Origin: Rugalucina vietnamica | Taxonomy: Eukaryota > Mollusca > Bivalvia > Lucinida > Lucinidae | Direction of reading: 5' to 3' | Length of the DNA: 64,000 nucleotides | NCBI GenBank assembly: GCA_964017185.1 | Contig: OZ024869.1 | Location: 69,286,315 to 69,350,314 of the forward strand | Shown: positions 1-64,000 of the stretch, piece after piece | Layout of the letters: every line of letters starts with the position of its first letter | Position numbering within the stretch: the first letter of the stretch is position 1 | Made by a program: the position numbers and the translations under genes | The notes under the pieces: generated by a model | What the model was told of the DNA's origin: nothing | Databases searched by the model: none | Seen by the model: only the letters and a program-made list of their open reading frames with translations

Positions 1-69
1 TAAATTGAGAAATTTATGTTATTGCCGACTCTGTTTTGTGGAGATTAACTCTGTTAACGTAGTAGAAAA

Positions 70-289
70 AAATCCGGTACCAAAAAGTCAAACAAAACCT
101 TTTTATATCGGGACCAAAGAAGCACCCAGTGATTATGCGTTGAACTTGGCGCAAATGTCAATTAAAAAAGCTGTTATGGAAATCACTGACGTTAAATCAG
201 ACACCATGATTATTTCACAAACGTTTGAGTTTGATGTTTACCTGCGAACCAAATGTAATATGTTATTGTCTGACTTGAATTCCAGGGTG
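70..289 (+). CDS. Candidate internal exon of an unrecognised gene
   Basis: An open frame runs from near the window edge to a stop at 299-301. The stretch after about position 70 has protein-like composition (KPFYIGTKEAPSDYALNLAQ, then MSIKKAVMEITDV). It ends at a plausible splice donor, AGG|GTGGGT, at 289/290. A possible acceptor AG lies near 68-69. I recognise no domain. It could be one exon of a gene lying mostly outside the window, or a chance open frame in AT-rich DNA. No other exon in the window obviously joins it. Confidence 0.25.
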
Positions 290-711
290 GGTAATGGGTG
301 AAACATGGAGGAATTTTCTGAAGGCCCGGTAGCTTTGTTTCTTTCTTAGAGAGCTTACCTCGCATGTAAGCGCTCCAGACAAACGGTGTTAATATAAGAA
401 CGACCCTCCATGTACATTTTGCCCCAGAAACGTAAAAACAACGCAATATACATTCATATACGAATATAATACATTGCCTTTGCCAGACAAACACGGAGTG
501 AGAAATTACTTGCCTACTACATAATAACTAATGTTTAAGGACACAGTCCTTGACATATTATTAATATGTTTACGCCAAAAGAGCAAATGGTTTAGAAGAA
601 AGTGTGGCGAGAGTACTTTTAGGACACACCACATCTTAACGTCTGTATGTACTACCGTCCAATCCCATCAATATGAAAAATACTGGTGCAATCAGAACTC
701 AAAGTCCCGCC

Positions 712-880
712 TTAAAACCCTGGGTCCAGTTATTCAAAATTAACGACATCGTTAAAAATTTCAAATATGAATATTACAAATACACTGCTATTTTTGTTTT
801 TGATAAATACAATGGATTCTCGCATTTTTCAACAAAAACTAACAGTGTATTTGCTTTCGAAGTCGATATATAGTAAACAA
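712..880 (+). repeat. MITE fragment, CAGTTGTTCAAA family
   Basis: The left part reads GGGTCCAGTTATTCAAAAT followed by a TTAACGACATCGTTAA-like core. It continues to a TAACAGTGTATTTGCTTT segment that is also found in the complete copy at 25092-25278. The right inverted terminus is missing, so this is a truncated copy. Confidence 0.6.
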
Positions 881-889
881 TTGAGCAGG

Positions 890-3180
890 ATAAGATGTCC
901 GTGTAATGTATACCCCTTTTATAGAATTTTTGATTACCACTGCAGTGATCGGATTGCTTGAATTGAAAAAGTCGAGGTTCGGTTTTAGTAATCTCTTTAA
1001 TACCCTATGAGTTGGTATTTTGACCAGATATTAGATATTAGTAATTTGTTACTGACCGAGATATTTCTTTTGTGGCTCATTGTGTGGTTAGTTTTAGTCA
1101 TTTCGATTTATCATACATGTAAATTTCACATTGTAAATTTGGTTCGGTCAATGTGACTACCTTCTGGGAAATAGCCGCTTCCTCGTCTTGCCTTATTCTC
1201 GTTGTATATTTCTTTTTACATTTTATCTATTCGGTCCCATTTGGGTTTCAAAGACGTATGTTTACTTATAATTGTTTTAATAGTTCTTGGCTCGCCTTAT
1301 TTTCTGTATTGATTGTTACACTGCCTTGAACTTTAATTTACTGACCCTAAAACAATTTTCATTCCAGATAGGTTTGGCGGTGGTTTTATTCTGTCATCTA
1401 AACGACTTTCAGTACCTAAATATGGATTGTTTTCAGGATTCAGGAAACTCCCCTGGGAAAAGCAGCACTGGTTGTGACAGTCTTGTCAAAATTTTCAAAC
1501 TGAGCCGTGCCACCAGCGAGGCACTATTTCTATTTCATTTTTACATACTGTATATGCGTACATAGCTCATCAGCGCTTTCATTTTCCCCAAAATGCTGCC
1601 GTTACAGCCCATCTACTTATTTAAAAATTGACTTTAAGAATTTTAATGTTTAAAGGGTCTTAGTTTTTTTAATTTACTGGTTAAGCTTACGTGTATTGCT
1701 TAGTCCGCGAACCGAAGACAGTTTTTCTCAATGGTAGCAGAACATGGTCGCGATCCTTGTCTTACATCATACCAAACAACCCATTTATAGAATATGGCAT
1801 TTCAGAAACTTCAACAACAATAATTCTATTTCTATATCATTACAAAGGCCATGGACAGATTTAACTGGGCCTTTGCTTAAACCACTAAAAGACGGAATGT
1901 AAACTTGCCTTCGTGAGGCTTGTTCTGGAACTGCATGTCTAAAAAAACCGCAGTCACCTTCCTGAGAGCCCGAGGTTGTAAAATCTTTTCGTGCTCATCT
2001 CAGCTGTTTCATGCTCATCTCAACTGAGCTTGAAATTTTAACGGCTCATAAATACTTCAATAGCCAAAATTGATTTAAATTGTAGATGACTAAAATGATA
2101 AATTTAGTCTCATCTGGGTTGAGCATGTAAAAAAGTTTTATAACCTCGGTACCTGACAACAGCAGCGTACCTAGGACGCAGATTACTAGAACTAGCAAGT
2201 AAACATCCACCCTTCTTGATCTTTACACAACCCTCATTCTATTATTTGGAATTTGAAAGTATCCGTTTTCGATGCGTCTCCACAGCTTTTCAGCAACGAC
2301 ACACACTTTTGTTGTCAAGTGTATAATATAGAAAATTTATTGAGTTAGACAAAAGTTCAAAATACATTTTAAGCACATCCTTATTCGCTATTACGTCAAA
2401 TATTATCATGATGTTATTGTTTCAATACACGAATGTTGATGCTGTTTTGCCTATAGCAAGAACATATTACAGCTAGGTTAGATCACTTTTACCATCAATC
2501 GCAAAATCATTTTATTGAAGAAAAGCTAAATTGAAAATAATTGTTTTATTCACATTTATGTCATCGATCTTTGAAAAGGTAAAAGTAAGCAATGATCAGG
2601 AAATTACACAATCAGAACAAAAGTCTCGTTCCAAAAAATCGAGATAGGAAAATCTAAATTGAAAATTAGGTACAATACAACAAGAACATAATCGTTAGCC
2701 GAGTGAGCAACAATTTCCCAATAGGCGGCTTTGAAGAATCATTGGGCTGTTGCAACTAACGGTTAGAAAAAGAAAGGACAAAATACCAAGAAGCAAATAA
2801 ATTTTAAACGATGCAAAGTCATGTTACCATGATATATACTAGACCTACTAAAATGCGATATTTCAAGCTTAAAATATTGCAATAATTCTACAGAGGTAAA
2901 TCATCTGTGTCTCACCCGGTGATAACTTGCTTTATGACATGAAATTGTGAGCGGCTGCAACTAAACGGAGCATTCAAGGACAGCCTTGGTAACTGTTTAT
3001 GTTATTTGCTGTCAATAAAGCTTAATGCACAACTCGCGTCATTTAAATTTGCAGGCCGGTCTCATTCTTTCCAGGTTTGGGACACCCGCGGCAAAATCAG
3101 GGTTTCTGATGGTGATAAAGTCTGGTGTACGCAACAATTTGAAACGTTATCCCCAAGTATCCCAACTATGTCACCTGGTA
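890..3180. other. Gene-poor stretch with diverged repeats
   Basis: I see no convincing gene. Two diverged copies of an interspersed repeat are present, at about 1115-1310 on plus and 2560-2740 on minus. They share the words GCTCACTCGGCTAAC and ATTTCCTGATCATTGCTT with the better copy at 8720-9040. A possible terminal exon after TTTTCAG at about 1437 (DSGNSPGKSSTGCDSLVKIF, stop at 1563-1565) is too weak to call as a gene. Confidence 0.4.
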
Positions 3181-3189
3181 ACTTTGACA

Positions 3190-3781
3190 AACGTCAACTT
3201 TCATCACCAGTGACGTTCAGCATAAGCAAAGTGTCATAAAATGATAATTGAGCTAATGCGAGGGAAATCCAGTGAGCTGGGCATTTCGGGCAAAGGCGTA
3301 TATGATCACGCGGGCATGTGTATCCACGCAATCTAAACACGGTCTTTACTTCATACTGAGAAGAAAACAAAGCCTCTGACCTGGCGAACAAGGTGCACAT
3401 GCTGATCCGGTGCTTTTGCTACAAAACCAACTTTCAAATGGTTGGGTTAGCTCCTCAGGGACTGAATTGGGCTTTAATTTATTTCGAGTTGATTTGTAGT
3501 TGTTCACAAATTGCGACGGATTCTTGACCTAAAGATAGTCCTAGAACGATACCATTACTCCAGACTGAGTCCAACTAAGTGTTATGTTTTGGACATGTGT
3601 GGGGTTGATGTTCTCGAGTATTAATAGCATGGCTTACGCGCGGTTTTAAAAAAGAATGGATGCTATAATGGTGTATTTGTACTAAATAATATATGTTTTG
3701 GAGAAATATACAGTCTGTGATGCCTCAAGATTAATATTGTCAGATGAGGCAACCAGCTTATACGAGTTGTAGTAGATGCTT

Positions 3782-3818
<37 letters not shown>

Positions 3819-3960
3819 TATTATTATTATGGGTATCCCCCTGATTGCTATTTTTGCGCATTTCGCATTAAATGTAATATGCAGCATTTAGTCCTCTGCA
3901 GTTTACTTGTTCTGTCCAACCTAGCACTGTGGCCATCTCACTAGAATAGCTCCTCACTCT
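3190..3960 (+). repeat. Interspersed repeat, copy 1 of 3
   Basis: This segment is a diverged homologue of 5880-6430 and 6570-7790. Shared landmarks, in order, are GACGTTCAGCA, a CGCGNNTGTGTAT block, a TTTGAAGTTGATTTGTAGTT-like block, GTGTGGGGTTGATGTT, a CTGCCTCAAGAT-like block, and CCATTTTTGCGCA near the end. It includes a T(~34)(ATT)n run at 3782-3829. There is no coding capacity. The element type is unknown; it may be a decayed non-autonomous element. Confidence 0.5.
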
Positions 3961-4104
3961 GCTTTCCGTTTATACACATACATGTCGGTGTCTTTGTATA
4001 CTATTTTCTTAACATGATATTCCTTGTTTCTTGTTTACATTTCTGTATAAATGAACAGCTGCAGAAGCTGAGAGCGAGGTTTGGTATCCGTAAATCGGTT
4101 TAAG

Positions 4105-4240
4105 TCCCTGTCCCAGTAATTTTATTTCACTGATCATTCCAAGGCGATACATCTGTTGCCCGGGATCTGTTGTCGTTCTAACTGTTTTATGTTTTTGGTC
4201 TTTGTTGCTTTACGTACAAATTTTAATATGGATTATTGAA
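4105..4240 (+). repeat. Interspersed repeat fragment (AGTAATTTTAT family)
   Basis: Related to 8720-9040: both have CAGTAATTTTATnT, GGCGATACnTCTGTTG and TTCTAAnTGTTTnATGTTTT in the same order. The copy is cut off where the foldback element at 4243 begins. Confidence 0.5.
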
Positions 4241-4242
4241 TA

Positions 4243-5632
4243 AAGCCTAGGTTACATTTGCCCTACGATTAACTTGCGATGATCGTACGATGCCATTTTT
4301 TGCATTTTCGTGCGGTCTCCGCACTGTGACCCTACGATGCCCCTGCGATTCTACGGCTTCCTACGGCTTCCTACGACTTCCTACAGCTTCCTACGATCTC
4401 CGTAGCCTCTACGATTTTGTAGTAGTCCGCACTTTTACAAATTTTAAAAATCGTAAGACCGTAGCCCGTAGACACGTCGTAGGTAGCATCATCGTACGGG
4501 CACCTTACGGAAACCCTGCGATGATCGTGCGGTCACCGCACGGTTTTATGATAATTTGGGGACTAAAATAATAAGATAATCTTAGACCTTTAGGGTGATC
4601 GTGCGGCATCCGTACGGTTATATCACAAATTTATTAAAATCGTACGGACACCTAACATCGTACGGCTATCGTAGGGAGACCGCAAGAAATCGTAAGGACT
4701 CCTCACGGCCATCGCACGGGCTCCGTACGATTTCAACTTAAAGTGTGCGGAGACCCTTTGATTTCCCTACGATCTCCAAACAGTTCCGACTCAGGACATC
4801 GAAGAAAGCTAGAACAAGAAATCGAACGATGCCCGTATGAATTGTAAACACCTATGTCGTAGCCCATGATCACATTCGATTTTTAAACAAATCGTAGGGA
4901 AATCGCGGACCGAAAAATTGTACAATGATCGGGGCAATTGTAACCTACTAGGTATGACCCCTTGCGGCCTCCCTACGATCACTGTACGATTTTTGTTCCC
5001 AAATTATCATAAAAAATATCGTGCGGTGACCGCTCGATTATCGCAGGGTATCCGTACGGTGCCCGTATGATGCCCTACGACGTGTCTACGGTCTACGGTC
5101 TTACGATTTTAAAATTTGTAATAGTGCAGACTATTACAAGATCGTAGAGGCTACGGAGATCGTAGGAAGTCGTAGAATCGTAGGGACATCGTAAGGTCAC
5201 CCTGCGGAGGCCGCACGAAAATGCAAAAAAATGGCATCGTACGATCATCGCAAGCTAATCGTAGGCCAAATGTAACCAAGGCATCAGTCAGAAGTCCAAG
5301 TGACTCCGTACGATATCCACTAACAGTCTGCGGAGACCCTACGACTACCGTGCGGCCTCCTTGCGTTTTGTATCAAAACGTATAGGGACTCCGTACGGAC
5401 AACGCACGGGATCCGTACGATACTATCTGCGGAGACATACGACTGCCGTACGATCGCCTTGCGTTTTTGTATGAGAACGTCGACAAATGGCAGATCAAAA
5501 AATCGCACGATGCCCGTATGAATTGTTAACACATACGTCGTAGCCCACGATCTCCTACGATGTCTTAAAATCGTAGAGAAAATCGCAGACCGAAAAATCG
5601 TACGATGATCGGGGCAAATGTAACCTAGGCTT
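4243..5632. mobile_element. CpG-rich foldback DNA element, TA target duplication
   Basis: The termini are inverted repeats: AAGCCTAGGTTACATTTGCC at 4243 and its complement ending at 5632. Each is flanked by TA (4241-4242 and 5633-5634), as for Tc1/mariner-type target duplications. The interior is one large imperfect palindrome: 4243-4560 pairs with 4998-5283. It also carries direct duplicates, since 4820-4955 resembles 5505-5632. The body is a string of degenerate words such as CGTACGG, CGTAGG and TGCGGT spaced by a few bases. There is no transposase and no real ORF, so the element is non-autonomous. The TIR plus TA flank is seen directly; the superfamily is inferred. Confidence 0.8.
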
Positions 5633-5661
5633 TAGCTCCACATGAATTTATCGTACTATAT

Positions 5662-5873
5662 TTGAGCGGCGACGCGAGAAAACCGGTCTTCGGGGTTTCC
5701 GATCTGGTCCGACACAAACCGGCATGTACAAGCACAGAAGATGGTTAGAAGCTTGAATTTCCGGATTTAGGAAGCAGAGAAAGTGTACTATCCGCGTAGC
5801 GAAAACCAAGGCGCTGATCTGCGCCTTTGTTTTCGCATAGGCAAAAATCCGGGTAGATCAGACACGGCTCATT
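5662..5873 (-). mobile_element. MITE, TGAGCCGCCTC family (diverged copy)
   Basis: A diverged copy of the MITE seen complete at 11580-11817. It has a TGAGCGGCGACGCGAGAAAA left end, GGTCCGACACAAACCGG, GAAAGTGTACTATCCG, GCGCTGATCTGCGCCTTTG and a CGGCTCA right end. The long central hairpin is shortened in this copy. Confidence 0.7.
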
Positions 5874-5879
5874 TAATTG

Positions 5880-6430
5880 ACTGATTTGAAGTTAACTTGT
5901 AGTTAGAGTCTCGATTTTTTTCCCATCGAAATGCGACATATTGACCTGAAAAAGAAATCGTGGGACGATACTATACTCTTTTCCAAGGCCTGCGAAAGTG
6001 CACTGATGATCTGGGACAAGCGTGGGGGTTGTGTTAACATGTAGATAATTGTTATGGCTAATGTTTCAATGAAAGAATGCATGCTATTCATGGTGTGATG
6101 TATGTTAAGGAGATATACAAGCATTTTACACGTTTGTGACTCTAGAAGGTGTACATATACATGGACAAGAACCTGTACTTTAATAGTATTATAGTGCGTA
6201 AAATGAAATGAAATTACATGTAATGGAAAAAAAGTAATGAAAGTGTGTGATTAACTGCTAAATTACTACACTTCACCATAACTCTTCTGTGCTGCCTTAA
6301 GCTAATGTTTGATGTTCATTGGGGGACTTTAACATAGATGTTTTTTGCACTTTGAGTATATCCCTATTTGCCATTTTTGCGCAATTAAGCAATAATGCCA
6401 TGTGCAGCATTGGTATATTAAATCCGTGTT
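5880..6430 (+). repeat. Interspersed repeat, copy 2 of 3
   Basis: Homologous to the 3' part of 3190-3960 and 6570-7790. Shared words include GGGACAAGCGTGGGGGTTGTG, GAATGCATG, TTACTACACTTCACCATAAC and TTTTTGCGCAATTAAGCAAT. The 5' part is missing and is replaced by the adjacent MITE. An (A/T)-rich run follows at 6460-6485. Confidence 0.5.
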
Positions 6431-7004
6431 ATATAATACATGGGTGGAGTAAACTGCTTATTATTTTTTTTTTTTTTTTAAAACGAAGGTCAACTTTTAT
6501 AATTATTTTACGTTTGAAGCACTTTTTTGATGTCATGACATTTTAATTTTGGATAAAAGTCCCATAAAATGGAGGCAACGTCCCGACATGGCCATAGCTT
6601 TTGACTGGGACGTAAAGCATATACTCAAGCAAACAATCAAAAACATTGACGTTCAGCACAAGGCAAATGTCATAACACTGATAAATGCACTGCAAAATCT
6701 AATAATTTGAACATTTCTGGCAAAAATACTGATCGCGTGTGTATTGAAGCAGTCTTAACATAGTCTTTACTTTTCATTGATTGTACCAAAAATGCCTTCG
6801 ATCTACAAACAAGACGTACACAAGGATTCGGATCTTTGCTTTTGAACTGGATTTTAGCTTCATGCGGAGGCTGAATTGTGCTCTAATGCATTTGAAGTTG
6901 ATTTGTAGTTTAGGTCTCAAGTTTTAACCCACTCAGCATGGGCTAGAAAGGAAATCATACAACACTAGAATTGCGCCTATCCGAGGACAACTTAAGTGTG
7001 TGGG

Positions 7005-7199
7005 AGCCACGTCACGAGAAAACCGGATTTTTGCCTATGCGAAAACAAAGGCGCAGATCAGCGCCTTTGTTTTCGCTACTCGGATAGTACAATCACTCCG
7101 AAATTCCAAGCTTATAGCCTTCTGAGACTGTACACACCGGTTTGTGTCATACCTAGTCGGTCGGAAAACCCGAAGACCGGTTTTCTCGGTTCATGTGGG
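7005..7199 (+). mobile_element. MITE, TGAGCCGCCTC family (short copy)
   Basis: Contains GCGAAAACAAAGGCGCAGAT meeting its own complement (GCGCCTTTGTTTTCGC), then GGATAGTACAATC, ACCGGTTTGTGTC and a GAAAACC..GGTTTTC terminal pairing. The central TTCGCGGT hairpin loop is absent, leaving only GATCAGCGCC. Confidence 0.7.
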
Positions 7200-7250
7200 A
7201 CATGCGTGGGGGTTATGTTCCCGAGTATTACTGTCATGGTTAATATGTGA

Positions 7251-7487
7251 GCCTGTGCGTGAGAAAACAAACATTTTGGGTTCCGACCAGGCCTTGCACA
7301 AACCGGCCTGTACAGTCACAGAAGCAGCCTAGAAGCTTGAAATTTTGGATTTAATTAGAAGAGGGATTGTACTATCCATGTAGCGAAACCAAAGGTGCTG
7401 ATCAACTTCGCGGTTACCGCGAAGCTGATCTGCACCTTTGTTTTCGCATATGTAAATTGTTGGTTTTCTTATGCACCGGCTCATGTA
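7251..7487 (-). mobile_element. MITE, TGAGCCGCCTC family
   Basis: Ends are TGAGCCTGTGCGTGAGAAAA on the left and CCGGCTCA on the right, with TG on both sides as a possible 2-bp target duplication. The interior has the family's hairpin CTTCGCGGTTACCGCGAAG between GGTGCTGATCAA and GATCTGCACC. Confidence 0.8.
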
Positions 7488-7799
7488 GTTTCAAAGACAG
7501 AATGCATGTTACTCAGCTTAATGTATGTTTTGGAGAAACACAAGCATTTTTACACGTTGGTAACGTGAGTTGGCATGTCGAGGAAATGCAAACCTGTGAC
7601 AAGTGTATGTAATTTACTGGTTACAGAATTAGAGTGCATAAAATAAATAAACAGGTGATTAAATGTTGCGGTTAACTGCTTAGTTACCGCACTCCATCAT
7701 AACTAAACTGTACTGCCTCAAGATAATGCGTCTCTTATTTATGATGTTTGTTTGGGGACAACCAGTTTGTCTTTACAATACCGTAAGATTTGGGTTGGA

Positions 7800-8700
7800 A
7801 ACTAAAAAGATAAAACAACAGAAACATAGTAAGTGTCCAAAATAAAAAAAAATCATTTGCGCAGAAACAAGCTACACAGATATGGCCTTATTAAAAGGAA
7901 AGTGCCATCAATTAAGTGTTCCGGCGTTATAAGCGTTCACTGCCTATTTTACTCCAGCTATATCTATACATTAGTGGAAAAGACAATTAAAATGTAAGAC
8001 CGGTAGACCCAAACCAATGGATGGTCATGGGTGCCAGGTACATGTATAAAACAAGTATGGGGAAAAGGATCACTTATTTTCAGTGAGCTAAGGAACCAGA
8101 AAATATTTTAAGTGAGTTTGGGAGCAAGCAGTAACTTTTGGGCTTTTAGGGAGCATGGAGCAGGGATCTGAGGAAAAGCATCACAGGGAGCTGGAGAGCA
8201 AGGCCATTTCTATTTTGGGGAGCATTACGAATAAACGTCCATGCAATATACAGTGATTTTTTTTTCGGCTGTAAAAATGAAAATTTCATTGGAAAATTTA
8301 GATATGCTAACACATTGATTGTGGTTACACGTTTAAACCGCCTCATCGAAAACATAAATTATATTTTGGATCGTAAATAGGAAAAAATATATGCCCATAT
8401 AAACCCCAGTTTCACTACATGTACATAATAGTGGAGATTATAGGGGTATCTATTTCACAGACATGGTTTCCTGACAGCTAAAATGAACCTTCCCCTATAG
8501 GGCCTGAATTCAGATACGGCCATATTGGATCATATTCTAGAGATTGGCAAGTTCAGGGTGGTCTCCCAAAGGACTTTTCACGAGTTTACAAAGTTTCGTT
8601 AAATATGTAAATTTCTTACAATTTTCATATTATTAAAGTATTTGTATATATGTCAACATTTTTATTCCAGACCCCTGAAGGTGAGGGTATGATTAAGACC
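7800..8700. other. Stretch without recognisable features
   Basis: AT-rich sequence on both strands. I found no plausible exon chain, no terminal repeats and no tandem repeat. Confidence 0.4.
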
Positions 8701-8719
8701 CTTTAAAGCCGATTTAAGC

Positions 8720-9040
8720 CCCCCCCCCCCAGTAATTTTATATTACTAATCGTGCTACGGCGATACTTCTGTTGTAGTTCTAATTGTTTGATGTTTTGAT
8801 GTTGAATTTTTTTTGTGCTGCTTGTGCAACTCATGTACATATTCGTATATATAGTTAAGTTCGGAAGTGAGTGGCCACCTTTTGGAAAATAGCTGCTCAC
8901 TCGGCTAACTGTATGTTATCTTTGTATTAGTACATGATTGTCCATTTGTTTTTTCCACTTCGGTTTTTGGAGAGGGAATTACTTTCTGATTGCGTCATTT
9001 CCTGATCATTGCTTTAGAATGACTTTTGGGATGTATCCGT
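8720..9040 (+). repeat. Interspersed repeat (AGTAATTTTAT family, best copy)
   Basis: After a C(10) run this copy has CAGTAATTTTATATTACT, GGCGATACTTCTGTTG, a GCTGCTCACTCGGCTAAC block and TTTCCTGATCATTGCTTT. Parts recur at 1115-1310 (plus), 2560-2740 (minus) and 4105-4240 (plus). Confidence 0.5.
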
Positions 9041-9407
9041 TGCGAGGATACACATCTATGTACCAAACACAATCTAACAAAAACACATACAAAATAATAC
9101 AACTTGGTTCATCAAGATTAAATTGGCGAGATAAACCCAGACAGTGATAAGTATAATTCCAGACAGAAAGTACTTGTTCTAGGTAAAAATGTTCAGTTAC
9201 ACACGTAGTTTCTAGGAAATTTCTATTATACCTGCAAGGGGGAATCACCAGGGAATAACACGTTTGGCGTATCAAAGTAAATTCTTTAAGTTTTATGGGT
9301 TTGTTTGGTAAGCATTATTACTCTGATTGCATCATTGCATCAACCATTCTTTATATGAATCACGAAGCTTGAAATCTTTTAAGGCTGACTATAATCCAGT
9401 CATAAAA

Positions 9408-9628
9408 TATCATCAGGATAACATGTCCATATAATGTATACCCCCTTATACCCCACTTTAACAAAGTAAAACTGGGGTATACAGGGGTATACCATTTTTA
9501 TTCTTATTCTTGCTGTAGGTACTCGTTAGAACCTCCTCGCAATCTATGTTTTGAGCAAAAATAAGAAAAATGTCATTTTTTTCTAAAAAATGTCAAAATT
9601 TTTCTACTGAAAAAAAAAAAAAAAAAAA

Positions 9629-9663
<35 letters not shown>

Positions 9664-9722
9664 ACATTTTTATAACTAAATTCCTGTATATATATTGCAT
9701 GGGCAAATTTTCGTAATGGTTA
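9408..9722 (+). mobile_element. MITE, ATCAGGATAACATGTCC family, with long poly(A) tract
   Basis: Begins ATCAGGATAACATGTCCATA and has ACCCCACTTTA then ACTGGGGTATACAGGGGTAT. The GTACTCGTTAGAACC hairpin is shortened. It ends TATTGCATGGGCAAATTTTC. A near-pure A tract occupies 9610-9662. Confidence 0.75.
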
Positions 9723-10325
9723 CCATCGAGAGCGTATATCGTCATTAAAATTTTGATATTGGGTTTCTAGGTCAGTCAGCCTCAGACTACACCTAACTTT
9801 ACCTATTTATTTTATATATTTTAATATTTTTAAAATACTGCTAACAAAAACATACTGCGGCAAAACTTTAATATACGTGTTCGTGATACTCCAGAAAATT
9901 ACACAATATACATTTCACAAGTAACATGCGGCCATTTTTGAAAGCACATGATAACCCCTTCATCTAGCTGCTGATCAAGAACAAGTTTGAATATCATATG
10001 TTAAAAAAGTGAAATCTTTAAAACTCATATACATGTAAGCCTATGTCCCGATAATAAATGCTAACAATGACAGTGGGCTCATCCAAATGATAGCAATGGG
10101 AAAGTCCATTAAAGAGCTGGATTTTTTTTAGACCAGCTACGTCAACGGCTGGTAAGGTAAGCTTAAAGTGTGGGACTAACGGTGTCCGTCCGTGTGCGGA
10201 TGCATATGGGCATGAACCCACACATGGCGCTCACTTTCGAACATGAATATCTCTAGCACAACACGCGGCATCATCATATGTCCAGAACAACTGTCTGCAT
10301 CGTAAAAGTACACTTTGTTATGAAA

Positions 10326-10616
10326 CTGATAACATCACGAAAACGTATCCATGCAATGTATACCCCCTTGAACCCTAGTTTTATACAGCAAAACTGGGAT
10401 ATGCAGGGGTAAACCTATTTTTCTTATTTTTGCTTCAAAACATAGATTGTGGGTACTCGTTAGAACCGCCTCGGCGAGGCGGTTCTAATGTGTACCCACA
10501 ATCTATGTTTGGAGCAAAAATAAGAAAAAATATCAAAACATTTTCGATGAAATTTTCAACTTGATTTTTTCTGCATAAAAATCTCTGTATGTTGCATCGG
10601 CAAGTTTTCGTAATTA
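10326..10616 (+). mobile_element. MITE, ATCAGGATAACATGTCC family
   Basis: Carries the family's perfect central hairpin, GAACCGCCTCGGCGAGGCGG, with arms GATTGTGGGTACTCGTTAG and its complement, and outer arms built of TTATTTTTGCTNCAAAACAT. It ends at GCATCGGCAAGTTTTCGTAA. Confidence 0.8.
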
Positions 10617-10949
10617 GTTCAAAGCTGGGTATAAACCATGTTTCTTTTAGAACAAAGCTACCTGTTAATTGCAGAAATGGATTTCTCATTGTTTTTCTCC
10701 ACTCACCTTTAACTGCACCGTAGTACTCACTACCACTTCAGCTGCGTCGTTAGGCAACATGCCCCAGTATTTTCAGGCAATCAAATGCATATGAATTTGC
10801 ATAAGTCTTTGTGCCTTTGTATTCTGAACAACAATTCAATTTCACTGTTCTCGTCGCCTACATGTAAACTATCTATATTTGAAGCATTTGAGCTTCTGTG
10901 TGCCTCAAATTGCCAATCATAGCCCGAAATATACCTGGTAGGAAGCCTC

Positions 10950-11100
10950 AAAGATAGTTTCTCCGGAGACGAAACCACTTCAACAAACTGTCTACCTCCA
11001 GAGTTGACTTGTGTCATAACCGTGAAACCTACAGCAGTGGTCGCCAGTGCGTGACGGAAACGCCCTGATATTGTTGAAAATATGAAAAGTCAAAATGGTA
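10950..11100 (-). repeat. Duplicated segment, copy 1 (possible exon remnant)
   Basis: Nearly identical to 14082-14205, including a 47-nt stretch without differences (about 11001-11047). On the minus strand an acceptor CTGCTGTAG|GTTTCACGG opens a frame reading FTVMTQVNSGGRQFVEVV, which stays open to 10781. The plus strand is also open over part of it, so the coding strand is uncertain. Confidence 0.4.
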
Positions 11101-11580
11101 TCAACAAATGAGTAACTAGAATATAGAAGGTTATTTACATTGTAGTTCGGAGAAAATCTTCTCTGTCATCGTTTACTTACAAATCAAATCAACAGACATA
11201 AAAATAGATCAGAACGTACAGCTATGTTGAAGCTTAAGTGTGTTTTACTGACATTTGAGAAAAATGCGTATAAATGAATTTAAATTGTGTGCTGCTATTT
11301 TTGAAAGGCGCTGCCTGTGGGGAAAATGTGAATGCAACATAACATAGCATGATAGGTCCTTTACCCACTAAATGTGCTATAAGAACAAAGGGTTATGCAT
11401 GGGGTGTTTACAATCTAGCGGAAATTATTACGTTTTAAATATTAAAAGACTTATATTTATTTTGACTAAATCAGCGTCTTGTACTGATCCCTCCTTCATT
11501 TCTTTGATAGACAATACAAAAATGGCACGTCCTATATAAATCAACAAAAGCCGCCCTAATTCCCAAGTTTAAATAAAAAT
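11101..11580. other. Stretch without recognisable features
   Basis: AT-rich sequence between the duplicated segment and the next MITE. I see nothing in it that supports a gene. Confidence 0.4.
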
Positions 11581-11817
11581 ATGAGCCGCCTCATGGGAAA
11601 ACCAACAATCTGCATAGGCGAAAACAAAGGCGCAGATCAGCTTCGCGGTAACCGCGAAGCTGATCAGCGCCTTTGATTTCGCTACTTGGATAGTAGAATT
11701 CCTCTTCTACTTAAAGCCGAAATTTTAAGCTTCTATCTCTTTTCTGTGCTTGTACAGGCCGGTTTGTGTCAAACCTGTTCGGAAACCACATTGTTGGTTT
11801 TCCCACGAGGCGGCTCA
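11580..11817 (+). mobile_element. MITE, TGAGCCGCCTC family (complete, near-consensus)
   Basis: Terminal inverted repeats TGAGCCGCCTCATGGGAAAA and TTTTCCCACGAGGCGGCTCA, flanked by TA on both sides. The interior holds GCGAAAACAAAGGCGCAGAT, a perfect hairpin AGCTTCGCGGTAACCGCGAA, and the complementary GCGCCTTTGATTTCGC. There is no ORF. This copy sits on the 3' end of the B-box pseudogene and supplies its apparent stop codon. Confidence 0.9.
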
Positions 11818-13420
11818 TATATCGCTTGAGCCGTCACAGCCAACAATCAGTGTATCGTCACTCTGTCTGTAACTGATGCTTATTGGCTTCTTAATCCCAT
11901 CTCTTGATGATACAAGATCACAGCGTTTCTCCCCCTCTGCCGAGATCACTTGTATGGTGTCCGAATCCCTATCACAGACTAGAAGATTATTTCCACCATC
12001 ACAGTATAAGCCTCTTGGCCATTTCATTTCTTTATCGGCATATTCATACTCGACTTGATTATTCATTGTCATACATGTAACAGTACGTTTATCACGATCG
12101 GAAACAAACACACCTTCTCCTCTGACCGACAGACGGTGATGTGGAATGGGTATGAGAAAAGACGTGAGCCATCCGGTTGATTCCAAGTTGTTGTAGTAAG
12201 TGTCCGCCCAGGTCCAGGATTTTAATCTCCGCTTCTCCTGGGTCGTTGTGACAGGAGGTCAAGATCTTATCCCCAGTCACGAGGACGTCCCAACATTCCA
12301 TGTCCAGTTGCATAGGTCGCCCTTCTGTTAGACGAGGGAATACTTCAAGTTGTTTAGCTCTTTGTAATGTAACAATTGCGGTTTTAGAGTCTACGATGGA
12401 GATATCCCAGGGTTTTGCGCTTAATTTGACACTGTAAGTCAGCTCATCAGAATTATCCAGCATTTTAATTTATAACAACAAAACCCGTTACATAGAGCCT
12501 GAAATCACCAGACATCTTGACATTTACCTGTTTCTTCGACTGAATCGACTTGCCCAAGAGAATTTTCCGCCCAAATGTTTCGTTTAGGGATCCAAGAGTG
12601 TCTAGTTCCATCTTCAAATGAGCCAGTTTTATGTTCTTTTCAAACTTTAAACTAGTAACGATCGAGTCGTTTGCTATGAAAGATAACCTAGCATTGTAGT
12701 CTTTTAGACATTGGGACACCTGGACATCCGCTGCGAACATTGAGGATGATACGGCGCTTCCTTTGGCATCTTGTAATAGTTTGTTATCCATTTCAAGCAT
12801 CTTCAATGTCGCCTTTAATGTTGATATATGCTTATTGATACGCACCTTGGTTTTCTAGTTGCTTCAACATTTCTTTCTCAAGATTATCAAAAAAAGGTGT
12901 TCATCTCCTTTCTGAATTCTTTGATTTCTTGAATGCATTTTTCTTTCGATCGCTCTAAACTCTTGCTTTCGTTATTCTTACATCCTTTAATTGAGAGCAG
13001 TCATGTTCTAGTGCCTTAATCTTCGACAATAGTGCGTCAATACTTGATACATTATAACTTGATCCCATATCTAGTGCACTAGAGACGTTACAGTCGTAAT
13101 GTTTTACATGCCTGCAACAATCACAGAAAACATCCTGATGGTCATCACAGAAGTACTGGATCTCTTGGTTCTTGTTGCAGCTACAGCTAACAATTCATCG
13201 GAAACATGTCGTTTTTGTGTTCCGCCGCCTAGTGTCTCATCTGCATCTACCTGGCTTCTTGGTACAATGTGATGATTCTGTAACACGGGGAGTTTTCTGT
13301 GGAAGTCTTTGCAATAATCACAGAGGTAATCTAAGCAGTCGCTACAATCTTTCTCAACGTCGTCGACTTTACATGGTCCACATATATTGCTTTGACACTC
13401 ATCGGCTGCAGTTTATCTGT
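11815..13420 (-). pseudogene. B-box / coiled-coil / NHL-like (TRIM-type) pseudogene
   Basis: Reading 13420 to 11815 on the minus strand gives a B-box1-like Cys/His block (C-x4-C-x2-C ... CSDC, CDYC, H). A frame change follows, then a B-box2-like block starting CSCNKNQEIQYFCDDHQDVF. Next comes a coiled-coil region rich in Lys/Leu (IKALEHDC; 12465-12845) and then repeated strands resembling NHL/six-blade propeller units (RAKQLEVF; GDKILTSC; WPRGLYCDGGNNLLVCDRDS; DDTLIVGCDG). This is the layout of the bivalve TRIM-like family, putative ubiquitin-pathway or immune adaptors. At least five frame breaks or stops separate the pieces (about 13210, 12960, 12895, 12848 and 12190), and a stop divides the coil from the propeller at about 12467. 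The 3' end is replaced by a MITE. No RING finger is seen. Decay is far beyond likely sequencing error. Confidence 0.75.
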
Positions 13421-13582
13421 TTTGTACATGTTCGAGCATGCAAGACATATTCAGGCTTTACGATATAAATAAATTGGTTCGAGGATAAAGATCCATAGAT
13501 ACATATACACTTATATTGTAGTTCACACGATACCCAACAGAACCTGTGCAATCAGTTTATTTCATTTTTCTTTCCATTTAAA

Positions 13583-13616
13583 ATGCCATTCGCAGTAAAC
13601 GTTCTAATACTTTTTG
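13583..13616 (+). CDS. Possible orphan signal-peptide first exon
   Basis: ATG followed by MPFAVNVLILF and a consensus donor G|GTAAGT (phase 1). It resembles a secretory first exon, but I could not find a phase-compatible downstream exon on this strand before the complete GST gene. It may be fortuitous. Confidence 0.15.
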
Positions 13617-14033
13617 GTAAGTTTAAAATATAGAAGTTTGAACCTTTAGAAGCAGTGAAATCGTCCAACATTCATATTCCATTACATGTGTCTGCATACA
13701 TGTATTGTGAAAATATTAAAGTTCAACCAGTGGAGAAAAATTTCATAATCATGATAAAAATTCTTCCGCTGAATTAAAAACATCAAACGATTTGAAACTA
13801 AAACTTAAAATAGATTTTATTTGGTAAAACACCCTTTTCACCTGGACTTGACAACATTTTACCGTGAGAGTAGCATTTGTTGATGTACTTACACTTTAAG
13901 AGTCTCGTAAATGTAAAAATAGATCTCGTGGTATAGGGAAAAAATTGGCTATGAAAACGTAAACGGTGTGCTGCAATGAAATACCATACTTAGTGGTTAT
14001 GCTAAGGGAACACAGACGACATTCTATGTTTTT

Positions 14034-14205
14034 TTAAAGCTCGACTGCATAAAGTCTATAGCCAAAGGCGTGCCAGGAAGTTCCTCCGGAGACGAAGCTC
14101 ACTTTAGCAAACTGTCTACCTCCGGGGTTGACTTGTGTCATAACCGTGAAACCTACAGCAGTGGTCGCCAGTGTATTGATGAAAATATGAAAAGTCAAAA
14201 CGGCT
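14034..14205 (-). repeat. Duplicated segment, copy 2 (possible terminal exon)
   Basis: Copy of 10950-11100. On the minus strand, after the acceptor CTGCTGTAG|GT at 14152/14153, an exon of 119 nt (2 + 39 codons including TAA at 14036-14034) reads FTVMTQVNPGGRQFAKVSFV to ...YRLYAVEL. I cannot connect it to an upstream exon. The plus strand also has an open frame across it (STSGVDLCHNRETYSSGRQC), so the strand is not settled. Confidence 0.3.
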
Positions 14206-14209
14206 TCAA

Positions 14210-15657
14210 CAAATGATTAAGAAAATAACATTTTCGGAAAGTGGTTTATGTGCATTTGGCCGACATTTTCATATATATCTTGATACATTTAATCTGTAGT
14301 AGAGAAATACATGTAAGCTAAACGCAAGTCTCATATTTTGACGTTAGTGACGCTCACTGACTTTCATTTAATCAAATGGCGATTGACCGATTTGATATTG
14401 TTCATTTCCTTTTCGTGGTCACTTTTATCTTTATTCTAAAGGGTCTATTTCTTATTGCTTCAGTGAATCAAGCTTCAACATAGGTTACTGATTTCTGAAA
14501 GATAATTCATGAATATTTCACCAACAATGAAATTGGTATTGTGAAATATCAAGATAAGTACATGTACAGATAGCAAATATCCAAAAGGATTGCATTTTAC
14601 TTAATGTTGGAAATGTCCAATTATTAGAAATTTTAGCATACATGTACGTTCTTTCGCAAGAATATGCGGCATTTTATCTTGTACTGAGATGAAATAATGT
14701 ACAAATACCAGTTTGAATAAGGTCCAAGTCCGTACCACGTTGAGGAAAAAGTATTTCCTAACTACAGCGAAAACAAATTACACGTTTATATACTAACGAA
14801 TTACAAATTACACACATACTTACATGAATAAATAATTTGTTTAATGACTGGAAAGCCAATAGAGATAAAATAATATATAGTGAAAAAGTAATGAAATGCA
14901 ATTTATACATTTTGACAAAACATTCAAAGAGGCAATAAACACATTAAAACATCACCTGGCAACGCCTTGTAATGACACGCTACCGGTGTACAAACTTTAC
15001 CTCTATATGGGAAAGGGAAATGATAGAATATAACTTATCCCAATAGACTGTTAGGATTTGTCCAACTTTACATTAAACTACATTTTAAGAACATTTGTTT
15101 GTTTTATTTACAATCTTGTTTTATTCCGTCAAAGATTTCCAACCTGTCTTAAGCAACACATGTATAAAGCAAGCACATGTCTTCAGCAAGCAGTTCCATG
15201 TCCCCCAAACTGATTTTACATGCAAATGATTCTCTATTAGGCAAGCAGCTGTCTTTTGCGGCCATTGTTAAGACAGGTTGGACTGTAGTTTGGATTACTT
15301 GCAACATGCATGTAAATCGTGAACTACACGTTTCTGCTTTCTATAATATAGTACATAATAATTGGCTGTAGCTTATACTAAACGAGGTAAATAACTCTCG
15401 GGGTAGTGTCAGCCCTTTCCTGATCAAAATGAGCGACCGGAGTTCTTAAGATTATCATTTTAAACCATCCACCCACGGTTGAAAAATTGGTATGCCTTAT
15501 CTGAAGGGTAACCTTGCGGTCAAATTGGTTTATATGATCTAAGATGGTTACTTATCTAAATTGAAGTTAAATAAATATTTGACTAGATTTATAAATATTT
15601 GACTAGATTTATGACATTTATGGGCAAACCCATTCGCAAAATCTGTCACAATACACA
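14210..15657. other. Upstream region of the GST gene
   Basis: No exon or element could be supported. A perfect 20-bp tandem duplication (AAATATTTGACTAGATTTAT) lies at about 15573-15612, some 50-85 bp 5' of the GST start codon. I see no clear TATA box. Confidence 0.4.
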
Positions 15658-16742
15658 ATGGTGCTTGAATTTTATTTCGATAATCTTTCACAGCCCTGCA
15701 GGGCGGTTTGGCTTTTCATGAAAGGGACGGGCGTTGATTTTGAGTCAAAACCAATAGACCTTCTAAAAGGTAAGTAAAATGTTTCTTAGACTAGAAGCTT
15801 TAAGAAGCCAATCCGTGATTCTTGTTTAAAATACGTGGTCATTGTAATAATTATGTTGTAACAAAATTAAATTATCATGGAATAAAATAATTATGAACCA
15901 AAGTACGCTTTTTGTGCTAGACCAGATTTGTTTTGTAGACTCGGCAAAGTTTATCTTAGCATTGATACCTACCATGCCGTGCGAGTTCATTGTAAAGTTA
16001 GCATTCTAGAATTGGAACCGTCGCAAACAGTGTGATACATGTATGCTTCATCTGTACAGTTAGAGTTGTATATTCAAATTATAGCCACGACACCCATTGC
16101 ATTGGTTCCTTGCCTTTGCATCAATGCTCTTAAAAAGATTTTGTTGCAGGCGAACAGCACAACCCTGACTTTTTGAAGAAGAACCCGTACAGAAAAGTCC
16201 CACTAATTGTCGATGATGGTTTCGTTCTGGCTGAAAGTCTCGCTATTATGCGATACATAGCCATCAAATACAATGTTCCCGAACATTGGTTCCCCAGGAA
16301 AGACGCCCAGCAGGCAGCAAAACATGATGAATTCCTTCACTGGCAGCATTTGAATATCAGAAAGAACGAATTGCAGATTTTCACTGAGACGTTTCGCACC
16401 CGAATCGGTGTCGGTGAAAGGTACCCAAAGAAACCGTTAGACGAAAAGCTTGTCGCTAGCTTAAAAGAGGATCTAACGAAAGCAATTAACCATATTGCGG
16501 ATTACTACCTGAAAGATCAGCCATACATATGTGGAGACGAAGTTTCGGCAGCAGATCTGATTGGCGTTTGTGAACTGATACATCTCGGAGGTGTAAATGA
16601 AAGCAAGATCTATGAGAACAATGCGAAAGTTAATGCGTGGATTAAGAGAGTTGGTGACAGAATGGCTCTTCACTTTGAAGAAGCCAATATTAAATTGGCA
16701 GGACTGAAGAAAATGTTTAATGATGCGGCAACGTCGGCATAG
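15658..16742 (+). CDS. GSTT: Glutathione S-transferase, theta class (2 exons)
   Basis: Exon 1 is 15658-15769 and exon 2 is 16150-16742 (stop TAG). The donor is AAAAG|GTAAGT and the acceptor TTGTTGCAG, with a phase 1 junction inside a Gly codon. The product is 234 aa, the usual theta-class length. The N-terminal thioredoxin-like domain starts MVLEFYFDNLSQPCRAVW. LSQPCRA is the theta-class signature, with Ser11 as the expected glutathione-activating residue. The glutathione-site segments KVPLIVDDG and ESLAIMRYIA follow in exon 2. The all-helical C-terminal domain then runs to KMFNDAATSA and includes the conserved N-capping-type segment CGDEVSAADL. The role is cytosolic conjugation of glutathione to electrophiles. 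The start is the only in-frame ATG before the conserved first strand. A variant poly(A) signal ATTAAA lies at 16820-16825. The 380-bp intron is unusually small for this window. Confidence 0.93.
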
Positions 16743-16905
16743 AGGGAGTACATTTGTGGATGAATGAGTTTAATGAAACATATTATAACTCGGCAACGCC
16801 ATGTCTCTTTCTTGTCAAAATTAAAGGTTAATCCTTTAGTATCATCATGTAGTCCGATACGTAAAATATATATACATAATATAAAAACAAAACGGTTTAT
16901 ATATT

Positions 16906-18310
16906 TTCAGTGAATATATTTGGAGTGTTTCAAATATATTGTACGTTAAGAATCATCTTCTTAACAGTATTTTGATTATTTGGCCCCTTTGGGAATACAA
17001 GTCTTTGATTTAGACTACACCGATGTAAATTTTTGAAATTGCAGCAAAAATGTCTGGCTTTCGCTGCCAGTTTTGTAAAGGGTCACTGACGAAGGTTCAT
17101 TACCCGAAATTGTACAATATGGCCCATCTTCTCGCTTTCAATGTTTTACTGCTTCCAAAGGATCTAACAATTATTTTTATTTGTAATTACTGCAGCTGGT
17201 GTTGTGCCGTGTGGCGGCCCTAAAAAGTCTCCCCGTACATCATCCATAGTGCAGATTATATTTTTCTTTTGATCCTTTGGGTTCAGTGAATATATTTGGA
17301 GTGTTTCAAATATATTGTACGTTAAGAATCATCTTCTTAACAGTATTTTGATTATTTGGCCCCTTTGGGAATACAAGTCTTTGATTTAGACTACACCGAT
17401 GTAAATTTTTGAAATTGCAGCAAAAATGTCTGGCTTTCGCTGTCAGTTTTGTAAAGGGTCACTGACGAAGGTTCATTACCCGAAATTGTACAATATGGCC
17501 CATCTTCTCGCTTTCAATGTTTTACTGCTTCCAAAGGATCTAACAATTATTTTTATTTGTTATTACTGCAGCTGGTGTTGTGCCGTGTGGCGGCCCTAAA
17601 AAGTCTCCCCGTACATCATCCATAGTGCAGATTATATTTTTCTTTTGATCCTTTGGGTTCAGTGAATATACTTGGAGTGTTTCAAATATATTGTACGTTA
17701 AGAATCATCTTCTTAACAGTATTTTGATTATTTGGCCCCTTTGGGAATACAAGTCTTTGATTTAGACTACACCGATGTAAATTTTTGAAATTGCAGCAAA
17801 AATGTCTGGCTTTCGCTGCCAGTTTTGTAAAGGGTCACTGACGAAGGTTCATTACCCGAAATTGTACAATATGGCCCATCTTCTCGCTTTCAATGTTTTA
17901 CTGCTTCCAAAGGATCTAACAATTATTTTTATTTGCTATTACTGCAGCTGGTGTTGTGCCGTGTGGCGGCCATAAAAAGTCTCCCCGTACATCATCCATA
18001 GTGCAGATTATATTTTTCTTTTGATCCTTTGGGTTCAGTGAATATATTTGGAGTGTTTCAAATATATTGTACGTTAAGAATCATCTTCTTAACAGTATTT
18101 TGATTATTTGGCCCCTTTGGGAATACAAGTCTTTGATTTAGACTACACCGATGTAAATTTTTGAAATTGCAGCAGAAATGTCTGGCTTTCGCTGCCAGTT
18201 TTGTAAAGGGTCACTGACGAAGGTTCATTACCCGACATTGTACGATATGGCCCATCTTCTCGCTTTCAATGTTTTACTGCTTCCAAAGGATCTAACAATT
18301 ATTTTTATTA
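16906..18310 (+). repeat. Tandem array, 376-bp unit, 3.7 copies
   Basis: Units start at 16906, 17282, 17658 and 18034, each beginning TTCAGTGAATATA. They differ at only a few positions (for example GCTGCCAG/GCTGTCAG, and TTTGTAATTAC/TTTGTTATTAC/TTTGCTATTAC). The last unit stops after AACAATTATTTTTATT. No unit has a long ORF. A much more diverged single unit lies in the opposite orientation at about 35264-35590. The array lies between the GST gene and the 3' end of the CUB gene. Confidence 0.92.
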
Positions 18311-18808
18311 TAAACGGTACTTCAACGCTTTTGAAAAGTTAACATTTTATTACACTGGGGACTAGAAGAAAACACGATGACAAACAATTAATCTATTTGC
18401 ATATTGCATGTTTATAAAATAAAGTTCAAACAGAGTCTGAATGTTTTTTTTCCCCCGAAAGTCTCGCTATTATCACTTGTCCACCTCAAGTCAGAGTCTG
18501 TGAATGCAAGCATTTTCTTGACACTTTCTGTCAACTTGATAAGTAAAACAAAGCAAATCTATTGACCATATTAAAATACTCTAATTAGTCATATAAAATA
18601 AAGGTACAAAATATGGTTACATTTACTACCATTAGATCTTCACTCATTTTAAACATCAATATCTTAAACAAATTATATAGATTATACATCCATGGACACG
18701 GAAATCGTCAGCAATTCATGCCACTACAAATTCGACGATTTGTTGTCATTGTAACAGTTGCAACCTGCATAAGAAATTATAACATTTAGAAAACTGGAAA
18801 GAAAACAG
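18311..18808. other. 3' flank of the CUB gene
   Basis: No repeat or gene seen. On the minus strand an AATAAA (complement of TTTATT, about 18347-18352) is a possible poly(A) signal for the CUB gene, some 460 bp past its stop codon. Confidence 0.3.
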
Positions 18809-21722
18809 TTAGCATGACCAATAAGCATGCATGCGAACAGACTTCTCGACGACGGTGGCAGAACTAGCTTCAGTAGTTTGGTGAATTATTGGAACCGGTT
18901 TCATGGTAGACATAGACGCTGTCAGTGAAAATGGTGTACTTGTTGATGGAGATACGGTGCTTGTTGTTGAGATTTCCTTGGGTAACCATGATACGGTGTT
19001 GGGGACAGTGTCTGAAAATAAAATTAGTTGTGTTGCACATAAAGAGGTCAATGTAACGATTTTCGTCGGGTTAAAAGAATCGAGAGATACAACACTGATG
19101 AGCAGTAGTCATGCAGTCTCAAATGTCGATCAAAACTCCAAATGGCCAATAAATACTCTTAAAGGAAAATGCAATATTGACACCAGATGATATGAAATGA
19201 AATTTCTTGACTCCCTAAACTAAAATCGACTTAATTAGACGGCCATATTCAATATTTATGGTGCTATATGACGTCAGAAAGCCCTAATTAAATATGCATA
19301 ATCAACATTATGCAAACTTTCATGTCAGTCTTTGTTCATGTCATTGCTTCCTCGGAACCCGGCGAATGTTAATGCACGGAAAAACATGTTTGATCGCTAT
19401 TATTGCATAAATGTTTCGTAAAAGTTTCCAAAATGGACTTTTGATGCTTTATTTTGAGGAACTATTTTGTTTGAAATGGCTGAGTGGCTGCACTTATAGA
19501 AAAGATATGCACTTTCAGATAAATTTATATACTTTTAGTTCTACCTGAACATGTTCACTTCGAATCACGGTGACTATCAGTGGTACCTTAGATAGGTCTA
19601 CAGCAAACTGAAGATAATCCACTTCAGTGGAACCCTGTCCCACGTATGCACAATTATGATTACACCAGTTCTTGGGTTTCAACTGACAACTGAAAGAACT
19701 TACGGACACGTCCTAAGGTATGTCTGTAAGTGGCATTAAACCCCAGCCCACTATACCAGCTGTTTGTTACGAAGTGTGCAAACACGACTCTGTTATACGA
19801 CACCATTATTTTATCTGGAATGAAGAAGCCACAAATCTCCATTTCTTCCTCTCCCACCTCGAAATACCCGTCATAGATCTGAAAAGGGAATACAAACATA
19901 GAATAATACGTCTTAGAGCTCAGTGACAAGTAGGGGTGGGGTTATCATATTAGTAGAACAAATGAGCCGTAAAATACTCGTAGAGCAGAAAACTGAAACA
20001 AAAATGATGAGATATTTATTACGATGCAAGGCGTGTCTGTTTCTCTGCTTGTTTTGCCTGTCGCACAGAACGAGAATGGACATACTCATTACTATGAAAA
20101 GCTATATATTGCAAAAATAATATTTTAAAATGCCTTAATATAATCCAATGATACAATTAATTGTTGTGTTTATTGCTGAAATAGAATTAAAGAATGATTA
20201 AATTCCAGTGATAAGAAATGAAAGACACTCATATGATCTAGGGAAATAGAATTTCAAATTGACTTTATTAGTGCTAGATCTTCACAAACATGCAATATTC
20301 GAGGAATACTGATTACCATGCACTTTTATTAGGCCTTTCAGAACTTCAGAGCTCTGAGGATATGTTTCACTAAGCATCAAGCGAAACACGACAGAATTGT
20401 AGCGCATTAAAAGTAAGACTTAAAAGTAAGATATTGATACCCCTATTCATAAAAGCGAACTCGTACATTCATTTCGCATACTAAGGGGAGTGTGTAAAGC
20501 AATACCACGTGATAATGATACACAATAACGTGGAGCAAACCTTGAGACTGTCCCCAGCACATGATGAGAAACCGCTGTGTATGTGGATATCCTTGACCTC
20601 TAGTCTGATTACGTGGTATTCAGGGGCGACAATCACCCAGATAGTATTGGCATTGTGATCGTACATCCCGTCATTGTTGTAATCGGTCGCCGTAAAGACG
20701 CCGCTATTGTAGGGGAGAATACCGCCAAATGTTGCGTTGACGTCTGCAGGAACAAAACAAATCATGATATGTAATCGGATTCTCAGTATATTTGAAGCCT
20801 ATATTATAACTTTATTTGTCTTTCATCTTTGACATGACAATTTTTCTTACCATACTATTAAAGGAAATGGCGGAATTATATAAAATATAATGAAAACACT
20901 AGATAAGGTCGGGAAAAGGTGTACGAGGACAACTTACAACGGTGAACATCAGGATAACATGTCCGTAAAATGAATACACTTCATGTCCCATTTTTAGCTC
21001 ACCTGAGCCGAAGGCTCATAGGTGAGCTTATAGTATACCCATGCTCCGGCGTCCGTCCGTCGTCCGTCCGTCGTCCACAATTTCAAAGATCTTCTTCTCT
21101 GAAACCGCTGGGCCGGTTGTTCTCATATTACACATACACCATATACAGGTAGGGGGAAAGAATAATTGTTGTTGTTTTTTGTTTGATCGGATAAGGACTC
21201 TGGTTACTATGGTAACTTACGCTTCCCATAGACTTATAATGGGAAAAAGTGAAAATTGCCAGTTTTTGCTGTCTTGTTGGAGATATTTGAATTTTGTTTT
21301 TGCAGAAATGTTTATTGAGTAGTCCTCTACGTTTCATGTGACTTTTGTCCTAATCCTTTATTTTGATTGGTTGCAGGGGCACCATATAGGACAAAATTTC
21401 GAAAAGCATTCAAAATCTTCTTCTCAGAAACTGTCGAGGGGATTAAGCCTGTACTTTGTATACATGTTCCTGACAGTGGCCTCTACATAATTTGTGTTTT
21501 TATTCCAGGCGGATAAGAACTCTGGTTGCTATGGCAACTTAAAGTTTCCATAGACTTATAATGGGAAAAATGGAAATCGGCTATTTTTCCGCTAAAATTG
21601 CAGACATTTGAGTTTTGTTTTTGCATAAATGTTTATTGAGTAGTGTTTGACGTTTCTTGTGAGTTTTGTCCTAATCCTTTATTTTGATTGGTTGCTGGGG
21701 CCCCATAAAGGGCAAAATTTTG

Positions 21723-21756
<34 letters not shown>

Positions 21757-24700
21757 CTCCTCAGAAACTGTAAAGTGGATGAATCCTGTCCTTTGTATAC
21801 ATGTAACTGACAGTAGCCTCTACATAATTTGTGTTTTTTATTCCAGTCGGATAAGAACTCTGGTTGCTATGGTTTCCATAGACTTATAATGGGAAAAGTG
21901 GGAAAGTGGTAATTAGCTGTTTTTTCTGGACCAATTGTAGGTATTTGAATTTTGTCTTTGCAGAAATATTTATTGAGTATATCTCTATGTTTCATGTGAC
22001 TTTTTTCCTAATCCTTTATTTTGATTGGTTGCTGGGGCCACATAAAGGGTAAAATTTCGAAAAACATTTAAAAATCTTCTCCTCAGAAATAATCTACGGC
22101 ATGAAGCCTGTACTTTGTATACATGTTCCTAACAGTAGTCTCTAAATAATTTGTGTTTTTTATTTCAGTCGGATAAGAAATCTGGTTGCTATGGCAACTT
22201 AAAGTTTTGATAGACTGAAAACGGGAAAAGTGGAAATTGGCTATTTTTTCTGGTCCAATCGCAGATATTTGAATTCTATTTTTTGCAGATCTATGTTTAT
22301 AAAGTAGTCCTCTACAGTTTGGTTGACTTTTGTCCTAATCCTTTATTTTGATTGGTTGGTGGGGCCCCATAAAGGGCAAATTTTCTAAATAAATATTTGG
22401 TTAATATAGCAGATCTCAGGTGAGCGTTTACAGGACCGTTGGTCCTCTGGTTATAAAGTTAAACTTGGGTATGCAAGAGAATACCTATTTTCTTGTTTTG
22501 GCGCCAAAACATAGATTGTAGGTACTCGAAAGAACCACCTCCCTTGGTGGTTCCAACGTGGACCCACAATCTATGTTTCGAGCAAAAATATGAAAAATAT
22601 CAAAAGTTTTCTACTGAAATGTTTCATTTTTTACAACTTTTAAAATCATTATATATTGCATGTGCCTGTTTTTATAATGGTGAAAACAAAACAGAGTATA
22701 GGAACATTGCATCTCCCGCATATTTCAAAGAATTGCATATGAGCCTGTGTGTGAGAAAATCAACAATTTTGGTCTCCGACCAGGTCCGACACAAACCGGG
22801 CTGTACAGTCAAAGAAGAAGGTTAGATGCTGGAGAATTTCGGATTTAGAAAGTAGAGGAATTGTACTATCCGTGTAGCGAATACAAAGGCGCTAATAAGC
22901 TTTGCAGTTACTGCGAAGCTAATCTGTGCCTTTGTTTTCGCATAAGCGAAAATCCGGTTTTCTCATGACGCGGCTCATATCATGGACGTTAAGATCTCAT
23001 CACACATAAGCGAACGTCTCTCGACGTAGACATGCGCAGACTTGGTTTTATTATAAAAAGTAATTAAATTGTTTGATTTATTGTTTTACGTCCCTTTCAA
23101 CAGCTAACATCCCGACATGACCGTAGCTGTTGACTGGGATGTAAAGTAATATATCGAACAAACAAAAACTATTTTTCGGAATTAAACGCAAGTCTGCGTC
23201 GAGAGATTTTCGCTTATGTGTGACGAGGCGTTAAGAACGGAAACAATAGACCTGTGGTGCTGTAGTATATGAGGAACTTGACATTTGGCGGAGCCCGAAG
23301 GTGCACGTATAACACGTTAGACACTGACGTCATTGGTGGCGATGGAGGGCTTCCTCCACAGAGTAGGTCTACTGTCCCATTATCATTTGAGACCTGTGTG
23401 GAACATTTAATGTCGATATTCACTGCATTTAGACATACTAAAGTGTTAATGTCCATGTATGAAAATTATTTCTTTTTAATTTAGATCGATAAGAAGAAAT
23501 TAAAACCCAGCAAACTGATTGACGATTAGATTTTTTATATCGCAATTATAGCCAAACTGAGCTCGGTTCTATTGCCACTAGGGAGGCGTCATTTAACAAT
23601 ACGTTGTTATACCAAGCGAGAAAATATGTACTTTCGTGGTGGAAAGGAAAAGCAAAATACTCTTACATGTACCGTGAATCATTGTGTAGCTCATAAGTTG
23701 AGCTAGCTCATAAGTTGACCATCTCGTTTCCTGCTATGAGAGTCCCTTACAATGGCAATCTTTTCAAGTAATAATGAAATCGCATCAGGAAAACATGTCC
23801 GTGAAATGCCCCACGTTTTATAGTAAATCTGAGGTTCGCAGGGGTATACCTTTTTTCTTATTTTTATCCAGAACATGGATTGTGGGTACTCGTTCGAACC
23901 GCCTCGCCGATTGTGTACCCACAATATATGTTTTGAGCAAAAATATTAAATATATTAAACATTTTCTGATGAAATTTTCATTTTTTACAGCTAATCAAAT
24001 CTCTGTATATTGCATGGGCTAGTTTTCATAATGGTACCTCAATGAAATAGTCACAATCCTCTGTCCATTGTAAGCGCATCTCAGCCATATAGATTTGTAT
24101 GGCAGGGACATGTTTCTGTTGCCTGATTGTCCATAGACAGTCAAAACGTATATCCGTATCAAAGGAGCCAAACTGCCCAGCAATAGCCCAGGTTTGGTAA
24201 CCGCAATTTACATCTGAAAACATGCAATGCTGATAAAGACTATTATATAGCATAGCACACGTGTACAATACTGAATGTTTATTGTAACGGAATTTTTGAC
24301 TATGGAATGATTGCATTCATTAAACAGCAGTCACACAGTAGCGGATAAGTGAAACGCGCGCCGGGCGTGTTGAAAAAATTGCAAAATTCCAAATACTCCA
24401 GACGCACGTCAGAGACACGTTCAAAGCGCGTTACGAGCACGTTGGGTACGCTTGGTGTACGTCCGGTGCGCATCGCTGTACGTCGCTAAAAATCGTCGCG
24501 CGTTTCGTGCGCGTTTGGGATCAAAATGTTTTTAAACATGCTTAAAAATTTTCTAGAAGCTCGGCGTGTCCCGAACGTGTGACTTATACGTTTCGAATAA
24601 GTTCCACACGCGCTACAGGCGCGTTGAATACGCTTCGAACGCGTTTGGCACACGTTTAAGGCACGTCAGTGTACGCTACATGCGCGTTCCGATTTTATGA

Positions 24701-27700
24701 GATACTGTTTCAGTAGCGTGCCCCAAGCGTGTGTGAGACGCGCGCTGAACGTTTGCTGCGCGTCTATAGCGCTTGCTTAGCGTGTGTGGGACGTAACACA
24801 AACGTACTTTAAAACTTTGAGATTTTTATACGTCCGGCATATGCCTCAGTTGCGCGCTAATGTGTGACTGCTAAAGGTACGCGTCCAAAATCTTTTGCGT
24901 GTTGAGATTTTTCATACGCCCGGCGCGCGTTTGGGTTATACGCTAATGTGTGACTGCTGTTTTAGATTTAGTCTCCGGGACTTTTTTCATTTAGAACTAA
25001 GGGATACACGCCTACGGGGTGAGTTTGACATATACCACGACTGTATGGTTGCAATTATGTAATGTACATGTATTATCTGTTTCTTCTGATCTGGGGCCAG
25101 TTGTTCAAAATAACCGATGTCGTTAATTAACGATTCCGAACGGTTAAAATTTAAAATGGCAACATTACAAATACACTGTTATTTTTTTTTCCAATAAAAA
25201 TAACAGTGTATTTGCTTTTGAACAAATTGAGGGCTTAACGACAGCGTTAAGCTAACAAGTTTTGAACAACTGGGCCCTGGTGTTCGGCTTATTGATTCGA
25301 TTGTACAATTCCTGGACATCATCTACTTTAACTAAAAAGAATTATACCGTCCAATTCAGTATATGTAGCGTTGAAGCCTCTTCTGTTGATAAAGCCATCT
25401 GACCTGAAGTCGATAAACACGAGTCTTGCTTCAGAGACGAATTCAGAAATCGTTGTACCACAATAATGCCCGACTTTGGTGTTGCCATCTCGAATCTGTG
25501 GGTTCATAAAGGGCAAAACATCATTGGCACAATGTGCTTGATATTCGTTCTCGGCGATTTTAGAAACGTCGATTCTAGGATAGTTTTATTCATTAATTTG
25601 CGTGAAGAGATTTAATGTCAATGTCATGTGAATATATTTTAAGATGTCATTATCAAACATGAGCCGCCGCATGGGAAAACCAACAATCTGTATAGGCGAA
25701 AACAAAGGCGCAGATCAGCTTCGCAGTCACTGCGAAGCTGATCAGCGACTTTGTTTTAACTACACGGATGGTACAATCCCTCTTCTACTTATATACAAAA
25801 TTTCAAGCCTCTAACCACCTTCTGTGACTGTATAGCCCGGTTTGTGTCGGACCTGGTCGGAACCCAATTTTTTTTTTTCACGCATAGGCTCATATCCGTT
25901 CTCGGCGACGTTAGAAACATCGATTTTAGGATATTTTGATTCGAGAGATTAAATGTCAATGCCATGTGAATATATTTTAAGATGTAATAATATTACGAAC
26001 TACGGTTACGGTTTTAAGCGTTGCTTTACTCTTACCGTCAAGTAGTCATATTGGCACTTCAGCGACTCTTCAAGATCGAATTCCAGGAACTGTATCAGAA
26101 TAACCTTGTTATCAGGCACCCTGATGATCCAGGTGCAGCGATAGTTGAAGTCGTATTCTCCATCTTGATCAGTGTCGGGCGAGGCGAACCACCCGGTGGA
26201 GTTAGATAGAATATCTCCGCAGAAGTTTTGGGCAAATACTGCGGTGAAAATACATCATGCAAACGTGTCCGACAATGAATACCCCGCTATACCCCAGTTT
26301 TATGTTGTGAGAATTGGGCTTACAGGGTTTATCATTTTGTTCTTATTTTTGCTCCAAAACAGATTGTGGGTACTCGTTAGAACCGCATCGGTTTTGCTCC
26401 AAAATACAGATTGTGGGTACTCGTTGGGCGAGGCGGTTCTAACGAGTACATACAATCTATGTTTTGGAGCAAAAATAAGAAAAATAGGTACACCCCTGCA
26501 TACCCCAGTTTTGCTATATATAAAAGTGGGGTTCCGGAGGGTATACAATATACGGACATGTTTCCGTGATATTTAAACTGCTAATAAATTGAAAAATTTC
26601 ATGAAGCACGGTTTAGTTTGCTTCAAAGTACAAGTTATAACGACAAAATTCTTATGCGTGATAAAATGTTTTGCAATAGAATAAAATTTGGGGTAACCAT
26701 TGGTGTAACAAATATTACAAACTATTTTGTAGCGATTTCACTCATGTTCAGTGTATATATACTGAGTTCCTCAGCCAATGCAACTTTATTTTCCCCTCTC
26801 ATCTTTTAAACTGGTCAATTATATGAAAACTTTTGTGCCCTATTATCATTAAAATGACTCGAAAATCTTTAATGCGCATGGGCGGGAACACGCCCCAGGG
26901 TACAAAAATGCATGTTTCGTGCCCCGCGCGATCGGGCTGTAAATTTTTAAAAACAATTCACATATATTGTAATTCAAATCGATGAGTGTATTGCAATATC
27001 GAATGTTGACACCCTAGTGAACTCAACGCGATTTTCAGTACCCGAAAAATGCTTGTTTTTAGGCGTTCAATGTCACTTGGTCAAATGGTTGACGTCACTG
27101 CAGATGTCAACCATACGCTGTATTTTGCGTTGGCAACTAAAGTGTATTGCAGCTATGGGAAAGTCATTTTTCAATGTGTTTTGCTGCTTTAGATTAGGAT
27201 GGTTTGCACAGTTTAGTAAGAAATTCATCAAAGTCGCTGATTTCATTAATTTTTCAAAATGACCCCTTCGCCAGTTTTTACGCAATTATAGGCAAAATGA
27301 AGAATGTCTGACGACTGATTTTCACAGGTCATCTTTGAAAATGATTTGACTACAGGTGCGTTCAGTTATTAATATACCCCTGCGGAATTCAGAAATAAAT
27401 TGACAACGTTTCTTGTTTTTGAACAATCGTCACTGGCAAGAAATGGACAACTGGTTGAAATTGTTTATATAATGTGTTAAGTATGGGTATAATATTTACT
27501 TTGTATATAAAACTTCCATATCTTGTGATGTTGTATGCCTAAAATGATTGCATAACATATGGAGCCAAATTTTTAACAAAGTTTCCACATGGAATCGTGG
27601 TAAACGGATTGTAATTATATTTGTAATTTATGAAAGAATGACCATTTTGGCACTAAGGCTGAAAATTTGATGTCTTTATGATCACTATTTAGAAAGTTTC

Positions 27701-29415
27701 ATTAATATATTTTAGAATTTCGTGGTAAAGTAGTTGTTGCAATATAAAACTAAGCATGTCAGGGTTATTTTGCAAGGAAACTAATATTCTACCAGGACGG
27801 TTTTATGAACAAATCTTGCTAGTGAGTTCCTTCATGAGGTAAGCATGTTTTAAAGCACTGTGGAGTCACCCATGGCTATGAATTTTGTCAGAACGTAGGT
27901 TGGCATTTCATCATACAGTTTCATGATTTGATCCTCCGCACCGAATACCATGGTGGGCTAAATTGTTTGTTAGGCAATAACTCACATCTCCCCTTCGTGA
28001 TATTCGAAACCTCTTCTATAGTATTTAAGTCATGGAAATCAGCATGCCAATAAAGGATGCGTATTTATGCAAGGCAATGTTCTTTGTATTTATCCTAAGT
28101 CCGCAAAACACATTATTGATAATAGAGGAATGTTTGTCTTTGAATGTCCTGGTGATCCCATTGACTTAAAGCCTATACACGAGGAATGAAATATCACGTG
28201 TATGAGCTGTGAAAAATAGTCTAACACCAAAAGCCTCTCTGTGAAAGTCCCAGTCCCCTATGGTATTCTGTGCCGAGAAACCAAACCATTAATTGTATGG
28301 TGAAATGCCAACCCCCTTTTTGGCAGAAGACAAAGAAATGAGTGATTGCACTGTGCATTAAGACATGCTTACCTCATGAAGGAACTCACTACTAGCAAGC
28401 TTCGTTCGTAACAACCTCCGGGTAGAATATTAGTTTCCTTGCAAAATAACACTGACATGCTTAGTTTTATATTGTAACCGCCGCTTTACCACGAAATTCA
28501 AAAATGTACAATGAATGAAAATCATGGTGTAACTTTGTAAATAGTGATTATAAAGACACCAAATTTTCAGCCGTAGTACAAAAATGGCTGTTCTTTTATA
28601 AAATACAAAATTATATAATTACAATCCGTTAACCATGATTCCTTGTGGAATCTTTGAAACTCGAATATTAGCGAAATCTTTGTTAAAAATTTGGCACCAT
28701 ATGTTATTATGTAATCATTATCACAAGATCTGGAAGTTTTATATACAGAGTAAATATTTATACTCATACTTAATACATTACATATAAACAATATTATCCA
28801 GTTGTCCATTTCTTGCCAGAAACGATTGTTCAAAAACAAGAAAAGTTGCCAATTTATTTCTGAATATCACAGGGGTATATTAATAACTGAACGCACCTGT
28901 ACATATATTTGGAATTTCGGAGGAATCGACTGAAACCACAAAAAGTTATCTAAAATTTAATAACGAGTTGCGCTGGCTGTGGAACTCAGTATAGAAATAT
29001 ACAAGATCTTTAGATTATAAAAGCGTGTGTCATTTATCCGGTTAATAAATGAGCCGCCTCGTGGGAAAACCAACAATGTGGTTTCCGAACAGATCCGACA
29101 TAAATCAGGCTGTATAGTCACAGAAGCAGGCTAGATGCTTGAAATTTCGGATTTAAGAAGAAGAGGAAGTGTACTATCCGTGTAGCGAAAACAAAGGCGC
29201 TGATCAGCTTCGCGGTTACCGCGAAGCTGATCTGCGCCTTTGTTTTCGCCTATGCAGATTGTTGGTTTTCCCATGAGGCGGCTCAAATAATAAAAATGCC
29301 AACAATATGTAAGCCATTTTTTAGGCTTACAGTATTTGTTGTACGTCCAGTTATGAAAGTTAAAGGTACCTGCATGATATTCTATAATCATCCATATCAA
29401 CACAACGATCATCAT
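18809..29415 (-). CDS. Secreted protein with three CUB domains and Ser/Thr-rich tail (8 exons)
   Basis: Exons in coding order: 29415-29370, 26238-26036, 25495-25348, 24213-24038, 23393-23252, 20743-20541, 19878-19704, 19011-18809. All junctions are GT-AG, the phases run 1,0,1,0,1,0,1, and the total of 1296 nt gives 431 aa plus stop. Exon 1 plus the start of exon 2 encode the signal peptide MMIVVLIWMIIEYHAVFA with an A-x-A-type cleavage site before QNFCGD. Each CUB domain is split across two exons: CUB1 about 19-132 (FCGDI, YRCTWII, KCQYDY, YCG, GFNATY), CUB2 about 133-238 (VNCGY, FDCLW, EDCDYF, LLCGG) and CUB3 about 239-364 (ATFGG, FSSCAG, IYDG, EICG, GLGFNATY). CUB3 lacks the first disulfide pair: both positions are Thr. 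The last exon, about 365-431, is Ser/Thr/Pro-rich (ISTTSTVSPSTSTPFSLTAS) and probably O-glycosylated. I see no transmembrane segment and no protease domain. CUB domains bind proteins or glycans outside the cell; the partner is unknown. Confidence 0.85.
20944..22682 (+). mobile_element. MITE, ATCAGGATAACATGTCC family, split by a later insertion
   Basis: The left part at 20944-20996 (ACATCAGGATAACATGTCCG) continues at 22451-22682 (AACTTGGGTATGC, ACATAGATTGTAGGTACTCG hairpin, ATTGCATGTGCCTG). The element at 20997-22450 sits between them, in the A/T stretch between CCCA and TGGG. The insertion is therefore younger than the MITE. Confidence 0.8.
20997..22450 (+). mobile_element. Pearl/HINE-like non-autonomous element, 328-bp core
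   Basis: The left end GCTCACCTGAGCCGAAGGCT folds back on CATAGGTGAGC. A (GTCCGTC)n run follows. The tandem core has about four ~328-bp units (landmark CCATAGACTTATAATGGG at about 21226, 21549 and 21877, plus a diverged one near 22210). The right end has CTCAGGTGAGCG and the palindrome GGACCGTTGGTCC before CTCTGG. TTA lies on both sides (20994-20996 and 22451-22453). It interrupts a MITE and lies in intron 5 of the CUB gene. The layout of inverted subterminal repeats, tandem core and terminal hairpin is that described for pearl/HINE elements related to Helentrons. There is no ORF. Confidence 0.75.
22739..22978 (-). mobile_element. MITE, TGAGCCGCCTC family
   Basis: Ends TGAGCCTGTGTGTGAGAAAA and GCGGCTCA, flanked by TA on both sides. 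Internal hairpin AGCTTTGCAGTTACTGCGAAG-type with GGCGCTAAT and ATCTGTGCC arms. It lies within intron 5 of the CUB gene. Confidence 0.8.
23781..24035 (+). mobile_element. MITE, ATCAGGATAACATGTCC family, abutting a splice donor
   Basis: Starts GCATCAGGAAAACATGTCCG, carries the CATGGATTGTGGGTACTCG hairpin, and ends GCATGGGCTAGTTTTCATAATGG. The family's 3' boundary falls at about 24033-24035. The donor GT of CUB-gene exon 4 is at 24036-24037 on the minus strand. Confidence 0.75.
24323..24961. mobile_element. CpG-rich foldback element, CAGCAGTCACACA family
   Basis: Terminal inverted repeat AACAGCAGTCACACAGTAGC with TTA on both sides (24320-24322 and 24962-24964). The interior is a string of short CpG words (ACGCGCGTT, ACACGCTT, CGTACACC) arranged so that the two halves pair, for example GCGCGCCGGGCGTGTTGA with CACGCCCGGCGCGCG-like sequence at the far end. 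No coding capacity. Related copies fill 43568-45260. Confidence 0.8.
25092..25278. mobile_element. MITE, CAGTTGTTCAAA family (complete)
   Basis: Inverted termini GGGGCCAGTTGTTCAAAA and TTTTGAACAACTGGGCCC, with internal paired segments (CGATGTCGTTAA / TTAACGACAGCG; ACACTGTTATT / AATAACAGTGT). About 187 bp, no ORF. Confidence 0.85.
25661..25893 (+). mobile_element. MITE, TGAGCCGCCTC family
   Basis: TGAGCCGCCGCATGGGAAAA left end and GGCTCA right end. Hairpin AGCTTCGCAGTCACTGCGAA between GGCGCAGATC and GATCAGCG. It lies in intron 2 of the CUB gene. Confidence 0.85.
26246..26575. mobile_element. MITE, ATCAGGATAACATGTCC family, palindromic copy next to a splice acceptor
   Basis: Both halves of the element are present as a near-palindrome: ATACCCCAGTTTTATGTTGT on the left, ACCCCAGTTTTGCTATATA on the right, and a partly duplicated GATTGTGGGTACTCGTT hairpin in the middle. 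It begins within about 10 bp of the acceptor of CUB-gene exon 2 (26239-26240). Confidence 0.75.
26580..27350. other. Intron 1 sequence of the CUB gene, nothing specific
   Basis: AT-rich. I see no exon with usable splice sites and no terminal repeats. Confidence 0.35.
27353..28899. mobile_element. DNA element with ~580-bp inverted arms, TA target duplication
   Basis: The termini CAGGTGCGTTCAGTTATTAA and its complement are flanked by TA (27351-27352 and 28900-28901). The inverted arms run about 27353-27935 and 28285-28899 with scattered mismatches and indels; landmark GACATGCTTAC/GTAAGCATG. A ~350-bp unique centre (27936-28284) has no ORF of note. It is non-autonomous. The TA duplication points to a Tc1/mariner-type mobiliser, which is an inference. 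It lies in intron 1 of the CUB gene. Confidence 0.82.
29052..29286 (-). mobile_element. MITE, TGAGCCGCCTC family (complete)
   Basis: TIRs TGAGCCGCCTCGTGGGAAAA and TTTTCCCATGAGGCGGCTCA, AA on each side. Hairpin AGCTTCGCGGTTACCGCGAA flanked by GGCGCTGATC and GATCTGCGCC. It lies less than 90 bp downstream of CUB-gene exon 1, within intron 1. Confidence 0.9.
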
Positions 29416-29605
29416 GCTGAGAAGATACTTTGTAATGATAATTTCCTAGAAAATATCTGGTCATTTGATGCCTATAGAAATATATACTATGATATTAATG
29501 TTCTCCCCTGATACTAATGAACATGTGACGGACGCGACGTGACCAAACCTTCTTACAAAATTAAAGACAAATGCATAGGTTAGATCAGGAAAACACATGT
29601 CCATA

Positions 29606-31768
29606 CCAGAGGACCAATGGTCCTGAGAACGCTCACCTGAAGCCTGATCTTGGAGTATTAAGTCACCATGAAATGACCTTGACCTTGAATACTCACACAC
29701 CTTTATTGACTTCATAAGTTGTCTGCATCTGCCAAGTTTTAGGTCTCCGGTTGCAATAGTTTCCAAACCCAGTGATTTCTAAGAAAAAACATTATCTTAA
29801 TTTTGATATTGAAATGACCTTGGGTCACAGTCAAGAAATGACATTGGCCTTAATTTATTACTTACCTTCATTGACTCCATTAGTTGTCTACATCTAGCAA
29901 CTTTCACGTCTCAGGCTGCAACAGTTTCCAAAATATCCATTGTTTTCGCATTTTCCCATGTAAAAGCCTTTGTTTCCAAAATTGACTTTGCCGTAAAATA
30001 GGTCAAGGTCATCCTAGGGTCATCATTGGATCAAACTATGAATGGCTGGAGTCCCAAATGCTACATACCAAGTTTCGTGAAAATCTGCCTGCCAGTTCTC
30101 GAGAAGAAGATTTTGAGTGGTTTTACCATATATGGGCATGGCGGCCATCTTGGTCATGTAACCCGGATTTCTCGATCAAACTTTCATTCCCGCTACCCAT
30201 GGATGCTCCTGATAAAATTTCACTTTGATTGGCCAAGCTGTTTCAGAGAAGAAGATCTTTGGAAAGTGTGTATGGACGACAGACTGTCCAAGGTCAAGAA
30301 ATGACCTTGACCTAAATAAATTAATTACACACCTTCATCCACTCCATTAGTTGTTTGCATCTACCACTTTTCAGGTTGGCTGCAACAATTTTCAAATAAA
30401 TCCATAGTTTCACTTTTTTACATGTAAAAGCCTATGTTTCCAAAATTGACCTTGTCGTAAAATAGGTCAAGGTCATCGTAGCATCATCATTTGATCAAAC
30501 TATGATGGACTAAAGTCCCAAATGCTACATACCAAGTTTCATGAAAATCAGCCTGCCGGTTCTGGAGAAGAAGATTTTTGAGTGTTTTTAACATATATGG
30601 GCGTGGCGGCCATCTTGGTCATGTGACACAGATTTCGCGATCAAACTTACATTCACCCTATCCATGGATGCTCCACATAAAATTTCACTTTGATTGGCCT
30701 AGCAGTTTCAGAGAAGAAGATTTTTTTAAAAATGTGTATGGACGACAGACTGCCCAAGGTCAAGAGATGACCTTGACCTAAACTAATCACATACCTTCAT
30801 CTACTCCATTAGTTGTTTGCATCTACCACTTTTCAGGTCTCAGGCTGCAATAGTTTCCAAAAATTCAATAGTTTTCACTTTTTCCCTTGTAAAAGCCCAT
30901 GTTTCCAAAATTGACCTTGTCGTAAAATAGGTCAAGGTCATCCTAGTGTCATCATTTTATCAAACTACGATGGGCTGAAGTCCCAAATGCTACATACAAA
31001 GTTTCATGAAAATCGGCCTGCCGGTTCTGGAGAAGAATATGTTTGAGTGTTTTTTACCATATATGGGCGTGGTGGCCAGCTTGGTCATGTGACCCGGATT
31101 TCTCGATCAAACTTTCATTCCCCCTACCCATGGATGCTCCACATAAAATTTCACTTTGATTAGCCTAGCAGTTTCAGAGAAGAAATTTTTTGAAAAATGT
31201 GTATGGACGACAGACTGGCCAAGGTCAAGAGATGACCTTGACCTAAATTGATCACATACCTTCATCTACTCCATTAGTTGTTTGCATCTACCACTTTTCA
31301 GGTCTCAGACTGCAATAGTTTCCAAAAATTCTATAGTTTTCACTTTTTCCTTTGTAATAGCCTATGTTTCCAAAATTGACCTTGTCGTAAAATAGGTCAA
31401 GGTCATCCTAGTGTCATCATTTTATCAAACTATGATGGGCTGAAGTCCCGAATGCTACATACCAAGTTTCATGAATATCGGCCTGCCGGTTCTGGAGAAG
31501 AACATTTTTGAGTGTTTTTTACCATATATGGGCATGGCGGCCATCTTGGTCATGTGACCCAGATTTCGCGATCAAACTTTCAATGCCACTACCCAAGGAG
31601 GCTCCACATAAAATTTCTACAAGATCGGCCAAGTGGTTTCAGAGAAGAAGATCATTGAAATTGTGGACGACGGACGACGGACGGACAACGGACGGACGGA
31701 CGGACGGACGGACGCCGGATCATGGTCATCCTATAAGCTCACCTTGTGAGCCTTTGGCTCAGTTGAGC
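29606..31768 (-). mobile_element. Pearl/HINE-like element, ~465-bp core
   Basis: Begins CCAGAGGACCAATGGTCCTG, including the GGACCAATGGTCC palindrome. It contains about four tandem ~465-bp units, marked by AAGGTCAAGAGATGACCTTG at about 30290, 30757 and 31221. It then has a (GGAC)n run at 31668-31712 and a terminal GAGCCTTTGGCTCAGTTGAGC. Host sequence TAAA separates it from the next element. Its open frames are fortuitous. Confidence 0.75.
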
Positions 31769-31772
31769 TAAA

Positions 31773-33726
31773 CCAGAGGACCAATGGTCCTGTAAACGCT
31801 CACCTGAGACCTAGTAATCACTTTTTCGATGTAAAAGCCTATGTTTCCAAAATTTTGCAGTAAAATAGACCAAGGTCATCCTAGGGTCTTCATATGTACA
31901 AGCTATGATGGGCTGAAGTCCTAAATGCTACATACTGAGTTTCGTGAAAATTGGCCAGCCGGTTCTGGAGAAAAAGATTTTTGAGTGGTTTTTACCAGAT
32001 ATGGGCATGGCAGCCATCTTGGTCAGGTGACCCGGATTTCACGATCAAACTTTCATTCCCCCTATCCATGGATGCTCCAAATAAAATTTCATTTTGATTG
32101 GCCAAGGGGTTTCAGAGATGAAAATGTTTGAAAAGTGTATATGGACGACAGACCATGGCCATGGTTAAGAGATGACCTTGATCTAAATAAATCACAAACC
32201 TTCATCTACTCCATAAGTTGTTTGCATCTACCACTTTTCAGGTCTCAGGCTGCAATAGTTTTCAAAAAATCCATAGTTTTTACTTTTTTCCATGTAAAAG
32301 CCTTTGTTTCCAAAATTGACCTTGCTGTAAAATAGGTCAAGGTCATCCCAGGGTCATCATTCTATCAAACTATGATGGGCTGGAGTCACCGATGCTACAT
32401 ACCAAGTTTCGTGGAAATCGGCCCACCGGTTCTGGACAAGAAAATTTTCGGGTGGTTTTTACCATATATGGGCGTGGCGGCCATCTTGGTCATGTGACCT
32501 GGATTTCGCGATCAAACTTGAAATTCCGCTACCAAAGGAGGCTCCACATAAAATTTCAACTTAATCGGCCAAGCGGTTTCAAAGAAGAAAATCTTTGAAA
32601 TTGTTGACGATGACGGACGGACGACGGACTCAAGGGCACCTAACTCAGCAGTCCATGGTCAAATCTCGTGGAATTCTGAACTCAACCGAGATCTCATGGC
32701 TATTCTTGTTACATGGAAGAATGAAGAATATCTGATCAAAAATAACAAAGTTAATGCGTGGACACCATTTTCCCATTATAAGTCTATGGGGATTTTTTCA
32801 AACGCTCAAGGGCAGATAACTCCACGGCCCGTGGTCGGATCTGGCTGAATTTCGAACTTGTCCGAGCTCTTATGAATGTTGTTGTTCCTTGTGAGTATGG
32901 AAAAGATCTAATTGAAAATAGCGGAGATAATGCGTGGACAACATTTTCTCCATACAAAGTCTAAGGGGATTTTTCAAACGCTCAAGGGCAGATAACTCCG
33001 CGGCCCGTAGTCGGATCTGGCTGAATTTTGAACTCGTCCGAGCTCTTATGTATGTTGTTGTTCCATGCAAGTATGGAAAAGATCAAATTGAAAATAGCGA
33101 AGATAATGCGTGGACAACATTTTCTCCATACAAAGTCTATGGGGATTTTTTCAAACGCTCAAGGGCAGATAACTCCGCAGCCCGTAGTCGGATCTGGCTG
33201 AATTTCGAACTCAACCGAGATGTTATGCATGTTGTTGTTCTTTGCAAGTATGGAAAAGATCCAATCGAAAATAGCGGAGATAATGCGTGGACACCATTTT
33301 CCCATTATAAGTCTATAGGGATTTTTTCAAATGCTCAAGGGCAAATAACTCCGCAGCCCGAGGTCTGATCAGGCTGAATTTCGAACTCATCCGAGCTCTT
33401 ATGTAAGTTGTTGTTCCTTGCAAGTATGGAAAAGATCCAATCGAAAATAGCGGAGATAATGCGTGGACAACATTTTCACCATACAAAGTCTATGGGAGTT
33501 GTCTGTTGCCATAGCAACCAGAGTTCTAATTCAATCTGCTTCAAAGCCTTATGCAGGCAATGCCCCACTACAATGATGCTGCTAATAAAGTTTGATTGCA
33601 ATCGGCCTACTGGTCTCTTAGATATTCATCTTTGAAACTGTGGACGACGGACGGACGACGGACGGACGCCGGATCATGGTCATCCTAGCTATAAGCTCAC
33701 ATTGTGAGCCTTCGGCTCAGGTGAGC
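31773..33726 (-). mobile_element. Pearl/HINE-like element, 465-bp and 176-bp cores
   Basis: Starts CCAGAGGACCAATGGTCCTG and has about 1.5 units of the 465-bp core. Then come about 4.7 units of a different 176/177-bp core (GCTCAAGGGCAGATAACTCC at about 32804, 32980, 33157 and, diverged, 33333) and a (GGAC)n run. It ends TTCGGCTCAGGTGAGC. The 144-codon open frame at 32934-33368 is only this tandem repeat. Confidence 0.75.
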
Positions 33727-34347
33727 TAAAAAGCTTACCCCCTGAAACCCCACTTTTGTATAGTAAACTGGGGTATGCAGGGGTATATCTATTTTTGTTA
33801 TTTTTGCTCAAAACATAGATTGTGGATACACGTTAGAACCGCATCGGTTAGAACCAATAGATATATTTTGAGCAAAAATAACAAAAACTTCAAATTTTTT
33901 CAGCCGAAAATTTTCAATTTTTAAAGCTCGAAATCTCTGTATATTGCATGGGCAAGTTTTCGTCTAAATGACATCTACCGTATATATGGTATATGTAGTG
34001 CAATTTGAGCGCAATTTGTTTTATCATGTTCAGAGAATAGCCCATTTTGTTCTGTGTAGACTAGTCTGGTACCCGACTCCTTCATTATCATTTTCGGAGC
34101 ACACGCGCATAATGCCAGAAGCCATAGGGTAAATAAAAACATGGCGGCGCCGTTAGTCAGAACACACAGACCAATTTGTTTCGAGTGTAGCCTTGTTTCT
34201 GGCGTGGGCAAATGTGAGGAACTGAAGTATTTTATTCTTCCAACCATCTTTTTGAAATCTGTGATGCTAACTTTGTTTCAGATTCTTTGTTGTTACAGAA
34301 ACTATGTTTTTTTCTTGGGGCTCGATTCTGACACAAGTACAAGTTAA

Positions 34348-34353
34348 AGCTTT

Positions 34354-34385
<32 letters not shown>

Positions 34386-34390
34386 TATTA
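34348..34390. repeat. A(n)(AT)n simple repeat
   Basis: A run of A followed by (AT)n. Confidence 0.9.
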
Positions 34391-34399
34391 AAAAGCTTG

Positions 34400-34850
34400 T
34401 CATCGCTTTTGACCTCTTGTTTTATGGAAACTCTAAAGAAATGAGATAAAGCTGTAGGTTTTCTTAAGAGTTGTAAATACCTAGACAGGATGTATTAATC
34501 ACATGCACCAAAATGCAATGTGTAGAAAAAGTAAAGTAAGTAACATGTCTGACGGACCAACTGTTTCAAAATTGTTTTATTTATATTAGATTTAAGCATA
34601 TGAGCACGAAACACTAATTTATTATGCTGTAAAATGGATCAATAGTAAAATATCATTCACAAAATGCTTTATTATACTTTATTGCAATCCAAGCGGTAAC
34701 ATACTTTACATGTCTGTTATGAAAAATTGACCTCAGATTACTTAGTAAAACATGGTTTTCTAAGCACCTCAGATGTATCCCTGATACATGGTACCGCTTG
34801 AACTTTTCTTCCTGGGGGGTGAAACAGGACGATTGTTTTTCGGTTTGGCT
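34400..34850. other. 3' flank of the cystatin-like gene
   Basis: No gene seen. On the minus strand, AATAAA-type hexamers (complements of TTTATT near 34664-34683) are possible poly(A) signals for the gene ending at 35100. Confidence 0.3.
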
Positions 34851-34852
34851 CC

Positions 34853-35035
34853 TAGACCAATAGATTGTGGGTACAAGTTAGAACCGCCTCGCCGATGCGG
34901 TTCTAACGAGTACCCACGATCTATGTATTGGAGCAAAAATAAGAAAAATAGGTATATCCCTGCATATCCCAGTTTTACGATATAAAAGTGGGGTACAAGG
35001 GGGTATATATTACACGGACACGTTATCCTGATGCA
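34853..35035 (-). mobile_element. MITE, ATCAGGATAACATGTCC family (partial)
   Basis: Central hairpin GAACCGCCTCGCCGATGCGG with GATTGTGGGTAC arms. It then runs to GGGGTATATATTACACGGAC and ends GTTATCCTGAT, the complement of the family's left end. Confidence 0.8.
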
Positions 35036-35099
35036 AGTGAAGTCTACAAGTGCTAGAGATGTGAAAGTCTATTTATCGAACATAGGTTAAGTCAGCGGT

Positions 35100-37969
35100 C
35101 TACCAGCATCTACTTCTACCCCAGGGCATCATCCATGGAAAACGCTTCAACACCACAGGAAGGCCGCGCGCCGGATAACCGACGTGGGCCACACACTGTC
35201 TCTGAAAAGTAAATGAGTAGCGTCACGAGAAAACTCTGTATTCGGAGATTCCTACGAAAGTAAACAAATAAAAATTAAAACTGAGATCCTTTAAGAGCAG
35301 TGAACACATTAATGAGAAAGGGGATGGGCCATACCGCGGTTTCGACTAGTAAAGTCTCGTCAGTGACCCTTTAGATTTGGCAACATGGAGCCAAAGAGAA
35401 CTACAGAAATTTTGCAACTTTCAACAGGGTAGTCGATAAAAAGACTAATATTATCTAAATGGGGCCAAATATGTTAAACTGTGGTTAGAAAATGAATCTT
35501 AACCGATAAGAAATTTCTGATTTCTCAGAATATCCTCGCTGATCTCAAAGGACCAAAAAGAAAATATAACCTGCACTATGGTAGCCCAAAGTAGCCCAAA
35601 GGGCAACGATCGCTCACCTGAGAGTCAACAAAAACAGTCACTGGACAAAGTGATTATTTTTTTACCCTAAATGGGTATGACGGCCATCTTGGTAATGTTT
35701 CAGGTCTGTGGCTGCAATAGTTACCATAGGATCATTGGTCCTGTAAACGCTTTCCTGAGACCTAGTTGTCACTTTTCCCCATGTTTCCATGTTTCCCATT
35801 GTTTCCAAAATTGACCTTGACCTAAATTAATCACATACCTTTATCTACTCTATTAGTTGTTTGCATCTACCACTTTTCAGGTCTCAGGCTGCATTTAGTT
35901 TACAAAATATCCATTGTTTTCACTTTTTCCCATGTAAAAGCCTATGTTTCCAAAATTGACCTTGCCGTAAAATAGGTCAAGTTCATCCTAGGATTAGTAT
36001 TTTATCAAACTATGAGGGCTGGAGTCCCAAATGCTACATACCAAGTTTCGTGAAAATCGGCCTGCCGGTTCTGGAGAAGAAGATTTTTGAGTGTTTTTAC
36101 CATAGATGGGCGCGGCGGCCATCTTGGTCGTGTAACCTAGATTTCGGGATCAAACTTTCGTTACCCATACCCAGGCATGCTCCACATAAAATTTCAGTTT
36201 GATTGGCCATGCGGTTTCAGAGAAGAAGATCTTTGAAAAGTTTGTACAAACGACAGATCGGCCAAGGTCAAGAGATGACCTTGACCTAAATTAATCACAT
36301 ATTTTCATTAGTTGTTTTGCATCTACCACTTTTCATGTCTCAGGCTGCAATAGTTTTCAAAAAATCCATATTTTTCACTTTTTCCCATGTAAAAGCCTAT
36401 GTTTCCAAAATTGACCTTGACGTAAAATAGGTCAAGGTCATCCTAGGGTCATTATTTGATCAAACTACGATGGGCTGGAGTCCCAAATGCTACATACCAA
36501 GTTTCGTGAAAATCGGCTTGCCCGTTCTGGAGATGAAGATTTTTGAGTGGTTTTTACCATATATGGGCCTGGCGGCCATCTTGGTCATGTGGCCCAAATT
36601 TTGCGATCAAATTTTCGTCCCCACTACCCAGGGATGCTCCACATAAAATTTCACTTTGATTGGCCAAGCGGTTTCAGAGAAGTAGATCTTTGAAAAGTGT
36701 GCATGGATGACAGACCCTTCAAGGTCAAGAGATGACCTTGGCCTAAATTAATCACATTATTTGTTTGCCTATGTTTCCAAAATTGACCTTGACCTAAATT
36801 AATCACATACCTTCATCTACTCCATTAGTTGTTTGCATCTACCACTTTTCAGGTCTCAGGCTGCAATAGTTTTCAAAAAATTGCAATTTCCGCTTTTCGT
36901 CTTATAAGTCAATGGAAACTTTAAGTTGCCATAGCAACCAAAGTAGTGGGACAAGGACAATAAAAAATACAAACTTTGTAGAGGCTAATATCATAAGCAT
37001 GTATGCAAAGTTTCAGCTTCATCCGCCTTACAGCTTCTGAGAAGAAAATTTTTGAATATTTTTTCGAAAACTTACCCTTTGCGTTGCTATAGCAACCAAA
37101 CAAATAAAGCGATTTTGACAAAAGTTGCCTAAAACGGGGAAGACTACTCAATAAACATTCATGTAAAAACAAAATTTCAGTATCCTCAATGAAACGGCAG
37201 AAATTGCAAATTTCCACTTTTTGCCTTATAAGTCAATAGAAACTTCAAGTAACCATAGCAACCAAAGTAGTTGGACAAAGACAATAAAAAACACAAACTT
37301 TGCACAGGCTAATGTCATAAGCATGTACGCTAAATTCCAGCTTCATCCCCCATACGGCTTCTGAGAAGAAGATTTTTAATATTTTTTTCGAAAATTTACC
37401 CTTTATATTGCTATAGCAACAAAACGAATAAAGTGATTTTTACAAAAGTTGCCTTAAACGTGAAGGACTACTCAATAAACATTTACAAAATGTATGTAAA
37501 AACATAATTCAAATATCCCCAGCCTGACAACGGAAAATGCCAATTTCCACTTTTTCTCCATACAAGTCAATGGAAACTTCAAGTTGCCATAGCAACCAGA
37601 GTTCTTATCCGATCGAAATAAAAAACACAAATATTCGTTCCCCCCACCTGTAGATGTTATATGTAAAATATGAAAAGATTCGGCCTGGCAGCTTCAGAGG
37701 AGAAGTCGTTTGAAAATGTTGACGACGACGGACGACGCACGGACACCGACTCGACTACTATACTATAAGCTGACCTTGTGAGCCTTCAGCTCATGTGAGC
37801 TAAAAACACGGTTTGTAGAGACTACACACCTGAAATTTCGGATTTAAGAAGAAGAGACTTTGTTCTGCGAAACAAGGCGCAAACTGAAAAATAGCTATTC
37901 AGTTACCCGCACACCCGATCTGCGCTTTTGTTTTTGTATAATGATAATAATAATAATAATAATAATAAT

Positions 37970-38000
<31 letters not shown>

Positions 38001-38560
38001 TTAATAATAATAATTTGAAGAAGAAGAAGAAGAAGGTTTATCGATATGCGGCTCAAATATGAATTCTGACACACATTATTACTGTTTTAAGCTGACAATG
38101 GCAAGGAATTGAAACAAATATGTAGTTAACCCATATTTGACGAATGGATTTTCCTATCATTATCAATTGGGTGAGTCCACTTTCTTTTTTAGGGGTATTA
38201 GGAGTGATTTTTATTTTTTATATCATTTCTTGGTGAAAATCCTTTAAGCGATCAGAATAGCCCCAGATGGGATGTCGCGTTCTGCGGCATCACATCTGGG
38301 GCTATTCTGTTTGCCAATGTCCCATAAAAGGGACGCCAGGCTTAAATATGTTAACGAAGATCCATCAAATATAAGCCAACAGGGGGAACGTTGTTTCAGT
38401 GAAGGAATTACACCTCTTGGACCTACGTATTACACTTACCCTCAACCACCACGGGCCAGACATGAATACGACGCGAAAGTACATATATCGCCCGGGATCA
38501 ATCCAAACCTGAAATTAAGAAATGGGAAGCGTCATGAGAAAACCAACAATGAGGTTTCTG

Positions 38561-38598
<38 letters not shown>

Positions 38599-41500
38599 CG
38601 ACACAAACCGAGCTATACAAGAACAGAAGACGGCCAGATGCTGGAAATTTTGAATATAGAAAGTATCTAGGAATTGTACTATTTGTGTAGCGAAAACAAA
38701 GGCTTGAGAACTCATAATTTATTCGATATTCCAGTTGCATTCAATATTAGTAGGAGCTGTAGCAGGACAGCGTTGCACGCCTGACATGTCTTTTGTCACA
38801 AACTATTAAAAATGATCCAATTTCAAACGGTTCAAGCTTTAAACCAATAACTGAAACATGTTGCCCACTGATCACATTTGAAATTTTGTTCCGTGTTCAG
38901 GCCTGGGTCATGTAATTGTTAGCTCACCTGAGCCGTCAGGCTCACAAGGTGAGCCTTTAGTATACCCAGGCTCCGTCGTGCGACGTCGCACACTTTTCAA
39001 TCATCTTCTTCTCTGAAACCGCTTGGCCAATCAAATTCAAATTTCACGTGGAGCATCCTTAGGATGGGGGAACGAAATTTTTTACAAATTGTTCTATGTC
39101 ACATGACCAAGATGGCCGCCAGGGCTATAAATAGCAAAAACCTTTAAAAATCTTCTGCTCCAGAACCAGAAGGCCTATGATTTTGTAACTTGGCATGAAG
39201 CATCAGGCAATGCAGCTCTACAAAGTTTGTATAAATCATGACCCTGGGATGACCTTGACCTTTTTTACGGCAAGGTCAACTTAGGTCGCCCATGCATTTG
39301 AATGGGGAAAAATCAGAAAATGTCATTTAATGGCAGAAAACTTGCTAGGAATGAGCAAATGGACAGAAGATTTATGTTTATGAAAATATTTTGGGCCCAT
39401 GGGGTTGTCTGCCCCTACCCCAGGACTATATACATGTATATGACCAAAATATTCAAACATCTTCTCTGAAACCGCTTGGCCAATCAAAGCCAAAACTTTA
39501 TGTGGAACATCCTTAGGAAGAGGGAATGAAAGTTTGCATGAATGGTCAAGGTCACATGACCAAGATGGCCGCCATGGCTATAAATAGCAAAAACCTTTAA
39601 AAATTTTCTTCTCCAGAACCAGGAGGCCTATGATTTTGAAACTTTGGCATGGAGCATCAAGGAATAGAGGTCAACAAAATTTATATAAATCATGACCCTG
39701 GGATGACCTGGACCTATTTTACGGCAAGGTCAACTTAGGTCGCCCATGCATTTGAATGGGGAAAATTGTTAAAATGTCATTTGAAGGGCAAAATTTGAAG
39801 TAAATTGGCAATTGGACTGAATTTTCATGATTTGAAAAGACATTGGCTCCAGGGGTTATTCTGACCCTGCCCTGGGGTTATATACATGCATATTACCATT
39901 GTAGTCAAACAGGTTTATAAGTATATAGCTCAGGTCTCAGGTGAGCGTTTAATAGACCGTTGGTCCTCTTGTTTACTATGTGTTGCAGGAAATTGGGCGA
40001 CAGTTATCCAAACGAAGAGGAACATAAAGTAAATAAAATCAAAACCACAAGCTTACCCGTCCTGCTGCTCCAAAGATCGTCTCCACGTAAGCAGATGGTC
40101 CTAGCAGTTGCCTAGCAGCTTCATTCGCCACATATCGAACCGTTGAGTCGAACGGACTAACATGATACCAAGGGCCCGGCACTGCGTGCGTCACGGCACA
40201 CAAAACCTAAAGAAAATTCAGTCTCCCGAGATAATGTGACTTCTGGGATTTCAAATAATTGTTTTTCATACAGAGTTTATTATCATGCGAGGGTAATATT
40301 TTTGAAACGGAATTGTATACAGCAGAAGTATTTTTAGCTTCGAAAAGGTGAAATTAAGCTTAGGTTTTGACCAATCAACAACGGATACAATGCTTGGCAT
40401 TTGCTTTAGTTTTCTCCATTTATCCATTATATGGCAATAATTATTTTGAAAATGACTTCTGTATAACTTTTAACCATGTGATTAATATTTCCGATCATTC
40501 AGACATTGGGTCGAAACTTTATTAGTGATTCTTCAATGAAAGAGCTTTTGCAAAACATACAGCCATACTCAATGTTTTACTACAATTCAGGGTTTTGTCA
40601 TTTTTGTTTAAACTATTCACTTTTAAAAGCACTTGATATACTCAATGCCAAAAGTAACTTTACACTTTTTGTTGATAGTTTTTTCAGTTAAAGGTGTTTA
40701 ATATTTATAAAGTGTTTGGTATGTACTAAAGTCTGATTAATTACACATTAGGTAGACGGAATTTTAAGGATTTAATGACAGAATGCTGCCACACGCCCCT
40801 ATTAAACATTTAAGGGGTCAAAATAAAGTTTTCTTTTTTCCAGGTCACATCAATTTTATGTGTAACTGTAGTTTTATCAATTAACAACATTTATAGTTTG
40901 AAGACATATATAGTCTGTAAGAGATGTTATTGTATTGCTTATTTAAGTTTAAATTAACTCGAATGTGTTCCTGCTCGAACAACAAACTGGAGTGATGTTT
41001 TCAGGTCCAATGCCCATTTTGCGACATTAACAATGGTTTCAATGAAAAATCCCATTACAAATTATTTGCCGTTTTTCTTTCTAACCGATGGGATTTGTTT
41101 CACTAGCCAATGTTACCACACATTTCGATTGGGGCCCCAAACGATTCGCAATGCAAAAAAGTTCGATACGACTGAAGGAAAAAAACTTGAGAAATGGTTC
41201 AAGTTTACTATTGGTGTATTTCAATGGGAGATAATTTCGATGCAAAGCAAATTTAACAGCCTTTAAAAATCAAACAAAATGTCGGAGCGAAAATGTCTGG
41301 CAGTATTTTTGAAGGACAATAAGTGGTTCTTGGCACACTGTGTTCAAATCTTCTGTCTACCTTTGATTTGATGGGAAAATGCCAATTTTGTGCTTTTAAT
41401 GAAGCACAGATAAGTCGCAAGTGGATTAAGTTACATCAAGGAGTTTGGCTTGAAATTCCTTGGTTACATCAACCGCTTTACATGCATTATGCTCGGACAC

Positions 41501-44500
41501 ATGTTGGAGACGCACTCCATTAGATACTTTGTTACTCGTGATTATTGATGCGACGTGGAATGTTAATGCATGCTATTATGAAGTTTCGTATGCGTCGGCG
41601 AGATCGTTACGAATGCGACGTTCCACATACTCTGCCCTTGAACGGTGAGCATCACGTTTTGCTCTCGTGAAAATAAACAAAGTCGAGTTTACAAAATCGG
41701 CGTCCACTGTGATCTGCAAAATTCTTCTATGTTCCCACTTGAAGTCAATTGGAATACTTACGGCACTTGTGTTTTTCAGCTTATGGTTTATAAAGTTGAC
41801 CTGTAGATACAATTTTGCCACGAAAACTCATTACATTCTTAAATTCCTTTTGTTTTTCTTTGTCTTGGTCGTAAACTAAAAAGTATACAATCAATTGTGC
41901 ACAGAAAGGAGCGACGAAAGCCACTATGCAAACGTGAGAAAACACGACCTGTCAATGAAATATTTTAGGTCATGTACTTGAATGTAGGGTCAAAATTGAT
42001 ACATCAAACAAATTCTATCGATTGAAGTTCTCTTTGTGCCCTTGTTTTGTACTTTTAACATCCGCAGTAAATGGCCATGCTTAGAGAAAAGGAAAATATA
42101 TCAATTGAATTTCGGGTTGAATTTATAAGTTTTATCTTGATTTACATCATTATCATAAGCTTAGAGGCAATCAATTAGATGAAGATCAATTATAGGGTAG
42201 ATTTATTATAGAAAATTGCGACTGAACTGATGAGATAAACTGCCTAGTCAAAAAACGGTTATTGACAAATCAACACTTTTTCGTGTGACACAGCTCTAGA
42301 CTACTTATAAGACGAGTGACCTAGCGATTTTCGGAAAACACGCTCACTGACCTTGGTTTTGATTCAAAATATTTTGGGTTGACGCAATTAGAATCGTCGC
42401 GGTGAAAAGCTCACGATTGTAACACAGTCCTGTGGGTGTCTTTATTGAAATATATATCCAAACGGCTTTGTAAATGCACATTTATCTACTGAGCGTGAAA
42501 AACAGTAAGATAAGCATCTTTTTTATGCCATCGAAGACTGTCAAAATTTAATATGCGACACAGAAATGCATCGTGGAAGAATGAGACCGACGATTCAGTA
42601 AAATTAAATAGCAAATGTTGCGATATGGAGACACTGATGCATTTTCTTCAATAAATATTTTAAGATACATGTTAAAGGGGTCAACCATGGTTTTTATACT
42701 GTATTATCACTTGCAGAGGCTGGAGAAAGTTGTTCGAGCCCGAGGCCGAGGGTTCAAAGTGCTCCCGAAGACTCTTCTAATGTTAATGCAATGAAATAAC
42801 CATAGTTGATCGCTGTTCTTGTATAACACACCATTCCAATGGAAAACTGCCTCGCAACCGCACCTAACAATCGCATAAACCCCTTTAATTCTGTTGTTTT
42901 TCCCCTGCTCATCAGAAATGCATGGAGCCACCCATATTCAATGATCAAAAATTATTTGGTTTAGCCTTAGATTCATTTAATGTAAGGAAACATACAAGCT
43001 CTGTCACTAATATGTCCAAAAATGATTTGCTGTTTCGAGGCAAGAATAAATCAGGTGTGTCATTCGAATGTTGACAAAGCTGAATCAGAAACCCCACTCT
43101 GTGACCTCATTCAAAATTAAAGTGGTATATGCTTTGAAGATCGCTCAACGAAGTGCATGTAGTCCAAGGAAAAACGCCAATATTTCGCTTGAATGCTTCT
43201 GCAAGTACGTAAATAACTTTTGAAAGAGCACAACAAAAGTGCTAATTCTTCCATGACTCATTCTAGTAGTACGTATCTTCGTCTTCGATGCATACAAACG
43301 ATGCTTATCTTACTGTTTTTCACGTTCAGTAAATAAATTTGCATTTGCTAAAGGTTATATCAGATTTTACATCCTTTTAGAGGAAACATTCAATAACTGG
43401 TAGTTAGTTCTGCAAGTCATTTTTCCTCTCAATTACCCTGAACATGGAAAGATAGCCTGGAATAAGAAGCCTATTTTATGGATTTAAAAATAATTATTAT
43501 TATTTATAAACATAAATAATACAAAAAATGAAGAACGATGTCCTTTTCTGCCTCAAGCGACCCCTTAAACAGCGGTCACACATTAGCGTAAAACCCAAAC
43601 ACGCGCCGGGCGTATGAAAAATCTCAACACACTGAAGATTTTGGACTTGTTTCACTCACTTAGCAGTCACACAGCGCGTGACTGAGGTGTGTGCCGGATG
43701 TATAAAAATCTCAAAGTTTTTGAGTACGTTTGTGTTACGTCCCATACACGCTAACAGTGTCGAGAAACAAAGTCCGTGTATGATATATCATTTGTGTATA
43801 CGTCATACGACAGAGCGCGCGTTCGTAGTGCACATAATTTCGGAAATCGTGCGTTGCTATTTTCATATGAAAGAAAAATGTTTTATTCATATCCTATCAT
43901 ATGCGGCATATTATCATCACTAATTAGCAATATTTTCTTTCTTTGAAACAATTGTCAACATTAAGAACACTTCGGAACTTTAAAGTTTCCGAAGTGTTCT
44001 CAGAGATCAGATGATGAATTATTAAAGTTTTTACAGTTATACGACTAAAATGTGTGCTGCATATGATAGGATATTTAAAATGTTTCACAAATAACTTACG
44101 CAATCGGCACCACAAGTTTTCCGAACTTAGGTATAGTCCGAACTGTTAAAATTCTTTGTGAGGTCACCGTTATGTGTGCAAATGATAGCTTACACGTAGT
44201 TTGTTTCCCGACAGTGCACTAAGCACGCGCTAGTAGGCGCGCAGCAAACGTTCAACGCGCGTTTCACACACGCTTGGGGCACGCATGTAGCGTACACTGG
44301 CGTGCCTTAAACGTGCACCAAACGTGTTCAAAGCGTATTCGAAACGTATAAGACATACGCCCGGGACACGCCGAGCTTCTAGATAAAACAGCAGTCACAC
44401 AGTAGCGTATAACCCAAACGCGCGCCGGGCGTATGAAAAATATCAACACGCTGAAGACTTTGGACGTATAAAAATTAATTTGTTCCTTTAACTCGCTTTA

Positions 44501-45392
44501 GCATTCACACATTAGCGCGTGACTGGGGCAAGTGCCGGACGTATAAAAAATCTCAAAGTTATGGAGTACGGTTGTGATACGTCCCAGACACGCTAAGCAC
44601 GCGCTACAGGCGCGCATCGAACGTTCAACGCGCGTTTCACACACGCTTGGGGCACGCTACTGAAGCAACATCTAATAAAATCGGAACGCGCATGGAACGT
44701 ACACTGGCGTGCTTCAAATGCGCGCCAAACGCGTTCAGAGCGTATTCAAAGCGCCTGTAGCGCGCGTGGAACTTATTCGGGGCGTACATGTATAAGTTAC
44801 ACGCCCGGGACACGCCGAGCTTTTAGAAAATTTTTAATTATGTTTAAAAATTTTTGAGCCCAAACGCGCGCGAAACGCGCAGAGACTTTTAGCGACGTAC
44901 AGCGACGCGCGCCGGACGTACACCAAGCGTACCCAACGCATTTGTAGCGAGTTTTGAACGTGTTTCCGACGTGCGTCTGGCGTATGTGGAATCTTGCTAT
45001 TTTTTCAACACGCCCGGCGCGCGTTTCACTTACACGCTACTGTGTGACTGCTGTTTTATTTTAAGCATGTTTAATTTTTTTTTAGTCCAAACGCGCACGA
45101 AACGCGCACCGACTTTATGCGACGTACAACGACGAGCGTCGGACGTACACCAAGCGTACCCAAGTTTCTAACGTGTCTCCGACGTGCTCCTGGCGTATGT
45201 TGAATTTTACATTTTTATCAACACGCCCGGCGCGCGTTTGGCTTGTACGCTAATGTGTGACTGCTATTATAAATATGACGTTCATTTGGCGTAAAGACTA
45301 TATGCTATTAGCAACAAAAGCAGAAATAAACTTTAATAAACGTAACGAAAAAAACTTACTCCGACTGATAATATCAGCAAATAAAATTTCAT
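35100..45392 (-). CDS. Small secreted protein, possibly cystatin/cathelin-like, Arg/Trp-rich C-terminus (4 exons)
   Basis: Exons in coding order: 45392-45360 (11 codons), 40206-40057 (50), 38508-38440 (23) and 35201-35100 (33 plus TAG). All junctions are GT-AG with consensus donors (A|GTAAGT, G|GTAAGC, G|GTAAGT) and pyrimidine-rich acceptors, and all are phase 0. The 117-aa product begins with MKFYLLILSVGVLCAVTHA, a textbook signal peptide split across exons 1 and 2. The mature part has an N-terminal GPW, a helix-like VRYVANEAARQL, a strand-turn RVWIDPGRYMYFRVVF and a late pair of Cys in RRQCVAHVGY and GRSRCW. That order resembles cystatin or cathelin domains: N-terminal Gly, helix, QxVxG-like turn, C-terminal disulfide. 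The QxVxG motif itself is not conserved. The tail LKRFPWMMPWGRSRCW is cationic and Trp-rich. Family and function are inference. The splice, phase and signal-peptide evidence for a real gene is strong. Confidence 0.7.
35264..35590 (-). repeat. Diverged inverted copy of the 376-bp unit
   Basis: The reverse complement shares, in order, CCATAGTGCAG, TATATTTTCTTTT, TTTGGCCCC, GGGTCACTGACGA and ATGGCCCATC with the array at 16906-18310. It is much more diverged than the array units are from each other. It ends about 60 bp upstream of exon 4 of the cystatin-like gene. Confidence 0.7.
35587..37800 (-). mobile_element. Pearl/HINE-like element(s), 465-bp and 328-bp cores
   Basis: The left end is AAGGGCAACGATCGCTCACC. 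A second internal terminus (ATCATTGGTCCTGTAAACGC, about 35730) suggests one element nested in or recombined with another. About two 465-bp core units (to 36770) are followed by about 2.5 units of the 328-bp core (GCCATAGCAACCAAAG at 36926, then about 37250 and 37585). A (GACG)n run and a terminal CTCATGTGAGC close it. Confidence 0.65.
37801..38050 (-). mobile_element. MITE, TGAGCCGCCTC family, with (AAT)n expansion
   Basis: Partial copy: ACGGTTTGTAGAG, TGAAATTTCGGATTTAAGAA, CGATCTGCGCTTTTG and terminal GCGGCTCA. It is interrupted by an (AAT)n tract at 37941-38013 and an (AAG)n run. Confidence 0.6.
38130..38350 (+). mobile_element. 221-bp MITE with TTAA target duplication, copy 1
   Basis: Flanked by TTAA (38126-38129 and 38351-38354). 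Imperfect inverted termini CCCATATTTGAC and CATATTTAAGCC. Central hairpin AATAGCCCCAGATG ... CATCTGGGGCTATT. A second copy of exactly 221 bp, inverted, is at 46087-46307. TTAA duplication with CCC-type ends is typical of piggyBac-mobilised elements (inference). Confidence 0.85.
38527..38706 (+). mobile_element. MITE, TGAGCCGCCTC family (truncated, poly(A) expanded)
   Basis: Has GCGTCATGAGAAAACCAACA at the left end, a long A tract at 38561-38596, CGACACAAACCG, GAATTGTACTATT and GCGAAAACAAAGGC. The second half is missing. Confidence 0.65.
38754..38805 (+). repeat. Fragment of the GAGCTGTCGCAGGACAGCG element end
   Basis: GAGCTGTAGCAGGACAGCGT and ACGCCTGACATGTC match the left end of the element at 52420-53690. 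The tandem core is absent. Confidence 0.7.
38922..39971 (+). mobile_element. Pearl/HINE-like element
   Basis: Left end GCTCACCTGAGCCGTCAGGC with its CACAAGGTGAGC partner, preceded by TTA. About two core units follow (CAAGATGGCCGCC at about 39109 and 39560), with GATGACCTTGACC / AAGGTCAAC words. The right end is TCAGGTGAGCG, then GACCGTTGGTCCTCTTG, then TTTA. It lies in intron 2 of the cystatin-like gene. Confidence 0.75.
40210..43560. other. Intron 1 of the cystatin-like gene, mostly unassigned
   Basis: AT-rich sequence. An imperfect inverted pair (about 42460-42540 against 43265-43350, sharing CGTGAAAAACAGTAAGATAA) suggests a decayed element of roughly 0.9-1 kb. I found no coding exon. Confidence 0.4.
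43568..45260. mobile_element. CpG-rich foldback elements, CAGCAGTCACACA family, nested/tandem
   Basis: An outer unit starts AACAGCGGTCACACATTAGC (TTA before it) and ends TGTGTGACTGCTA at about 45260. A second complete-looking unit, AACAGCAGTCACACAGTAGC to TGTGTGACTGCTGTT, lies inside at about 44392-45053. Further internal AGCAGTCACACAGCGCGTGA and AGCATTCACACATTAGCGCG words show repeated insertions or rearrangement. The same CpG words as at 24323-24961 fill the interior. An AT-rich stretch at 43830-44200 separates the arms. It ends about 100 bp from exon 1 of the cystatin-like gene. Confidence 0.75.
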
Positions 45393-45459
45393 GTCGAGAC
45401 GGGAGAACTGAATACTTCTTAATGAAAGAAATAAAGACAATGGTTTGATAATAATCGAT

Positions 45460-46080
45460 CAAAATTAAGAAAATGCAAATGCGTTTCCGAGAACAATATT
45501 ATTCATTTATTTTACGAATCTATTATTGTCGGCGAGTAAACAATGAAAGATATATCATATGGTGGTGCACATCATATGTAATTTTAATTTTATCAATTGT
45601 CATACTTATTTATCAAAGATAATTTTCTTTTCCGCGTTTGTTATTGACCTAGCGTTTTCAGGCGCAACACCTAGATGTCTAAACATATGAAAACAAAGCA
45701 AACCCTATAGGGTACCTATGGTTCAAATACGTAAAGTTTCTGACAACAGATTCATGAGATATACTTTAAAGGGACAATATTTTGCTTTTATAGCCATGAA
45801 GGCATGTCATGACCACCCGATAAACAGTCCATGTAGAATATACCACATCAAAGGATTGCCTTATGAAACTGATCATAGGAACCTGGATGAGGCCATATGA
45901 AGGACAATGGTCAATATGTACAGTATTGATTTCAATAAGTCCTTCAAAAGACACTGGCCTCTACTAGTACAGTGAGAAAATAACATTTCTACCAACTTTC
46001 CGGAAATTCGTCATCGAACATACATACGAACGGAAAGACAAAATGTATGTACCCATCAGCCGAAATGTATTATTAAGTTT
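45460..46080. other. Upstream region of the cystatin-like gene
   Basis: The sequence 5' of exon 1 (minus strand) is AT-rich. I see no clear TATA/initiator combination and no other gene. The short open frame near 45718-45900 has no support. Confidence 0.3.
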
Positions 46081-46086
46081 AATTAA

Positions 46087-46307
46087 CTCATTTAAGCCTG
46101 GCGTCCCTTTTATGGACATAGGCAAACAGAATAGAACCAGATGTGACGCCGCAGAACGCGGCGTCCCATCTGGGGCTATTCTGTTTGCTTAGAGAATTTT
46201 CATTGAAAAATTGAATAAAATTTAAAAAAACTTACCTGAAGCCCCTAAAAATGAAAGTGGACTCACCCAAATGATAATGATGGTAAAATCCATTCGTCAA
46301 ATATGGG
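46087..46307 (-). mobile_element. 221-bp MITE with TTAA target duplication, copy 2
   Basis: Flanked by TTAA (46083-46086 and 46308-46311). Ends CTCATTTAAGCCTGGCGTCC and GTCAAATATGGG. Central hairpin CCGCAGAACGCGG with a TCCCATCTGGGGCTATTCTG arm. Same length as the copy at 38130-38350 and in opposite orientation. Confidence 0.85.
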
Positions 46308-46651
46308 TTAAATATGAATGTGTATTGTCCATTGGTAACCTCAGCTCATGATTTATACAAAATGGACTTCCGGTTTTGATGATGGCGTATACACAGTGTT
46401 TGAAAACAATCGAATAGTATATCGAGTATGTAGCTCCTGTAGGGGATTTTGATATAATATCCAATTAACGTTATAGACATACAACTTATGAACTGAAAAG
46501 AAAAACTGTCATTAGATATCAGACTGTCTATAGAAAGGAGCCAGTGACAGTTATAATTTTCAAGATATCGGACATAATTTCGGCCGGACCATAAATTCGT
46601 GATTCTGGGTAGTCACCCAACAAAATTACACAAGGCTTGTTATTGATAGAT

Positions 46652-47749
46652 ATGTCAACGAATCCTGCCCAAGTAGGCTCTGGTAGACCAAACACTAGAC
46701 GTCAGAGTGCAATAGAGAGTTCTGGGCCCACTACAAACAAGACTGATAAGAGTGGAAAAATGGGTGATAAAATGAAAAATGCAAAAGAAACTGTTGATAG
46801 CAAAGTCAGTAAGGATCCAAAGGTAGCATCTGAGGGCAAAGATGGAAAGGAGAAAGCAGAAAAATTAGGTGATGATAGTTCTAAAGTAAACATGGCTGCA
46901 GAATTTGAAAAGCTTAGAATGGACATGGGTCAGATGTTTAAAAACAGTGAAGACAAGATGAGTAAGATGCTGAAGGACTCTGAAAAAAGGATGTCAGATA
47001 AGCTAAGTACGATTGAACTCAATTTCTCTACCAAGATAAAAGAACTGAGGGATGAAGTGAAGACTGAAATGAGAGGTTTTAAAGATGAAATCAAGGTTGA
47101 AATTGAAAGCACTAAGCTAGCGGTGAGAAAAGAGGTTGATACTATGAATGAAACAGTCAAAGAAATGGAAAAGAGTGTCCAAAACAACTCAGATAAAATG
47201 GATGACTTAGTTAAAGATCAGGAAGGGAAAATTAAGGCGGCCTGTACAGTACTTGATGACAAACTGAAAGAACTTGACAACAAACTGATGCTACTTGAAA
47301 AGCAAGATCGAAAGTATAACTTGCTTTTCTATGGGTTCCAGGAAGAAGCAGGCGAGGATGTGTTTAGTGTCATACGACAAAGTCTGATCTTGGACTTGAA
47401 ACTTGATGAGGAGAGAGTGCGCAACATGTATTTTGCTGCAGGGCACAGGGTGCCTACTAAAGGGTCTGGTCCGAAACCTATCATCATCAGGTGCACTTCT
47501 CTGGTTGACAGAGAACTCATTTTATCAGAGTCGAAATACTATGGTGGTAAGAGGAAGAGGGTTGTGATTGATCTACCAAAAACTATGAAGGAGGAAAGAA
47601 GTGCTTTGGCCAAAAAAGCTTATGAAATAAGACATTCTGAAGATAAACAAACCAGAATTAGAGACAAAGGTCTTGAAGTCTTCTTGGAGGTTCGAACCAG
47701 TGAGACAGAAAAATGGGTGAAAAGACCAGTGGCAATTGAGAAAAAATAA
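46652..47749 (+). CDS. LINE ORF1 protein (L1/Tx1-type, RRM with coiled coil)
   Basis: 365 aa from the first ATG (MSTNPAQVGSG). Residues 1-80 are low-complexity and Lys-rich. Residues about 80-215 form a heptad-like coiled coil (MSKMLKDSEKRMSDKL and following). Residues about 219-335 resemble the L1 ORF1p RRM-like RNA-binding domain (RKYNLLFYGF; AAGHRVPTKGSGPKPIIIRC; a basic GGKRKRVVIDLP), followed by a short C-terminal domain. ORF1 proteins form RNA-coating trimers and act in retrotransposition. The reading frame is intact. The matching ORF2 begins 3.6 kb downstream, a distance lengthened at least in part by later insertions. Confidence 0.85.
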   Translation: MSTNPAQVGSGRPNTRRQSAIESSGPTTNKTDKSGKMGDKMKNAKETVDSKVSKDPKVASEGKDGKEKAEKLGDDSSKVNMAAEFEKLRMDMGQMFKNSEDKMSKMLKDSEKRMSDKLSTIELNFSTKIKELRDEVKTEMRGFKDEIKVEIESTKLAVRKEVDTMNETVKEMEKSVQNNSDKMDDLVKDQEGKIKAACTVLDDKLKELDNKLMLLEKQDRKYNLLFYGFQEEAGEDVFSVIRQSLILDLKLDEERVRNMYFAAGHRVPTKGSGPKPIIIRCTSLVDRELILSESKYYGGKRKRVVIDLPKTMKEERSALAKKAYEIRHSEDKQTRIRDKGLEVFLEVRTSETEKWVKRPVAIEKK

Positions 47750-50520
47750 ACAATATGTGCAAATTTAAAGAAAATGTTTTTTGATTGGGGCACGTGAGTG
47801 TTTTGAAAATTACAGATTTATAGAGCTCTCTACTTTGGCGGTACAATTGGGTATTTGCACCTTGCTATGCCTGAGAAATGCAGAATTTTCAGACATGACA
47901 AGGGGATATACCTTTTTTAGCACTATCATAAATCTGTAATTAAAAGTCTAAAGGCAAAAAAAAAATTTATATGCATAATGCTGGTGTAAGGTTAATGAAT
48001 CAAGTTATTTTACAAAGTTCAAGTTATTTTACAAAATTTGCAAGAGCATTGATGTTGATTACTGTAAATGAAATGTGAAAAAGATTCTTGAGTGTGAAAT
48101 AAACCCATAAGTAATGAAATCAGGTGCTAAACAACTTAAAAAGTCCTAAAATGATATTGTTTTGTTTATCAAAATTATTGTTTACATTTTTGACAGTTAT
48201 TTTTGGTATGCTAGTTTCGGGCCCATTTTAGGTCGAGGGTAAAGTCCAGAGCCGTACACAAAAGTACAACGAGTTACCGATCCCCTGTCTTTCAAAGATA
48301 TACTTGATACTTAAAATCTCTTTGTGTGGAAATTCAAGCTAACAGCTATGTATGTTTTAATTCAACGTTAAAATATCATCCTAAATGATTTTTTATGGTA
48401 TTTTAGTTTACGATGCAGAAATTTATTTTCCTGCGTTCGATTAGGGCAACCAAACGTCCCGTTCTTTTCAGTGTAGGTTCTAACTTTTACCTTGACAGGC
48501 GCCTCCGATACTACGATTAAAAAGTAAAACTAGGTCAACAAAAATGTGTATTGAAAACATAAACACGGTAAGAAATGATAGTTTTTTTTTGTAAATCCAC
48601 TTAGTTTAAGACATATACAGATGGATTTCGATGTATGTGTATTAAATTTGTACCGATCTCTGAATGATATCCGTCTATATATGCCGTTTTGGGAATCTTA
48701 GTGCTCTTTGTGGTAAAGGACATCTATGCCTTAGATGTAAGAAGTCCCTAAATCTCAGATTTTGGAGGACGAAATTTTCATGTTATGACTATGGGGCTGA
48801 ATTTAGCATTAATAGGAGACGAAATATATACACTTTCGTTTACAAAACAGTTTGGCTGATTTAACAGAATCCAGACAATGCAACTAAATATTTTCACAAG
48901 CCACCCCATCTTTGGCAAAAATGAACCATTAGACTTTGAACTGATTTGCATTTGTTTGTCAACAGCACTTTTCAAGCAAACAAATATGGGCTTGTTTGTC
49001 ATATGAATGCTGAACAATATCCACACATTGATTGTTTATTGTTTTGTAATTTTAAGTTTATTTTGAAAGAAATGTTAGCTTAGTGCATAAGATCTTAAAT
49101 TAACAATCTTATAGTTTATTTCTAGGTGTGTTCCCCCCCGGGACCCAGCATGCCCTTTCGTCAGTTTGTGTGTTTTTCACATTCACACATCATATCAAAG
49201 TGGCATCCTGGGTCTAGGGGGGGAACAGGGTCAGCAAGGCGAAAATGTATAATTTCCTGAAATTTTCCATGAACTTAAATAAGCACAGTTGTTATGGACA
49301 ATTTTAAAGACATCAACTGTAGAATTGTAAACATTCATGGTCGAATTTCTCGTCAAACCAGTGTCAGGGTGAGTATATTTAGGTTATGTATATGTATTTA
49401 TAGAGATACAGTACAGGTTCAAAAGTAAATTTGCTTTCAATCTATCGTATTGCATTAATGCCTAGAAATGTGAATGTTAAAATTGACATAAATTATGTCA
49501 TTGACAATCAAAATATGCAAGAACACAATAATAATAAAGAAATAGGCATTTTCAACTTTGAAAGTGACATATTTGTCAACTAGGGAGTATCTCAATCTAA
49601 GGCATAGATGTCCTTGAATGTTTATAATAAAATTTTGTTATTTGACCTATTTGATACCTTCTACAAATTCATACAGTATATACACACATTTCATGAAATA
49701 ATAATCTGGGATAAAATATGATATTTTTGAAATACGGTAATCATGATTGAAAATGCATGATGAAGGTGGCATTAAACATCAACACAAACAAAAGCCATAA
49801 TGAGATGAAAGTACAGTAACAGAGAGGTATCTGTCACCTTGTGGTTCTTGCTTTAACAAGATTTGTACTGTCATACAGGCATAAAATATATATTAAAATA
49901 ATACAGTCCTCTTTGATCTTGTCAGATAGATGTACGATTACCTGTGGTTGTAAAACTGTTGTAAAAGGCGTAACATTTATAATGGAACACTGTGTGATTG
50001 GGACGTTGAATCACAACATACATAAAATTGCAGGTTACCTAATATATGAATGTCTCAAAATAAGTCACTTATAGAATTTACGCAAAGTTTTGCAGTGTAG
50101 ATGTTAACTCAGTGTTGTAAATGGCATAACGAAACATGCTCGAAGGTACCACATTCATTCTAATTGGTGCACATGCTCCAATAAGCGCAAACCCTGGTCA
50201 TTTTTGAAAATCATGTGTATAAGCGCACACTGCTCAACTGACATATTGGTATTTTATATAATTTTACATATAAATTCCTAGGTAACAGCATTAAAACTTA
50301 ACATTAGCTGATCAAACACTATTTAACAACAATTTGAATACATAAAATGATATCATCCTCTGTATTTTTGACATGGAAATTTCAACAGTTTATCGGTTGT
50401 TTCTGTTCCCAGTGTGCGCTTATTAGAACGATATTATGTTACCTTGGCTTTAAATTATTTTGAAAAGTTAAGCGCACTGTGCACGTATTAGAACAAATAT
50501 GGTAATTTATTAATATATGC
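47750..50520. other. Inter-ORF region of the LINE
   Basis: No gene found. It contains a 25-bp inverted pair (GTTCCCCCCCGGGACCCAGC near 49129 with GGCATCCTGGGTCTAGGGGG near 49203) and a MITE-like unit at 50156-50506. The length (3.6 kb between ORFs) is more than expected for an L1/Tx1 spacer, so further old insertions are likely. Confidence 0.35.
50156..50506. mobile_element. MITE-like inverted-repeat unit
   Basis: Left TTCTAATTGGTGCACATGCT and TATAAGCGCACACTG pair with right CAGTGTGCGCTTATTAGAAC and GTGCACGTATTAGAAC. Two inverted segments occur in order, giving a ~350-bp unit. No clear target duplication. Confidence 0.4.
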
Positions 50521-50561
50521 TTAACATGACTGGAATATTGTTCGATAAGAGACATTAAACC

Positions 50562-50834
50562 ACATCAGGATTACTTGTCCATGAACTATATATCCCCTTA
50601 TACCCCAACATTATATAGTAGAACTGATGGCGGCAGGGGTATACAATTTTTGTGTACTTTTGATCCCAAACACTGATTGTGGGCGCTCGCTATGGGTGCT
50701 CGCTAGAACCACCTCAGCAAGGCAGTTGTAGTTTGTGCCCGCAGTTTTTGTTTTGACTTAAATTATTGATTCTTTCTAAAAGAATTTACAACTCTTACAG
50801 CTGAAAATATCTGTATATTGCATGGGCAGGTTTT
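50562..50834 (+). mobile_element. MITE, ATCAGGATAACATGTCC family (diverged)
   Basis: ACATCAGGATTACTTGTCCA start, TATACCCCAACATTATATAG, a degraded GGCGCTCGCTAnnnG hairpin and TATTGCATGGGCAGGTTTTC end. It is preceded by a SINE-like tail (TGACTGGAATATTGTTCGAT then GAGACATTAAAC). Confidence 0.7.
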
Positions 50835-51382
50835 CTTGACTGATAATCTAAAATTGCAGTGTACTGAACAAATATTTAATCAAACATTTCAATGTATATA
50901 CATGTATATGATGAATTGGCCATGACATACTTGAAAAGGAGTACTGAGCTAATATGACTAAAGTGACATAAAATTACAAAGTATGAAAAATAGTGAGGTA
51001 ACTGACATACAGAAAAAGTCAAGTTTTGGATACTGCTTGGCTATCTAAAACAAACTTTGATTTTCATGCTTACTTGCATGTAATTGCTTGATTCGCAAAA
51101 ATATTGAAATTGTATTTTTTTTCTTTATGTTGATGCTCTTTTCTTATTTTCTTTTCTCTCTTTCTTTAAATACTTGTAGCCTAATATACATTATAGATGT
51201 TTCTGGAGCTATATACAATCGAAGCCGGAAAATGATATTTTTTTATGGAGGAAAAAAACAAATGGATTTTCTTTCCTCTTTTTTGTTAAAACTTGGTTCT
51301 TTTGGAACAGCAGTGTATATGTGTCTGTACATATATGTTATTCAGAACCGGAAGCTGGACTCATTAAGAAAACAACTGCATA

Positions 51383-52419
51383 TTGATTCTGGATAATAAA
51401 ATAAGTATTTACAGCCAAAATACACGTGGTCTTAACTGCACCCAAAAACGCAGGGATGTTTTTCAATACTTAAGACAAAAGAAATACAATATAATATGCT
51501 TGCAGGACATACATTTGGAAAATAAAATGGAATCTTATATTAAAAATGAATGGGGATATAAAATATTTATGTCAGGTTTAACAAGTAATAAAAGGGGTGT
51601 GATGATTTTATTAAATAATAACTTTCAACATGATATTGGCAGAGTTGTAACTGATCCAAATGGTAATTTTATAATTTTAGAAATCAGTCTAAAAGGTAAA
51701 AAAATAACTTTGGTTAATATATATGGGCCAAATGAAGACTGTCCACAATTTTATCTTAACATAAAGCAAAAAGTTGAAGAATTTGATAATGAAATGGCAA
51801 TTATTTGTGGTGATTGGAATATGATTATTGACCCAGATTTAGATTGTGAAAATTATAAACATATTAATAACCCTAGAGCTAGGAGTGTTGTGAGAGAATG
51901 GTTGGACTTATTTGATTTTATTGATGCATACAGATTAAACTATGATGAAAAAAAGAATTTACATGGCGAAAATTAAACCCAGATAGAAAACAGGCAAGGC
52001 TGGATTTTTTTCTTATTAATTTTGATGTTGTAAATCATCTTGATGACTGTCAGATAGTGCCAGGATATAGATTCTCTGTTAAAAGATAGGAAATATATAA
52101 AAATAGTGAAAGACACAATAGCTGAAGTTTTAGATTTGCATGTAAAAGAAAGTAATAATAATAAGAATAATAATAACAATAATAATAATGATAATAATAA
52201 TAATGAAAATAATGAATATACAATTAACGATCAGCTACTGTTGGAAACAATTCTTATGATGATCAGAGGAGAAACAATAAAGTACAGTACATATAAAAAG
52301 AGAAAACAGAGTGAAGATGAAAAACAGTTAGAAAAAGATATAGAAAAACTAGAATTCAAAATAACAAATTACTTAAATGATATAACGGAAGAAGATATAA
52401 ACAAATTGGATGAAAATAA
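51383..52419 (+). pseudogene. LINE ORF2, endonuclease part (broken)
   Basis: Apurinic-endonuclease-type domain of the L1/Tx1 ORF2. The first 197 codons include YSQNTRGLN (catalytic Asn region), IICLQDIHLEN (Asp where the family has the catalytic Glu), VNIYGPN and the GDWN motif. A one-base frame change in an A run at about 51950-51957 shifts the downstream FTWRKLNPDRKQARLDFFL into another frame. After PGYR, sequence expected to hold the SDH motif is missing. The frame then resumes from SLLKDRKYIKIVKDT and runs, with an Asn-rich (AAT/AAC)n expansion at 52155-52215, to the insertion at 52420. It cannot encode an active enzyme. Confidence 0.8.
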
Positions 52420-53690
52420 GAGCTGTCGCAGGACAGCGTAGCTCGCCTGACTTGTGCTTTGTCACTAAATCTATTAAATCTACGACCAAAGACATAGACC
52501 TCATTGTCACTCAGGTGGGTTGTGATGGTACAGCATAAAACTTCAGACCAATATCTACCAACATGCTAAGTTCAACTTGATCCATCTACATATTTGATAT
52601 AGACTTATATCCTAAAATCTAAGTCTGTGACCTTGACCACAGGTGAGTCAAGATGCTACAGCATAATAAAAGAATAATATCTAACAGCAAAGTATCAACT
52701 AGATCCATCCATCTGTTCCAGCAATATACAGTTCAAAACACTTAAAGCAAAAGCTTTAACATAAAATTTCAAAGTCTGTGACCTTGAACTCAAGGTCACC
52801 CAGGTGGGTCATGATGGTACAGCATAAAACTTCAGACCAATATCTACCAACATGCAAAGTATCAACTTGATCCCTCTACATATTCAAGAGATATAGACTT
52901 ATAAAAACTTTAACCAAAATCTCTAACACAAAATTTCTAAGTCCATAACCTTGACCTCAAGGTCACCCAGGTGGGTCATGATGGTACAGCATAAAACTTC
53001 AGACCAATATCTACCAACATGCAAAGTATCAACTTGATCCCTCTACATATTCAAGAGATATAGACTTATAAAAACTTTAACCAAAATCTCTAACACAAAA
53101 TTTCTAAGTCCATAACCTTGACCTCAAGGTCACCCAGGTGGGTCATGATGGTACAGCATAAAACTTCAGACCAATATCTACCAACATGCAAAGTATCAAC
53201 TTAATCCCTCTACATATTCAAGAGATATAGACTTATAAAAACTTTAACCAAAAACTCTAACACAAAATTTCTAAGTCCATAACCTTGACCTCAAGGTCAC
53301 CCAGGTGGGTCATGATGGTACAGAATAAAACGTCAGACCAATATGTACCAACATGCAAAGTATCAACCTGATCCATCAACAACTTCAAGAGATATAGACT
53401 TATAAAAACTTTAACCAAAAACTTTAACAAAAAATTTCTAAGTCTGTGACCTTGACCTCAAGGTCACCCAGGTGGGTCATGATGGTACAGCATAAAACTT
53501 CAGACCAATATCTACCAACATGCAAAGTATCAACTTGATCCATCATTAACTTCAAGAGATATAGACTCATAAAAACTTTAACCAAAAACTTTAACATTTT
53601 GAGCAACGCCGACGCCGACGCTAACGCCAACGCCGACGCCGACGCCGGGGTGACTGCAATAGCTCTTCCTGTACTTTCGTACAGGCGAGC
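52420..53690 (+). mobile_element. Pearl/HINE-like element with 167-bp core, inserted in LINE ORF2
   Basis: The left end GAGCTGTCGCAGGACAGCGT forms a hairpin with the following AGCTCGCC. About six 167-bp core units follow (AAGGTCACCCAGGTGGGTCA at 52792, 52959, 53126, 53293 and 53460), then a (GACGCC)n run at 53606-53647. The right end has a hairpin CCTGTACTTTCGTACAGG and then CGAGC. TAA lies on both sides (52417-52419 and 53691-53693). Deleting the element with one TAA rejoins the LINE codons in frame. Confidence 0.85.
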
Positions 53691-53800
53691 TAAAAAGAAT
53701 GCACTTCAAGACATAAGGAAAGTTAAAACAGAAGGTGTCATGCTCAGATCGAGGTGTAGATATGAAGACCTGGGGGAGAAACCATCTAGTTATTTTTTAA
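53691..53800 (+). pseudogene. LINE ORF2, linker piece between two insertions
   Basis: Encodes KKNALQDIRKVKTEGVMLRS then RCRYEDLGEKPSSYF, the conserved block just upstream of RT in L1/Tx1 ORF2. It is in frame with 52419 on one side and with 59431 on the other once the inserts are ignored. Confidence 0.85.
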
Positions 53801-54565
53801 CCCTCTAGTGCCCAAACACCTTTTTGCTGAGCAGAAAATTATTATTTCATGATAGTGGGCTACGACCATGGAAAGTATTATAAAAATGTGAATATTTAAT
53901 GAATTTGAAAATCTGGTGCGATTTTATGGCATGTATCATATATGATACATTGGGCATTAAGTTCTGGTGTATCATATATGATACATACTTTTAAAATCAA
54001 AATGCTTAATTATATCAATCCATTTGTTAAACAGGAAGATTTAATTTGTTTTGAAATGTAACACAATGACTTGTGGAACAATAAACAGCAACAATTGAAC
54101 AGCAATAAAACCAAAATACAATGTAATTCAAGAAATGCATCTTATCACCTACATATATGATGAAATGTCATTGTCAAAGTTATTTGATGTAATTCATATT
54201 TATCAGTTGAGATCATCTGTGAGGATAAGACATAACAATGTATTATTCAACATGCACAGCGTCCACTAAATTATCTGTATATGTCAGTAGGTTTACATAA
54301 AAATTGATTTCCGACCATATCCGTATTAATTAGTTTAAAAGCGCCCATGTTGAGACTATGGCAAGCTGTTTTTCTTTTTGTTATGCTTATTACATATCTA
54401 GAATCTGAAACAAAGATGCCGGTGGCCATTGACAAATAGAAATGTGGCCGAAGCTCCAGAAGTGCTCCGCAACCGGGAAATAAAGAACGGAACATTCCTA
54501 ATAATGATCAAAACATTTTATTAGATCTATATAATGACAATTCTCATAACATACATAATAGAACT

Positions 54566-57500
54566 TTGTACAATGATCAAGCTAACTATTCAAAAAATGA
54601 ATTACAAAATATGAAACAACTATGCATATCTACTTTAAATATTCAAGGATTATCTAAATATGAAAACGATGTACAATTAAAAGAATTTGTGTCTAAATTT
54701 GATATAATAGGGTTTTGTGAAACATGGGGTGAAAACTCCACTGATTTCTCTGAGTTTTTTGAGGGTTACTGTAGCTTTAGTGAAGTAAGACCTAAACGAA
54801 GAAATGCTATTAGAGGTTCTGGTGGAATTAATGTATTTGTAAAAGAAGCACTTATATCAGAAAACTTTGTTAGACGTATTTGTACTGATTTGAAAGAGTG
54901 TGTTGTATTATTATTTGATGGCTCAAAATTTGTAAACCAATGTGATATAGTATTTTTCTTTACTTATGTAGCTCCTGAATATTCAACTTATTATTCTAAC
55001 CCAGGGGAAAACGGTATTGATATATTAGCTGAAAAAGTCCTCAGAGTAACTTCAGAGTATGAAAATGCTGACTTAATTCTCGCAGGTGATTTTAATGCAA
55101 GAACTAAAGATTTTCTAGATTACATAATAGAAGATGATGTTGATTATATTTTTGGTGAGAATAACAAGTACCCGTCTGATTCATTTTGCTTACCTAGGAA
55201 GTCAAAAGATATAGATACACATAATGCATTTGGTTTATCCTTGGTAGAATTATGCTGTGCATTTGATATACATATTATGAATGGAAGGCTTTATGATGAT
55301 AAGGATGGTAATTTCACATGTTTTGCAAATAACGGTACATCACTTGTAGATTATATTATAGCCTCAACATCTCTTTTTAGCAAAGTATCCCATTTCAGTA
55401 TTGCAGAATTTGATTTATCAGATCATTTGCCCGTATGTTGTACTCTACGTTTTGAAATAGAGCCACATTGCAATAATGAACCTGGAGAAAATATTAATTT
55501 AAATACATGGGTACATTATAAATGGAATCCGAAACAACAAGCATCATTTCTTCATCAATTTAGAAATCTATACAATAACTTTAGAATTACATCAGATCAT
55601 TCTGAATTGTCAGACTTAGAATCATTGTCACAATTTATGCAAGTTTATTACAACGCAGCGTCTTCAATGAAACAAGTAACAAATAATTTTAAGGGTAAAA
55701 CGAAGAAACATTCTTCGTGGTGGGATAATGATTGCTCAAAGGCTAAATATCTGAAAAATAATTCATTACGACACTTTAGGCAAACAAATTCATCACATGC
55801 TCTCAACAATTACCTAAACAAAAAGAAACACTATACATATGTCTGTAAATGTAAAAAAGTAAATATGCAGAAACGAAACAGGGCGAAGTTAGTTAACGCA
55901 AGAAAGTCACCAAAAGAATTTTGGAGTACATTAAAATCAAGCTCTAGGAATACGAATAATATCGGTAAAATAAAACCTAGTGACTGGCAAAGGCATTTCC
56001 ATCAGCTGCTAAATCCTCCACCCACTGATCATGATGAAGGAGTAAATGATTCATTACAGCAATTACGACAAGATATAGATGATTCAGACTTAAATAAACC
56101 TATTATTGAATCGGAAGTACGAAAAAGCATTATGAGGTTAAACTCTAACAAAACTCCAGGTCCAGATGGATTATGCATAGAATTATTCAAATATACACTT
56201 GAATATGTACTTGAATATCTTACTTCACTATTTAATAACATCTTTACAAGCGGCATTGTTCCTGAATCATGGGGATATAGTATAGTATGTCCTATACTCA
56301 AGAAAGGTTCCACAGCAGATCCAAATAATTATAGAGGTGTGTCTTTAATAAACTCTATGTGTAAAATTTTTACAGGTATATTGACAAACAGACTAAATGA
56401 ATGGACAGAAAAATACAATGTTATCCATGAAAGTCAAGCTGGTTTTAGAAGCAATTATTCTACTATTGATAACGTTTTTACATTGCTGTCACTTGTTCAA
56501 AAGCACATCAGTAAAAAGAAGGGTAGATTTTATTGTATATATATAGACTATAAAAAGGCTTTCGATAGTGTTAATCATGAGCGTCTATGGGATGCGCTAG
56601 AAAGAAAAGGTATTACTGGTAATTTTTTAAATTTTTGGAAGTTTTTATATAGTAAGCTTAAATCATGTGTTAAGTTAAATGGTGGGTTAACAGAGTATTT
56701 TGATTGTTGTATAGGTACCAGACAAGGATGTATTGGCAGCCCAAAAATATTTTCACTGTTTATCAATGATCTAGTTTTATTTTTAGAATCAAAATGTAAT
56801 TATGGAATTTTTGTAACTAACGAAATACCAGATGTACTCACCCTTATGTTTGCTGATGATGTTGCAAGTTTTTCAGATACCGTGGTACGCTTACAGAAAT
56901 TAATTGACTTGATTGCAGATTTTTGCAAGATGGTAGGGATGGAGTTAAATTTAGATAAAACTAAAATTGTGGTTTTTAGAAACGGTGGCCCATTGCGTTT
57001 TGCAGAAAAATGGTTCTATAACGGCACTCCTATTGAAGTAGTTTCCTTTTATAAATATCTAGGTGTATATTTTACCCCAAAACTTGTTTGGACTCAAGCA
57101 ATGCAAGCAATGCAGGGTGTGAAAGCGGTAGCAAGAATTTTTAAATATCAGAAAACATTCGGTCGATTTAGTCCACAAGACATGTTTAAGTTATTTGATA
57201 CTGTCGTTAAGCCAATACTCTGTTATGGATCAGAAATATGGGGATATAATTATTGTGATAAAATAGAACAAGTTCATAGTAGATTTTGTAAACAATATTG
57301 TAATCTTTCATATAATGCAGCAGATGTTTTTGCCTTGGGCGAATGTGGTAGAGTACCCATTGCTATTACCTACATGACACGATGTCTTAAATATTGGATC
57401 CGCTTGTTACATATGGAGCGGCACAGGTATCCTAAACAATGTTATGAAATGTTAAAGTCTTTAGATTCTATTGGTAGAGTTACTTGTGCAACACATATTA

Positions 57501-58048
57501 AGTCACTGCTTTTCACATATGGATTTGGTTATGTGTGGATCTCTCAAACTGTTGGAAGACCTGAAACGTTCATACATTTATTTCAACAAAGAATTAAAGA
57601 TTGTTTAATGCAAAATTGGTATGGAAAAATCTCGGAAATGTCTAAAGCAGAGCACTATAGAAATTTTAAAACACTCCTCGATGTTGAAAAATATCTTTCC
57701 ATTGATTTAAGTTACAAATATAGACGCGTACTAGCAAATTTTAGATGTTCAGCTCACGAATTGATGATTGAAAAGGGCAGGCAACTTGATATAGATAGAA
57801 ATTTTAGAAACTGTCCAATTTGTCTCAAGAGAAATGTTTTTGTTGTAGAGGACGAATTTCATTTCATGATGGTATGTCCTGAATATGAGCCTTTGAGATA
57901 TGAATTGTTCCCTTATGATGCATATTCAAATGTCTCTTTAAACACATTTTACAATTTAATGAAAACAGTTGATGAAACCAAAATAAGAAATATTTCAAAA
58001 TTTTTGTACAAGGCATTTATGGCACGTAATGCAAAAATAAAAGAATAA
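54566..58048 (+). CDS. LINE endonuclease/reverse transcriptase polyprotein, intact 1160 codons
   Basis: The open frame extends upstream to about 54440; 54566 is the first ATG. Residues about 15-290 are an APE-type endonuclease: TLNIQGL (Asn25), CETW (Glu52), GDFNAR (174-179), DYIIAS and SDHLP (285-289). Residues about 530-870 are the reverse transcriptase: KTPGPDGL, DYKKAFD (Asp661), GTRQGCIGSP, and FADD (762-765) with its catalytic Asp pair, then NLDKTK and YKYLGVYF. The long C-terminal region includes a CPIC...EFHFMMVC Cys/His motif near 1083. All catalytic motifs seen are intact, so it could be recently active. The clade is probably in the jockey/CR1-like group, not resolved by eye. No ORF1 is seen beside it. 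Confidence 0.92.
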   Translation: MYNDQANYSKNELQNMKQLCISTLNIQGLSKYENDVQLKEFVSKFDIIGFCETWGENSTDFSEFFEGYCSFSEVRPKRRNAIRGSGGINVFVKEALISENFVRRICTDLKECVVLLFDGSKFVNQCDIVFFFTYVAPEYSTYYSNPGENGIDILAEKVLRVTSEYENADLILAGDFNARTKDFLDYIIEDDVDYIFGENNKYPSDSFCLPRKSKDIDTHNAFGLSLVELCCAFDIHIMNGRLYDDKDGNFTCFANNGTSLVDYIIASTSLFSKVSHFSIAEFDLSDHLPVCCTLRFEIEPHCNNEPGENINLNTWVHYKWNPKQQASFLHQFRNLYNNFRITSDHSELSDLESLSQFMQVYYNAASSMKQVTNNFKGKTKKHSSWWDNDCSKAKYLKNNSLRHFRQTNSSHALNNYLNKKKHYTYVCKCKKVNMQKRNRAKLVNARKSPKEFWSTLKSSSRNTNNIGKIKPSDWQRHFHQLLNPPPTDHDEGVNDSLQQLRQDIDDSDLNKPIIESEVRKSIMRLNSNKTPGPDGLCIELFKYTLEYVLEYLTSLFNNIFTSGIVPESWGYSIVCPILKKGSTADPNNYRGVSLINSMCKIFTGILTNRLNEWTEKYNVIHESQAGFRSNYSTIDNVFTLLSLVQKHISKKKGRFYCIYIDYKKAFDSVNHERLWDALERKGITGNFLNFWKFLYSKLKSCVKLNGGLTEYFDCCIGTRQGCIGSPKIFSLFINDLVLFLESKCNYGIFVTNEIPDVLTLMFADDVASFSDTVVRLQKLIDLIADFCKMVGMELNLDKTKIVVFRNGGPLRFAEKWFYNGTPIEVVSFYKYLGVYFTPKLVWTQAMQAMQGVKAVARIFKYQKTFGRFSPQDMFKLFDTVVKPILCYGSEIWGYNYCDKIEQVHSRFCKQYCNLSYNAADVFALGECGRVPIAITYMTRCLKYWIRLLHMERHRYPKQCYEMLKSLDSIGRVTCATHIKSLLFTYGFGYVWISQTVGRPETFIHLFQQRIKDCLMQNWYGKISEMSKAEHYRNFKTLLDVEKYLSIDLSYKYRRVLANFRCSAHELMIEKGRQLDIDRNFRNCPICLKRNVFVVEDEFHFMMVCPEYEPLRYELFPYDAYSNVSLNTFYNLMKTVDETKIRNISKFLYKAFMARNAKIKE

Positions 58049-58321
58049 GTAAGGTCTTTGTTTTCAAGAGTTTTGCCAGTGGGAAATATGAGCTTGTACA
58101 CGTTTACTAATAAATATAACTATTTAGATGCTTACTATTTTGATATTGCTTTTGAATGTTTGTGAACAGATGTTTATTTAACATGATGTTATATTATGTG
58201 TATTACTTACGTATATATATAGTTGTATGTCACTCGTAGTATAATTGTGAACAGTTGATTTGTTAGGGGCCGGTGGCCTATATCAAATAATAAATTTCTT
58301 TGACTTTGACTTTGACTTTGA
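58049..58321 (+). repeat. 3' UTR and (TTTGAC)n tail of the inner LINE
   Basis: An AATAATAAATTTC stretch is followed by four TTTGAC units at 58298-58319, the tandem tail typical of target-primed non-LTR elements without poly(A). It marks the 3' end of the inner LINE. Confidence 0.75.
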
Positions 58322-58324
58322 ATA

Positions 58325-58745
58325 GTAAATAAGCTATCATAATTCGGATATAAGATATCTTATTTAGCATAAAGATATCTTTTTATCAAATAAGATATCT
58401 TATATCCAAACTAAGATATCTTATATAGTAAAGAAGATACCTAACATGCTAAAAGATATCTTGTCGCGGCCACAAGTAGATATCTTACATAGCATATGAT
58501 ATATAATAATTTAGATATCCATACAATGATTTAGATAGCTTATATACTAAATAAGATATCTACTACACCTAAATAATATATCTACTTTACCTAAATAAGA
58601 TATCTTATTTACAAGATTAATTAAGATATCTACTTTGGTAAATAAGATATCTTTATTCCTAAACTAGATATCCTAGTTAGCAAATAAGATATCATATAAA
58701 GCAAGCCAAATAAGATACCTTAATTAGGAAATAAGATATTATTTT
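58325..58745. repeat. AAGATATCTT-rich palindrome cluster
   Basis: About two dozen AAGATATCTT/AGATATC words at irregular 15-30 bp spacing, separated by AAATA or TTTAG-like spacers. There is no fixed period, so it is not a simple tandem repeat. It lies within the piggyBac-type element, just past the LINE tail. Confidence 0.8.
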
Positions 58746-59426
58746 TGATTATTCGAGAATCTAAATTGATATTTCAGAGACTCATCCAAAAACGAAAATC
58801 TAGGTTCTTTTAATGCCCGATGTAGCGTATATGCTACATAAACCAGACATTGGCTAATGCATGACCAGACACAAATAAATAAGGATAAAAGCCATGTTTT
58901 TGCTTAAAATCATGTTTGTAACAAAAATGTAGCATAATTTTATTCATACATGCATACTGAGAGTCAGGAAACTAAATAAAATTGATGTTTGATTGTGTTG
59001 CACAATGTATCATATATGATACATAACATTTTCTGCCCGATGTAGCAAATATGCTACATCAAAATTTGAACGAAAGTTCTGCATTATTCAGGTAGCACAG
59101 ATATTTTCAAGATATTTATTTATTGTTTTTAACATTTAAAAAGTTATATTAAGAAAGTTTGACATTTTGTACCTACCTGCTTATGATCTTTTCATGTAAT
59201 TCAAATGACCTATAATTCACACATTTACCTAGTAATGGCGGCGGCCATTTTGAAAGGAAGATAAAAGTCACATGACACAAAGCTAGACAAAAATACCACA
59301 ATTCCTGGAAACACTGCAACATATACTTTTACAATAAAAGGGAAGCAAGTCAAATTACCCATGTTTTAACAAGTTATTGCTTTCTAAAAATCATGTAGCA
59401 TATATGCTACACCGGGCACTAGAGGG

Positions 59427-62050
59427 TTAAACTTAGAAAACAGGAATTTTATGGACAAAGTAATTACAAAACTAGTTGATGCAAATGGAAATGAATATAA
59501 TAATTCTGTTGATATATTAAATTTACAAAAACAATACTACCACAACCTATATAAAGAGGATAACAATGTTATAGATGACGTACCATTAAATGAAGTAATT
59601 GGAGATAACACATGTAAATTAAATGAGGATGAGTCCAATAGTCTTGAAGGAGAAATAACATGCTCTGAATTAGCAAATGCATTGAAAAACATGAAAAACT
59701 CAAAATCACCGGGCATGGATGGATTTACTGTAGAATTTTTTAAATTTTTTTGGGTAGACCTAGGGAAGTTTATTTTGAGATCAGTCAACTATGCATACAA
59801 AAACAATTCTCTTTCTATAACACAAAACCAAGGTATAATAACATGTATTCCAAAACCAAACAAATCACGTCATTTTTTAAAAAACTGGAGACCAATTTCA
59901 CTTTTAAATGTCATATATAAATTAATGTCATCAGTAATTGCAAATCGTCTTAAGTCTGTTTTAGATAAACTTATCAGTAACGACCAGAAAGGTTTTATCT
60001 TAGGAAGGTATATAGGGGAAAATATTCGAACTATCTATGATATCCTATTTGAATCCAAACAACAACATATTCCTGGTTTGTTAGTCTCAGTAGACTTTCA
60101 ACAAGCTTTTGACACGGTTTCCTGGAAATTTATAGAAAAAGTTTTAGACTACTTCAATTTTGGCCCGTCCATAAAAAAATGGATAAGATTATTTCAAACT
60201 GGTGCTCAGTCATGTATTTTACAAAACGGTCATATTTCAGATCCATTTACTCTACAAAGGGGCTGCAGACAAGGGGATCCAATATCACCTTACATTTTTA
60301 TTCTTTGTGTTGAAATCTTGGGTAAAATGATAAGAAATGATACTACTTTGAAAGGGATTATGATAAATAATAAAGAATATAGGCTGTGCCAGTATGCCGA
60401 TGACACTCAACTGTTTTTAGATGGGTCCGAGAAATCTTTACATCAATTAATGTACATCTTAAATAAGTTTTATTATATGTCTGGTCTTAAAATAAATGAG
60501 GATAAAACTAAAGCATTATGGATAGGCGCTATGGGTAGGTCAGAAAAAAGAATCTGTATTGAATATAATTTAGACTGGGAACAAAAACCATTGAAAATAT
60601 TAGGGGTAACTTTCACAGCAGAAGTATTTGACATTTGGGATCAGAACTGGGAAGACATATTACATAAAGTTAACTCATTACTGAACATTTGGTCAAAGAG
60701 AAGATTGACATTACCAGGTAAAATAACAATAATAAAATCATTAGTTTTATCAAAATTCACTCATTTATTTTTGGCTCTCCCAAACCCACCAGGGGTATTT
60801 CTGAAACTTTTAGAGAGGAAACTGTTTAAATTTCTATGGAGTAACGGTCCGGACAGGGTTAGTAGGAAAAACATTATTAAAAATATACAAGCAGGGGGGC
60901 TGAGAATGGTAAATATTAATGCTTTTATCACTTCTTTAAAGGTGACTTGGTTAAGACGTTTAATTGTATTTTCTCATAGTGATAGTTGGAGTAACCTGAG
61001 TAGAATAAATTTTGATAAGCTTTTCGCAGTAGGAGATTCATATGCTAGAGCAATTATTAATGATTTACATAACCCTTTTTGGATAGACATTTTAGAAAGT
61101 TGGATTAAATACTTAAAGTCCTTTAAAGTTGACAGTTTAGTTAAAATATTGTTTTCACCACTATGGGGTAACTCTAACATTCATGGAAATTACATAATAA
61201 ATGAATGGTTTAATAAAGGGATTAGAAATGTGTTAGATTTAATGGATGATGATGGATATTTTAATGATTTTCAAACGTTACAAGAAAGGTTTGGTATTCA
61301 TGGTACTTTTTTGAATTATTTACAGTTAATTAATCGAATACCAAGAGCATGGAAAAATATTGTTAATGAAAATAGAATGAAAATTGCTTCTTTTAAACAT
61401 AATGTGCCAGTAAATTGCTATGTATTTTACCTGTTAAGAAACAAAAAAGGATGTAGAGATATATATGACATAATACTTCCATTAAATGAAATAATAGTAC
61501 CAGTTAAGTGGCAAGATGAAATTGGAGAGATACCGAACCATGAATGGGAAAAAAATCAACAAAAATCTACACTATATCAAAGAAATCAAATTGCGAGACT
61601 TTCAATTTAAGATAAATAACCGAATTCTTGTAACAAATTCCTTTCTGTTTAAAATAAAAAAGAAAGATAATAACAAATGTTCGTATTGTAATCGAGAAAC
61701 AGAAACTATAAGTCACCTACTTTATCACTGTGACAAAGTTGCAGAATTTTGGGGAAATTTGAAAATATGGTTAGAACAAAAAGCTTCCATCTATCTACAT
61801 ATTGATTTGAAGACAATTATGTTTTCTAATTCCACACAGGCTCTGTTAAGTTATTTAATTACAGTGGCAAAGTATTTAGTATTATATATATAAAAGTAAA
61901 TTCTACTCAAAAAATCTATGCATAAAAGGCTTTGAATCTTTTCTTAGTCAGAAATTTATAAATGAAATGTATATTTCAAAACTAAAAGGTACATACGATA
62001 AGTTTTTAGGGAAATGGTCGAGTCTTTACAATTATATGTCAAAACTTTAA
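59427..62050 (+). pseudogene. LINE ORF2, reverse transcriptase and C-terminal part (frameshifted)
   Basis: Continues the outer LINE ORF2. RT motifs: KSPGMDGF, LLNVIYKLMSSVIANRL, VDFQQAFD, LQRGCRQGDPISPYIF, CQYADD (catalytic pair present), LKINEDKTKAL. Thumb and C-terminal sequences follow to 61610. Two one-base frame changes (about 61580 and 61870) separate RT from the Cys/His block CSYCNRETETISHLLYHC and from the last segment, which reads to a stop at 62048-62050. The RT domain itself is unbroken from 59431 to about 61580. The order and motifs fit the L1/Tx1 group. Confidence 0.85.
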
Positions 62051-62819
62051 CCTGGTAACAGTATGTCTTTTGCAAATTTTGCAAATATTTTAACATTTAG
62101 GTATGTACGAGGTTAGCATGTGTTGTTTTGGCAAACTAATATATTATAAGTAAATACTTATAAAAGATTAGAGATTTTATTAAATGTCAATCAGGAATTT
62201 AGTTTTTTTTAGCCGAGTCCAGTTTCCGGGAAAATAAATAGAATAGGGGAAACGATTTAACAGATAGAAAATTTAAAATTCTACGTCTAGCATTCCTGAA
62301 TTGTAAGTGTAGATCTATATGTACCTTTAAATTTTTGTATAGAGTGGGTGGTGAGGGATTTGGCTTCAGACAAGGCATGCTATAGATATGTTTTGAAAGT
62401 GCAAGTATTATATACGTATTACGAATATTAGAATACAATAAAATTTTACGATGCAGGTTTGTCATCCCGTGTCAACAGTTTGTTGACTCGGGAGGACAGG
62501 CCTGCATACCTGAAAACCCATTTCTTTCTTTTAGATTTAGCATGCTTTGTCGGAGCTTTTAAAGCACATCCTCATAAATATCACGGAAACAAACACTTAT
62601 AAATTGCACTTCTATCTAAACACCACTTTCTTCAGGGATGCTTGCTTAGTACTTTCTATTAATTACAAACTTAGTTGTATATGTATAAGTAACATTTAAC
62701 TGTACATGCATGTTTTCTATGTTGTTTCATTGGAATCAAATAAACCAGAAGAAAAGTTAAAAAAAAAATGATTTATACAAAATATGAAGGACTTCTGTTG
62801 AAATCGGTGGCCCATCCGT

Positions 62820-62960
62820 TCCTGACATTTTTGAATATTTTTTTTCCATATAAGGGCGTGGCACCAGTCCTGGTCACGTAACCTGGATTATTTATAACAT
62901 CTTAAAGTCTCCCTTCCCAAAGAGCTGCACATAAAACGTGGGGTTCTAGTACCACACGGG
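62820..62960 (+). repeat. Pearl/HINE core fragment
   Basis: CATATAAGGGCGTGGC, TGGTCACGTAACCTGGATT and GCACATAAAACGTGG resemble the 465-bp core units at 29.6-37 kb. No ends are preserved. Confidence 0.5.
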
Positions 62961-62989
62961 GCACATGTGAGATCAGCAAAGTTATGCTT

Positions 62990-63125
62990 GCGGGTATGTC
63001 AGGTGGTTTTTCACGAGGTTCTTCCGTTTTCGCCCCACCTACTGATTGTTCCGTCTCATATGAGCTGAAATAATCTTGAAAGAGACGTTAAACTTAACAA
63101 AATTAATAAAATAAACATTGGCATT
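62990..63125 (+). repeat. SINE-like 3' domain
   Basis: The order TTTTTCACGAGGTTCTTCCG, CCCCACC, then TGAAATAATCTTGAAAGAGACGTTAAAC, ending in an A-rich tail, resembles the conserved 3' domain of invertebrate tRNA-derived SINEs. I cannot see a tRNA-like head (A/B boxes) upstream. Confidence 0.45.
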
Positions 63126-63841
63126 GACAGTCCAAGCGGTTTCAGAGAAACCTTGACAGGCGGAAGAACAAACTCCGTTATCACACCTTGCTGCATGGCA
63201 TGAAGGTCAGATAAATTTGTCGATGAAGGGTATATGATCCTCATGGGCATAACTTCCTTTGATATTATAATTTTGAGAATTTTTCGATCCACAGGCTATT
63301 CGGAGCGATATTTTCCATGAAAATCATTATTGACGGTGCTACCTGGTCTAGTTCACTTAATACAGGGGCGGATCAAAGATTTCTGGAAAGGGTGGGGGTG
63401 TCAAATCCATCAAGAGGAGGTTCGTTTACAACATTTTACCCGGTTTTTCATATGAAACTGAAATAATTTGGTCCCAGAGCGATTCCAGCGAACCACCTGA
63501 ACAACCTCTAAGTGGCTGTATGGCGATCTACGCCGGTATCACTGTTATATGGTGCATTCTTGTTTTTAAGTTCATACAATGTTCGAAAGAAAGTGAAGAA
63601 CAACTCAATGTGGATTTTAAATAAGTCATTTATCACATAAAAATAATGCAAAACAAAGAAATTTATTAGGCCTGCTGACGTGATTGTGATATCAATGACA
63701 AATTAATAAGCAAAAGTCTGATGCATATCAACAGTTACTGTCAACAACATCTTTAGCAAGTAAAATAAATACACATCATAATTTGGAACACGCACATGTT
63801 TTCAAAATTTTAACAAGTACCATAAATACGGCGGTATAGCT

Positions 63842-63895
63842 ATATAGCGAAAGGAACGTTCCTTTCGCGAAAGGAAGATTTTCACACGAAAGGAA
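63842..63895. repeat. Perfect palindrome GCGAAAGGAACGTTCCTTTC..
   Basis: The palindrome CGAAAGGAACGTTCCTTTCG is followed by further CGAAAGGAAG words. It could be an element end or a hairpin. Nothing else in the last 700 bp supports a gene. Confidence 0.5.
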
Positions 63896-64000
63896 GATAT
63901 TATTTCAAAATGTTTGATCTCTTTTGCTATAACTGTTCATGTTTTACGTTCTAAATTGTTAAAAGAAATAGGTAATGGCCTTTGCATAACGTTCACTTCA

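Follow-up and report, generated by a model that had tools for sequence, protein, structure and literature searches.

A putative four-exon gene for a secreted, basic, tryptophan-rich protein in the bivalve Rugalucina vietnamica

Do four short open stretches in a 64-kb segment of the Rugalucina vietnamica genome (the window, i.e. the whole stretch of DNA that was analysed) form a gene, and what kind of protein would it encode? We consider the gene likely to be real. Our best reading is an orphan gene whose product is secreted, strongly basic and rich in Trp, perhaps a defence effector, a role that we infer. Automated annotation easily misses small genes for secreted products when their exons are tiny and their introns long and filled with repeats; this one, if expressed, would add an orphan effector to the animal immune or matrix secretome.

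The gene model and its rank among alternative models

The four exons (Table 1) have GT/AG borders and are in phase 0 throughout, with donors GTAAGT, GTAAGC and GTAAGT and acceptors TTAG, TCAG and TCAG; joined, they give 117 codons and a TAG stop. This agrees, coordinate by coordinate, with the preliminary description of four phase-0 exons with splice sites and 117 codons. Exon 1, at 33 nt, lies 5.2 kb upstream of exon 2. The introns consist partly of repeats, and GATAAA is found at 35077-35072.

Table 1. Positions of the predicted exons and neighbouring features within the 64-kb window
Feature	Position	Strand	Remarks
Exon 1	45360..45392	-	ATG and first 11 codons, MKFYLLILSVG, the first half of the predicted signal peptide; donor GTAAGT
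Exon 2	40057..40206	-	50 codons, giving the last residues of the predicted signal peptide (VLCAVTHA) and then mature residues 20-61, of which about 30-45 are amphipathic
Exon 3	38440..38508	-	23 codons, VWIDPGRYMYFRVVFMSGPWWLR
Exon 4	35100..35201	-	33 codons and TAG; the tail is cationic and rich in Trp and contains Cys87 and Cys116
Right end of an inverted-repeat element copy (~242 bp family)	38520..38544	-	11 nt upstream of exon 3; apparently truncated, judged by eye
Right end of a second copy, same element family	35211..35235	-	9 nt upstream of exon 4; truncation judged by eye
Two AATAAA hexamers, possible polyadenylation signals	34668..34683	-	Seen in the sequence, ~420 nt past the stop

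To place the model among its possible competitors, four-exon models with introns of at most 6 kb, a product of 80-200 residues and an obligatory crude signal peptide were enumerated, with approximate splice matrices, splice-score floors set just below the candidate's weakest sites and other thresholds likewise chosen post hoc. Models were compared by their GC step (exons 2-4 versus their 100-nt flanks) and by summed splice score. Among the 37 models in the window, the candidate ranked first by mean GC step, first by minimum GC step and second by splice sum; among the 119 models in 264 kb (the window and 100 kb on each side), it ranked first, first and sixth, respectively. The candidate's exon 2 is common to 26 of these 119. 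The highest GC step among the other 93 was 0.15, compared with 0.20 for the candidate, and the top value fell to 0.09 in a subset of 20 whose splice sum reached 50. Of the six best among all 93, four cover parts of a single gene for a neurotransmitter-gated channel (Pfam PF02932, E 2.7e-13), an unplanned positive control for the enumeration. With post hoc floors of 0.19 for the mean GC step and 50 for the splice sum, no qualifying model arose in 60 Markov-3 or 60 local shuffles, and the reversed window gave no four-exon model at all.

Exons 2-4 have GC contents of 0.55, 0.52 and 0.58 versus 0.31-0.43 in the flanks, and the edges of GC content coincide with the splice sites. By GC step, exon 3 is second among 23 internal-exon candidates obtained with stricter splice cut-offs, and exon 4 has the largest step of all phase-0 terminal exons (37) within 15 kb. 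The four-exon model is unlikely to be a product of chance. Its weakest part is exon 1, which is AT-rich (GC 0.27); within 25 kb there are 35 first exons in phase 0, and 4 of these, the candidate's own included, give a crude signal peptide, which leaves three alternatives. The acceptor of exon 2 is the weakest of the three (score 6.8). Five models with alternative last exons occur in the window, all with GC steps below the candidate's, and an alternative last exon starting at 35251 gives a splice sum of 53.6 versus 53.4 for the candidate.

The predicted protein

By exon, the product reads MKFYLLILSVGVLCAVTHA (the predicted signal peptide) and VPGPWYHVSPFDSTVRYVANEAARQLLGPSAYVETIFGAAGR from exons 1 and 2, VWIDPGRYMYFRVVFMSGPWWLR from exon 3 and RQCVAHVGYPARGLPVVLKRFPWMMPWGRSRCW from exon 4. 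By crude rules MKFYLLILSVGVLCAVTHA is an N-terminal signal peptide, as had been proposed for exons 1 and 2 together; intron 1 would interrupt it, and cleavage probably follows Ala19. The mature part (residues 20-117, 98 aa) has a predicted pI of 10.4 and a charge of +7.9, and contains 11 Arg, 1 Lys, 7 Trp and two Cys (87 and 116). Its charge is unevenly spread, from a neutral exon 2 part (-0.2) through exon 3 (+1.7) to exon 4 (+5.8, pI 11.4), and the last 16 residues include 4 that are basic and 3 Trp, the counts first given for them. PW occurs at residues 23-24, 80-81, 106-107 and 110-111. There is an amphipathic window at residues 30-45, but others are present at 55-71 and 91-109, so the evidence for a helix is weak. 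Arg84 ends exon 3 and Arg85 begins exon 4, so that a dibasic pair spans the junction; Lys103-Arg104 is a second dibasic pair. The preliminary description mentioned neither the junctional Arg-Arg nor the PW of the tail as the second cystatin loop motif.

A search of the 1.09-Gb genome with the protein minus its exon 1 part recovered, at E <=10, nothing beyond the three exons themselves, although it scores the best first-look candidates and could let diverged paralogues escape; exon 2, searched as DNA, matched itself alone. These two results rule out that the exons are fragments of an abundant repeat. Among the best 40 matches in the 264 kb, those other than the exons themselves were at chance level. 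No family was assigned to the protein by Pfam or NCBIfam, and the single match in a PDB sequence search, an E3 ligase chain at E 0.67, is regarded as chance. Exon 2 gave seven pattern matches in viral contigs, none of them a relative. Scans of the window for Rfam families at gathering scores and for tRNA genes were empty.

With slightly less than even confidence, we propose a host gene, with no second copy detected in the genome, whose 117-residue secreted product has an extracellular binding or defence job. We infer the expression, secretion, disulfide and function of the protein. Cys87 and Cys116 would probably form one disulfide that closes a cationic C-terminal loop; this basic, Trp-rich loop might stick to anionic surfaces such as the bacterial envelope, glycans or mineral, while the N-terminal helix-plus-strand part would act as a carrier or fold. 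Extracellular binding or defence would be the likeliest job, a defence role being proposed from composition. The tail could be a loop of the folded protein or a released peptide.

Relation to cystatins

The preliminary description had read the product as a diverged member of the cystatin superfamily, perhaps a host-defence precursor with a cationic tail, or as a shell or mucus matrix protein. The analysis supports a spliced gene and a secreted, cationic product, whereas membership of the cystatin superfamily was not established by Pfam, PF00031, a local HMM or hhalign. The alternative is a strongly diverged type-2 cystatin that would have lost the papain-binding QxVxG and one disulfide but kept the helix-on-sheet fold and placed a PW in its second hairpin. 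Its appeal lies in the order of features (signal peptide, N-terminal GPW, helix-like stretch, PW and last Cys), in two introns and in some alignments. PW is described as the motif of the second hairpin loop of cystatins in PMC4390278 and PMC2784779.

Type-2 cystatins have introns at QxVxG and ahead of the third Cys, and these are in phase 0. So are the candidate's introns at R61|V62 and R84|R85, and they lie near the human positions bracketed by Table 3 of PMC10573131, which assigns CST1 Q55 to exon 1, CST1 G59, CST4 F58 and CST2 A85 to exon 2, and CST2 C98 to exon 3; the agreement depends on the alignment. Against this, intron positions vary among the invertebrate cystatins of PMC4390278 (section 10 and Table 2), from none in cestodes to 102+72+246 and 111+78+243 nt in Caenorhabditis elegans. 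No bivalve cystatin gene structure was found in the literature searched.

In a free-end alignment to a cystatin profile, the match shrank to the last ten residues, with a score equalled by 105 of 250 shuffles. Global alignment, adopted after it and so a test chosen second, gave z 2.9 against a profile of eight cystatins; 4 of 1000 plain shuffles did as well, and so did 12 of 1000 when the shuffling was exon-wise. This is far below the values for profile members left out in turn (z 10.9-37.4) and for stefin A (z 5.8). The global test also misses real relatives: human cathelin truly shares the fold, yet its domain is given no more than z 0.9, a value matched by 33 of 200 shuffles. When the alignment was anchored at the introns, 4 of 200 shuffles reached the candidate's score. 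The site of QxVxG can be fitted by VWIDPG (-10.9) or by QCVAH (-9.6), placements that score nearly equally and are mutually exclusive, and the best-scoring alignment split falls after residue 75 (-7.3), at neither intron.

Type-2 cystatins have four cysteines and two disulfides. The mature protein has two Cys, and thus at most one disulfide, and it contains no QxVxG, the nearest sequences being QCVAH and VWIDPG. PMC4390278 gives cystatins one or two disulfides, and cestode cystatins none. Across the genome, PF00031 matched only a stefin at C6:25002612 and left the candidate's exons unmatched, in a search that scored two candidates and for which short exons are hard. A local HMM of cystatins placed the candidate 909th of 2899 reported sequences from a pool of the candidate and 5000 shuffles, and hhalign against cystatin was not significant (P 0.15, probability 0.4%). 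We do not file the protein as a cystatin, because QxVxG and half the cysteines are missing, these tests failed and the alignment is ambiguous. The cystatin reading is only suggestive, and we regard diverged cystatin ancestry as rather unlikely.

Chance, peptide release and comparison with known systems

It is distinctly unlikely that there is no gene at all, i.e. that good splice-like sites happen to link a chance chain of open stretches. Codon usage gives the exons no support: when open stretches were matched to each exon in length, the share scoring as high was 35% for exon 2, 62% for exon 3, 77% for exon 1 and 80% for exon 4. This is a weak test because its training frames, 687 codons from the window, are mostly unconfirmed (Pfam confirms only a glutathione S-transferase frame) and partly overlapping (two frames). 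A chance chain would also be consistent with the lack of homologues in the Pfam, PDB and own-genome searches and with the position of two acceptors directly beside repeat ends. These ends belong to an element family that is mostly ~242 bp long with inverted terminal repeats, and from element density we estimate that two of three acceptors would be so placed in about 1 in 100,000 cases, for a pattern noticed post hoc. We rejected the ends of this element as a general source of acceptors: an acceptor follows 5 of 67 such ends within 25 nt, two of the five being those of exons 3 and 4, versus 5.7% of random places. Against chance stand the first rank among 119 models by GC step and the absence of an equal in 120 shuffles, with the post hoc thresholds given above.

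Equally doubtful is a prepropeptide, in which the exon 2-3 part would be a pro-region and cleavage at Arg84-Arg85 would free the 32-residue QCVAHVGYPARGLPVVLKRFPWMMPWGRSRCW, with an N-terminal Gln (possibly pyroglutamate), one disulfide and Lys103-Arg104 inside. The last exon encodes this putative peptide almost exactly, the exon 2 part is neutral whereas the exon 4 part is strongly positive, and a dibasic pair ahead of a putative bioactive segment, here RR at 84-85 with KR following at 103-104, is a feature of prohormones and antimicrobial precursors. An Arg-rich protein will, however, often contain dibasic pairs by chance, Pfam and NCBIfam revealed no peptide family that matches, and the processing is conjectural. 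A very improbable extension would make the gene, which has no detected paralogue, an invertebrate counterpart of cathelicidins, with a secreted cystatin-like pro-region and a cationic, Trp-rich, disulfide-closed peptide encoded in the last exon and freed at the junctional Arg-Arg.

The real orphan gene that we favour can be set beside three known systems. Type-2 cystatins (PF00031) are, like the predicted protein, secreted and of ~100-120 residues, with a helix-like N-terminal part and a Cys near the C-terminus; a PW close to that end, and introns beside QxVxG and immediately ahead of a Cys, are possible further points in common that depend on the alignment. The candidate differs in lacking a Pfam match and QxVxG, in having two rather than four Cys, in being strongly basic and in its ambiguous alignment. 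The stefin of the same genome, a type-1 cystatin, is the only PF00031 match there (of two candidates scored), the candidate's exons being unmatched; its exon continues beyond QVVAG (counted from the Q of this motif, 14 residues are in open frame), which puts its intron at another place than in the candidate.

Cathelicidins are known as a vertebrate family. The candidate departs from them in having no cathelin match in Pfam and two Cys instead of the four-cysteine pattern. One cathelicidin-type feature is present in the cationic segment of the last exon, the putative peptide. Cathelicidins, like the candidate, have four exons and three introns (described for bats in PMC12483743), a signal peptide and a cationic Arg/Trp-rich segment in the last exon. 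Confirmation of a cystatin-like pro-region joined to a cationic last exon would inform the question of whether animals other than vertebrates evolved the cathelicidin plan.

Repeats in and around the candidate gene

Repeats lie in and close to the candidate secreted-protein gene (see table). Immediately upstream of exons 3 and 4 are right ends of an inverted-repeat element of about 242 bp, which we call MITE-like and for which 67 right ends were counted within 264 kb. The GCGC-rich stretch inside intron 1 shares 84% identity with a second copy, which lies in the opposite orientation at a distance of about 20 kb.

Features of the window
Feature	Position	Strand	Detail
Glutathione S-transferase exon	16134-16742	plus	PF02798, E 3.8e-12
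Tandem repeat, 376-bp unit	16906-18309		3.7 copies, 99% matches
CUB-domain exons (3)	20481-20798, 25328-25585, 26006-26254	minus	PF00431, best E 3.6e-13
Inverted copy of the intron 1 GCGC-rich stretch	24319-24964
Tandem array, 465 bp	29830-32600
Inverted-repeat element, right end, copy 2	35211-35235	minus	9 nt upstream of exon 4
Inverted-repeat element, right end, copy 1	38520-38544	minus	11 nt upstream of exon 3
Stretch with many GCGC words	44384-45059		inside intron 1
Tandem array, 167 bp	52683-53596
Open frame, 1202 residues	54440-58048	plus
Open frame, 740 residues	59388-61610	plus

Long open frames

With their FADD/YADD motifs, the two long open frames resemble LINE-type reverse transcriptases.

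Cystatin-type matches elsewhere in the genome

A made-up cystatin query gave two very weak matches (L028 and L029, C7:18700140-18701924; E 4.7 and 5.9), which are spaced 1.5 kb apart within a 2590-residue open frame and are probably due to chance. The sole match to the cystatin family PF00031, in a profile search of the genome that scored two candidates, is L024 (C6:25002612-25002749), a stefin-like exon containing QVVAG.
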